A stretch of DNA of 43,820 bases from Desulfomonilaceae bacterium (lineage in GTDB: Bacteria; Desulfobacterota; Desulfomonilia; Desulfomonilales; Desulfomonilaceae): assembly GCA_031082285.1 (NCBI GenBank), contig JAVHLK010000033.1, positions 1-43,820 of the forward strand, in the 5' to 3' direction. The notes under the pieces were generated by a model. It had not been told where the DNA came from, did no database searches, and saw nothing but the letters and a program-made list of their open reading frames with translations. This document shows, piece by piece, positions 1-43,820 of this stretch. Position numbers and translations under genes: made by a program. The stretch's first letter is position 1; the number at the start of each line of letters is the position of its first letter.

Positions 1-1
1 G

Positions 2-1081
2 GGCATCATCTACACGTCCGGCACCACCGGTCCACCCAAGGGAGCCATGATCAGCCATTACAATTATCTCAACACCGGCCGGATGTGGGCGACAGATGTT
101 GTGGCCTATCGTGAGGACGACATATTCTTCACCACCCTTCCTCTCTTTCACGCAAACGCTCAGATGTTTACGACCATGGGTTCGTTGCGATCAGGACGTC
201 CATTTGTATTGAGAGAGAGATTTTCTGCGTCAAAGTTCTTCGATGAGATTCGTAGATACCAGGCCACGATCTTCAACTACATCGGCGGAATGCTGACCAT
301 GCTCATGAAGCAACCCGAACGATCGGATGATGCCGACAACCCGGCTCGTGCCACTTTCGGAGGAGCGGCGCCTCGGGAGATATGGACAGACTTCGAGAAG
401 AGATTCAATGTAACTATCATAGAAGGATACGGACTGACTGAAAGCGGAGGCCTCTGCCTGTGTAACCCACCTCATAAGATTCATGTGGGTTCCATTGGGA
501 AACCCACCTCATTCTGCGACGTTGCCATATGGGACAAGAACAACCGGGAAGTCCCGACCGGAAACACGGGTGAAATAGTGGTTAAGCCAAATCACCCCCA
601 TGCAATGTTCCTCGGATACTACAAGCAACCGGACAAGACAGAAGAGGCTTGGGAGGGAGGATGGTTCCACACTGGGGATAGAGGATATCAGGATGAAGAT
701 GGCTATTTCCACTTTGTGGATCGAGTAAAGGATTGCATCCGAAGACGAGGAGAAAACATTTCCTCATTCGAGATCGAGAAAGTAGTAAATTCTCATCCTA
801 AGGTACTGGAATCTGCTGCAGTCGCGGTCCCTTCAGATCTCGGCGAGGATGATGTGAAGGTCTTCGTGGTCCTCCGAAACAATGAGTCGTTGGATCCCGC
901 CGACTTACTGAGTTTCTGCGAAGATAGGATGGCGTATTTCATGGTGCCGAGGTATGTGGAATTCGTGGAAAAACTTCCCAAAACTCCGACAGAGAGAGTG
1001 CAGAAGTTCGAGTTGAGGAAGTTGGGGGTGGCCAATGCCTGGGACCGCGAAAAGGCGGGATACAAGCTCAAGAGAGTATGA
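2..1081 (+). CDS. Acyl-CoA ligase (AMP-forming), 5'-truncated by the window edge
   Basis: This is the C-terminal part of an ANL-superfamily ligase that activates a carboxylic acid with ATP and CoA. Frame 2 is open from the first bases and already reads the P-loop motif YTSGTTGPPKGA, so the ATG at 47 is internal and the true start lies upstream. Further motifs follow in order: EGYGLTESGG (A5), GGWFHTGDRGYQDEDGY (A7/A8 region) and DRVKDCIRRRGENIS. At the C-terminus the usual PKTxxGK(A10) reads PKTPTERVQKFEL, so the Lys that normally contacts the adenylate is Arg here. The motif spelling resembles crotonobetaine/carnitine-type CoA ligases, but the substrate is not known. The next gene starts 142 bp downstream. 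Confidence 0.93.
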   Translation, partial: GIIYTSGTTGPPKGAMISHYNYLNTGRMWATDVVAYREDDIFFTTLPLFHANAQMFTTMGSLRSGRPFVLRERFSASKFFDEIRRYQATIFNYIGGMLTMLMKQPERSDDADNPARATFGGAAPREIWTDFEKRFNVTIIEGYGLTESGGLCLCNPPHKIHVGSIGKPTSFCDVAIWDKNNREVPTGNTGEIVVKPNHPHAMFLGYYKQPDKTEEAWEGGWFHTGDRGYQDEDGYFHFVDRVKDCIRRRGENISSFEIEKVVNSHPKVLESAAVAVPSDLGEDDVKVFVVLRNNESLDPADLLSFCEDRMAYFMVPRYVEFVEKLPKTPTERVQKFELRKLGVANAWDREKAGYKLKRV

Positions 1082-1179
1082 TCTCGACACCATAAGCCTG
1101 TCCCTGAGTTTGCACAAATCTATCCGGGAGGCAGGCCTGTCAGCTCGTGCTCAGGCGATAGGTAGCTTAAAAACACATC

Positions 1180-1192
1180 GGGCATCATGCCC
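1180..1192. promoter_or_regulatory. Odd palindrome GGGCATCATGCCC upstream of livG (possible operator)
   Basis: A 13-bp palindrome with two 6-bp arms around a single central C lies in the 142-bp gap before the first transporter cassette. Its loop is too small for an RNA hairpin, so a protein-binding site is more likely if it is functional. No clear sigma-70 or sigma-54 promoter is visible in the same gap. This is a weak call. Confidence 0.2.
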
Positions 1193-1223
1193 TTTCGGAA
1201 GGACCGTCACGTATCTATCTTGA

Positions 1224-2054
1224 ATGGGGTTTCAGAAAGTCATGGAAGCATTGTCAAACCAGAAGGTAACGCCCAGGTTGGCCTCTTTATCCGGCGTCTC
1301 CCTATCCTTTCATGGAGTGAAGGTTCTGACAAACGTCTCCGTGGATATACTTCAGGGTGAGCTTCTGGCACTGATAGGTCCAAACGGTGCTGGAAAAACA
1401 TCCGTAGTGAATTGTATGTCAGGTTTTTATCGGCCCGGTTCAGGGCAGATCCTCTTTGAGGGCAAAGACATTACGCCACTTCGACCTTATCATCGATTTA
1501 AGCTGGGTATATCTCGTACTTTTCAGAACATCGAGCTGTATGAAGGCCTATCAGTCCTGGAAAATCTGATGTCGGCTCGCCACAACATGATGAGTTACGG
1601 CGTCCTTGCTGCCGGACTTTACCTGGGGAAAGCCCGCAAGCAAGAGATTGAACACAGGGAAATAGTAGAGGACATCATTGATCTTTTGGAACTAGAGGCA
1701 ATACGAAAGAGCAAAGTGGGAAGCCTTGCGTACGGACTTCGTAAGAGGGTTGACCTTGGAAGAGCCCTGGCCGGTCAACCCAAGCTGTTGTTATTGGATG
1801 AACCTATGGCCGGGATGAACACCGAGGAGAAAGAAGACATGGCTCGGTTCATTCTTGACGTCAGAGAGCTCTGGAAGACCACGATGGTCATAATCGAACA
1901 CGACATGGGCGTCGTAATGGACATTTCCGAACGTGTGGTGATGCTGGATTTCGGTGTCAAAGTTGTGGAGGGATCTCCGGACGAGGTGAAAAACAACCCG
2001 AAAGTAATCGCGGCCTACCTGGGTATTGAGAAGCAGGAGGAAAGCTCGAAATGA
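1224..2054 (+). CDS. livG: Branched-chain-type ABC transporter ATP-binding protein LivG (cassette A)
   Basis: This is the first of two cytoplasmic ATPases that drive a Liv/HAAT-family importer. Walker A GPNGAGKTS lies at about residues 52-59 and Walker B LLLLDEPMAGM at about 187-197. The signature region reads LAYGLRKRVDLGRAL instead of the usual LivG YGQQRR, and the cassette B LivG shares this variant. An internal ATG at 1242 would remove six residues; neither start has a strong Shine-Dalgarno, so the start is uncertain. The stop overlaps the ATG of the following acyl-CoA synthetase (ATGA at 2051), a sign of translational coupling. The substrate is more likely a carboxylic acid than an amino acid, judging from the operon. 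Confidence 0.93.
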   Translation: MGFQKVMEALSNQKVTPRLASLSGVSLSFHGVKVLTNVSVDILQGELLALIGPNGAGKTSVVNCMSGFYRPGSGQILFEGKDITPLRPYHRFKLGISRTFQNIELYEGLSVLENLMSARHNMMSYGVLAAGLYLGKARKQEIEHREIVEDIIDLLELEAIRKSKVGSLAYGLRKRVDLGRALAGQPKLLLLDEPMAGMNTEEKEDMARFILDVRELWKTTMVIIEHDMGVVMDISERVVMLDFGVKVVEGSPDEVKNNPKVIAAYLGIEKQEESSK

Positions 2055-3976
2055 CGTTGGAGATCCTGGGTACCAATAAGAATACGCTACCGAAGCTACT
2101 CTTGCGCCATACCGAGAGATTCCAGGATCGAAGAGTAGCATTGCGTGAAAAGGACCGCGGCATTTGGAACACGTACACCTGGTCCGATTACTATTCCATC
2201 GTGGAATCGCTGGCTGCAGCTTTCGTCGTTATGGGGCTGAAGAAGGATGAGAAGGTCGCGATCATCGGCGAGAACAAACCCCACGTGTACTGGTTCGAGT
2301 TGGGGGCCCAAATTTGCAGGGCACCGGTCGTTGGGGTATTCTCAGACTGTTCCGCAGAGGAAATCAAGTACTTCCTGACCCATTCGGATTGCCGCTTCGT
2401 GGTGTGTCAAGACCAGGAACAGGTCGATAAGCTTTTGGAGATCAAAGATGAGGTTCCCCAAATAAGGAAGGTCATCTACTGGGAAGAGAGGGGCCTTTGG
2501 AGCTACAGGGACCCCTGGCTCCTGAACATGGAAGAGATGATGAAAGAAGGCCGAGAGCATGTCCGGGAACATCCCGGCGTCATTCGAGCCATGATCGAAG
2601 AGACCCGCGGGGATGACGTAGCGGCGTTCTTCTATAGTTCGGGCACAACCGGCAAGCCCAAGGCGGCGGTGCAAACGCACTTCAACATAATCGCCATGGC
2701 CCACCTTATGGACCAACGATACTTCGTTAGTGACACGGACGACGCGGTTTCGTTCCTTCCCATAGCGTGGATAGGCGAACAACTGTTTAACGTCTCTTAT
2801 TCCCTTTACAAAGGGTTTACGGTCAATTTCCCTGAAAGCCAAGAGACGATCCAGGCGAACATACGCGAGGTCGGACCGCAGGTTCTGATGCTGAGTCCGA
2901 GGCTTTGGGAAGAGCATATACGGACAATACGAGTAAAGATGGCCAACGCGTCCTGGTTGAATAGGACTCTGTTCAATCTGGCCCTCAAAGTGGGGCTCCG
3001 TGCAGGTGACGCGAAAATGAAGGGGCGGACCGTGAGCCCTCCCTGGTACGTGCTGAGCATTCTGGCCGAAGCGCTGGTCTTCAGGCCTCTCAGAGATCGC
3101 CTGGGGTTGCGGAGAATCCGCGTCGCACGGACTGCGGGCACTGCCGTCAGCCCTGATGTCATTCGGTACTTTCATGCGATCGGAGTTCCCCTGGTGCAAT
3201 TGTACGGTAGCTCCGAGTGTGGCGTGGCGACCATGCATCCCAAGAATCAAGTCAAGGCCGAGACCTGTGGAGTGCCCCTGGACGGGTATAACATCAGGAT
3301 TTCCGATGAAGGAGAAGTGCTGGTAAAGAGTCCCTGCCTATTCAAGGAATATTTCAAGGAGCCCAAGAAGACTGCCAAAGCCATCAAAAACGGCTGGTTT
3401 CACACGGGAGACTTCGGCCACGTAGACGATGAGGGCCACCTGATTGTGATGGACAGAATGGACGATCTCCAGCGCATACGGGGAGACAAGCTCTTTTCGC
3501 CACAATTCGCCGAGACGCGACTTCGCTTCTCACCATACATCAAAGATGCTCTTGTCGTGGGGCATGAGGACTACGATTACTCGGCGGCGATAATCAACAT
3601 TGACTACGACAACGTCGCGCACTGGGCTGAAAAGAATCGTGTGGTGTTCACCACATTCCTGGATCTGAGTCAGAAGAATGAAGTTGTTCGGCTCGTCAGA
3701 TCTGAAATAGAGGCCATAAACGGGTTCCTTCCGGAATGGGCTCGGATCGAAAGGTTTATCAACCTCCACAAGGAGTTCGATGCGGACGAGGAGGAACTGA
3801 CGCGCACCCGCAAGGTCCGACGAGACTTCATGGAGAAGAAGTACCACCAGTTGATTGATGCCTTGTACAGCGAGCATAAACGGATAGACGTCACGGCGAC
3901 CGTCACGTACAGGGATGGCACAACGGCGGAACTCAAGAGTTCCGTCACCATAAACTCCGTTACTTCAGAGAGTTAG
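2051..3976 (+). CDS. Long-chain-type acyl-CoA synthetase encoded inside transporter cassette A
   Basis: This 641-residue ANL ligase lies between livG and livH and overlaps livG by 4 bp. The P-loop YSSGTTGKPKAA is at about residues 194-205, LYGSSECG at about 385, WFHTGDFGHVDDEGH at about 450, and the C-terminal catalytic region ends TRTRKVRR. The layout matches the long-chain (bubblegum/FadD15-like) branch. It probably converts the imported acid to its acyl-CoA as it enters, giving trapping or vectorial acylation. Cassette B has a collinear paralogue at 25467. The acid itself cannot be named. The start is supported by the ATGA overlap and by collinearity with the paralogue (TLPKLL near both N-termini). 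Confidence 0.93.
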   Translation: MTLEILGTNKNTLPKLLLRHTERFQDRRVALREKDRGIWNTYTWSDYYSIVESLAAAFVVMGLKKDEKVAIIGENKPHVYWFELGAQICRAPVVGVFSDCSAEEIKYFLTHSDCRFVVCQDQEQVDKLLEIKDEVPQIRKVIYWEERGLWSYRDPWLLNMEEMMKEGREHVREHPGVIRAMIEETRGDDVAAFFYSSGTTGKPKAAVQTHFNIIAMAHLMDQRYFVSDTDDAVSFLPIAWIGEQLFNVSYSLYKGFTVNFPESQETIQANIREVGPQVLMLSPRLWEEHIRTIRVKMANASWLNRTLFNLALKVGLRAGDAKMKGRTVSPPWYVLSILAEALVFRPLRDRLGLRRIRVARTAGTAVSPDVIRYFHAIGVPLVQLYGSSECGVATMHPKNQVKAETCGVPLDGYNIRISDEGEVLVKSPCLFKEYFKEPKKTAKAIKNGWFHTGDFGHVDDEGHLIVMDRMDDLQRIRGDKLFSPQFAETRLRFSPYIKDALVVGHEDYDYSAAIINIDYDNVAHWAEKNRVVFTTFLDLSQKNEVVRLVRSEIEAINGFLPEWARIERFINLHKEFDADEEELTRTRKVRRDFMEKKYHQLIDALYSEHKRIDVTATVTYRDGTTAELKSSVTINSVTSES

Positions 3977-3983
3977 GTGTCCC

Positions 3984-4859
3984 ATGCTTTTTCTTCAATA
4001 CTTGGTGGCCGGTGTCCTGACAGGAGGTCTCTACGGTCTCATAGGACTGGGAATCGTCATCATTTACAAGTCTACAAAGGTATTCAACTTCGCGGTCGGA
4101 GCTTTGATGACCTTCTGCGCATTGGTCTGTGTCGCTCTGGTAACCAACGTCGGGTTGCCTTTCTGGTTGGCCTTGCCTATAAGCCTGGCATTTGCCGCAT
4201 TTCTCGGTTTGCTCACGGAACGCGTAGGATTGCGTCCGCTCCTCGCTCAACCAATTCTGACTCTGATCATGGCGACACTGGCCATTGAAAGCATCCTCTA
4301 CGGCACCATGCTCCTTTTCTGGGAGGGATACACGATTAGTTTCCCCCAAGGAGTACTACCCGGACAGACGATTTTCCTGGGACCGATATTCATACCCCAT
4401 GAGTTCCTCTATGCGTTCATTGTGGCGACGGCATGTTTTGTGCTTGTCGGAGTGTTCTTCTTCAAGACCCAGATGGGTCTCAGGATGCGGGTGACCGCGG
4501 AGAGCCACGTAGTGGCCATGGCGCTCGGAATCAACATTACACGGATCTTTGCTATGAGTTGGATGTTAGCGACTGTCGTGGGTGCTTTGGCCGGCATCTT
4601 CATCGGGAATCGGTTGGGACTGCAAGTAGCGATTACTCCTTCACTCGCATTCAAAGCATTGCCGGCAATAATCTTTGGAGGCCTGGATTCTCTGGCCGGC
4701 GCCATTATCGGAGGTTTAACCGTCGGAATTCTTGAGAAGATGGCTGCAGGATACATCGACCCGAAAGTGGCGGAGATTACCCCGTACATCATCCTGTTGT
4801 TGGTGCTGTTGATACGGCCTCAAGGGCTCTTCGGCGAAGAGAGAATTGAGAGGATCTGA
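3984..4859 (+). CDS. livH: Branched-chain-type ABC transporter permease LivH (cassette A)
   Basis: This 291-residue polytopic inner-membrane permease has long hydrophobic segments throughout and the LivH-type N-terminus (GVLTGGLYGLIGLGIVIIYK). The permease signature region GALAGIFIGNRLGLQ and the C-terminal motif IRPQGLFGEERIERI are present. It pairs with LivM to form the transmembrane pore. It begins 7 bp after the synthetase stop, and the downstream livM start abuts its stop. The cassette B LivH is the same length within two residues and ends in nearly the same motif (GLFGLKRIERI). Confidence 0.93.
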   Translation: MLFLQYLVAGVLTGGLYGLIGLGIVIIYKSTKVFNFAVGALMTFCALVCVALVTNVGLPFWLALPISLAFAAFLGLLTERVGLRPLLAQPILTLIMATLAIESILYGTMLLFWEGYTISFPQGVLPGQTIFLGPIFIPHEFLYAFIVATACFVLVGVFFFKTQMGLRMRVTAESHVVAMALGINITRIFAMSWMLATVVGALAGIFIGNRLGLQVAITPSLAFKALPAIIFGGLDSLAGAIIGGLTVGILEKMAAGYIDPKVAEITPYIILLLVLLIRPQGLFGEERIERI

Positions 4860-4860
4860 A

Positions 4861-5919
4861 ATGTGGCGACCTTGCGGAGTAATCGATGAAACGTATGAGC
4901 AGGACCTTGCAATTGTGCGCACTTTCCCCCAATGGACACTTACCGTGGCTGCCTTGGGCGCTCTCGCTCTCCTTCCCGCCTATGTATCGGGTGTTACGCT
5001 CAACACGGTTAACCATATTGCCATCACCATCGTCGCGCTCCACGGAGTAAACATACTTACCGGACTGACCGGCCAAATCACCCTGGGCCAGGCGGCATTC
5101 ATGGCCATAGGCGCCTACAGTATGGAAATGATGGTCCGTTACTGGGGCTTGAGCTTCTGGATCGCCACACCGATAGCAATGCTGATCACAGGCGTAGCGG
5201 GTGTCATTATCGGTTTACCGTCATTACGAATCAAAGGCTTCTATCTGGCAATGGCCACCCTCGCGGCGCAGTTCATCGTGCCCTGGATAATCGTGAACGT
5301 CAGACCCGATCTGACAGGAGGCACCGACGGTTTAACCGTTTCTCCACCATCTATTGGCGGACTCCAGCTGACAAGTCAGGAGAGCATTTTCTATCTCTGC
5401 GCTACAGTGGCCGTGTTCAGCACCGTGTTCGCGAGGAACATTGCACGTAGCAGGTACGGGCGCGCGTTTATCGCCATACGAGACAATGACATTGCTGCTG
5501 AAATAATGGGCATTGCAGTAGTGCGGTACAAGTTGCTCTCTTTCTTCTTGTGTTCGCTCTACGCAGGATTGGCCGGCTGTCTCTATGCTATCTGGATGCG
5601 TGGAATAAGCGTTGAACACTTTACCCTTCATGAATCCATCTGGTACCTGGGAATGCTCATTGTGGGCGGCATGGGCAGCGTAGTGGGGGTCATCCTGGGA
5701 GCGATCATGATCCGTAGTCTGACGATCTTAGTGACTTATATCGGTCCCTGGATAGCCGTCTTTCTACCGCCGGGCACCGGGACCGTACTCGAACTGGGAC
5801 TGGGTCCAATAGTATTCGGGGTGGTCGTCCTGGCGTTTCTCATATACGAGCCCCATGGTCTGGCTCGAATCTGGGAGAGATTCAAGGCTTTCTACAGACT
5901 TTGGCCATATTCCTACTAA
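4861..5919 (+). CDS. livM: Branched-chain-type ABC transporter permease LivM (cassette A)
   Basis: This is the second permease of the importer. I choose the ATG at 4861 rather than the in-frame ATG at 4846. The protein then begins MWRPCG and has 352 residues, exactly like its cassette B paralogue (MWRPCG, 352 residues). Typical LivM features are visible: LTGQITLGQAAFM, the conserved GLPSLRIKGFYLAMATLAAQF, and RPDLTGGTDGL. The charged N-terminal leader before the first membrane segment (WRPCG..DETYEQD) is shared by both paralogues and may be a subfamily mark. The stop is followed 26 bp later by the binding-protein gene. Confidence 0.93.
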   Translation: MWRPCGVIDETYEQDLAIVRTFPQWTLTVAALGALALLPAYVSGVTLNTVNHIAITIVALHGVNILTGLTGQITLGQAAFMAIGAYSMEMMVRYWGLSFWIATPIAMLITGVAGVIIGLPSLRIKGFYLAMATLAAQFIVPWIIVNVRPDLTGGTDGLTVSPPSIGGLQLTSQESIFYLCATVAVFSTVFARNIARSRYGRAFIAIRDNDIAAEIMGIAVVRYKLLSFFLCSLYAGLAGCLYAIWMRGISVEHFTLHESIWYLGMLIVGGMGSVVGVILGAIMIRSLTILVTYIGPWIAVFLPPGTGTVLELGLGPIVFGVVVLAFLIYEPHGLARIWERFKAFYRLWPYSY

Positions 5920-5945
5920 CCATTTGAAGCCTAGGAGGTCAAAAG

Positions 5946-7154
5946 ATGAAAAGACTATCGCTTAGCCTGGTGCTTATGTTGCTCATTGCCTTCTTCTGTA
6001 TGCAGGCATCCTGCTTCGCCGAGAAACCCGAATCCATATCCATCGGAGTGATGGGTGATTTTAGTGGACCATACGCGCCAGTGGTTGGGCCTACACGCCC
6101 AGGGACTCTTGATGCATGGCAGTACTTGAACAAGGAGGCAGGGGGCATCCAAGGAATCAAACTCGAACCCATTCTCAAAGACATGGGTGGCAAAGTCGAT
6201 GTCGGGCAGTCCCAGTACAACGAGCTCGTCAGTATGAAGCCGAAGCCCATTTTCATAGACATGTATATCACGCCTCTGGCTGCAGCCCTGCGAAATCGGT
6301 TCGTAGAGGACAATGTTGTGTCACTGGTGCCGGGCGCTGGGGAAAGCCTCTATCCCGTAGGCAACAGTTATGCCTATTACGCCTTATACCCCGAGCAAAT
6401 CGGGGTAGTCCTCAAGTGGATCAAAGACAATTGGAAAAAGAAGGAGAACCCCAAATTCGGCATCATCACCTGGGACACCGGTTACGGCCGCGCAATAGTC
6501 ACCGAGGAATTCTATAACTGGGCAGAGAAAATCGGCGTGGATATTGTCGACACGCAACTCTTCGGAATAAGGGACGTGGACTTAACGCCCCAGCTGATGA
6601 AACTGAGAGCCAAGAATCCGGACTACCTGATCACCAACTCAACCGCATCCGGACCCCTGGCCATCAAGAAGGGATTGAAAGAAATGGGCTGGGATATCAA
6701 GCTCATAAACACGTCTGGTGGTGACTGGGGAACCGCCGCGCTTGATCCTTCCCTGTTCGAGGGTGACCTTGTCGCTCTCCATGTGAAGAGCTTCGACGAG
6801 GTTGACGATCCGTCCATCAAGACAGTCATGACGTATTTCACGGCCAATAATCGGACGGAAAAGGACAAGAGCCTATTCTATCTGGTCGGATGGCAGGTGG
6901 CATTGTTGGAGCACAAGATCCTTAATCAGGTAGTGAAGGACCACGGGTGGAAAGGACTCAACGCAGAGAACGTCATGAAGGAGCTCAACAACCTTAAGGA
7001 CTTTGCTCCTCTGGAAGGAATCACGAAGATGTCCTACTCGGAGAAGAGGCGTTCACCCACTGTGGCTCGCGTGTACAAAATCACAAAAGGGAAGTTCTTA
7101 CCTGTAACTGATTTTGTGGAGACCCCCGACCTGAGGCCCGCGAAGTTCAAATAA
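5946..7154 (+). CDS. Periplasmic substrate-binding protein of transporter cassette A (Peripla_BP_6 type)
   Basis: This 402-residue exported receptor delivers the substrate to LivHM. A Shine-Dalgarno AGGAGG lies just before the ATG. The N-terminus is a type I signal peptide (KR, about 16 hydrophobic residues, likely cut after CFA before EKPES). The mature protein opens with SIGVMGDFSGPYAPVVGP, typical of Leu/Ile/Val-binding folds, and contains ITWDTGYGRA and FGIRDVDLTPQLMKLR. Ligand-binding spots known from LivJ-type receptors are not conserved clearly enough to call an amino-acid ligand. With an acyl-CoA synthetase in the same cassette, an organic acid ligand is the better inference. A stable hairpin follows before livF. 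Confidence 0.92.
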   Translation: MKRLSLSLVLMLLIAFFCMQASCFAEKPESISIGVMGDFSGPYAPVVGPTRPGTLDAWQYLNKEAGGIQGIKLEPILKDMGGKVDVGQSQYNELVSMKPKPIFIDMYITPLAAALRNRFVEDNVVSLVPGAGESLYPVGNSYAYYALYPEQIGVVLKWIKDNWKKKENPKFGIITWDTGYGRAIVTEEFYNWAEKIGVDIVDTQLFGIRDVDLTPQLMKLRAKNPDYLITNSTASGPLAIKKGLKEMGWDIKLINTSGGDWGTAALDPSLFEGDLVALHVKSFDEVDDPSIKTVMTYFTANNRTEKDKSLFYLVGWQVALLEHKILNQVVKDHGWKGLNAENVMKELNNLKDFAPLEGITKMSYSEKRRSPTVARVYKITKGKFLPVTDFVETPDLRPAKFK

Positions 7155-7170
7155 CTTTTGCAGGCCGGCG

Positions 7171-7196
7171 TGGAGCGCCCAGCCTATGGCGCTCCA
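7171..7196 (+). other. Intercistronic hairpin between binding-protein gene and livF (cassette A)
   Basis: TGGAGCGCC and GGCGCTCCA form a perfect 9-bp stem around an 8-nt loop, 16 bp after the binding-protein stop. No T-run follows, so a simple rho-independent terminator is unlikely. Cassette B carries a different but even stronger hairpin at the same place. The likely role is 3' protection of the abundant binding-protein mRNA, or partial attenuation of livF. Confidence 0.6.
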
Positions 7197-7253
7197 TCCG
7201 TAACGAATGTGTGACCGATACTATAGGTCGGTAATTCCACGGAGGCCTTTTAC

Positions 7254-8039
7254 ATGCTCGTCGTGCAGCAAATCGAAGTCTTTTTCCAGCACGTGATCCA
7301 GGTTCTGAAGGGAGTTTCCCTCACCGTACCACCCGGGCAAATCGTCTGCGTGTTGGGAGCCAACGGAGCAGGCAAGTCTACGACTCTCAAGGCCATTTCC
7401 GGACTGCTGGCAGCCGAGGACGGCAGAGTTACGGACGGGCTCATCGAATTCGACGGGAAACGCATTGATAACCGGTTAGCCCACGACGTTGCCGGGATGG
7501 GAATTACTCAGGTTTTCGAAGGTAGACGAGTATTGGAGCACTTGACTGTGGACGAGAACTTACGAGCGGGCAATCTAGGCGGTACTCGTGGCATGCAGTC
7601 TAAACTGGAGCAGGTCTATTCGATTTTTCCGCACCTAAAATCGCTTCGAAAGAAGGCTGCGGGATGGCTGTCGGGCGGGGAGCAGCAGATGCTGGTAATC
7701 GGCCGGGCAATCATGGCCGATCCGAGGCTGTTACTGCTCGACGAGCCATCACTGGGCTTGGCTCCGCTCCTTGTTAAGGAAATCTTTGCCACGATCGAGA
7801 GGATAAACCGCGAATTCTCCACGGCGATTCTCCTCGTTGAACAAAACGCAGCCCGTGCCCTGGAAATAGCATCCTATGCCTATGTCATGGAAAACGGTCG
7901 TATCGTCATGGACGGGGAAGCTCAAGTGGTGAAAGAGAACCCCGACATAAAGGAATTCTACTTGGGGTTGGGTGAGTTCGGAACCCGCAAGAGTTACAAA
8001 GACGTCAAGCATTACAAGAGGAGAAAAAGGTGGCTCTAG
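7254..8039 (+). CDS. livF: Branched-chain-type ABC transporter ATP-binding protein LivF (cassette A)
   Basis: This is the second ATPase of the importer. Walker A GANGAGKST is at about residues 34-42, the signature LSGGEQQM at about 140-147, and Walker B LLLLDEPSLGLAP at about 157-169. GGAGG lies 8 nt before the ATG. At 261 residues it is longer than common LivF proteins (about 235). The extra part is a basic C-terminal tail ending GTRKSYKDVKHYKRRKRWL, nearly identical in the cassette B LivF. The tail may bind the synthetase, the membrane or RNA; nothing in the sequence decides this. It is followed by a 116-bp gap before the acyl-CoA dehydrogenase. Confidence 0.93.
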   Translation: MLVVQQIEVFFQHVIQVLKGVSLTVPPGQIVCVLGANGAGKSTTLKAISGLLAAEDGRVTDGLIEFDGKRIDNRLAHDVAGMGITQVFEGRRVLEHLTVDENLRAGNLGGTRGMQSKLEQVYSIFPHLKSLRKKAAGWLSGGEQQMLVIGRAIMADPRLLLLDEPSLGLAPLLVKEIFATIERINREFSTAILLVEQNAARALEIASYAYVMENGRIVMDGEAQVVKENPDIKEFYLGLGEFGTRKSYKDVKHYKRRKRWL

Positions 8040-8155
8040 CGTGACATTGACTGCCGAACGGATCACGCGGCTGACCGAGATTCTTATATCTTTCAGCTAG
8101 TACCTACCTGGGCTTGCTGACCACGTTTCACAATCAGTGAGTTGGAAGGAACGCC

Positions 8156-9289
8156 ATGGAGATATCTTCAGAACACATTATGATTCAGGATACCGTAAGG
8201 AAATTCATCGAAAAGGAGATAATTCCCAGAGCGGAGATGATGGATCGGGAGAGCTACTTTCCGGATGATTTCTTCCCGAAAGCAGGCGAGCTGGGTCTTC
8301 TCGGAGTGACTATCCCGGAAGAATACGGTGGTACGGGACTCGATCCGTTCAGTCAGGTTTTGATCATGGAAGAGATCGGTAAGGGAAGCGTAGGTCTAGG
8401 CATATCCTATGCCGCTCATGCCAACCTATGCATGCACAACCTCTATCACCATGGGAGTGAATATCTCCGAAACAAATATTTGCCGGATCTGTGCGCAGGC
8501 ACCCAGATCGGAGCCTTAGCCCTAACCGAGCCCGGAGCTGGTTCCGACGCACTGGGTATCACGACCACCGCCAAACGTGACGGCGACGTCTATCGGCTCA
8601 ACGGGACGAAGATGTTTATCACCAACGCACCGATCGCCGATGTAATGCTTGTCTATGCAAAAACCGACAAATCAATGGGCGGTCGCGGTCTGAGTGCTTT
8701 CATTGTTGAGAAGGAATTCGAAGGATACTCGGTTTCCCGTGAGTTGGAGAAGATGGGATGTAAGTGCTCTCCAACCGGCGAGGTGGTTTTTGACGACTGC
8801 ATCGTTCCCGCGGAGAACATTCTGCGCAAAGAGAACGAAGGTCTCGCCGTCATGATGTCTGGTTTGGATATCGAGCGACTTGTTGTAGCGGCGAACTGCC
8901 TTGGATGTGCAGAGGCTGCATTCGCGGAATCGGTGAAATACTCGAAGCAGCGCGAACAGTTCGGCAAACCCATCTGTGAATTCCAGCTCATCAAGGCCAA
9001 GTTGGCCGACATGTACACCGGCATCGAAGCGGCAAGACTCATGATCTATGACCTTGCTATGAGAACGCTCAAGGAGCCGCGACTACGCAAGGAATCTGCG
9101 GCTGCCATCCTATTTACGGCTGAAATGGCGACAAAAGTCTGTCTGGAAGCCGTACAGATCCACGGCGGATACGGCTATATGTTGGAGTTCCCAGTCAACC
9201 GGTACCTCAGAGATATCAAGCTACTGGAGATCGGTGCAGGGACTTCCGAGATCCGGCGACTTCTCATAGCTGACGAAATTCTGCGATGA
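8156..9289 (+). CDS. Acyl-CoA dehydrogenase (first of three)
   Basis: This 377-residue FAD enzyme of the short/medium-chain ACAD family introduces the alpha-beta double bond in an acyl-CoA, passing electrons to ETF. The family signatures ALTEPGAGSDA and GTKMFITNAP are present. The C-terminal motif GGYGYMLEFPVNRYLRD includes the catalytic base (Glu at about 344), and the protein ends in the usual IGAGTSEIRR. The Shine-Dalgarno GGAAGGA is at 8144-8150. The MaoC gene begins 15 bp after its stop, with its own AAGGAGG, so dehydrogenation and hydration genes are coupled. It is clearly related to the dehydrogenases at 31673 and 32844. Confidence 0.95.
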   Translation: MEISSEHIMIQDTVRKFIEKEIIPRAEMMDRESYFPDDFFPKAGELGLLGVTIPEEYGGTGLDPFSQVLIMEEIGKGSVGLGISYAAHANLCMHNLYHHGSEYLRNKYLPDLCAGTQIGALALTEPGAGSDALGITTTAKRDGDVYRLNGTKMFITNAPIADVMLVYAKTDKSMGGRGLSAFIVEKEFEGYSVSRELEKMGCKCSPTGEVVFDDCIVPAENILRKENEGLAVMMSGLDIERLVVAANCLGCAEAAFAESVKYSKQREQFGKPICEFQLIKAKLADMYTGIEAARLMIYDLAMRTLKEPRLRKESAAAILFTAEMATKVCLEAVQIHGGYGYMLEFPVNRYLRDIKLLEIGAGTSEIRRLLIADEILR

Positions 9290-9304
9290 AAGGAGGCCTC
9301 GACC

Positions 9305-9763
9305 ATGAAGCCGATGCCTCAAGCCTACTTCGAGGATTTCGGAGAAGGTGAAGAAATCATCACTCGGGGACGGACGATCTCCAGGGCGGATGTGGTCCAG
9401 TTTGCAGGGGTAAGCGGAGACTTCGACCCGCTGCACGTGGATACTGAGTTTGGTAAGCAGTCCATTTTTGGAAAGAATGTGGCTCACGGCCTCTGCGTCT
9501 TGTCGATAGCCTCAGGCCTCATTGGAGGAACAGGAATTTTCAGCAATCTCATTGCCTTCTACGGAATGGAGGATTGGCGGTTTCGAGGGCCTCTCTTCTT
9601 TGACGACACAATACGAGTGAGGATAAGGGTTCTCAGCAGGAAGGAGAGCAGCAAGCCTGATAGGGGCAACGTGCGCCTCAGCATTGACATACTGAATCAA
9701 CGGGATGAGGTGTTACAGCAGGGAATATGGAATCTCCTGGTCAGGAAGAAAGGAACCGAATAG
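9305..9763 (+). CDS. MaoC-family (R)-specific enoyl-CoA hydratase
   Basis: This 152-residue single hot-dog domain protein carries the hydratase-2 motif: VSGDFDPLHVD (Asp at about 39, His at about 44) followed by FGKNVAHG. Both catalytic residues expected for R-hydratases are present. It should hydrate a 2-enoyl-CoA to the (R)-3-hydroxyacyl-CoA. It lies between the acyl-CoA dehydrogenase and the first thiolase-fold/DUF35 triad. The same combination (ACAD, MaoC hydratase, thiolase-fold aldolase, DUF35) is known from steroid side-chain degradation. A paralogue lies at 21253. Confidence 0.92.
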   Translation: MKPMPQAYFEDFGEGEEIITRGRTISRADVVQFAGVSGDFDPLHVDTEFGKQSIFGKNVAHGLCVLSIASGLIGGTGIFSNLIAFYGMEDWRFRGPLFFDDTIRVRIRVLSRKESSKPDRGNVRLSIDILNQRDEVLQQGIWNLLVRKKGTE

Positions 9764-9826
9764 GTGATTTGAAACCGTACGGCCGTGCTGAGTGAATCTG
9801 CAAGTAAAAGAATCGGAGGAGATTCG

Positions 9827-10963
9827 ATGGAGGGAAAGATAGGTATTATCGGATACTCACTAGTGGGGTTCGACGACGATGTGAAATTGCGAAGTGATGA
9901 AATGGTCTTTCGCGCATCGAAATCGGCCCTGGATGCCGCCGGCATCTCTCGGGATGACTTGGGAACAACAGTCATATCATCGATCGACGCTTATGACGGA
10001 ATCACCATAAGCAACGGCCTCATGGCTCCTGCAGGAGGCGGCTACCAGAAGGACGCCACAAGAATACAAGGGGGCGGAGTGGGTGCTATTTTCTCTGCAT
10101 TCGCCGGCATTCTCTCCAATAGTGCGGACTTTTCTTTAGTAGCAGGAGCCGATGCAGTTCGGTACGACGACGAGGTGGTGAGCAACAGCAGCTATGATGC
10201 TCTTTTTCGGCGTCCAGTGGGCATGTTTAACCTGCCGGGATATGCTCTGGTTGCAACCAGCCTTCTCAAGGAACAGGGCGCCACTGAAAAAGACTTTGCG
10301 TTCGCGGCGGCCAAGAGTTATGAGGCGGCAGCTAAAAATCCTTACTCACATCGCAAGATTGCCGCAACCATTGAGCAAGTGTTGGAATCACCTTATGTGT
10401 TCTGGCCTTTGCGCGAACTGGAAATCGCTCCCATATCCAAGGGAGCCGCAGCGCTTGTCCTGGCTTCAGAAGAGAAGACCAAAGAGCTCGTTAAGGATCC
10501 AATCTGGGTGACAGGGATTGGAGCAGGGAGTAATCAGTACTATGGGAGCTGGTCTGATCTGACCTCTCTCAAAGGACTCAGGGCCGCCGGTAACAGAGCG
10601 TATCGCATGGCGGGGGTCACGGACCCGGAATCGCAAATTCATGTCGCTGAGGTATTTGCACCCTTTGCTCCGTTCGAATGCCCGATCATTGAGGCTCTGG
10701 GGCTTTGCAGGGAGGGAGAATCCTGGAAAATGCTTCGGGATGGGATCACATCCTCGGGGGGCGCTAAGCCGATAAACCCGTCCGGTGGAACAGTAGGTAC
10801 CAATCCCCCGAGTTGCGGAGGCTTTTATCGCACGATTCAGGCCGCAATGTATCTCACCGAAAACTCCAATGTCGGGCGAGCTGTGGTACAGGACAGTGAC
10901 ATAAACCTCGGGTTTTTCGGTGAAACCTACCACGTGGCCGTCCTGGAGAGAGGAGGAGTCTAA
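9827..10963 (+). CDS. Thiolase-fold protein without Cys or His catalytic residues (triad 1, first member)
   Basis: This is an SCP2/archaeal-type thiolase-superfamily protein of 378 residues. I start it at the ATG at 9827, which has GGAGGA 6 nt upstream, not at the ATG at 9785. The overall fold marks are there: SALDAAG near the N-terminus, NPYSHRK, INPSGG. The nucleophile loop reads RIQGGGVGAI (about 79-88) with Gly in place of Cys. The GHP motif reads GTNP with Asn at about 326. The NEAF-like segment is EVFAPFAPFE, and the C-terminal thiolase glycine motif is degraded to FGETYH. Classical thiolysis by this chain alone is therefore unlikely. It sits 2 bp upstream of the second thiolase and may form a heteromer with it and the DUF35 protein. 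Confidence 0.88.
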   Translation: MEGKIGIIGYSLVGFDDDVKLRSDEMVFRASKSALDAAGISRDDLGTTVISSIDAYDGITISNGLMAPAGGGYQKDATRIQGGGVGAIFSAFAGILSNSADFSLVAGADAVRYDDEVVSNSSYDALFRRPVGMFNLPGYALVATSLLKEQGATEKDFAFAAAKSYEAAAKNPYSHRKIAATIEQVLESPYVFWPLRELEIAPISKGAAALVLASEEKTKELVKDPIWVTGIGAGSNQYYGSWSDLTSLKGLRAAGNRAYRMAGVTDPESQIHVAEVFAPFAPFECPIIEALGLCREGESWKMLRDGITSSGGAKPINPSGGTVGTNPPSCGGFYRTIQAAMYLTENSNVGRAVVQDSDINLGFFGETYHVAVLERGGV

Positions 10964-10965
10964 TC

Positions 10966-12123
10966 GTGAAACACAGAGTGGCCATCATAAGTGTAGGAAA
11001 CACGGAGTATACATCGCTTCGTCGAGAAACACGGTCCAAAGCGGAGTTGGCTTTCGCTGCAATCAAAGAAGCTCTGGACGAAGTGAGAATATCCATTGAG
11101 GACATCGACGCGTGTGTGTTCACCAGTGTCGATGGGTTTGAAGGTAATGTGAGACCGGCACGGGTGTTGGAGTCTTTTGGTCAAGCCCACAATGTCCCGT
11201 TGATCGACGTGAACACCGGAGGCAGCGCGGGAGGCAGCGGCGTAAAAGAGGCTGTTCACTTGATCTCGGCCGGCATCTACGAACTGGTGCTCGTCTACGG
11301 CTCACCCACCTTCAACGAGGTTGTGGACAACCAACAAGTTTTGAACACTGCGTCTCCGCCAATCTTCGAAAAGCCTTTCGGACTGGGGGCTGCTCATATG
11401 GGCTCCCTGTACGGTGCCAGGTACATGCGGGAATACAATTTGACCGCAAGGGAGTTGGCACAGGTGGCTGCCAAGAACCATAAGGCCGCAGTCAGCAATC
11501 CTTTTGCTCACATCAGAGCCGGATATACTACCGAGGAAGTGCTCAACTCTCCCATGGTAGCGTGGCCTCTCCACCTGTACGAGATCTGCCCCGTCTCATC
11601 CGGAGCGGTAGCCATGCTTTTCGCATCCGAGGAAAAAGCTAAAGAACTGTGCGATACCCCGGTATGGGTTGAGGCCATGAGCAGCATAGCCGACACCTTT
11701 CTCAGCGGGTACAAGGTGTACAAGGATTTTGAGAACCTCAAGATTCTGGCGCAACGCATCTATAAAGAAGTGGGAATAAAGAAACCGCGTGAAGAACTCG
11801 ACGTGGTTGAGATCTTCAACCCCTTTGCTCCATTTGAGTTGCTTGCGTACGAGGCCCTGGGCTTCTGTGAAGAAGGCCAAGGGGTGAACCTCATGAAAGA
11901 GGGGGCCACAGAGATAGACGGGGACATACCATGCAATCCGTCCGGCGGCGTCTTGTGCACCAATTCCGGAATCTCGGCTTCAGTCACCCGCCATGCGGAA
12001 GTTGCTTTGCAGCTTATGGGCAAGGCGGAAGGTCGACAGGTCAAGTCTCCGGAGAGGGGGCTTGCCCACTCCTGGGGCGGTAACGACGGACAATTTCACA
12101 CGGTCGCGATTCTTTCAAGATAG
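10966..12123 (+). CDS. Thiolase-fold protein with Gly replacing the nucleophilic Cys (triad 1, second member)
   Basis: This 385-residue protein begins at a GTG with AGGAGGAG 7 nt upstream, immediately after the stop of the first member. The loop that holds the nucleophile reads NTGGSAGG, with Gly at about residue 85 where the paralogue at 19484 has Cys (TCGSTG). CTNS replaces GHP, with Asn at about 333. It keeps EIFNPFAPFE and a C-terminal LAHSWGG motif. Compared with the first member it has more of the canonical thiolase landmarks, and the same is true of the second member in each of the other triads. The likely role is the substrate-binding or catalytic half of a DUF35-dependent C-C bond enzyme; the chemistry is unknown. 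Confidence 0.88.
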   Translation: MKHRVAIISVGNTEYTSLRRETRSKAELAFAAIKEALDEVRISIEDIDACVFTSVDGFEGNVRPARVLESFGQAHNVPLIDVNTGGSAGGSGVKEAVHLISAGIYELVLVYGSPTFNEVVDNQQVLNTASPPIFEKPFGLGAAHMGSLYGARYMREYNLTARELAQVAAKNHKAAVSNPFAHIRAGYTTEEVLNSPMVAWPLHLYEICPVSSGAVAMLFASEEKAKELCDTPVWVEAMSSIADTFLSGYKVYKDFENLKILAQRIYKEVGIKKPREELDVVEIFNPFAPFELLAYEALGFCEEGQGVNLMKEGATEIDGDIPCNPSGGVLCTNSGISASVTRHAEVALQLMGKAEGRQVKSPERGLAHSWGGNDGQFHTVAILSR

Positions 12124-12134
12124 GAGGCTGTAAA

Positions 12135-12596
12135 ATGGCAAGCACCGAGTTCATGAACAAAGAATACAATATGCACCTGGACTTCAGCGTATCGTTGGGA
12201 CCCGCATACACCAAGTGGATGAAGGCCCTAGGGGAGAAGAAGATCCTGGCCAACAAGTGCTCGAAATGTGGCAGGCACTTTGTTCCTGCAAAACCTTTCT
12301 GCGAAATCTGCTTCGAGCCTATTGACGAGTGGATTGAAACTGACGGTGAGGGTATCGTCGAGTCCTTCACCATCGGATATGCCAAGTTCCGCAATTTGCC
12401 TGATCCACCGTACGTTATCGGCGTGATACGCGTGGGACCGTCGGCAGTGTCCATGGTCCACTGGATTGCCGGCTTTCCGTACGACAAGCCGGAAGACATT
12501 CCGGACAAGATCCAAATCGGCATGAAGGTGAAGCCCGTTTGGGCCGAGGAGCGAAAGGGAGACCTTCTCGACATTCGGTACTTCGAGCCGGCCTAA
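12135..12596 (+). CDS. DUF35 Zn-ribbon/OB-fold protein (triad 1)
   Basis: This 153-residue protein has an N-terminal helix, a rubredoxin-like Zn ribbon and a C-terminal OB fold. The four zinc ligands are seen as CSKC and CEIC, separated by ten residues. Proteins of this family (BbsA, archaeal DUF35, the ChsH2 C-terminal domain) bind thiolase-superfamily partners and help hold the CoA moiety. The Shine-Dalgarno AGGAGG (12122-12127) overlaps the stop codon of the upstream thiolase-fold gene, so the two are translationally linked. It is the last gene of the first block; a hairpin and a gap of about 250 bp follow. Confidence 0.92.
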   Translation: MASTEFMNKEYNMHLDFSVSLGPAYTKWMKALGEKKILANKCSKCGRHFVPAKPFCEICFEPIDEWIETDGEGIVESFTIGYAKFRNLPDPPYVIGVIRVGPSAVSMVHWIAGFPYDKPEDIPDKIQIGMKVKPVWAEERKGDLLDIRYFEPA

Positions 12597-12708
12597 AGAG
12601 TATTGGATAGGCTTCCGCTCCTCCGGTTTTCACGACAGCACGGATCGTCCAACACGGATTTGACAATCAATTCGGAAGATCGGCAAGCGAACCCAGCAAG
12701 TGATTTAA

Positions 12709-12736
12709 TCTACCCCCTTTCACCAGAGGGGGTAGA
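12709..12736. other. Perfect 10-bp inverted repeat in the gap after triad 1
   Basis: TCTACCCCCT and AGGGGGTAGA flank an 8-nt loop, 112 bp after the DUF35 stop. It could end or attenuate transcription of the upstream block, but there is no adjacent T-run. It could equally be an operator for the downstream phosphatase gene. The rest of the gap (12597-12850) shows no open frame I can support. Confidence 0.5.
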
Positions 12737-12850
12737 CAGATCTTCGTCACTCGCCTCCGTCCTCTCGCCTACACAATGAGCTACGAAGCCTTGTAAACTC
12801 AATGAGTTGCACGGAAGGCCGCATTAAAGGACATTCTGTCGTCAACGCCG

Positions 12851-13711
12851 TTGTTGACACGCTTCTACCGCTTCCTACTGAAGCAAGACATAGAAAGTGA
12901 ATCATCAGGCTCAGTAATGCCATGTGAATCCGCAAATTTCCTGACGTACACTGTTGCCCGAGCAATCGGAGCGAAGATAGTGGACAGGCGTAAGAGAGAC
13001 CGGCAGGCCCTATCAGGAGTAGGAGACTCTCTCCTCATTAACCATCGTCGGGGAGTATTCGCGATTGCGGACAGCCCAGACTCCAACCCCTCGGCATCGC
13101 GAAACTTTCTGTACTCGTTCAACAGGGTAGTTGAAGATCTTTCTTCTAGGCGTCCTGAATTCTGGAATGGATGCTGTGACGTCGATCTTCTCACGAAAAG
13201 TTTGACCTACGACGTGAACAGACTGATAGAGAGTGTTGACTACCGATCGTCTACCACCTTCAGTTGTATGATCTGCCTGCGCACTGAGGATAATGTAGCA
13301 GCAATTATGCTCCATGCCGGCGACACCTGCATCTTCAAGGTGAACACGATCGAGAACACCATTGAACAGATAAGCCGCAGCAGCATCAATTTCGTCGGAA
13401 AGGCCGACAAGATCTCCCAGGCGGAGCCCGTGGAAGTCCAGCATGACACGAGGTTTGTCCTTTGCAGTGATGGATTGCAGGTACTGGCGAGGAACTCCGA
13501 AGGGCGGACCTTGCAGGCGATCCTCTTGGAGGCAATGAGGCATCCGGAGGTGCACGAAATACCAGATCTCATTATGAAACGGTACGTCCCACAAATTGAA
13601 CTGCCGGATGATCTCGCCGTCATCGTACTGGACCCACACAAGCTAAACCGTTCCGGAGAAACCATTCTCCTGGGAGGCGAAGCCTTTAACCCTCGGACAC
13701 CTCCCGGGTGA
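12851..13711 (+). CDS. PP2C-like (PPM) protein phosphatase
   Basis: This protein of up to 286 residues shows the PPM phosphatase pattern in order: GDSLLINHRRGVFAIAD (metal-binding Asp, although the usual DG is DS here), STTFSCMI, HAGDTCIFKV, FVLCSDGL and finally DDLAVIVLD. Three Asp residues fit the metal centre. It probably dephosphorylates Ser/Thr residues of a partner such as a regulator or an anti-sigma factor antagonist. The start is uncertain: the open frame begins at a TTG (12851), and the first in-frame ATG is at 12917; neither has a clear ribosome site. Such a gene is unusual inside a beta-oxidation-like cluster, and it may form its own transcription unit. Confidence 0.75.
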   Translation: MLTRFYRFLLKQDIESESSGSVMPCESANFLTYTVARAIGAKIVDRRKRDRQALSGVGDSLLINHRRGVFAIADSPDSNPSASRNFLYSFNRVVEDLSSRRPEFWNGCCDVDLLTKSLTYDVNRLIESVDYRSSTTFSCMICLRTEDNVAAIMLHAGDTCIFKVNTIENTIEQISRSSINFVGKADKISQAEPVEVQHDTRFVLCSDGLQVLARNSEGRTLQAILLEAMRHPEVHEIPDLIMKRYVPQIELPDDLAVIVLDPHKLNRSGETILLGGEAFNPRTPPG

Positions 13712-13752
13712 AGGCAGGCCATCCGTCCGAGGTGGAAGACATTTCGTCGGAC

Positions 13753-13807
13753 ATGATCCCTCAGTAAACAGATGCCTACGGTGGTGCTCATACGTTTAAG
13801 GGATCAT
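13753..13807. promoter_or_regulatory. 9-bp inverted repeat with long spacer upstream of the enoyl-CoA hydratase
   Basis: ATGATCCCT at 13753-13761 is repeated inverted as AGGGATCAT at 13799-13807, about 45 bp before the hydratase start. The 37-bp spacer is long for a terminator and better suits paired operator half-sites. No strong promoter motif is visible beside it. Confidence 0.3.
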
Positions 13808-13853
13808 CCTCAACTGTTGCACGTAAAAATCAGCTATGCCAAAGGAGGACATC

Positions 13854-14657
13854 ATGGGAAAGCTTGTGCGTTACGAGTTCGACAACGGACTGGCCGTCGT
13901 TACGCTGGACAATCCGCCCGTCAATTCACTTACAGTGGACATGAGTAACGAATTGCGGACGGTGTTTGAAGAACTGAGGGATTTCGGAACAGAGGATACG
14001 GGAGACGAAAAGAAACAGGTCCAAGCCGTTATTCTCAACGCTGTCTCAAAGAAAAACGTGTTTGTAGCTGGAGCGGACATCAACCTTTTTCTCAATTTGA
14101 AGACCAGGGAGGACGGACTGAATCTGCTCCAATTCTATCATGGAGTGTTTAACGCCATTGCGGAATTTCCCTCACCGGTCATCTGTGCTATTGAGGGACT
14201 TGCTCTGGGTGGAGGCACTGAGTTGGCTTTGGCTTGTGACATAAGAATAGCCGGTGCAAAGGCAACGTTTGCTTTGACGGAGGTCACCCTGGGTGTTCTT
14301 CCGGGGGGCGGCGGTACGCAGCGGCTGTCCAGACTCGTTGGCGCAGGCTACGCGAAGAAGATGATATTCTCGGGACAGCAAATCGATGCAGAGGAGGCAC
14401 TTCGTATCGGCCTAGTGGAACAGGTGGTCCCACAGGGGCAAGCGCTGCTGGAAGCCCGGAAATTGGCACACACTATTCTGCAGAACGCCCCTACTGCAAT
14501 AAGATGCGCTAAGAAGGCTATCGATGGAGGTCTCGACGCCACTTTGGCAAATGGGCTGCTCTTGGAGCAGGAGGCAATGGGACGAATCTGCGAGAGCGGT
14601 GAGCCCATTGAAGGCGGTAAGGCCTTCCTGGAGAAGAGAAAGCCCAAGTTCGGGTAG
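13854..14657 (+). CDS. Enoyl-CoA hydratase (crotonase family)
   Basis: This crotonase-fold protein of 267 residues uses the ATG at 13854, because AAGGAGGA stands just ahead of it; the ATG at 13836 lies upstream of that site. The CoA/oxyanion-hole segment VAGADINLF is present. Both catalytic Glu residues of true hydratases are visible: GGGTELAL (about E123) and LTEVTLGVLPGGGGTQR (about E143). It should therefore be an active (S)-specific hydratase, in contrast to the two (R)-specific MaoC enzymes in this window. The presence of both stereochemical types suggests more than one hydration step in the pathway. The ferredoxin-like gene follows after about 130 bp. Confidence 0.95.
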   Translation: MGKLVRYEFDNGLAVVTLDNPPVNSLTVDMSNELRTVFEELRDFGTEDTGDEKKQVQAVILNAVSKKNVFVAGADINLFLNLKTREDGLNLLQFYHGVFNAIAEFPSPVICAIEGLALGGGTELALACDIRIAGAKATFALTEVTLGVLPGGGGTQRLSRLVGAGYAKKMIFSGQQIDAEEALRIGLVEQVVPQGQALLEARKLAHTILQNAPTAIRCAKKAIDGGLDATLANGLLLEQEAMGRICESGEPIEGGKAFLEKRKPKFG

Positions 14658-14786
14658 AACCGAACCGTAAGGTCATCTGCAAGGCAAGGAATTCGCCGCG
14701 ATGTCCATCTTACCGCAATCAGACCACGCCTGTGGTGAAGGAAACCAGCCGGAAACAGAATCGGTGTGTTCGAGGAGGACAAGACC

Positions 14787-15863
14787 ATGAGCGACGTATA
14801 TAGGCGGTTAGCTGAGAGACTTGATTCGTTGCCCAACGGCTTCCCGGCTACTGAGAACGGCTTGGAATTGAAGATACTCCGAAAGATATTTTCTCCTGAG
14901 GAAGCCGATATGGCCCTCAAAATGCGGACGACACCAGAGACGGCCGAGGCTATATCTGAACGTCTGTGCATCCCATTGGATGAAATGCAAGCCATTCTCG
15001 ACAATATGGTGAAGAAGGGCCAGATCGGGTCGGGCAAGATCAAGGGCCGGCAGGTATACATGCTGTTTCCGTTTTGCTTTGGAATCTACGAGTTTCAGTT
15101 GCCTCGACTGGACAAGGAGTTTGCTCTGCTTATGGAAGAATACATCCCCACGCTCGTGGGCACGCTGGGCCGCCATGCGCCCGCCGTCATGCGAGTTATT
15201 CCATTGAACGTCCAGATAGACGCGGAGCAAGCAGTGTACCCCTATGAAGACATCTATCAGGTTATCCAGGAATCCAAATCCATCCAGGTCATGGATTGCA
15301 TGTGTCGAAAAAAGCACGCACTGATAGGCCGCCAGTGCGAGCATTCCCTTGAGGTATGTCTGGCCCTGGCAAATAGCGAAGGAGCCTTTGATAAGTATCC
15401 CAAGGGAAGGTCAGTCACCCGGGAAGAAGCAATAGAGATCATAAAGAAAGCTGACGAGGAAGGTCTCGTTCACTCAACGTTCAACGTCCAGAATGGACTG
15501 CTCGCTGTCTGTAACTGCTGTTCCTGCGCGTGCCTGATGCTCGGAGGCATGATGCGGCATAATGCTCCACACTTGATGGCAAAAAGCAACTACGTAGCCG
15601 CTATCGAGCAAGGGACCTGCGACGCATGCGGCGTGTGCGCCAATGATCGTTGTCCGGTCGGGGCCATCGTGGAGCTAGAGGGCAGCTACGTGGTGGATGC
15701 AACTAGATGTCTCGGATGCGGTATCTGCAGACCAACGTGCCCCACTGAATCGATCACACTCGTTCGAAAGCCCCAGAAAGAGCGCGATCAGCCCCCCAAG
15801 AACATTTTGGACTGGTACACCCGTCGGGCAGAACGTAGGGGCGTAAAGATGACGATCAGATAG
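14787..15863 (+). CDS. Winged-helix 4Fe-4S dicluster ferredoxin-like protein
   Basis: This 358-residue protein starts at the ATG at 14787 behind GAGGAGG. The N-terminal part (about 20-90) looks like a winged helix (ETAEAISERLCIPLDEMQAI). The middle contains extra Cys groups (DCMCRKK, CEHSLEVC and VCNCCSCAC). The C-terminal part carries two classical cluster motifs, CDACGVCANDRCP (about 278-290) and CLGCGICRPTCP (about 308-320). Related proteins are common in sulfate reducers and syntrophs, usually without a known role. It may pass electrons from the acyl-CoA dehydrogenases, or sense redox state through the winged helix. A GC-rich hairpin follows its stop. Confidence 0.85.
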   Translation: MSDVYRRLAERLDSLPNGFPATENGLELKILRKIFSPEEADMALKMRTTPETAEAISERLCIPLDEMQAILDNMVKKGQIGSGKIKGRQVYMLFPFCFGIYEFQLPRLDKEFALLMEEYIPTLVGTLGRHAPAVMRVIPLNVQIDAEQAVYPYEDIYQVIQESKSIQVMDCMCRKKHALIGRQCEHSLEVCLALANSEGAFDKYPKGRSVTREEAIEIIKKADEEGLVHSTFNVQNGLLAVCNCCSCACLMLGGMMRHNAPHLMAKSNYVAAIEQGTCDACGVCANDRCPVGAIVELEGSYVVDATRCLGCGICRPTCPTESITLVRKPQKERDQPPKNILDWYTRRAERRGVKMTIR

Positions 15864-15873
15864 AAAGGACGTT

Positions 15874-15890
15874 CCCCGGCTTTGCCGGGG
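15874..15890 (+). terminator. GC-rich hairpin after the ferredoxin-like gene
   Basis: CCCCGGC and GCCGGGG pair around a TTT loop 10 bp after the stop codon. The T-run is short (TTC), so termination efficiency is doubtful. Placement just before the 240-bp leader of the regulator gene fits a partial terminator. Confidence 0.5.
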
Positions 15891-16130
15891 TTCATGAGCC
15901 CCAATGATTAGGATTTTGCCAAAGGAGAGTACCGTATTGATTGAATGTGGGGAAGAGAGTACAATCGTACGAACGCTTTTGCACGCCGGGACAGCCGCTG
16001 CGGGCAATTATGAGGCAGGCCGTTCAGAATGACTTCGCAGACACGCGGTGAATCCTGGAAGTCCAACGCCTGAGGCGTACGAGGAAATTGGAGCTAACGA
16101 TATTTACGGTCGAGTCTGACGAGAGGTTCA

Positions 16131-17909
16131 ATGTCAACGAACAGAGGCTCTGACGACAAGCCGGAGATGGAGGCCAAGTCGATCGAAGATCTATTGCTTG
16201 ATGCTTTCGTCGGTCCCCTCTTTGATCTACCGCTCGGCGTAATTATCGTTGACGCAGCTGCTCGAGTACGGTTCTTTAACGCCATGGCCGGCTACTATCT
16301 CGGCATCACGCCGTCACTGGTCGTTGGCAAACACGTCCTGGAAATCTTCCCCCAAGCCATAATTGAGGATATCCTTTCTACCGGAGTTCCGCGCTACGAC
16401 CTAAAGGAAGAAGTCAATCAGCGACAGCTCAGATGCAGTTTCGCGCCGATAAGGATAGGCGGCCGTGTCCTGTTCGTGGCTGGGTTCCTGCAGGACCATT
16501 CAAAGCGGGTCGAACTGGAAAGCCAACTAACCCGGCTTTCGCAAAAATATGACCTTGTTGACTCATTGCTGGACAACTCCTTCGAGGAACTTGCAGCCGT
16601 GGACCGACAAGGAAGGGTGACCTATCTGACTAGGAAAACAGCTCAACGTATGGGTATTGATCGAGCAGAGGCTTTGGGTTGGGACGTCACGTCCATCAAT
16701 CCCGCATGCTTGCTCAAGGAGGTGGCCCGCAGCGGCGTTCCAAGAGTGACCGAGATTTGTGGCCGCAGAAAAGGGGGCGTTCCCGTGCTCGTCAGTCCCA
16801 TAGTGGAAGACGGATCGATAGAAGGGGCCGTCTGTAGGAGTATTTTTACCGACTTTTATGAATCGGAAGAATTCCTCTCACTGGTCGAAGCGCTGCACAC
16901 CGGCTCTGTGGGTAGGAAACGTCTCAAGAGGGTTTCCTCCAGCCGGTTCACTTTCGCTCATATAGTCGGATCATCGGAAGTAATGTCGTCGGCCAAGACT
17001 AAGGCCGAACGAGTGGCCAAGGGGAATTCCATAGTCCTTGTCACAGGGGAGTCTGGAACGGGTAAGGAACTCTTTGCCCAGGCCATCCACGCGGCAAGCT
17101 TGCGCAAGAATAGGCCGTTTGTCGTGGTAAACTGCGCCGGCATTCCTGAGACCTTACTGGAATCCGAACTGTTCGGCTATGAGTCCGGTTCATTCACCGG
17201 CGCACGAGCGGGGGGCAAGCCCGGTAAATTTGAACTGGCGCATAACGGAACATTGTTTCTTGACGAATGTGGCGAGATGTCCATGGGAATGCAGGCCAAG
17301 ATGCTGAGGATAATTCAGGAAAAGGAGTTCCAGCGTGTTGGAGGCTCGGTCACCTACGAGGTGGACGTGCGAATCATTGCCGCCACCAACAGAGACCTCT
17401 GGGATATGGTACAGAAAGGGCAATTCAGGGAGGATCTATATTATCGTCTTGACGTGGTAAACATACATATTCCCCCCCTCAGAGCTAGAATGGAAGACGT
17501 GCCTCTCCTCGTGGATCATTTTATTCCGCAAATCAGGGAAGTCACCCGCGGCAATGTCCGGGGAGTTGCAGACGAGGTCCTTGATTTATTCACGAATTAC
17601 CCTTGGCCCGGAAATGTTCGCGAATTGAGAAACGTATTGGAAGGCGCCATGAATCTCAACACCGGCGAACTCATCGATGTCGCCGCGTTGCCCTCGAGAA
17701 TCGCTGCGGAAATGAGTCACGCGCGCGATCGGATCGGGGTTCCGTGGTTTACCGCCGCAGGTCCGTTTCCCGATAGAGAGGACATGGAGAAGACCATGAT
17801 CGAAAGCGCGATCCGCACTACAAAGGGCAACAAACGTAAGGCGGCAATGATCTTGCAAATCAGCCGAGCCACCCTCTATAACAAGCTCAGGAAATACCGA
17901 ATTGAGTAA
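16131..17909 (+). CDS. PAS-domain sigma-54-dependent transcriptional activator (enhancer-binding protein)
   Basis: This 592-residue activator has two N-terminal PAS-like domains (about 25-125 and 140-240) and a AAA+ domain (about 275-510). Walker A GESGTGKE is at about 305-312, the sigma-54 contact loop reads GSFTGA at about 351-356, and Walker B is [12 protein letters not shown] Fis-type helix-turn-helix forms the end ([20 protein letters not shown]). There is no receiver domain, so it probably senses a ligand or redox signal directly through the PAS domains. The downstream intergenic region holds two GACATGTC palindromes and a sigma-54 promoter about 190 bp further on, which makes the 18332 operon its most likely target. 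Confidence 0.95.
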
Positions 17910-18048
17910 GGGATCGAAGGCGGTGATTGGGGATCCAGGATGCCGCCCAAGATCTTTCCGCAGTGAAACCGGCCTCATGACGCGGTCACTCCCTGCGGCG
18001 AGGGTCCGGACTTTCAGCTGGCGCCCCCATTGCCGAGTGATCAATTAT

Positions 18049-18074
18049 TAGACATGTCTATGGTGTGACATGTC
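18049..18074. promoter_or_regulatory. Tandem GACATGTC palindromes, candidate upstream activator site
   Basis: TAGACATGTCTA (18049-18060) is a perfect 12-bp palindrome. Its core GACATGTC recurs at 18067-18074, with the centres 16 bp apart. The pair lies about 190 bp before the -24 element of the sigma-54 promoter, a normal distance for an enhancer site. The neighbouring activator gene is the obvious candidate to bind it. Confidence 0.65.
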
Positions 18075-18242
18075 GACTTCCGCCGAGTCGGTGTCCACAC
18101 GGTCCTCATATTCCAAGAATCCTTCACCGCGAGCGAAGGTTCGCCTCAGCACTTAACCTGCCACTATAATAGACTTATGTGAGCCATGAAGATTCCGGGG
18201 AAGAGAAACTCGTCGCCCCACCCGGGAGTCTTCTCACCCGAT

Positions 18243-18258
18243 TGGCACGACAATTGCT
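18243..18258 (+). promoter_or_regulatory. Sigma-54 (RpoN) promoter of the thiolase/DUF35/MaoC operon
   Basis: TGGCACGACAATTGCT matches the -24/-12 consensus TGGCACGnnnnTTGCW at every fixed base, with GG (18244-18245) and GC (18256-18257) separated by exactly 10 bp. Transcription should begin near 18268-18270, leaving a leader of about 60 nt before the ATG at 18332. The upstream in-frame ATG at 18179 lies before this promoter, so it would not be on the transcript. Confidence 0.88.
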
Positions 18259-18331
18259 TTGCGATGAGTCACTCTACCAAAGACGACTACGTCAACCCTT
18301 TCAGACAGCTCACATAAGAGAGAGAGAAAAG

Positions 18332-19471
18332 ATGAGCCCACGGGTAGCCATTGTTGATTTTGTTCAAACTGAACACGGCGGGCACCTGCACGAGAACGTT
18401 CAGGAACTGACCTTTGGGGTGGTCAGGAAACTTATGGATCGCGTCGGTATAGACCGATCGGAAATCGGGACAATGATTTCGTCCTCTGCAGACTACTGGC
18501 AAGGCATCAGCTGCTCCAACAGCTACTATTATGACTCCGCGGGAGGAAATTTAAAGAGCGGGTCCAAGGTCGGCGAAGATTCGGTTTTCACGGTAATCTA
18601 CGGAATGATGCGAATCCTTTCCGGCCACTACAGGACTGCACTGTTGGTGGCCGTTACCAAGTGTTCGGAGTGCCCGTCGGAACACACTCTCAGCAATTTG
18701 TGTGCGGATCCGTTTTTTCACCGGCCCGTCGGTATTAACGGCGTTGCCGTGGCCGGTTTACAGGCGCGGCAATACCTTGAACGCCATTCTCCACCAACTC
18801 ACGCGGCAGCTCAGGTGGTTGTGAAGAACCGTTCCAACGCGGCGAAAAACCCTTATGCACATGTGAGGAGCACGGTGACTGTGGACGAGGTCTTGTCTTC
18901 GCCTACCGTCGCGGCTCCCCTGAGGAAGCTGGACGTTCCCGTCACAAGTGACGGGGCGTGCGCTCTGCTGTTGGCCGAAGAGGGGACCGCCCGCGATCTT
19001 TGCGACGATCCCGTGTTCATTGAAGGAGTCGGCTGGAACGTCGACCGATCCTTGGTGGGTGACCGTGATCTTCGGCGGGGCTCCTTGCACAAGGCGTCCG
19101 CAATGGCCTATGGGAAGGCCGGAATTAGAGACCCCGGCAAGGAGATAGATGTTGCCGAAATCTCCGAAACAAGCTCTTATCACGAAATTCTATGGTCTGA
19201 GGGACTGGGTTTGTGCGGACCAGGGGAAGGTTGGCGGCTGGCGACCGAGGGGCTCTCTTCCCTTGAAGGGACGTTACCCATCAACCCGTCCGGTGGTCTC
19301 TTCGGGGCAAATCCGCAGGTGGCCAGAGGGCTTGTGCGAGTGGGTGAAGCCTATTTGCAGGTGCTGGGAGAGGCAGGAGATCATCAGGTACCAAACGTCC
19401 GTAAAGCTCTGGCCCACAGTGTACACGGTCTGGGCGGACAATCCCATTCCGTCGTAATCCTGGGACATTAA
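18332..19471 (+). CDS. Thiolase-fold protein with Asp at the nucleophile site (triad 2, first member)
   Basis: This 379-residue thiolase-superfamily protein starts at the ATG at 18332 behind a GA-rich ribosome site, downstream of the sigma-54 promoter. Fold marks include NPYAHVRSTVTVDEVL, INPSGGLFGANP and LAHSVHGLGG. The nucleophile loop reads VGEDSVF with Asp at about 83 instead of Cys. The GHP position is ANP, with Asn at about 327. The NEAF-like segment is fully diverged (EISETSSYHE). Together with the protein at 21740, which also has ED in the loop, it forms a distinct first-member class. It is probably a structural or repurposed subunit of a heteromer with the protein at 19484. Confidence 0.88.
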   Translation: MSPRVAIVDFVQTEHGGHLHENVQELTFGVVRKLMDRVGIDRSEIGTMISSSADYWQGISCSNSYYYDSAGGNLKSGSKVGEDSVFTVIYGMMRILSGHYRTALLVAVTKCSECPSEHTLSNLCADPFFHRPVGINGVAVAGLQARQYLERHSPPTHAAAQVVVKNRSNAAKNPYAHVRSTVTVDEVLSSPTVAAPLRKLDVPVTSDGACALLLAEEGTARDLCDDPVFIEGVGWNVDRSLVGDRDLRRGSLHKASAMAYGKAGIRDPGKEIDVAEISETSSYHEILWSEGLGLCGPGEGWRLATEGLSSLEGTLPINPSGGLFGANPQVARGLVRVGEAYLQVLGEAGDHQVPNVRKALAHSVHGLGGQSHSVVILGH

Positions 19472-19483
19472 AGGTAGGCACCC

Positions 19484-20650
19484 ATGGCTCAAGCAGTTGC
19501 CATCGTTGGCACGGGACAAACAGAATGTGGCAAGAGGTCTGATGTTTCATATCCGGAGCTGGTTCATGAAGCAGTTACGAGGGCATTTGAAGACGCAGGT
19601 ATAGGGCCGGAAGACATTGACGCGGTGGTGGCGGGCTCCATGCCGCCCGCCATGGAAGGTGTGAATAATCCTCATCTTTACTTGGCAGGCGCCATGGGCG
19701 CATACGGCAAACCTCTTATGCGGACCGCGACGTGCGGTTCTACGGGGATCTCTCTTGCCCACACGGGATTCTATCATGTTGCTTCGGGCATGTTTGACAC
19801 GGTGCTGGTTGTGGGCGCGGAAAAAATGAACGAAGGCGATCCCCAGGGCACCATGGCTACCGTGGCGGATCCCTTCTTTCAGCGACCCTTTCTTGCAGGC
19901 GCACCCGGCATTTTCTCTCTTCAGAGCAACGAGTGGGCGCACCGGTACGGCATTGAAGAAAAGAGGGTCAGAATGGCGGCGGCTGAGATATCCGTCCGGA
20001 ACCATAATGACGCGCTGCGTAATCCGTACGCGCATATCAGGATACGGACCACCATTGAAGACGTCCTCACCGCCCGCATAATAGCCTATCCGGTTCGACT
20101 CTTGGATGTGTGTCCCGCTTCCGACGGTGCGTGTGCGGTTATCATGGCCTCCCAGGAGAAAGCCGGAAAGTTGGGTCGGAATCAAGCCTGGATCAAAGGA
20201 GTCGGCTATTGTGGCGAGCAGGCCTTTTTTGGCGAAGGCGACAAAGTGGTCTGGAAGTCCGCTATCAATGCGGCCAAATCTGCTTACGATCAGGCAGGTA
20301 TTTCCAATCCGCTCAAGCAATTGGACGTGGCCGAAGTGTATAACCCATTCACCTTCCAGGAGATGCTCTTTTATGAGTGCTTCGGGTTCTGCGATTTCGG
20401 TAAAGGGTGCGAGCTGGTGGAGCAGGGTGTCGTAATGCCCGGAGGTGAACTTCCTTGCGATCCATCGGGTGGAGTCCTCTGCACGAACCCCATCGGCGCC
20501 ACGGGGCTGCAAAGGGTTGCCGAAGTGGTGCTCCAAGTGACCGGACGGGCCGGCGATAGGCAGGTTCCCGGAGCCAAAACAGGCCTGGCTCATGCGATGG
20601 GTGGGCTGGATCAATTCAACGGGATCATGATCATATCAAACGAACTCTAG
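19484..20650 (+). CDS. Thiolase-fold protein retaining the nucleophilic Cys (triad 2, second member)
   Basis: This 388-residue protein is the only paired thiolase here that keeps the N-terminal Cys (TATCGSTG, C84). The GHP His is nevertheless Asn (CTNPIGATG, N335). EVYNPFTFQE places a Tyr at about 286, and LAHAMGG is present near the end. It could form an acyl-enzyme through C84, but proton transfer would need a different residue from the usual His. It lies 12 bp after the first member and 20 bp before its DUF35 gene, so it is cotranscribed from the sigma-54 promoter. Nearest known relatives by pattern are DUF35-dependent thiolases such as BbsB. Confidence 0.9.
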   Translation: MAQAVAIVGTGQTECGKRSDVSYPELVHEAVTRAFEDAGIGPEDIDAVVAGSMPPAMEGVNNPHLYLAGAMGAYGKPLMRTATCGSTGISLAHTGFYHVASGMFDTVLVVGAEKMNEGDPQGTMATVADPFFQRPFLAGAPGIFSLQSNEWAHRYGIEEKRVRMAAAEISVRNHNDALRNPYAHIRIRTTIEDVLTARIIAYPVRLLDVCPASDGACAVIMASQEKAGKLGRNQAWIKGVGYCGEQAFFGEGDKVVWKSAINAAKSAYDQAGISNPLKQLDVAEVYNPFTFQEMLFYECFGFCDFGKGCELVEQGVVMPGGELPCDPSGGVLCTNPIGATGLQRVAEVVLQVTGRAGDRQVPGAKTGLAHAMGGLDQFNGIMIISNEL

Positions 20651-20670
20651 GGCAGGGGAAGGGGATATCA

Positions 20671-21135
20671 ATGGCTGAAGAATCGAGGATACTTACCGGG
20701 TACGTTTCTCTACCGTATAAATGGGCCATGGGCCCCGCGACCACTCGTTTCTACGAGGAATTCAGGAAGAAACGGATTATGGGATCCCGCTGTGGAAAAT
20801 GTAATCGGATCCTCGTTCCTGCCCGCAGCTTTTGTTCCGACTGTTTCGTGGAAACCGACGAGTGGGTCGAGGTCTCGCAGGAAGGTTCAATCAGAACGTG
20901 GGTGCTCATCAACTTTGCATATGAAGGTCAACCAAAGGAGCCGCCCTACATATTGGCAATCCTAGATCTGGATGGAGCGGATGTGGGGCTCCCCCACTTT
21001 GTGGGAGGCTTCGAGATGAAGGATCTTGAGACCGTGGAAGAAAAGGTCCGCATCGGCGGCCGGGTCAAAGCGGTCTGGAAAGAAAACCGAGAAGGCTACA
21101 TCCTGGATATCGACTACTTCGAGCCCATTGATTGA
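20671..21135 (+). CDS. DUF35 Zn-ribbon/OB-fold protein (triad 2)
   Basis: This 154-residue protein has the same architecture as the one at 12135: an N-terminal helical stretch, zinc ligands CGKC and CSDC ten residues apart, then an OB fold ending DIDYFEPID. The purine-rich AGGGGAAGGGG precedes the ATG. It is predicted to dock on the thiolase pair encoded directly upstream and to contribute to CoA binding. The MaoC gene follows after 117 bp that hold no other gene. Confidence 0.92.
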   Translation: MAEESRILTGYVSLPYKWAMGPATTRFYEEFRKKRIMGSRCGKCNRILVPARSFCSDCFVETDEWVEVSQEGSIRTWVLINFAYEGQPKEPPYILAILDLDGADVGLPHFVGGFEMKDLETVEEKVRIGGRVKAVWKENREGYILDIDYFEPID

Positions 21136-21252
21136 AAAGCGTTAAGCGAGATCCCGATAAGGACAAGGACGTCGGCCGAGGAATACTGCGCACCTTATGG
21201 ATAAACCGACATCAAGGATCGATCGATGAACCGGTTCACGGAGTGACTAATC

Positions 21253-21717
21253 ATGAAACTATGGGTCCCGGGTAAACATTTCGAAGAACTGGAACAAGGC
21301 GATGAGTTTCTTACGGTAAGTCGTTCCGTCACCGAGGCTGATATCGTGAATTTTTGCGGAGTATCGGGTGACTTCAATCAACTTCACAGCGACATTGAAT
21401 TCGCTCGAAATACTGCTTTCGGTCAGAGAATTGCACATGGTATGTGCGGCTTGGCAATAGCTTCGGGCTGTCTGAACCGTTCGGGGCTGATCGAGGGCAC
21501 GACCGTCGCATTCAAAGCTATCAAAGAATGGCGCTTTAGGAACCCGATTTATATCGCCGACACAATATATGTCAAAGTTCGTGTGAAAGAAAAGACCGAT
21601 ACCGGGAAACCCGACCGAGGTTTGGTTTCACTCCAGTTGACCGTAAATAATCAGAGAGACCAAGTGGTCATGGAAGGGCAGTGGGACCTGCTTCTGGCCA
21701 AGAGATCTCGAGATTGA
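21253..21717 (+). CDS. MaoC-family (R)-specific enoyl-CoA hydratase
   Basis: This 154-residue single hot-dog protein has VSGDFNQLHSD (Asp at about 40, His at about 45) and FGQRIAHG, so the R-hydratase catalytic pair is intact. CGGAGTGA precedes the ATG. It is a clear paralogue of the protein at 9305, sharing FCGVSGDF/FAGVSGDF and the C-terminal KPDRG segment. It stands between triad 2 and triad 3, so either or both triads could act on its 3-hydroxyacyl-CoA product. Confidence 0.92.
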   Translation: MKLWVPGKHFEELEQGDEFLTVSRSVTEADIVNFCGVSGDFNQLHSDIEFARNTAFGQRIAHGMCGLAIASGCLNRSGLIEGTTVAFKAIKEWRFRNPIYIADTIYVKVRVKEKTDTGKPDRGLVSLQLTVNNQRDQVVMEGQWDLLLAKRSRD

Positions 21718-21739
21718 GCAATCCTATTGGAGCCCAGCA

Positions 21740-22924
21740 ATGGTTATGGAGAATCGAGTCTGCATAGTTGGTCTTGGTGTTGTGGAGCCGGGCGGAAACA
21801 CGCGCGGTGTGGCGCATAAGGAACTTCTTTTCCACGCAACAAGACGGGCGCTGGATGACGCGGGAATTGAACGGGAACTCATAGGCGGCGCCATTACGGC
21901 ATCGTCCGATTTCACTGAGGGCAGGAGCCTATCCAACCAGTACACGCTTGATTCCATAGGCGGCGTGATGAAGCCGTGCGATCTCCGGCTGGCGGAAGAT
22001 GGTATGCATGCACTTTTTGCCGGGTACATGGAAGTCATGGTGGATCCGGGGCTCTTGATGGTTGTCGCCGCTGTGCAGAAGCCTTCGGAGCGGGTCGGCA
22101 GAAGAAACGGTTTTCACAAGATCCTATCGGCCTGTCTGGATCCGATATACAACCGGCCCATATGCAATACCGTTCCGCACGCTGAGAGCCTGGAAGCCGT
22201 GTTTGGGGCGATGGATGCGAGGGCTTATATGGAGCGCTCCCGAGTGACCGAAGAGTTGTTGGCCCGGGTTGCCGTCAAGAATATCAACAACGCGGCAGCG
22301 GCTTCAGGAGAGCCGGCGACCGCCGTGGAAGACGTCCTTGCTTCATCCGAACTCGCTTGGCCCCTGCGGGACCTCACAATGGCCAGAGAGAAAGACGCGG
22401 CATGCACGCTCATTCTCACTTCCGAGAAGAACGCAGGAAAGCTGAGAAAGGAACCTGTATTCATAAGCGGCGTGGGATGGTCCACCGAAGGAAGTCATTT
22501 GGCGGCGCGGTCTTACGGCATGAGTCCGGATACGCAGAAGGCAGCTCATCAGGCCTACCGGATGGCGGGAATCCGGCGCCCTGAGAAGGAGATCGACCTT
22601 GCGGAAGTCAGTGATTGGTACGCTCATCGAGAACTGATTCACGTGGAAGCCCTGGGGCTCTGTGATCCTGGTGAAACCGTCTTGCGAATCGAAGACGGAG
22701 GCTTTGATCGTGAAGGTCCCATTCCCGTAAACGTATCCGGAGGGCTTCTCGGGAAAGGAAACTCGTTGATCGTTTCGGGTCTGCTCCGTGTTGCCGAGGT
22801 TGCCCGTCGGATTCGAGGCGATGCCGTCGATGTAACTTCTCGGAAGGTATGCGTCGGGCTGGCCCATAGCTGGGGCGGCTTCATTTCGCCGACGGCCGGG
22901 GTGGCGGTATTGAGCAAATGGTAG
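21740..22924 (+). CDS. Thiolase-fold protein with Asp at the nucleophile site (triad 3, first member)
   Basis: This is the most degraded thiolase-fold protein of the window, 394 residues long. The nucleophile loop reads RLAEDGMHAL with Asp at about 87. The GHP motif is GKGNS with Asn at about 341. The NEAF-like segment is EVSDWYAHRE, but LAHSWGG is kept near the C-terminus. The start is ATG at 21740 (TTGGAG ahead), with an alternative ATG two codons later. It has the same first-member position, length and ED loop as the protein at 18332. It is unlikely to carry out thiolysis by itself; a structural or new catalytic role in a heteromer is more likely. Confidence 0.86.
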   Translation: MVMENRVCIVGLGVVEPGGNTRGVAHKELLFHATRRALDDAGIERELIGGAITASSDFTEGRSLSNQYTLDSIGGVMKPCDLRLAEDGMHALFAGYMEVMVDPGLLMVVAAVQKPSERVGRRNGFHKILSACLDPIYNRPICNTVPHAESLEAVFGAMDARAYMERSRVTEELLARVAVKNINNAAAASGEPATAVEDVLASSELAWPLRDLTMAREKDAACTLILTSEKNAGKLRKEPVFISGVGWSTEGSHLAARSYGMSPDTQKAAHQAYRMAGIRRPEKEIDLAEVSDWYAHRELIHVEALGLCDPGETVLRIEDGGFDREGPIPVNVSGGLLGKGNSLIVSGLLRVAEVARRIRGDAVDVTSRKVCVGLAHSWGGFISPTAGVAVLSKW

Positions 22925-22980
22925 CGAGAAAGGGCGCCGGTGCGCCGAGAAACGTTCCTTGCGAAAAGAAGGGATAGAAC

Positions 22981-24147
22981 ATGGCCCGGAAAGTAGCCAT
23001 TGTGGGCGTAGGTATGCAGAAGTTTGAATTCTGCAAAGTAGAGACAATCGAGGAAATGGTTTTTGACGTTGCGAGAAATGCTCTGGAAGACGCTCGGCTA
23101 AGTAAGGATGACATCGACGCGGTGGTGACGGGTTCGGCTGTGGACGCCTTTTGCGGAATCGTTAACTCGGACAAGGTTGCCACTGACGGTGCAGGCGGTT
23201 TTCTCAAACCAACAATGCGAAACAGTACCAGCGGTTCTTCCGCAGTATCGACGCCGATTCTTGGTTACAACCATGTAGCTTCCGGAATGTACGACATTGT
23301 CATGGTAATCTGCTACGAGAAGATGAGTGAAAATGCTTCGGCACAGGCTGTCTTCAACACCGTGTACGACGAAGCCTACGTTCGGCCCATAGGTCTGAAC
23401 GTGCCCATTCAGTGCGGCCTGGAAGCCCGAGCCTATTTGCACCGCTATGGGCTGACCGAACGCCAGATGGCCAAAGTATCGGTTAAGAATCGCGGGAACG
23501 CGATATCCAATCCCTACGCTCAGTTGCCGATGAAGCTGACGGTGGACGATGTCATGGCTTCGCCGTATTTGTCGTGGCCGGTGAAACTCCTAGACACTTC
23601 GCCTGTTACGGACGGAGCGCGAGCGGTGATCCTGGCGTCCGAGGACGTGGCTCGTGAACTTACGGACTCCCCGGTGTGGATTCGGGGTACTGGTCGCGGC
23701 GCCGACTCGGTGTGGTTCATGGGCAGAGCGAATCCCGACCTGGGGAGACTTGACTATGCGTATCTGGCAGCCCGGCAGGCTTACGAAATGGCCGGCATAA
23801 AAGACCCCGCTGTCGAGATCGATTACGCAGAAGTCTATGACCCTTTCACTTTCAAGGAGATGCAACACTGTGAAGCTCTGGGCCTCTGTCCCGAGGGAGG
23901 AGCCGGAAGGATGATAGATGAGGGCGTCTCTTGGAAAGACGGCGCCCTCCCCGTTAATGCGTCCGGCGGACTTCAGGGAGAAGGAAACCCCATAGGAGCG
24001 GGGATGTCCAGGCTCAACTGGTGCTATCTCCAAATACAAGGCAAAGCCGGCGATTGTCAGGTCTCCAAAGACGTGAACACTGCAGTATGCAATGCCTGGG
24101 GCGGCATGTACCAGTACAACGCGGTCATGGTTATAGGCCGGGACTAA
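22981..24147 (+). CDS. Thiolase-fold protein with Ser replacing the nucleophilic Cys (triad 3, second member)
   Basis: This 388-residue protein has the same length as the triad 2 second member, with an AAGGGAT ribosome site. The loop reads NSTSGSSA, with Ser at about 84 exactly where C84 stands in the paralogue at 19484. GHP is GNP (Asn at about 336). It keeps EVYDPFTFKE with its Tyr, and the C-terminal motif is NAWGGMYQY. A Cys-to-Ser change usually removes thiolase activity, so this triad may have no thiol nucleophile at all. That makes retro-aldol or Claisen-type chemistry without an acyl-enzyme worth considering. Confidence 0.88.
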   Translation: MARKVAIVGVGMQKFEFCKVETIEEMVFDVARNALEDARLSKDDIDAVVTGSAVDAFCGIVNSDKVATDGAGGFLKPTMRNSTSGSSAVSTPILGYNHVASGMYDIVMVICYEKMSENASAQAVFNTVYDEAYVRPIGLNVPIQCGLEARAYLHRYGLTERQMAKVSVKNRGNAISNPYAQLPMKLTVDDVMASPYLSWPVKLLDTSPVTDGARAVILASEDVARELTDSPVWIRGTGRGADSVWFMGRANPDLGRLDYAYLAARQAYEMAGIKDPAVEIDYAEVYDPFTFKEMQHCEALGLCPEGGAGRMIDEGVSWKDGALPVNASGGLQGEGNPIGAGMSRLNWCYLQIQGKAGDCQVSKDVNTAVCNAWGGMYQYNAVMVIGRD

Positions 24148-24196
24148 CCAGCGGTTCCGGTGAGTTCGGTGGAAGCTGATCTTGTGGGAGTTAATG

Positions 24197-24658
24197 ATGA
24201 GTAAGAAGAAACCTGAGATGACAATCGGCGGGACGATTCAAGTGGACTACGAATGGTCCGTTGGAAACGCCGGGGAACGATTCTTCACGGAGATCAAGGA
24301 CCATAAGCGAATCATGGGCGCCCGCTGTCGCACGTGCGGTCGGGTCATGGTTCCTCCAAGAATATTCTGTGAAGAATGCTTCGTCGACGCCATAGAGTGG
24401 GTGGAAGTGGAACCGAAAGGAACACTGGTGACCTTTGGCGACTGTTATTTTTCCACCGACGGGAAAAGGCTCGACGAGCCATGGATCCTGGGCATTGTTC
24501 GGCTCAATGGGGCCGATGGAGGATTGATCCACTTCATCAAGGAAGCCAAAGCCGAGGATCTGAAAATCGGCATGCCCATGGAGATAGTGTTCAGCGATGA
24601 ACGCAAGGGCCATATCCTCGACATTTCACATTTTCGACCGGTCAAAGAATCGGAGTAG
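24197..24658 (+). CDS. DUF35 Zn-ribbon/OB-fold protein (triad 3)
   Basis: This is the third DUF35 protein, 153 residues from the ATG at 24197; GGGAG at 24186-24190 is better spaced for it than for the adjoining ATG at 24194. The zinc ligands are CRTC and CEEC, ten residues apart, and the OB fold ends DISHFRPVKE. It completes the third triad, and its stop lies 12 bp before the livG of transporter cassette B. The catabolic and transport genes are therefore probably on one transcript. Confidence 0.92.
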   Translation: MSKKKPEMTIGGTIQVDYEWSVGNAGERFFTEIKDHKRIMGARCRTCGRVMVPPRIFCEECFVDAIEWVEVEPKGTLVTFGDCYFSTDGKRLDEPWILGIVRLNGADGGLIHFIKEAKAEDLKIGMPMEIVFSDERKGHILDISHFRPVKESE

Positions 24659-24670
24659 TAGGTCGGTTCC

Positions 24671-25486
24671 ATGAGTTCGCCTGCTGAGCGCAAAATGATG
24701 GTGGAAGACCTGGCGCTGAGCTTCGGTTCGGTGCAAGCCCTCTCGGGCATCTGTTTCACCGTGTACGACAACGAGATCCTTGCTCTGATAGGCCCCAACG
24801 GTGCGGGAAAGACATCCGTTCTGAACTGCATCAGCGGGTTCTACCGTCCCAAAGGGGGTCGGATCCTCTTCAAAGGGAAAGATATCAGCAGGTTGTCAAC
24901 GACCAAGAGAGCCCAACTGGGGATTTCGCGAACGTTTCAAAATATTGAACTTTATACGGGGCTGACTGCTCTGGACAACCTGATGGCGTCCAGGCACATC
25001 TACATCCGATACGGGCCCGTGGCCGGGTCTCTGTTCCTTGGAAAGGCCAGACGTGAAGAAGTGAAAAACCGTGCGGAGGTCGAAGAGATCATCGACCTAC
25101 TCGAATTGGCCGAAGTACGCCACAAGGTCGTAGAATCCCTGCCCTATGGGGTGAGGAAAAGGGTCGACCTCGGCCGGGCTCTGGCCCTGGATCCACAGAT
25201 CCTTCTCCTTGACGAGCCGATGGCCGGGATGAACGTGGAAGAGAAAGAAGATATGGCCAGGTTCATCCTCGACGTCCAGGAACTCAAGAAAATTCCCATC
25301 ATTATTGTGGAACACGACATGGGCGTCGTTATGGACATATCTCAGCGCGTGGTCGTCCTCGATTTTGGAACGAAGATCGCGGAAGGGGCTCCCGAAGACA
25401 TCAAGCATGACAGAAAGGTTATTCGGGCATATCTTGGAAAACAGGCAAAACCGGACCGGGAAGAAAATGAACCAGTCAGCGCGTAG
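24671..25486 (+). CDS. livG: Branched-chain-type ABC transporter ATP-binding protein LivG (cassette B)
   Basis: This 271-residue ATPase is collinear with the cassette A LivG. It has Walker A GPNGAGKTS, signature region LPYGVRKRVDLGRAL and Walker B LLLLDEPMAGMN. The last 20 bp overlap the start of the acyl-CoA synthetase gene. The ribosome site is weak (AGTAGGTCGG), consistent with coupling to the DUF35 gene just upstream. Confidence 0.93.
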   Translation: MSSPAERKMMVEDLALSFGSVQALSGICFTVYDNEILALIGPNGAGKTSVLNCISGFYRPKGGRILFKGKDISRLSTTKRAQLGISRTFQNIELYTGLTALDNLMASRHIYIRYGPVAGSLFLGKARREEVKNRAEVEEIIDLLELAEVRHKVVESLPYGVRKRVDLGRALALDPQILLLDEPMAGMNVEEKEDMARFILDVQELKKIPIIIVEHDMGVVMDISQRVVVLDFGTKIAEGAPEDIKHDRKVIRAYLGKQAKPDREENEPVSA

Positions 25487-27377
25487 TGAAGAGGACACTC
25501 TGCCCAAGCTTCTCGTGAGGAACTACCTGAAATACGGATCCGGCCAAGTGGCCATCCGAGAGAAGCACATGGGTATATGGCAGAGTTACTCCTGGCAGGC
25601 CTACTTCGAAATCGTCAAGTATCTCGGCCTCGCGTTGCTCTCCCTTGGGCTGAATCGGGGCGAGCGGGTTTCCATTCTCGCCGAGAACAAGCCCCACGCT
25701 TTCTGGTACGAAATCGCCGCTCATTCCGTCGGAGGGGTTGTCGTGGGTATCTTCGCAGACTGTACTCCGCCTGAAGTTGAATACTACGTGAAGCATTCCG
25801 ACTCCCGTTTCGTCATCTGCCAGGATCAAGAACAGGTGGACAAAGTCCTGGAAATAAAGGGGAACCTTCCGGATCTTGAAAAGGTTATCTACTGGGATTC
25901 CAAGGGACTCTGGAGCTACTCGGACTCCATACTCATGAATATGGAGGAGATGCTCCAACTCGGTCGCCGAATTGACAGGGAACAGCCCGGACTTTTCCAC
26001 AAGTGTGTTTCCGAGGGCAGCGGCGATGACCTGGCCGTTTTTCTCTATAGCTCCGGGACCACCGGTAACCCCAAAGCCGCGATGGTTACCCAGGAAGCGC
26101 TGATCGGCATGGCCAAAGCGGTCAACGAGGTGGATCGATACGAGGAGAATGAGGAATATCTCTCTTTCCTGCCCATCGCTTGGATCGCCGAACAGCTCTT
26201 CGGAGTGGCCTGCTCCCTCTACTACTGCCTTCGCACGAATTTCCCGGAAGAACCCGAGACGGTCCAGGACAACATTCGTGAAATAGGTCCTCAGGTGGTC
26301 TTTTTCGGGCCGCGCTTATGGGAAAATCTCATCCGAATGATCCAGGTGAGCATTGAAGATTCGGGCTTTCTGCAAAGGGCCTGTTACCGAACCGCACTCA
26401 GCATCGGCAAAAAAAAGGCGCAATACGCCATGTCGGGAAAGAGTCCGGGTATTGCTTTATCCATATTCTGCTTCCTGGCCGAAAGGCTTGTTTTTGGGCC
26501 TCTAAGGGACAATATCGGGCTGCGAATGACTCGAGTGGGGTACTCCGCGGGAGCGGCAATCAGCCCCGATGTCATCAGCTATTTTCATGCGATCGGCGTG
26601 AACCTGAAACAGCTCTACGGAGGCTCTGAAATAGGCGTCGTCACTCTTCACCGGGATGGCGACATTAAACCCGAGAGCTGTGGCCTGCCGCTTCCCGGTG
26701 TGGATTTCAGAATATCCGACGACGGCGAGATCCATGTGCGCACCAGTCACATGTTTAGCGGGTACTACGGGGCGGAAGACAAAACACGAGAAAAGGTTGT
26801 AAACGGCTGGTACCACACTGGTGACTTCGGGCATTTTGACGCGGATGGCCATCTCATCGTCATGGACCGTATGGAGGATCTCATGGATCTGGGCGAGGGT
26901 TTGAAATTCTCACCTCAGTTCTGCGAGGTCCGCCTGCGCTTTTCGCCGTACATAAAGGACGTGCTCGTAGTAGCGCGTCCGGACGAATCATTCGTAGGCG
27001 CCCTGGTCAACATCGATCTGAACAATGTCGGCCAATGGGCGGAAGCGCGCCATATCTCGTACACAACTTTCGTGGATCTCTCCCAGAAACTGGAAGTGAT
27101 TGAGTTGGTCCGCCGGCAGATCGCCGAAGTCAATGAGATGCTTCCGGATTACTCGCGGATTCGCAGGTTCATCAATCTCTACAAGGAATTCGATCCCGAC
27201 GAAGCTGAAATGACCCGAACACGGAAGCTTCGTCGAACCTTTGTTGAGGAGCGCTTCAAAGCCTTGATCGACGGAATCTACGGGGAAGACGAGACGATCG
27301 AGATCTCATCGGAGATAACCTACCGCGACGGTAGAAAAAGCCTCATGAAGAATCGCATACAGGTAGTTTCCGTTTAG
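25467..27377 (+). CDS. Long-chain-type acyl-CoA synthetase encoded inside transporter cassette B
   Basis: The open frame extends to 25305, but that part lies inside livG. I start at the ATG at 25467 (636 residues) because the protein then aligns from its N-terminus with the cassette A synthetase (TLPKLLVRN against TLPKLLLRH). Motifs are YSSGTTGNPKAAM, LYGGSEIGV, WYHTGDFGHFDADGH and TRTRKLRR. The predicted reaction is acid + ATP + CoA to acyl-CoA + AMP + PPi. The tight link to the importer suggests coupled uptake and activation. Several substrate-pocket stretches differ from the cassette A copy, so the two systems may prefer different acids. Confidence 0.93.
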   Translation: MNQSARSEEDTLPKLLVRNYLKYGSGQVAIREKHMGIWQSYSWQAYFEIVKYLGLALLSLGLNRGERVSILAENKPHAFWYEIAAHSVGGVVVGIFADCTPPEVEYYVKHSDSRFVICQDQEQVDKVLEIKGNLPDLEKVIYWDSKGLWSYSDSILMNMEEMLQLGRRIDREQPGLFHKCVSEGSGDDLAVFLYSSGTTGNPKAAMVTQEALIGMAKAVNEVDRYEENEEYLSFLPIAWIAEQLFGVACSLYYCLRTNFPEEPETVQDNIREIGPQVVFFGPRLWENLIRMIQVSIEDSGFLQRACYRTALSIGKKKAQYAMSGKSPGIALSIFCFLAERLVFGPLRDNIGLRMTRVGYSAGAAISPDVISYFHAIGVNLKQLYGGSEIGVVTLHRDGDIKPESCGLPLPGVDFRISDDGEIHVRTSHMFSGYYGAEDKTREKVVNGWYHTGDFGHFDADGHLIVMDRMEDLMDLGEGLKFSPQFCEVRLRFSPYIKDVLVVARPDESFVGALVNIDLNNVGQWAEARHISYTTFVDLSQKLEVIELVRRQIAEVNEMLPDYSRIRRFINLYKEFDPDEAEMTRTRKLRRTFVEERFKALIDGIYGEDETIEISSEITYRDGRKSLMKNRIQVVSV

Positions 27378-27390
27378 AGGAGCAGACGCC

Positions 27391-28272
27391 GTGCTATCAC
27401 TACTGCCCCAGTTTGTCGTTACCGGTCTCCTTATAGGAAGTGTGTACGCACTTATAGCCGTCAGCATCGTGCTGGTGTTCAAGGCTACCAGAATTTTCAA
27501 TTTCGCCGTAGGAGAGTTGCTTGCTCTCGGAGGGTATTTCTGTTTTTCCTTCGTAGTCTGGTGGCACTTTCCATTATGGCTTGCCCTCTTGGGCGCTCTC
27601 ATGATGGCCGTAGTCACGGGGTTCCTCGTCGAACGTCTTGTCTTGCGCCCGCTCCTGAGCCAATCTCTCCTGACGATAATAATGGCGACGCTTGCCCTCG
27701 GTGTTCTCCTTCGGGGGCTGATGCTCATGATATGGACGGGGTACGACGTTGCGTTTCCCAAGAACCTGCTTCCCGGCAGGACCGTGTTGGTGGGAGATGT
27801 TGCCATGTCTCACGAGCTGCTGTGGGCGGGTGCGATTGCCGTGACAAGCTTTGCCGCCCTGGCCTTCTTCTTCATGAAGACCAACACGGGATTGCGTATG
27901 AGAGCAGTCTCCGAAGATCATGAGCTTTCCATGGCTTGTGGTGTAAACATTACGGTCGTGTTCGCGGTGACCTGGGTGTTGGCGGTTATTTTGGGGACTC
28001 TTGCGGGCTTCCTGATGGGATACAGGCTTTCCCTTGCGCCCTCGTACACGCCGCTGCTCGCCTTGAAGGCCTTTCCCGCGGTCATCTTCGGCGGACTGGA
28101 ATCCATTACGGGCGCTCTGGTCGGCGGACTGGTCGTGGGACTCATCGAGGCTGTTGTCGGAGGTCTGATCGATCCGAATCTCGGAGAGATTTCGGCCTAC
28201 GTTCTTCTGCTGATCGTGCTCTTCATTCGACCGGAGGGTCTATTCGGACTCAAAAGGATAGAGAGAATTTAA
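27391..28272 (+). CDS. livH: Branched-chain-type ABC transporter permease LivH (cassette B)
   Basis: This 293-residue hydrophobic permease starts at a GTG with GAGGAG 8 nt upstream. The N-terminus GLLIGSVYALIAVSIVLVFK and the C-terminus RPEGLFGLKRIERI match the cassette A LivH in position and pattern. It begins 13 bp after the synthetase stop. Its own stop lies one base before the livM start. Confidence 0.93.
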   Translation: MLSLLPQFVVTGLLIGSVYALIAVSIVLVFKATRIFNFAVGELLALGGYFCFSFVVWWHFPLWLALLGALMMAVVTGFLVERLVLRPLLSQSLLTIIMATLALGVLLRGLMLMIWTGYDVAFPKNLLPGRTVLVGDVAMSHELLWAGAIAVTSFAALAFFFMKTNTGLRMRAVSEDHELSMACGVNITVVFAVTWVLAVILGTLAGFLMGYRLSLAPSYTPLLALKAFPAVIFGGLESITGALVGGLVVGLIEAVVGGLIDPNLGEISAYVLLLIVLFIRPEGLFGLKRIERI

Positions 28273-28273
28273 C

Positions 28274-29332
28274 ATGTGGCGCCCCTGCGGAACCTTTGAC
28301 GATACGTACGAAAAGGACGTGACCATCATGAGAACGGCCGCCCAGTGGGCCGTCACGATAGCCGGTCTAGTCTTGCTCGGTCTGCTTCCGTTCCTGCTCG
28401 GCGGCGGGTTGATCACTACGCTGAACCTGATAGGGGTATCCGTGGTAAGCATCATGGGTCTGCACATCCTTACGGGTCTCACGGGGCAGATCTCGCTTGG
28501 ACACGGCGCCTTCATGGGTGTCGGCGCCTACGCCATGATGATGTTGATGAATCTGACGGGCTTTTCTTTTTGGCTCGCCATGCCCTTGGCCGTTCTCACA
28601 TCGGGTCTGGTCGGTCTCTTCTTCGGGCTGCCGTCGCTGCGGATCAAAGGATTCTATCTGGCCATGGCCACGCTAGCCGCCCAGTTCATCATTCCCTGGA
28701 CAATCATCAACGTTCGCCCCGACCTAACCGGAGGCACATCTACGCTCACCGTGGACGCGCCCAACCTATTCGGGTTCGCCTTCTCTTCCCAGCAGCGAAT
28801 TTTCTACCTGGTAATGGCCTTTGCCGTGATCTCGGTCATCCTTGCCCGCAATTTGCAGCGATCCAAAGTCGGCCGGGCATTCGTGGCGATACGCGACAAT
28901 GATCTTGCCGCTGAAATCATGGGCGTGGAAATTTTCAGATACAAATTACTCGCATTCTTCATTTGCTCACTTTACTCGGGTCTCGGCGGCTGCCTCCTCG
29001 CAGTGTGGATGGGGGCCGTGAATGTGGATTCCTTTCTGTTGCACGAGTCGATCTGGTACCTGGGCATGATCATCGTAGGCGGTCTTGGATCCGTACCCGG
29101 TGCGGTCTTTGGAGTGGTCTTTATTCGCTTCCTGGAGATCGTATCCCAGTCAATCGGGCCTCCAATCGCAGGATTCTTTCCCGATGCCATAGGCGCCGCA
29201 GTAAAAAGCGGTATTAGCCCGTTCATTTTCGGACTGGTTATTCTGCTCTTCCTCGCGTACGAGCCAAGGGGACTTGCCCACCGGTGGGAGATTTTCAAGC
29301 ATTTCTATCGCCGGTGGCCGTTTTCACACTAG
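28274..29332 (+). CDS. livM: Branched-chain-type ABC transporter permease LivM (cassette B)
   Basis: This 352-residue permease is equal in length to the cassette A LivM and shares the MWRPCG start, the LTGQISLGHGAFM segment, the GLPSLRIKGFYLAMATLAAQF block and RPDLTGGTS. The N-terminal charged leader (FDDTYEKD) precedes the first membrane helix. One base separates it from livH, so translation is almost certainly coupled. Confidence 0.94.
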   Translation: MWRPCGTFDDTYEKDVTIMRTAAQWAVTIAGLVLLGLLPFLLGGGLITTLNLIGVSVVSIMGLHILTGLTGQISLGHGAFMGVGAYAMMMLMNLTGFSFWLAMPLAVLTSGLVGLFFGLPSLRIKGFYLAMATLAAQFIIPWTIINVRPDLTGGTSTLTVDAPNLFGFAFSSQQRIFYLVMAFAVISVILARNLQRSKVGRAFVAIRDNDLAAEIMGVEIFRYKLLAFFICSLYSGLGGCLLAVWMGAVNVDSFLLHESIWYLGMIIVGGLGSVPGAVFGVVFIRFLEIVSQSIGPPIAGFFPDAIGAAVKSGISPFIFGLVILLFLAYEPRGLAHRWEIFKHFYRRWPFSH

Positions 29333-29381
29333 GTCTGGGGCTATTGCCCGAATCGTCAACCTGCAAACATAGGAGGAGAAC

Positions 29382-30632
29382 ATGATGTCTGCCGCAGGAC
29401 GGAGTATCGGAAGAATTGCCGGGTATGCACTCTTGGTCTTTCTTGTTCTTGCCCTGGTGGGGCCGTCCCCATCCATGGCCGACAAACCCAAGAGTCTTGC
29501 AGTGGCGATCATCGGTGATCTGACCGGTCCCTATGCGTCCGTTGTGGGACCCATGGCCCCGGGCTGCGAGGATGCCGTCAAGTATGTCAATGAGAAACTC
29601 GGGGGGATAGACGGCGTGAAGATGGAACTTCTCGTGAAGGACAACACTGGAAAGGCCGCATTGGGAATCCAGCAGTATGAGGAACTTATTAACATGAAGC
29701 CCAAACCGCTGTTTTTTGGGGTTCCGCATACCCCGACGGCCGAAGCATTACGGGAGAAGGTATTAAGAGATGAAGCCATCGGTTTTTTCCCCAGCAGTAT
29801 CGATGACCTCTACCCTCAAGGGAACACCTACGGCTTCTATGCTCTGTACGCCGGAATGACCGCCACTGCGGTTAGGTGGGTGAAAGACAACTGGAAGGAA
29901 GAAAGAAATCCTCGAATCGCCATAATCACCTGGGACCAGGCCTACGGGCGAGCACCGCTCATTCCGGAGTTTTTCGATTACTGCAAGAAGATTGGGGTGG
30001 ATATAGTGGCCCAGGAACTCTTCGGCGTGCGGGACGTCGATCTTACCACCCACTTGACTCGCATCAAGGCGCAAAAGCCTGACTGGCTGCTGACAAACTG
30101 CACTGGATCCGGGCCGGTGGCAATCATGAGAGCGGCCAAGGAACTCGGCATGAAGACGAAACTGCTCAACACCGTCGGCGGCGGGTGGGGTACGATGCGG
30201 CTCGATCCGGCGCTATTCGAGGGATGCGTCTCAGTACTTCACAATATCTCTTACGACAATGAGACTCACCCTGGAGTGAAACTCGTCAAGCAGTACCTCA
30301 AGGAAAACAATCGAAGCATCAAAGAGCAAACCAACTTCTACATCATTGGTTGGCAGTACATTCTCATGATTCACAAGGTAGTGCAAAGCGCCGCAGCCAA
30401 GGTAGGATGGGACAAACTCGATACGGCAGCCATAAAAGCCGAATTGAACACGCTAACGAACTGGGAGCCCTTGGACGGCATCGTAAAGGTGACATACACC
30501 GAGAAGAAACGCTCCTCTCCCTGGTTGGTGGTGTACAAGATCGAGGGAGGAAAACTTGTTCCAGCCGGAGGCCTAGGGGGCGAAGGTAAATTCGTGGAAG
30601 CCCCGGACATGACGCCGGAGAATTTTCGTTAA
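29382..30632 (+). CDS. Periplasmic substrate-binding protein of transporter cassette B
   Basis: This 416-residue exported receptor begins at an ATG (a second ATG follows at once) with AGGAGG at 29371-29376. The signal peptide has basic residues, a hydrophobic core (YALLVFLVLALV) and a probable cut after SMA before DKPK. The mature part starts LAVAIIGDLTGPYASVVGP, nearly parallel to the cassette A receptor. ITWDQAYGRA and FGVRDVDLTTHLTR are conserved between the two. Differences in the segment after NMKPKP (FFGVPHTP here, FIDMYITP in cassette A) may mark different ligands. A very strong hairpin follows the gene. Confidence 0.92.
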   Translation: MMSAAGRSIGRIAGYALLVFLVLALVGPSPSMADKPKSLAVAIIGDLTGPYASVVGPMAPGCEDAVKYVNEKLGGIDGVKMELLVKDNTGKAALGIQQYEELINMKPKPLFFGVPHTPTAEALREKVLRDEAIGFFPSSIDDLYPQGNTYGFYALYAGMTATAVRWVKDNWKEERNPRIAIITWDQAYGRAPLIPEFFDYCKKIGVDIVAQELFGVRDVDLTTHLTRIKAQKPDWLLTNCTGSGPVAIMRAAKELGMKTKLLNTVGGGWGTMRLDPALFEGCVSVLHNISYDNETHPGVKLVKQYLKENNRSIKEQTNFYIIGWQYILMIHKVVQSAAAKVGWDKLDTAAIKAELNTLTNWEPLDGIVKVTYTEKKRSSPWLVVYKIEGGKLVPAGGLGGEGKFVEAPDMTPENFR

Positions 30633-30656
30633 TCGTCACATCTATCCAAGAGAATG

Positions 30657-30688
30657 CGGCGCCGCAGCGTCCGACCGCTGCGGCGCCG
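30657..30688 (+). other. Very stable intercistronic hairpin between binding-protein gene and livF (cassette B)
   Basis: CGGCGCCGCAGCG and CGCTGCGGCGCCG form a perfect 13-bp, nearly all-GC stem around a 6-nt loop, 24 bp after the receptor stop. There is no T-run directly after it. The position corresponds to the hairpin at 7171 in cassette A although the sequence differs. Confidence 0.7.
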
Positions 30689-30722
30689 GACGGCTATGCC
30701 TTTTCCGGCATTTCGGTTCCAG

Positions 30723-30739
30723 AGGAGGTGATTACAATT
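30723..30739 (+). promoter_or_regulatory. Strong Shine-Dalgarno followed by a possible ATT start codon for livF
   Basis: AGGAGGTGA (30723-30731) is a full anti-Shine-Dalgarno match. The only nearby standard start codon, GTG at 30728, lies inside this site, so it is badly spaced. The codon with ideal spacing is ATT at 30737. From there the protein aligns without a gap to the ATG start of the cassette A LivF. Confidence 0.6.
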
Positions 30740-31531
30740 CTCGCAGTCAATCAGGTTGAGGTTTTCTATCATAAAGTAATTCAGGTTCTTAAAGGGGTGA
30801 CCCTGAAAGTGAATGACGGCCAGGTCGTCGCATTGCTGGGCGCCAACGGAGCTGGAAAGACTACCACCTTGAAGGCAATATCGGGATTGTTAAGGGCGGA
30901 GGCCGGAGAGGTCACGGAAGGCAACGTGGTCTTCAGGGATCGAAGAATCGACAGAGACTTGCCGCACGCTATCGCACGGCAGGGCATAATACAGGTCCTT
31001 GAAGGCCGGCGGGTTTTTCAGCACCTGACGGTCGAAGAGAACATGCGGGTGGGATTCCTGGGACTGGGAGGTGAAGAGGAAGCCGGCCGCATTCTTCAAA
31101 TGATATATGATTTCTTTCCGAGGCTGTCCCCCTTGAAAGATCGAGTAAGCGGATTCCTCTCAGGTGGTGAACAGCAGATGATGGTCATCGGCAGAGCCCT
31201 GATGTCAAACCCCAAGATTATGCTCCTGGATGAACCTTCTCTTGGTCTGGCTCCTTTGCTCATAGACAAAATTTTCGAGATCGTCCACCGAATCAACCAA
31301 GAGCAGAAAACCGCGATTCTCCTTGTAGAGCAGAATGCGCTGGCGGCCCTGGAGATTGCCCACTACTGTTATGTTATGGAAGATGGTCGAATCGTCATGG
31401 ATGGGCTGGCAGAAAAACTCCAACATAACGAAGACATAAAGGAATTCTACCTCGGTCTGAACTCGGTGGGTACACGCAAGAGTTACCGAGAGGTAAAGCA
31501 CTACAAGCGCCGTAAGCGGTGGTTGTCATAG
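30737..31531 (+). CDS. livF: Branched-chain-type ABC transporter ATP-binding protein LivF (cassette B), probable ATT start
   Basis: This ATPase has 264 residues if it starts at ATT (30737) and 267 from the GTG at 30728. Walker A GANGAGKTT, signature LSGGEQQMM and Walker B IMLLDEPSLGLAP are present. The first residues align as ILAVNQVEVF with MLVVQQIEVF of the cassette A LivF, the main reason for choosing ATT. Like that paralogue it carries a basic C-terminal extension, GTRKSYREVKHYKRRKRWL, beyond the normal LivF length. It ends 141 bp before the next dehydrogenase. Confidence 0.92.
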   Translation: MLAVNQVEVFYHKVIQVLKGVTLKVNDGQVVALLGANGAGKTTTLKAISGLLRAEAGEVTEGNVVFRDRRIDRDLPHAIARQGIIQVLEGRRVFQHLTVEENMRVGFLGLGGEEEAGRILQMIYDFFPRLSPLKDRVSGFLSGGEQQMMVIGRALMSNPKIMLLDEPSLGLAPLLIDKIFEIVHRINQEQKTAILLVEQNALAALEIAHYCYVMEDGRIVMDGLAEKLQHNEDIKEFYLGLNSVGTRKSYREVKHYKRRKRWLS

Positions 31532-31672
31532 GAGCCGGTTGGAGTGGGCCGATGGGTTTGGAGCTGCTCCACAATCACACGAGAAGATTGGAGAACGACG
31601 CAAACCGGCAGTCGGCAGCGGGTTTGCTATGCTTCAATGTGGGATCGTCACACCCAAATCGGAGGGAGCCTC

Positions 31673-32851
31673 ATGGATTTCGAACTGACGGAAGAGCAGA
31701 GAATTGTTCAGCAAAACGTGCGGCGGTTCATGCTCAAGGAGATATGGCCCGTCGCGGAGCAGATCGACCGCGAAGACAAGCTCCCGCTGGACGTATGGAA
31801 GTCCATGGGTGATTTGGGAATCCTGGGGGTCACGGTCCCTGAAGAATATGGCGGCTCCGATTTCGAGCTCCTGACGGCAGTCCTGGTGATCGAGCAGATC
31901 GGTCGAGTTTGTCCTGCGTTGGCCGTGTCGTACGGGGCTCACGCGAACTTGTGTGCGGATAATCTTAACCGAAACGGTACGGAAGTTCAAAAGCGGAAGT
32001 ATCTGCCGGGTCTCTGTTCCGGAGACTTGATCGGTTGTTTGGCCCTCACGGAGCCAAATGCCGGCTCGGACGCCATGTCAATCCGAACCGGCGCCGTAGA
32101 GGATGGAGACTGGTTCGTCTTGAACGGTACGAAGATGTTCATCACCAATGCGCCGATCGGCGACGTGTTCATCGTGTACGCGAGAACCGGCCAATCCCGT
32201 CCCGTAAAGGAGAGTTTCACCGCATTTATCGTCGAAAAGGGGTTCCCCGGGTTCAGGGTCTCTCGAGCTTTGGAGAAGATGGGGAATCGTGGTTCCCCAA
32301 CCGGTGAAATTGTCTTCGAGGACTGCCGCGTCCCTCGAGAAAATGTGCTGGGACAGGTTAACGGCGGCGTGAAGGTCATGATGGGAGGCCTGGACGTGGA
32401 ACGGGCGTTTTTCTCCGGCGAACCATTAGGGATTGCGCAAGGGGCATTTGAACTTGCCCGGCAATACGCCATGCAGCGGGAACAATTCGGACGACCCATC
32501 GCTGATTTTCAGTTGATCAAGGCGAAACTTGCCGACATGTACACGGAGATTGAAGCTGCACGCGGCCTGGTATACAGGGCCGCCATTTTGGCGGATGGGA
32601 TGCAACGGGGCGGTAAAGGTACGGAAGTGCACAAATTGGCCGCCGCGGCAATGCTCTTCGCCGCGGAGACCGCTACCCGTGTGGCAAACCAAGCGCTGCA
32701 GATTCACGGCGGGTACGGCTACATGCTCGAATATCCCATCAACCGTTACTACAGAGACTCTAAGCTCTATGAAATAGGGGCGGGCACTTCCGAGATACGC
32801 CGAATGCTGATCGCCGATGAAATTCTGCAGAGGGGACTGGAATATGTGTGA
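31673..32851 (+). CDS. Acyl-CoA dehydrogenase (second of three)
   Basis: I start it at the ATG at 31673, with GGAGGGAG ahead, which gives 392 residues beginning MDFELTEEQRIVQQNVRRF, a textbook ACAD N-terminus. The upstream extension to 31544 has no family similarity. It contains ALTEPNAGSDA, NGTKMFITNAP and GGYGYMLEYPINRYYRD with the catalytic Glu at about 353, and IGAGTSEIRR. It is closest in pattern to the dehydrogenase at 8156. The next dehydrogenase gene overlaps its end by 8 bp; two adjacent ACAD genes may encode a heteromer, as known for steroid-type ACADs, or two separate enzymes. Confidence 0.95.
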   Translation: MDFELTEEQRIVQQNVRRFMLKEIWPVAEQIDREDKLPLDVWKSMGDLGILGVTVPEEYGGSDFELLTAVLVIEQIGRVCPALAVSYGAHANLCADNLNRNGTEVQKRKYLPGLCSGDLIGCLALTEPNAGSDAMSIRTGAVEDGDWFVLNGTKMFITNAPIGDVFIVYARTGQSRPVKESFTAFIVEKGFPGFRVSRALEKMGNRGSPTGEIVFEDCRVPRENVLGQVNGGVKVMMGGLDVERAFFSGEPLGIAQGAFELARQYAMQREQFGRPIADFQLIKAKLADMYTEIEAARGLVYRAAILADGMQRGGKGTEVHKLAAAAMLFAAETATRVANQALQIHGGYGYMLEYPINRYYRDSKLYEIGAGTSEIRRMLIADEILQRGLEYV

Positions 32852-34010
32852 AATGACCGATCCCGTCGTCGTGGGGCTGACCGAAGACGAGAAGATCTTG
32901 AAAGAAACCGTGAGACGGTTTGCGGAACAGGAAATAGCCCCGAGGGCACGGGAGATGGACGCAAAGGACGTATTTCCGCGCGAGGTGATGTCCGGCCTCG
33001 GAAAACTCGGTCTTCTGGGCATTACGGTTCCGGAGGAGTATGGTGGCGCGGGCGCCGGCATCCGGGCTCAGGCAATAGTGGTAGAAGAGTTGGCCCGGGT
33101 GAGCGCTGCGGTAACGTCTTCGTACGCCGCGCACTCAAATCTCGTTCTGGATAATCTGAACAGACACGCCGGCCCGTCAATCAAGGAGAAATACTTTCCC
33201 GCTCTATGCACGGGCGAGGCTATAGGATGTCTGGCAATTACGGAACCGGGCGCGGGCTCGGACGCTATTTCCATGCGCTGTACCGCCCGTAGAGACGGCG
33301 ACGCCTACATCCTGAACGGGACCAAGATCTTTATAACCAACGGCCCGGTAGCCGACGTGATCGTTGTTTATGCCAAGACGGAACCGAAGCTGGGTTCGAA
33401 GGGGATCAGTACATTTGTGGTCGAGAAGGATTTCCCGGGATTCTCCGTCGGGCGCAAAATCGCCAAAATGGGACACAGAGGGTCTCCCTTCGGAGAGCTC
33501 ATTTTTCAGGACTGCCGCGTTCCAGCGGAGAATCTTGTGGGCGAGGAGAACTCCATGGTGCGGATGGTCCTGCAAGGCCTTCATCGTGAGCGGATCATCT
33601 GGTCCTCGGAGGCTGTAGGTATTGCACAGGGGGCGTATGCCATTGCGAGAAAGTACGTTGTTGAGCGGGAACAGTTTGGTAGGGTGCTCGCCGATTTTCA
33701 GATGGTCCAAGAGAAGCTGGTGGATATGGCCTTGGACATCAACTTGGGACGATTGCTGGTGCGACGATGCGCTGTTATGGCGGATATGGGAATGAACGCA
33801 GAAGTCGCTTTGGAAGCATCATATGCCAAACTGTTTACGGGTGAAATGGCTGAGCGGGTTACGTCAAAAGGCTTGCACATGTTGGGAGGGTACGGATATA
33901 CTCAAGAGTTCCAGATAGAAAGATACTTTCGGGATGCTAAGGCCATGCCGATCGGGGCCGGTACCTCTGAAATCCAGAGGCTAATTATTGCGCGCAAGCT
34001 TCTGGAGTAA
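32844..34010 (+). CDS. Acyl-CoA dehydrogenase (third of three)
   Basis: This 388-residue ACAD begins at the ATG at 32844 with GAGGGG 8 nt upstream and overlaps the preceding gene. It has AITEPGAGSDA, NGTKIFITNGP and GGYGYTQEFQIERYFRD with the catalytic Glu at about 355, and IGAGTSEIQR. The stretch before the catalytic Glu (HMLGGYGY) departs from the IHGGYGY of the other two, so its substrate may differ. Electrons would go to an ETF that is not encoded in this window. Confidence 0.95.
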   Translation: MCEMTDPVVVGLTEDEKILKETVRRFAEQEIAPRAREMDAKDVFPREVMSGLGKLGLLGITVPEEYGGAGAGIRAQAIVVEELARVSAAVTSSYAAHSNLVLDNLNRHAGPSIKEKYFPALCTGEAIGCLAITEPGAGSDAISMRCTARRDGDAYILNGTKIFITNGPVADVIVVYAKTEPKLGSKGISTFVVEKDFPGFSVGRKIAKMGHRGSPFGELIFQDCRVPAENLVGEENSMVRMVLQGLHRERIIWSSEAVGIAQGAYAIARKYVVEREQFGRVLADFQMVQEKLVDMALDINLGRLLVRRCAVMADMGMNAEVALEASYAKLFTGEMAERVTSKGLHMLGGYGYTQEFQIERYFRDAKAMPIGAGTSEIQRLIIARKLLE

Positions 34011-34035
34011 GACAGTCGGAGAGGAGTGCACTAAT

Positions 34036-35331
34036 ATGAGAATCGTTCCACAGTACTGGGACAAAGAGTTCGAGTGCATGTCGCTTGACCAACGAGACGA
34101 AACCATCACGCTCACGATGCACAAATACTTGAGATATGCCTACCAGAACTCCGTCTTCTACAGGAACGCCTTTGATCGAGCGGGGTTCCGGCCCGAAGAA
34201 ATTGTTGATCTCGATCGTTTTAAGGCGCGGGTGCCGTTCCTCACCCACCGAGACGTGATCAAGAATCAGCGAACGAATCCCCCGTACGGCGGTTTTCTCG
34301 CCGTAAACCAGAAGGACATCGTCAGGATTTACTGTGCTCCGGGTCCCCTCGTGATCCCCTTTGCACTCAGCGATATGGAGGAATTCATAAACAGTACCGC
34401 GCAGGGACTCCACATATGCGGAGCACGCTCCGGCGATATTTGCGATGTCACGTCGGCCTACCAGTGGCAATTGGCAGGGACAATCATCGATGACGGCTTC
34501 CGCCGCATCGGCTGTGCGGTTGTACCCGGCGGCGCAGGGATGGCCAGGACCCACATAACCATCATGAAACACTTGGGAGCAACGGTTTTCTATGCTTTCC
34601 CATCGTTTGCAATGAAACTGGTTCAAACGGCCGGGGAAATGGGAATTCATCCGGCGACGGACATGAACGTGCGTCTTATTGTCCTGGCAACCGGTGCCTA
34701 TTCCGACGCACAACGACTCACATTGGAGGAATTCTTCAATGCGGAAGTTCGCAGTATGTACGGCGGGGCGGAAACCGGTTTTGTCGCATCGGAATGTTCA
34801 GAAAGATGTGGTGTTCACTGCTTCAGTAAATCCATCGTGGAGGTGGTGGATCCTGACACCGGCCGGCAGGTTCCCGATGGGACTCCGGGGGAGATAGTGT
34901 TGACCGACCTTTCTCGCCGCGCACTGCCGATGATTCGCTACCGGACTGGAGATCTCACGGAAGGACTTGAGCACGACACCTGCTCGTGCGGGCGGACTTC
35001 ACCGCGTCTCGGGAGACTGATTGGCCGAACCGAAGATATCCCTCGCGTAAAAGGCACTCTTGTACTTCCTGATAGTATTGCTGAAGTCCTGGCCACTGAC
35101 GAGTCCTTCGGACGATTTCAAATCATTTTGGACCGCGTGGGTTTTGCCGATAGGCTCACCGTAAGAGTCGAATCCAGGAGATCCAGAATCTCTGGAGTTG
35201 CTAAGCGGTCACTTCTGGAAGACATTCGTGCCGCGATCTTCTTCAAACCCGAGATAGAGATCGTTCCTATGGGCGCCATCGAATCGTGTGCGCCGATCCT
35301 GGTGGACGAGCGACCGACATTAAGAGAATAG
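34036..35331 (+). CDS. Phenylacetate-CoA-ligase-like (PaaK family) protein with degenerate P-loop
   Basis: This 431-residue protein starts at the ATG at 34036 behind GAGGAG. The N-terminus (YQNSVFYRNAFDRAGF, VPFLTHRDVIKNQ) and the later motifs (YGGAETG at about 242, YRTGDL at about 302, CSCGRTSPRLGRLIGRTED) are those of PaaK-type AMP ligases, including Cys residues that bind zinc in relatives. The ATP-binding P-loop, normally SSGTTGKPT, is replaced by CAPGPLVIP at about 98. Catalytic adenylation is therefore doubtful. It may be a non-adenylating paralogue or act only as an acyl/CoA-binding or thioester-transfer protein. It directly follows two dehydrogenases and ends this block. Confidence 0.85.
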   Translation: MRIVPQYWDKEFECMSLDQRDETITLTMHKYLRYAYQNSVFYRNAFDRAGFRPEEIVDLDRFKARVPFLTHRDVIKNQRTNPPYGGFLAVNQKDIVRIYCAPGPLVIPFALSDMEEFINSTAQGLHICGARSGDICDVTSAYQWQLAGTIIDDGFRRIGCAVVPGGAGMARTHITIMKHLGATVFYAFPSFAMKLVQTAGEMGIHPATDMNVRLIVLATGAYSDAQRLTLEEFFNAEVRSMYGGAETGFVASECSERCGVHCFSKSIVEVVDPDTGRQVPDGTPGEIVLTDLSRRALPMIRYRTGDLTEGLEHDTCSCGRTSPRLGRLIGRTEDIPRVKGTLVLPDSIAEVLATDESFGRFQIILDRVGFADRLTVRVESRRSRISGVAKRSLLEDIRAAIFFKPEIEIVPMGAIESCAPILVDERPTLRE

Positions 35332-35376
35332 CCATGTGACGACGCTTGGGCCCCTCGCACGATTGGCCGGTTTCCA

Positions 35377-35388
35377 GCGTCTAGACGC
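35377..35388. promoter_or_regulatory. 12-bp perfect palindrome GCGTCTAGACGC
   Basis: A perfect 12-bp palindrome lies 46 bp after the PaaK-like stop. It has the size of a dimeric repressor operator, but no partner site was seen nearby. Confidence 0.3.
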
Positions 35389-35754
35389 CGGCACCACGAC
35401 CTTGGACCTTGGCCGTGCCGAATTCCCGTTTCGCTCGAAACTCATGAGATGGGCGGGACGCCTAGTTTGAACCTTGGGGTTTGGCGCATCCAAAGGAGCT
35501 ATCCAAACAGAAAACCACTAGGAAATCGCTCCTGTGGTGGGCGCCTTAGAATATGCAGTCTGTCCGATTCTCGCAGACATAGAGACCAGGGATTCGGAAG
35601 CTGCTGAATTCGTAACAATTGAGACGCGAATCATGCCGGCAAGAACGGCGAATCGCGCCACAACGAAGCATGCAAGTCTGCGTCCGTGGTGAGAAGTCCG
35701 TGGCTTCGCCTTGGACGGGGCCGCGCGGAGAGCGCATCGTGCGCATCCTTTGGA

Positions 35755-35782
35755 TCAGTGGTCGTCGAAGGACGGCCACTGA
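35755..35782 (+). other. 12-bp stem, 4-nt loop hairpin upstream of the acetoacetyl-CoA synthetase-like gene
   Basis: TCAGTGGTCGTC and GACGGCCACTGA pair over 12 positions (one G-T wobble) around the loop GAAG. It stands 82 bp before the start codon. No T-run follows. It could be a leader-RNA structure or a terminator that has lost its tail. Confidence 0.5.
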
Positions 35783-35864
35783 CAACGCAAAGAGATGCCA
35801 AGATGACCATATGACTTTGAGCGGTCGGGAGATCTGATCTATCGTCCGCGAAGGGAGAAAGACG

Positions 35865-37859
35865 ATGGAAATAGGATCGGTGAAGGAAGGCGACCTACTA
35901 TGGCAACCGTCGGAAGAAGTTAAGAACGCTGCAAATGTCTCTCAGTACATGAATTGGCTGAAGGATGAGAAGGGCCGGCACTTCAAGACCTATGAGGACC
36001 TCTGGGAGTGGTCTGTAACAAACATCGAAGACTTCTGGGAGTCTATTTGGCATTTCTATGGGACGAAAGCGTCCTCCCCGTACTCCACGGTTATCACTGA
36101 AAGAAGCATGCCGGGTGCAGTCTGGTTCAAGGACGCAAAACTCAACTATACCGAGCAGGTTTTTCGAAACTTGCGCTCTGAGACTCCTGCGCTAAAGTTT
36201 CAGTCAGAGATAAGCCCGTACGTGGAGATCTCCTGGGAGGAGCTACACCAACAAGTGGTTGCCATAGCCCTGTCCTTGCGCAAGATGGGCGTTGGGCCGG
36301 GAGATCGTGTTGTCGCCTATTTGCCGAACATACCTCAAACGCTCGTCGCGTTTCTTGCCTGTGCATCCATTGGGGCTACCTGGTCGAGCTGTTCCCCCGA
36401 TTTTGGTGCACGCAGCGTGTTGGATCGCTTCCAACAGATTGAGCCCAAAGTGTTGTTCGGCGTGGACGGGTATCAGTACGGCGGCAGAAAGTTCGACTGC
36501 CGGCCTATAATGATGAAGCTTCAGCAAGCCATGCCTACCTTAAAGCATACGGTGATCGTGCCATACTTGAATCCGGAGGGAACTCCGGAGGGCTTCAGGC
36601 CGGGGCACATCTGGGATGACCTGTTGAACGAGACGGGAGACCTGGAATACGAGCAGGTTGACTTCAACCATCCCCTCTGGGTGGTCTATTCATCAGGAAC
36701 TACGGGGCTGCCAAAACCCCTTGTCCACGGCCATGGAGGAATCATTTTGGAGCTGCAAAAATTCCTGGGGCTCCATGTGAATATCAAGAAAGGGGAGACA
36801 CTCTTCTGGTTCAGTACCACCGGATGGGTTATGTGGAACATTCTACAGGCCGGCCTGATGCTGGGGGCTACGGCGGTTCTCTACGACGGCAGCCCCGGCT
36901 ATCCGGACATGGATGTGCTGTGGGAGCTTGCCGAGAAAGCAAAGATGAACGTCTTCGGCACAAGTGCCGCCTTTATTACCGCCTGCATGAACGAGGGCAT
37001 GGAACCCGGTAAGAAGCATGATCTGAGCGCATTGAAGGCGGTTGGTTCCACTGGCTCTCCTCTCTCGCCCGCAGGGTTCAAATGGGTCTACGATTCCATC
37101 AAGGACGACATCCTGCTGGGGTCCGTCAGCGGAGGAACTGATCCGTGTACCGCTTTCCTGGGATGCTGTCCGCTGCTTCCGGTACGGGCCGGAGAGCTCC
37201 AGTGTAGATGCCTGGGAGTCAGGGCGGAAGCCCTGGACGATAGTGGCCGAGAGCTTGTCAACGAGGTAGGCGAGCTTGTGATTAGCGAGCCCATGCCCTC
37301 CATGCCGCTGTACCTTTGGAACGATCCAGACAATAAACGGTACATTGAAAGCTACTTTGAGAAGTATCCGGGTAAATGGAGACATGGGGATTGGGTCAAG
37401 ATAACTCCATCGGGAAGCTGTGTGGTTCTGGGGCGTTCCGACTCAACACTCAAACGCATGGGTGTCCGCATGGGCAGTAGCGAGATCTATGGAGTTGTTG
37501 ATGAGATCCCGGAAGTAGTGGAAAGCCTCATAGTCGGTTTTGAGGGGCCGGACGGCAGATACCTCATGCCGTTGTTTGTAGCGCTTCAACCCGGTTTGGA
37601 ATTAGACGATAGCCTGAAAAAAAAGATAGCAGCCAAAATCCGCAGTTCCTTGTCGCCCAGGCACGTACCTGATGAGATCTACGTCGTACCTGAGATTCCC
37701 AAGACTCTCAACATGAAGAAGCTTGAGGTCCCGGTCAAGAAGATCCTCTCGGGCCTTCCCCCGGAAACATCAGTCAACCTGGACTCAATGAGTAACCCGG
37801 AGTCGCTCGACTTCTTTATCGACATGGCTAAGGAAATGTACGGCAGTAAGCAGGTCTGA
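35865..37859 (+). CDS. Acetoacetyl-CoA synthetase-like ligase
   Basis: This 664-residue ANL ligase has the long N-terminal region typical of acetoacetate-CoA ligases (LLWQPSEEVKNAANVSQYM, then PGAVWFKDAKLNYTE). The P-loop YSSGTTGLPKPLVHGHGG lies at about 275, SVSGGTDPCTAFLG follows, and WRHGDWVKITPSG is at about 505. The C-terminal segment PKTLNMKKLEVPVKKIL contains the catalytic Lys region. The family makes acetoacetyl-CoA from acetoacetate, ATP and CoA; some members use other short 3-oxo or branched acids. AAGGGAG precedes the ATG. A canonical thiolase gene five genes on could cleave the product to acetyl-CoA. Confidence 0.9.
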   Translation: MEIGSVKEGDLLWQPSEEVKNAANVSQYMNWLKDEKGRHFKTYEDLWEWSVTNIEDFWESIWHFYGTKASSPYSTVITERSMPGAVWFKDAKLNYTEQVFRNLRSETPALKFQSEISPYVEISWEELHQQVVAIALSLRKMGVGPGDRVVAYLPNIPQTLVAFLACASIGATWSSCSPDFGARSVLDRFQQIEPKVLFGVDGYQYGGRKFDCRPIMMKLQQAMPTLKHTVIVPYLNPEGTPEGFRPGHIWDDLLNETGDLEYEQVDFNHPLWVVYSSGTTGLPKPLVHGHGGIILELQKFLGLHVNIKKGETLFWFSTTGWVMWNILQAGLMLGATAVLYDGSPGYPDMDVLWELAEKAKMNVFGTSAAFITACMNEGMEPGKKHDLSALKAVGSTGSPLSPAGFKWVYDSIKDDILLGSVSGGTDPCTAFLGCCPLLPVRAGELQCRCLGVRAEALDDSGRELVNEVGELVISEPMPSMPLYLWNDPDNKRYIESYFEKYPGKWRHGDWVKITPSGSCVVLGRSDSTLKRMGVRMGSSEIYGVVDEIPEVVESLIVGFEGPDGRYLMPLFVALQPGLELDDSLKKKIAAKIRSSLSPRHVPDEIYVVPEIPKTLNMKKLEVPVKKILSGLPPETSVNLDSMSNPESLDFFIDMAKEMYGSKQV

Positions 37860-37957
37860 AATAGCGGGCGGTTGGGACTCATGGTCTGAAGTTCCCGATT
37901 GACGTGCTCTCGAGGAGTAACAACCCGTACGCACTCATGAGATCACGGAGGACACGT

Positions 37958-39463
37958 ATGGGATTGTACGATATTACTGTATACAACCTCCTTGGGCGAA
38001 ACGCCCGAGTTAATGGTGATGGAACGGCTCTCGTCTTTGGTGAGAACACGATCTCGCACGAACAGCTCCTGGAAATAGTTGATAGGCTTGCAGCCGGACT
38101 CAGGTCGGCCGGTGTCGGGCGAGGCTCTCGTATCGGCATTTTGGCCAAGAACTGTCCCGAGTACGTATATCTCTACGGAGCTGCCGCCAAACTCGGGGCG
38201 GTCGTGGTTCCGATAAACTGGCGTCTCACGCCGAGTGAAATCGGTTACATCCTCGCCGATGCCCTGCCGGCGGTTCTTCTTGTAGAGGCGGAATTTAAGC
38301 CGCTTCTAAATTTTCCGGAGGCCTCATCAAGTATTCCAAAACAATGTCTCAGTTTAGGGGATGGGGACGGGGCGTTCAAGGGGTTACAGCAGATCCTGGA
38401 CGGGCCTGCCCCAACTGGAGATGCAGCCGGCTTTGACGACGGGTACGTGATGATTTACACTGCAGCGGTCTCAGGAAAACCGCGCGGCGCAGTGCTCACG
38501 CATAAAGGGCTCTTCTTGGCGTCCATGGAACTGGTCAGCCAATGGGGGCTTACAGCAGAAGACACTAATCTGGCGGTATTACCTCTCTTCCATGTAGCAG
38601 GGATACTGACACTAATGTCGGCTATTGAGGCAGGTGGAACGAACGTGATTCTTCGGGACTTCGACCCGGAAACGGCAGTTAAGTGCATATGGGAATCGGG
38701 CGTGAGCTTCTTCATCTCTTTTCCACCGATGCTCAGTTCGCTGTTGGATAGAGCAGAGGCTGAATCCGTTGACATCACGAGCATCAGGCATCTGCTCGGT
38801 ATCGACAATCCGGATACTATTGACCGTTTCGAGAAAATGGCCGGAGCGACCTTTTGGTCCACCTATGGACAAACTGAAACCTCTGGAATTGCATCTTTTG
38901 CACCGTACAAGGATCAGCCCGGCTCTGCTGGTCTGCCGATTCGGCCGGTCGAGGTACAAGTAGTCGATGAATACGACAACATCTTGCCCCCGGGGAAATC
39001 AGGAGAAATAGTCGTTCGAGGGCCGACAATCTTTCAAGGCTACTGGAACCTCCCTACTGAAACAGCTCACACATTTCGTGCTGGTTGGCACCATACGGGT
39101 GACCTGGGACGTTTCAGCGAAGATGGCTACCTATGGTTCGAGGGTCGGTTATCGGAGAAGGAGTTGATCAAATCTGGGGGCGAAAACGTATATCCGGCCG
39201 AGGTGGAAAAGGCCGTATTGGAACATCCCATAGTAGAGGAAGCCTGTGTGATAGGCGTCCCCGACGAACAATGGGGCGAGACCATAAAGGCCGTCTGTGT
39301 GCTGAAAAGTGGCGAAACGGTTAAGGAATCGGAGTTAATCGAATTCGTCGCGTCGAGAATCGCTCGGTACAAGAAGCCGAAACGCGTGGTTTTCGTCACC
39401 AAGTTACCCAAGAAGCCGGACGGTGGGGTAGATCGAGCAAAAGTAAAGGGCCTGTACGGATGA
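37958..39463 (+). CDS. Acyl-CoA ligase with unusual P-loop and altered A10 motif
   Basis: This 501-residue ligase starts at the ATG at 37958 behind GGAGGA; the frame opens earlier without a ribosome site. The P-loop reads YTAAVSGKPRGAVLTH at about 167 where most relatives have YTSGTTGxPKGA. The other core motifs are regular: STYGQTETSG, WHHTGDLGRFSEDGY and SGGENVYPAEVE. The A10 motif reads PKKPDGGVDRAK, so the usual Lys of GK is not at its place. It may still form an acyl-CoA, perhaps more slowly or by a variant mechanism. The stop overlaps the next ATG (ATGA at 39460), which couples it to the small unknown protein. Confidence 0.88.
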   Translation: MGLYDITVYNLLGRNARVNGDGTALVFGENTISHEQLLEIVDRLAAGLRSAGVGRGSRIGILAKNCPEYVYLYGAAAKLGAVVVPINWRLTPSEIGYILADALPAVLLVEAEFKPLLNFPEASSSIPKQCLSLGDGDGAFKGLQQILDGPAPTGDAAGFDDGYVMIYTAAVSGKPRGAVLTHKGLFLASMELVSQWGLTAEDTNLAVLPLFHVAGILTLMSAIEAGGTNVILRDFDPETAVKCIWESGVSFFISFPPMLSSLLDRAEAESVDITSIRHLLGIDNPDTIDRFEKMAGATFWSTYGQTETSGIASFAPYKDQPGSAGLPIRPVEVQVVDEYDNILPPGKSGEIVVRGPTIFQGYWNLPTETAHTFRAGWHHTGDLGRFSEDGYLWFEGRLSEKELIKSGGENVYPAEVEKAVLEHPIVEEACVIGVPDEQWGETIKAVCVLKSGETVKESELIEFVASRIARYKKPKRVVFVTKLPKKPDGGVDRAKVKGLYG

Positions 39464-39828
39464 AATGGCGAAATCGAGTACTGAGTCACGAGGCAGGACA
39501 GATGCCCAGAGAATATGTTCATGAATTGAAGTCGGAGATTCGTTCAATTTCCGGGTCCTACGAGCTTGAGTATGAGCTGGCCGTGGAAATGGACCGGAAA
39601 ACGGTAATCTGCCTTATCGGAACCGGGATCGTGGACAACTCATGCTGCGGCGTGGGTGGTTGCAGATTCGCACTGGTTCCCGGATATGTGCTGTCCCACA
39701 AGATTTACCGAAACGATGAAGGCTTATGGGTATCTCAGGTGGAGTCCATTAGTGACGAAGAGTTGCGCGGCAAGATAACAAACATCCTCAAGAAACAGGA
39801 ACTGGTTCAACAAGTTCGATTTTTGTGA
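39460..39828 (+). CDS. Small protein of unknown function with CCGVGGC motif
   Basis: I do not recognise this protein. It has 122 residues if it starts at the ATG overlapping the upstream ligase stop, or 108 from the ATG at 39502, which has purine-rich sequence ahead. The centre has a hydrophobic strand-like run followed by a Cys-rich turn (ICLIGTGIVDNSCCGVGGCRF), then a soluble charged tail with a helix (DEELRGKITNILKKQE). The three Cys could bind a metal or cluster. There is no signal peptide. Its tight coupling suggests a partner role with the ligase or the fusion protein that follows. Confidence 0.7.
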   Translation: MKWRNRVLSHEAGQMPREYVHELKSEIRSISGSYELEYELAVEMDRKTVICLIGTGIVDNSCCGVGGCRFALVPGYVLSHKIYRNDEGLWVSQVESISDEELRGKITNILKKQELVQQVRFL

Positions 39829-39873
39829 ATCATGAGATGACCGAGATCTGGATCTAAGCAGGAGGAATCCGCA

Positions 39874-41322
39874 ATGGAAGGAATCGTCTCTTACGGAGGC
39901 TACATACCGAGACTAAGGATAGATCGAAAACTCATCTACCAAGCAGTTGGCTGGCTCAATCCAGCCACATTTATGAAGGGCGAAAAGGCCGTCGCGAATT
40001 TTGATGAAGACAGCCTGACAATGGGCGTTGCAGCGGGAATAGAATGCCTCAAGGGCGTTGATCGCGCCGGCGTTGATGCACTGTACTTCGCGTGCACCAC
40101 GCCGCCGTACGCGGAGCGACAGAACGCCGAGATTGCAGCCACGGCCCTGGATTTGAAAAGCCGGATCAGAAGTGCGGATTTTACGGGAACGCTGAAGGCG
40201 GGAACGACAGCCCTACTCTCTGCTTTAGACGCCGTTAAGGCCGGCACAATGAATTCGGTGCTTGTATGCTCAGCCGATCAACGCATGGGAAAGCCCGGTA
40301 GCGCTCAAGAAGAGATCTTTGGAGACGGAGCCGCCGCGATCCTGATGGGCTCGGAAAACGTGACAGCGCAATTCCTCGGATCATTCTCGGTCTCGTACGA
40401 CTTTTCGGACCATTGGAGGAGCTCCGGATCAATTTTCGACCGCCAGTGGGAAGACCGTTTCATCAGGGATGTAGGGTACACCAAGTTCGTGGTGGAGGTC
40501 TTGCAAGGACTGGCCATCGAATGTGGCATCTCAGCCGATCAAATCACAAAAGTGATCTATCCCTGTCTTTATGCCGCGGATTTCAAAAAAATCGCCCGGA
40601 CCTTGAAGATTTCAGACCAACAGATCGTCGAGCCGCTCCTAGGACAGATAGGCTTTACCGGCACTCCGGATCCGTTCATCCATCTGGCAATGGCTCTGGA
40701 CCAGTCAAAACCCGGAGATCGAATCGCTGTGGTCGGTTTCGGAGCCGGCGCGGATGCAGTTCTGTTTGAGGTCACGGAGAACATAGAAAAGTCTAGGGGA
40801 AGTCGCAGAAGTGTTGGACACTATCTAGAGAACAAGAGACAGTTGGACGGCTACGAGAAAATGATCTCTTTCCGGAACTTGCTTCCCATGGAAAAAGGTA
40901 TCAGGGGAGAAAGTATTCCGCCGACGGCAATGTCGGCACTGTGGAGAAATCGGGATCAGGTTCTGGGGCTTTACGGTTCCCAGTGCCGGGCTTGCGGAAC
41001 GCCGCAGTTTCCGGCGCAGCGGATTTGTGTCAAGCCGAACTGCGGGGCGGTTGACCAGATGGTCCCGTACCGTTTCTCGGACAAGAAGGGAACCCTGTTC
41101 ACGTTTACGGGTGACTACCTTGCGTTCTGCACCAACCCTCCGTCGATCTACGGAGTCGTGGATTTTGAAGGCGGCGGGCGATATCAATTCGACCTGACCG
41201 ACGTGGAGCTAGAGAATGTCAAGGTAAGCATGCCTCTAGAGATGAGCTTCAGAAAGAAGTACCTGGATGAAAGAGCAGGTATTCACGGCTACTTCTGGAA
41301 GGCGGTTCCCGCAATGTCATAG
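39874..41322 (+). CDS. HMG-CoA-synthase-fold protein fused to a DUF35 Zn-ribbon/OB domain, catalytic residues missing
   Basis: This 482-residue fusion has an archaeal-type HMG-CoA synthase fold at residues 1 to about 310, then a Zn ribbon (CRAC at 371-374, CVKPNC at 385-390) and an OB domain. The synthase part keeps fold landmarks such as GVAAGIECL, AGTTALLSALD and FGDGAAAILMG. By alignment from memory with archaeal enzymes, the catalytic Cys is L107 (TLKAGT), the Glu of GSES is T75 (CTTPPYA), and the His of FHQPN is P230 (YPCL). All three catalytic residues thus appear lost. AGGAGGA precedes the ATG. A canonical thiolase follows, which suggests a scaffold that links the thiolase with CoA substrates. 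Confidence 0.88.
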   Translation: MEGIVSYGGYIPRLRIDRKLIYQAVGWLNPATFMKGEKAVANFDEDSLTMGVAAGIECLKGVDRAGVDALYFACTTPPYAERQNAEIAATALDLKSRIRSADFTGTLKAGTTALLSALDAVKAGTMNSVLVCSADQRMGKPGSAQEEIFGDGAAAILMGSENVTAQFLGSFSVSYDFSDHWRSSGSIFDRQWEDRFIRDVGYTKFVVEVLQGLAIECGISADQITKVIYPCLYAADFKKIARTLKISDQQIVEPLLGQIGFTGTPDPFIHLAMALDQSKPGDRIAVVGFGAGADAVLFEVTENIEKSRGSRRSVGHYLENKRQLDGYEKMISFRNLLPMEKGIRGESIPPTAMSALWRNRDQVLGLYGSQCRACGTPQFPAQRICVKPNCGAVDQMVPYRFSDKKGTLFTFTGDYLAFCTNPPSIYGVVDFEGGGRYQFDLTDVELENVKVSMPLEMSFRKKYLDERAGIHGYFWKAVPAMS

Positions 41323-41462
41323 TTCCTGGGGTTCCCAAGACGCCGCTCATGCACGGCCCTTCCACGCAGCCGCGGAGTAGCCGGCATCAGGCCCTAATGA
41401 TCAGTTCGGGCTTACTCGATCGAGACCGTTGCAGCCCGCCGCAACACGAGGAGGTTCACATA

Positions 41463-42659
41463 ATGGCTGAAGGCATCAAAGATAAGGTTGCCATCATAGG
41501 TATGGGATGCACGAAATTTGGTGAGCGCTGGGAAGCCGGCGTCGAAGATCTCATAGTCGAAGCATTTATGGAGGCCCTGGAGGACGCAGGTATTGAAAAG
41601 AAAGACCTGGGGGCTGCCTGGTTCGGCTCATGTTACGATGAAATCGGTTCCGGAAAGACTGCTATGCCGCTGAGTCTGACACTAAAGCTCCCATTCCTGC
41701 CTGTAACGAGGGTTGAGAACTACTGCGCAACCGGCACGGAGGCTCTGCGTGGAGCAGTGTATGCAGTTGCGTCGGGAGCCTACGACATCTGTCTCGCGCT
41801 TGGGGCTGAGAAGCTCAAGGACACCGGTTTTGGGGGGCTGCCCGAATTTGCCGGCCAGCTCGGAACCAAGAATCGTCTCATTCTTCCCACTCTGAGCGCG
41901 CCTGGTGGTTTCGCCATGATGGCAACGCGATATTTCTCCAAGTACGGGCTGAGCCCTGAGGAGGGAAAGGAGATATTGGCAATGATCTCCGCCAAAAGTC
42001 ATCAGAATGGCTCCAAGAATCCAAAGGCCCACCTTCGCAGGGAGATTAGCGTGGATCAGGTAATGAAAGCCCCCATGGTCGCATGGCCTCTCGGTCTGTT
42101 CGACTGCTGCGGAGTCAGCGACGGAGCCGCTGCAGCCATCGTATGCAGGGCCGACATGGCCAAGAGCTTTCGGCCGGATCCCGTGTACGTCAAGTCTATG
42201 CAGATAGCGGTAAGCTCCGGAGAGGAGATGATGTATACGGATTGGGACGCTAGTCATGTACAGAGCGCCACTGTTTGTGCGGCCCGGGCTTACGAAGAAG
42301 CGGGGATCAAGAACCCGAGAGAAGAGATCAGTATGATGGAAGTGCATGACTGCTTCTCCATTACCGAGCTGGTGGCGTACGAAGATCTGCGAATATCCGA
42401 GCGAGGGAAAGCGGGAAACGATGTGCGTGATGGGTTCTTCAACCTGGATGGACGGATTCCCTGCCAGCCCGATGGAGGGCTGAAGTGCTTCGGGCATCCC
42501 ATTGGAGCGTCAGGCTTGAGAATGATGTACGAAATGTACAAACAGCTCCAGGGCAAGGCCGGAGAAAGGCAGATTGCAGACCCCAGGTTGGGACTCACTC
42601 ACAACATGGGCGGATTCCCCAGTATGAACCTCATAAGCATGGCAATCGTCGGGCTTTAG
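41463..42659 (+). CDS. Canonical SCP2/archaeal-type thiolase
   Basis: This 398-residue thiolase starts at the ATG at 41463 behind GAGGAGG; the longer frame from 41349 covers the intergenic gap. Its catalytic set is intact: nucleophile in ENYCATGTEAL (C88), FGHPIGASG (H345) and LTHNMGG near the C-terminus. It probably carries out acetoacetyl-CoA or 3-ketoacyl-CoA thiolysis, or the reverse condensation. It lies next to the HMG-CoA-synthase-fold/DUF35 fusion, as in the archaeal complex where DUF35 links thiolase and HMG-CoA synthase. It is a useful control for the six degenerate thiolase-fold proteins of the triads. Confidence 0.94.
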   Translation: MAEGIKDKVAIIGMGCTKFGERWEAGVEDLIVEAFMEALEDAGIEKKDLGAAWFGSCYDEIGSGKTAMPLSLTLKLPFLPVTRVENYCATGTEALRGAVYAVASGAYDICLALGAEKLKDTGFGGLPEFAGQLGTKNRLILPTLSAPGGFAMMATRYFSKYGLSPEEGKEILAMISAKSHQNGSKNPKAHLRREISVDQVMKAPMVAWPLGLFDCCGVSDGAAAAIVCRADMAKSFRPDPVYVKSMQIAVSSGEEMMYTDWDASHVQSATVCAARAYEEAGIKNPREEISMMEVHDCFSITELVAYEDLRISERGKAGNDVRDGFFNLDGRIPCQPDGGLKCFGHPIGASGLRMMYEMYKQLQGKAGERQIADPRLGLTHNMGGFPSMNLISMAIVGL

Positions 42660-42746
42660 TATCGGTGAGGAGGCCTGAACGAGGGTGTTGGGACTGGGCA
42701 TGCATGAGATGTTGTCCCAGTCAGACGGTGTACTGGTTCAGCGGGA

Positions 42747-43070
42747 TTGGAAGGCGAATCACCCTGGAAACGGCTTGTCGGCCAGTGTATTCTTGGCGAG
42801 GAGCCATTTCTGAAAAGGCTCTTACCGTATCTGAAGGAGAAAACCGCCCTTACCGAAATCCCGCGCGTTCAACGACTTGCCGTCCGCCCCCCTCTCGGTC
42901 GTCTCTTGGCAAGAGTTCGATCCGGATCGGAACGAGACCGGGCCATTGCCGCGGCACATGTGCACCATGGATATTCGCAGCAGGAGATCGCGGCGCATGT
43001 GGGACTCCATTACTCCACAGTGAGCAGGATAGTGCAGCGGGAGAGAGCAAAGTCAAGAAGCAAGACCTGA
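42747..43070 (+). pseudogene. C-terminal remnant of a REP-associated tyrosine transposase (RAYT, IS200-like)
   Basis: The 107 residues show the C-terminal extension of RAYT proteins: SPWKRLVGQCILG, then FLKRLLPYL, EIPRVQRLA, and a helix-turn-helix (GYSQQEIAAHVGLHYSTVSRI). The Y1-transposase catalytic domain is absent. The same frame has a stop at about 42705, shortly upstream. It therefore looks like a decayed 5'-truncated copy. The sequence GCAAGACCTGACCCC at its very end is the kind of element often found at RAYT boundaries. No matching second copy was noticed in the window. Confidence 0.7.
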
Positions 43071-43089
43071 CCCCATTTATATTTATACT

Positions 43090-43602
43090 ATGACGTGTGA
43101 ACTCAGTTTTGATAACCAGTCTGGTGCCATATTTCTCATTTGTCTGTTCTACGCTGTTCATATGGTGGAAGAGTTTTCCTTTGGCTTTGTGCAATGGGCG
43201 GATCGATATTTCGGTCGCTTCGACTGGACGCAAAATCTGGTCGGGAACTTCATCTTTCTCGTGTGCGTGTCTGCAGCTTGCTACCTGTATTATGTAGATC
43301 CAACCAGATACTTGTGGGCGGGAATGTCCGCCGCCATGTGGATTCTGGCCAATGCGTTCCTGCATATCTCGTGTACGATTCTGGGCCGTGAATACTCTCC
43401 GGGTGTAGTGACTGCCACGGCGTTGTACGTTCCCGGAGGGGTGTACTTTCTCTCACAATGGGGCAGAGACGGATTATTGACCTGGCAAAACGTCACTTTG
43501 TCATTCCTGATCGGCGGCATGCTCTTTATGCTCATCCCCACCTTTGCAAGGGCGGTACACTTTCGTGCCCGGATCGCCAAGATATTTCACTTGGTCAAGT
43601 GA
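43090..43602 (+). CDS. HXXEE-motif integral membrane protein
   Basis: This 170-residue protein has about five hydrophobic segments. The name-giving motif H-x-x-E-E is seen as YAVHMVEEF near residue 20, and further His in FLHISC. Members of this family are small membrane proteins of unknown function, possibly metal-dependent. It starts 20 bp after the transposase remnant and has no obvious ribosome site. Its relation to the catabolic cluster is probably only one of position. Confidence 0.75.
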   Translation: MTCELSFDNQSGAIFLICLFYAVHMVEEFSFGFVQWADRYFGRFDWTQNLVGNFIFLVCVSAACYLYYVDPTRYLWAGMSAAMWILANAFLHISCTILGREYSPGVVTATALYVPGGVYFLSQWGRDGLLTWQNVTLSFLIGGMLFMLIPTFARAVHFRARIAKIFHLVK

Positions 43603-43812
43603 CCGATTGGTCGTAACCTTGGCGAGGGACTTCCGTCAAACTGCCGACATCCGCAAGATCCTCACATTTCTCAACCGCGAAAACTGAGTTTCATTCCAAT
43701 TATCTCGTTACCTTTTCCGATTCTTTTCGAAACGTACAGGTGAAGAGGGAAAAGGTCGACCTTGAGAATCAAGACCGGAACATACCCAAGAAAACGCAGG
43801 GGAGGACGAAAA

Positions 43813-43820
43813 GTGAAAAC
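43813..43820 (+). CDS. Possible start of a further gene running off the window
   Basis: A GTG at 43813 follows GGGGAGGA with good spacing, and the frame reads only two further full or partial codons before the edge. This is a guess from the ribosome site alone. The rest of the gap from 43603 shows nothing I can name. Confidence 0.25.

Follow-up and report, generated by a model that had tools for sequence, protein, structure and literature searches.

We found that the window (the whole 43,820-nucleotide stretch of Desulfomonilaceae DNA analyzed here) encodes a 482-residue protein in which an HMG-CoA-synthase (HMGCS) fold that lacks the catalytic residues of that enzyme is joined to an intact DUF35 domain, directly followed on the same strand by a gene for an intact thiolase. 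Rather than being the enzyme implied by its family name, this fusion probably serves the thiolase as a structural partner. By analogy with solved relatives, we consider it likely that the two proteins form a complex resembling PhlACB, in which the dead synthase would act as scaffold and as CoA-site partner of a CoA-dependent beta-ketothiolase. A sequence-only reading of the same DNA had described an HMGCS fold fused to DUF35 beside an intact thiolase, and the open reading frames, the domains, and the catalytic residues of the thiolase were all found to be present.

The fusion gene lies at positions 39874 to 41322 of the forward strand. From its open reading frame, profile matches, and a structural model, the HMGCS fold covers residues 1 to about 340, and the DUF35 zinc ribbon and OB fold extend from about residue 357 to 480. 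Pfam assigned ACP_syn_III domains to the first part and zf-ChsH2 and OB_ChsH2_C to the last. The NCBIfam HMGCS model NF003274 matched the fusion with 205 bits, under its 244-bit cut-off, and TIGR00748 gave 169 bits against a cut-off of 353. The predicted structure (pLDDT, 86.4; pTM, 0.90) had the HMGCS/FabH-like fold of the thiolase superfamily; its best match in the PDB was the Methanothermococcus HMGCS chain 6esq_I (Z score of 47.3; rmsd of 1.8 Å over 336 residues), the other matches being PhlA (Z scores of 43 to 45) and MucA (Z score of 41.7, with 23% identity over the aligned fold), and Foldseek ranked the same families first. The pTM value suggests that the two domains adopt a defined mutual arrangement. 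In the DUF35 half, the Cys4 zinc ribbon formed by C371, C374, C385, and C390 (40984 to 41043, forward strand) was complete, with 4 of 4 cysteines, and in the fusion alignment each of these cysteines was present in 118 or 119 of 119 proteins. The earlier expectation of a retained fold and an intact zinc ribbon was thus borne out.

Next, the catalytic positions were compared. When aligned in sequence with 6esq_I, the fusion had T75, L107, and P230 at the positions of its Glu, Cys, and His: the T75 codon (40096 to 40098) replaces that of the catalytic Glu (residue 82 in Methanothermococcus), the L107 codon (40192 to 40194) that of the catalytic Cys (Cys114), and the P230 codon (40561 to 40563) that of the catalytic His, all on the forward strand. 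These are the replacements that the sequence-only reading had named, and not one of the 119 distinct fusions, the window fusion included, kept any of the three residues. Position 75 was Thr in 112 of the 119 and Glu in none, position 107 was Leu or Ile in 83 and Cys in none, and position 230 was Pro in 98 and His in none. The set was obtained from 134 ORFs by removing those shorter than 430 residues, those with 250 bits or less, and identical copies; it was gathered by similarity to the window fusion and includes the C281 copy from the same genome. Within the three motif stretches of these 119 proteins, the only conserved Glu, Cys, or His residues were C231, which is partial, an acidic residue at position 81, and a His at position 237, the last two variable and outside the motif positions. 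Judging from the alignment together with the fold match, the triad does not appear to have moved to shifted positions in the window fusion. A lone decayed gene was ruled out, since the open frame is conserved across many genomes.

When the HMGCS family model was used as bait instead of similarity to the fusion, the triad was absent in 29 of 29 loci of the window’s phylum, a sample partly overlapping the 119 fusions. It was absent too in L174 and L175, in 5 of 5 stand-alone relatives (L156, L173, L181, L182, and L189), and in 7 of 7 archaeal fused loci (L237 to L243, of which L243 is a repeat of L066). The positive controls, four true HMGCS proteins (L183 to L186), kept E, C, and H in 4 of 4 cases, as did 30 of 30 archaeal HMGCS controls (L206 to L235), which were the top-scoring matches of the archaeal sample and hence those likeliest to keep the triad. 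In a sample of 148 genomes of the phylum, 94 of 99 NF003274 matches of at least 143 bits sat in open frames of at least 428 residues, long enough to leave room for a DUF35 fusion; the triad was absent in all 34 of the 99 that were inspected, and was kept in L183 and L184, which matched more weakly and belong to a different HMGCS type. Fourteen matches scored above the NF003274 cut-off, and the triad was found in none of the 10 inspected. An archaeal fusion of reverse order, DUF35 first and then HMGCS (L236), is fused and still keeps the triad, indicating that fusion and triad loss are separate events.

The thiolase gene (41463 to 42659, forward strand) encodes 398 residues and belongs, by profile match and alignment, to the NF004810/PRK06157 family (644 bits with NF004810; cut-off, 403). 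Its ATG at 41463 is preceded by a gaggagg ribosome-binding site, and the N-terminus agrees with those of relatives. The nucleophilic Cys88, the His and Cys of the HDCF motif (His295 and Cys297), and the His of the GHP motif (His345) were all present, and, once partner ORFs shorter than 380 residues were excluded from the count, the corresponding residues were found in 100 of 100. Wherever more than 219 bases of downstream sequence were available (107 of the 119 fusions), a thiolase on the same strand came next in every case, 106 times inside the first gap limit and once, in L035, with a stop-to-stop frame overlapping by 249 bases. The remaining 12 of the 119 had 219 bases or less, and two of them, re-examined with longer flanks (L018 as L050 and L020 as L051), also had the thiolase. 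The window genome itself carries three fusion copies, each followed by a thiolase, one copy being visible only from residue 321 at a contig start. The thiolase was upstream of the fusion, and not downstream, in the more distant archaeal fusions L237 to L239, and upstream also in the reverse-order fusion and in the three-gene loci L180 to L182. Distances among fusions and among thiolases were correlated (r of 0.84 for 101 pairs, with 0 of 500 permutations as high), partly because of shared descent in one operon, and the thiolase was the more conserved partner (median pairwise identity of 64.5% versus 50.1% for the fusion). The fusion and thiolase of L077, modeled as one read-through chain with 18 paired relatives and no control model, gave a pLDDT of 72.5 and a pTM of 0.73, moderate values that would fit a defined contact but do not establish one.

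In sequence, the PhlA chains 9skh and 5m3k matched the fusion best of all PDB entries, and 6esq_I of the archaeal HMGCS and 9vbo_A of MucABC were also among the closest. PhlACB, the 2,4-diacetylphloroglucinol acyltransferase (PpATase and CsATase), likewise contains an HMGCS-fold subunit lacking the catalytic Glu and Cys, a Cys4 DUF35 protein, and a thiolase-fold catalyst with Cys88 (PMC6392133). In our alignment, PhlA had C, G, and Q at the three triad positions, which agrees with the published replacement of the HMGCS Glu and Cys by Cys83 and Gly115 (PMC6392133). As described there, catalysis relies on residues of PhlC alone, although expression of the complete operon is required, and acyl transfer needs neither CoA nor PhlA residues (PMC6392133). 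PhlACB consists of three separate proteins, whereas the A and B subunits form one 482-residue chain in the window; separate A and B proteins, as in PhlACB and MucABC, were seen in relatives L173 and L180 to L182. The window partner also differs from the PhlACB catalyst in having CoA-thiolase residues and a mostly catabolic context. MucABC of Streptococcus macacae (PDB 9vbo and 9vbt) shares an HMGCS-fold subunit without the triad (MucA, with C, E, and Q at the three positions), but its genes are separate, and a biosynthetic acetylation of tetramates has been proposed for it (PMC10161427). The archaeal thiolase/HMGCS/DUF35 complex has the same three components, and no solved sequence is nearer to the window partner than its thiolase; however, its HMGCS is active, with Glu82 and Cys114, its subunits are separate, and it belongs to the mevalonate pathway (PMC6392133). 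The likeness to channelling in that archaeal complex, to which the sequence-only reading had appealed, was apt but not the closest, as PhlA and MucA are already without the triad. In the DUF35-dependent BbsAB, Sal, and Ltp2, DUF35 also clamps a thiolase-fold catalyst, but, in the excerpts at hand, no synthase-fold partner takes part (PMC12329534).

Since catalysis in PhlACB involves PhlC only and all three proteins are nevertheless needed together, we read the fusion as that half of a CoA-dependent beta-ketothiolase complex which takes no part in catalysis. The synthase half of this pseudo-HMGCS would keep the fold, and probably the subunit contacts, and would be unable to form the acetyl-Cys intermediate or HMG-CoA. 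The DUF35 half would link it to the adjoining thiolase in a hetero-oligomer, likely of four fusion chains and four thiolases. The thiolase would be the sole catalyst, with Cys88 holding the acyl group and His295, Cys297, and His345 performing the acid-base work of a Claisen cleavage or condensation that depends on CoA. The synthase and DUF35 domains would shape and close a shared CoA/acyl cavity and would be required for a folded, active complex, which most likely serves the thiolytic step when unusual acyl-CoAs (branched, long, or cyclic) are broken down by beta-oxidation. The earlier suggestion that a dead synthase fold could serve as a scaffold for the thiolase or bind a CoA intermediate is thereby partly supported and retained as the best reading, through the triad loss, the intact DUF35 and thiolase, and the analogy with solved relatives; the complex with the thiolase, its stoichiometry, the role of the cavity, the reaction, and the substrate class are what we infer. 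Against this reading stands that the DUF35/thiolase-fold systems mentioned above work without an HMGCS-fold partner (PMC12329534).

To consider the metabolic setting, the neighborhoods were examined. The window is an acyl-CoA catabolism island: it encodes acyl-CoA dehydrogenases, hydratases, and acyl-CoA ligases, one of the latter an acetoacetate-CoA ligase, together with three thiolase/DUF35 sets and ABC transporters of the branched-chain amino acid type. Thiolase-fold proteins of sets other than the fusion/thiolase pair lie at 10966, 19484, and 22981. Of 36 full-flank loci, which have 6 kb on both sides, 25 had genes for acyl-CoA dehydrogenases, ligases, hydratases, or the like within 6 kb of the fusion, and by the gene clusters used a beta-oxidation-type neighbor was absent in the other 11. 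Among the 119 fusion ORFs, 16 exceed 800 residues, and in L034, the sole long fusion scanned, the C-terminal extension carries SDR and SCP2 domains; a thiolase again follows the long fusions L047, L050, and L051. These extensions, the SDR and SCP2 domains, and the acyl-CoA genes point to beta-oxidation. The make-up of the SDR-SCP2 extension resembles that of peroxisomal multifunctional enzyme 2. A thiolase as the C-terminal extension of the 916-residue homologs was rejected, since SDR and SCP2 domains take that place in L034 and not a single ORF gave matches to fusion and thiolase alike. HMG-CoA reductase had no match in the window genome (99.9% complete, 314 contigs; as a control, the search gave a match in 5 of 14 genomes) and Dxr was present, so that no mevalonate pathway is evident there. 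The available portions of two papers on anaerobic benzene degradation (PMC13101534 and PMC13416013) do not mention an HMGCS-like/DUF35 fusion, and a named substrate from that literature was dropped for this reason.

An alternative is that the synthase half has acquired a new job. T75, a Y-P-C231 motif, D151, and W192-E193...R198 would then make up a second site, for binding or for catalysis, that takes or primes a beta-ketoacyl-CoA and passes it to the thiolase. Conservation speaks for such a site: T75 is present in 112, C231 in 93, D151 in 118, E193 in 119, and R198 in 116 of the 119 fusions, and at D151, E193, and R198 the four references (HMGCS, PhlA, and MucA) have other residues. The near-invariant, family-specific positions T75, D151, W192, E193, and R198 are not obviously needed by a purely passive scaffold, and they keep this alternative alive. 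However, C231 is missing in 26 of the 119, the positions are known from sequence and may sit in the core or in interfaces, and PhlACB, as excerpted, transfers its acyl group without any contribution from PhlA residues (PMC6392133); we regard a neofunctionalized site as rather unlikely.

Less probable still, and in our view quite improbable, is a biosynthetic C-acyltransferase of the PhlACB/MucABC type, which would move an acyl group to a non-CoA acceptor in natural product synthesis. The trio and the triad loss are as in PhlACB and MucABC (9vbo), and PhlACB is described as working without CoA (PMC6392133). Nevertheless, the window partner has the residues of a CoA thiolase and scores higher against 6esq_A, the archaeal CoA thiolase (219 bits), than against PhlC (90 to 95 bits), acyl-CoA catabolism genes are neighbors in the window and in the 25 full-flank loci, and three copies in the window genome fit catabolism better. 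It is very improbable that the fusion and the thiolase are independent and merely neighbors through one common pathway: adjacency and order were the same in 107 of 107 cases, whereas, of the 101 loci with neighbor clusters, many with short flanks, 87 had the thiolase close to the fusion and 25 had the next commonest cluster there, and homologous trios (PhlACB and the archaeal complex) are solved complexes (PMC6392133 and PMC12329534). Finally, an HMGCS that is still active through displaced catalytic residues, although the family models match, some relatives score above the NF003274 cut-off, and the reverse-order archaeal fusion keeps its triad, was ruled out with hardly any doubt by the loss of all three residues in 119 of 119 fusions, their absence in the 29 family-model loci, the lack of substitute residues in the same stretches beyond partial C231 and variable positions 81 and 237, and the missing HMG-CoA reductase match.

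A match to the fusion was found in 39 of 60 genomes, the window genome counted in. Relatives of the query were encoded by at least 573 stretches, and the analysis went on with the 80 best of these. Desulfosarcina alkanivorans PL12 (L106) is one carrier strain. Among the matches listed, record titles named Desulfobacteraceae, other Deltaproteobacteria, Chloroflexi, Actinomycetota, Bacillota, Nitrospirae, and several archaea, the nearest named relative being a Desulfobacteraceae MAG with 71% identity. Three layouts were observed: separate thiolase, HMGCS-like, and DUF35 genes (L173 and L180 to L182), two genes for fusion and thiolase as in the window, and the longer fusions described above. The HMGCS-like and DUF35 frames of L180 and L182 share one phase and are parted by a single stop codon, which suggests an easy path to the fused form. 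A tree built quickly from 66 HMGCS domains, with support from a likelihood test only and some long rows, placed the triad-less proteins, including PhlA and MucA, on one side of a branch (SH-aLRT of 93) and true HMGCS on the other. This topology suits a single loss of the triad; the fusion label requires three changes on the same tree, and the fusion itself may have more than one origin. Two archaeal genomes hold live and dead versions together (L185 with L133, and L186 with L072). As a tentative possibility, a former HMGCS lineage, once fused to DUF35, might have spread in bacteria and archaea as the built-in second half of a thiolase cavity, its pocket rebuilt into a CoA/acyl-binding or priming site (T75, YPC231, D151, E193, and R198); the thiolase would thereby gain substrates, and SDR and SCP2 domains added in some lineages would yield a one-chain beta-oxidation module.

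Parts of this picture are already known, namely a silent HMGCS fold in a thiolase/DUF35 complex (PhlA) and fusions of DUF35 with SDR, SCP2, and thiolase-superfamily domains. The 2010 study of SSO2064, in the excerpts available, noted these fusions and called PhlA inactive (PMC2954200). As far as the literature was searched, what is new is a large family of fused pseudo-HMGCS/DUF35 proteins with a constant thiolase neighbor, and triad-less members that pass the HMGCS naming cut-off (the 10 inspected of 14). PhlA would then change from an apparent exception to something like the rule, and HMG-CoA synthase names and pathway predictions would be wrong for the triad-less proteins. The thiolase/DUF35 sets without a synthase fold in the window, and the archaeal genomes that hold both versions, would allow the contribution of a dead enzyme to a live partner to be tested cleanly.

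No promoter-like sites were found within positions 39400 to 42900, which is weak evidence at best. Directly 5′ of the fusion, at 39460 to 39828 on the forward strand, lies a gene for a 122-residue protein with a CCGVGGC motif and no assigned family; it may belong to the fusion/thiolase module and is also found directly 5′ of the fusion in 6 other loci.

Several loci from other genomes, among them L142, L144, L146 and L173, encode proteins that lack the Glu/Cys/His triad of HMG-CoA synthase and nevertheless pass the curated bit-score threshold of the NCBIfam model for hydroxymethylglutaryl-CoA synthase, NF003274; 10 of the 14 matches above this cut-off were inspected. Automatic naming of these triad-less proteins would therefore be wrong. 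In an archaeal protein (L236:6183-7697) the order of the fusion is reversed: it carries the DUF35 zinc ribbon at its N terminus, followed by an HMG-CoA synthase part in which the Glu/Cys/His residues are intact, and it is also adjoined by a thiolase. Moreover, an extended fusion of about 916 aa was observed (L034:1501-4236), and lengths close to this one were found at L018, L020, L047, L141 and other loci. In L034, the one extended fusion scanned, the extension consists of SDR and SCP2 domains, which makes it look like a one-chain beta-oxidation module.

Directly 5' of the window's fusion lies a 122-aa protein (window 39460-39828) with a conserved CCG..GC-like motif, for which no Pfam match was found; counting the window, it occupies this position in 7 of 101 loci. 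Two genes upstream of it, an acetoacetate-CoA ligase (window 35865-37859; NF002937, 949 bits) is a possible clue to the substrate.

Elsewhere in the window, three thiolase-thiolase-DUF35 trios were identified (9785-12596, 18179-21135 and 21740-24658). None of their six thiolase-fold proteins has the HDCF motif or the GHP His, and one member of each pair (those at 9785, 18179 and 21740) is less similar to the intact thiolase next to the fusion, with 24 to 26% identity versus 31 to 32% for the other member. The trios may encode aldolases of the Ltp2/Sal kind or pairs of pseudo-thiolases.
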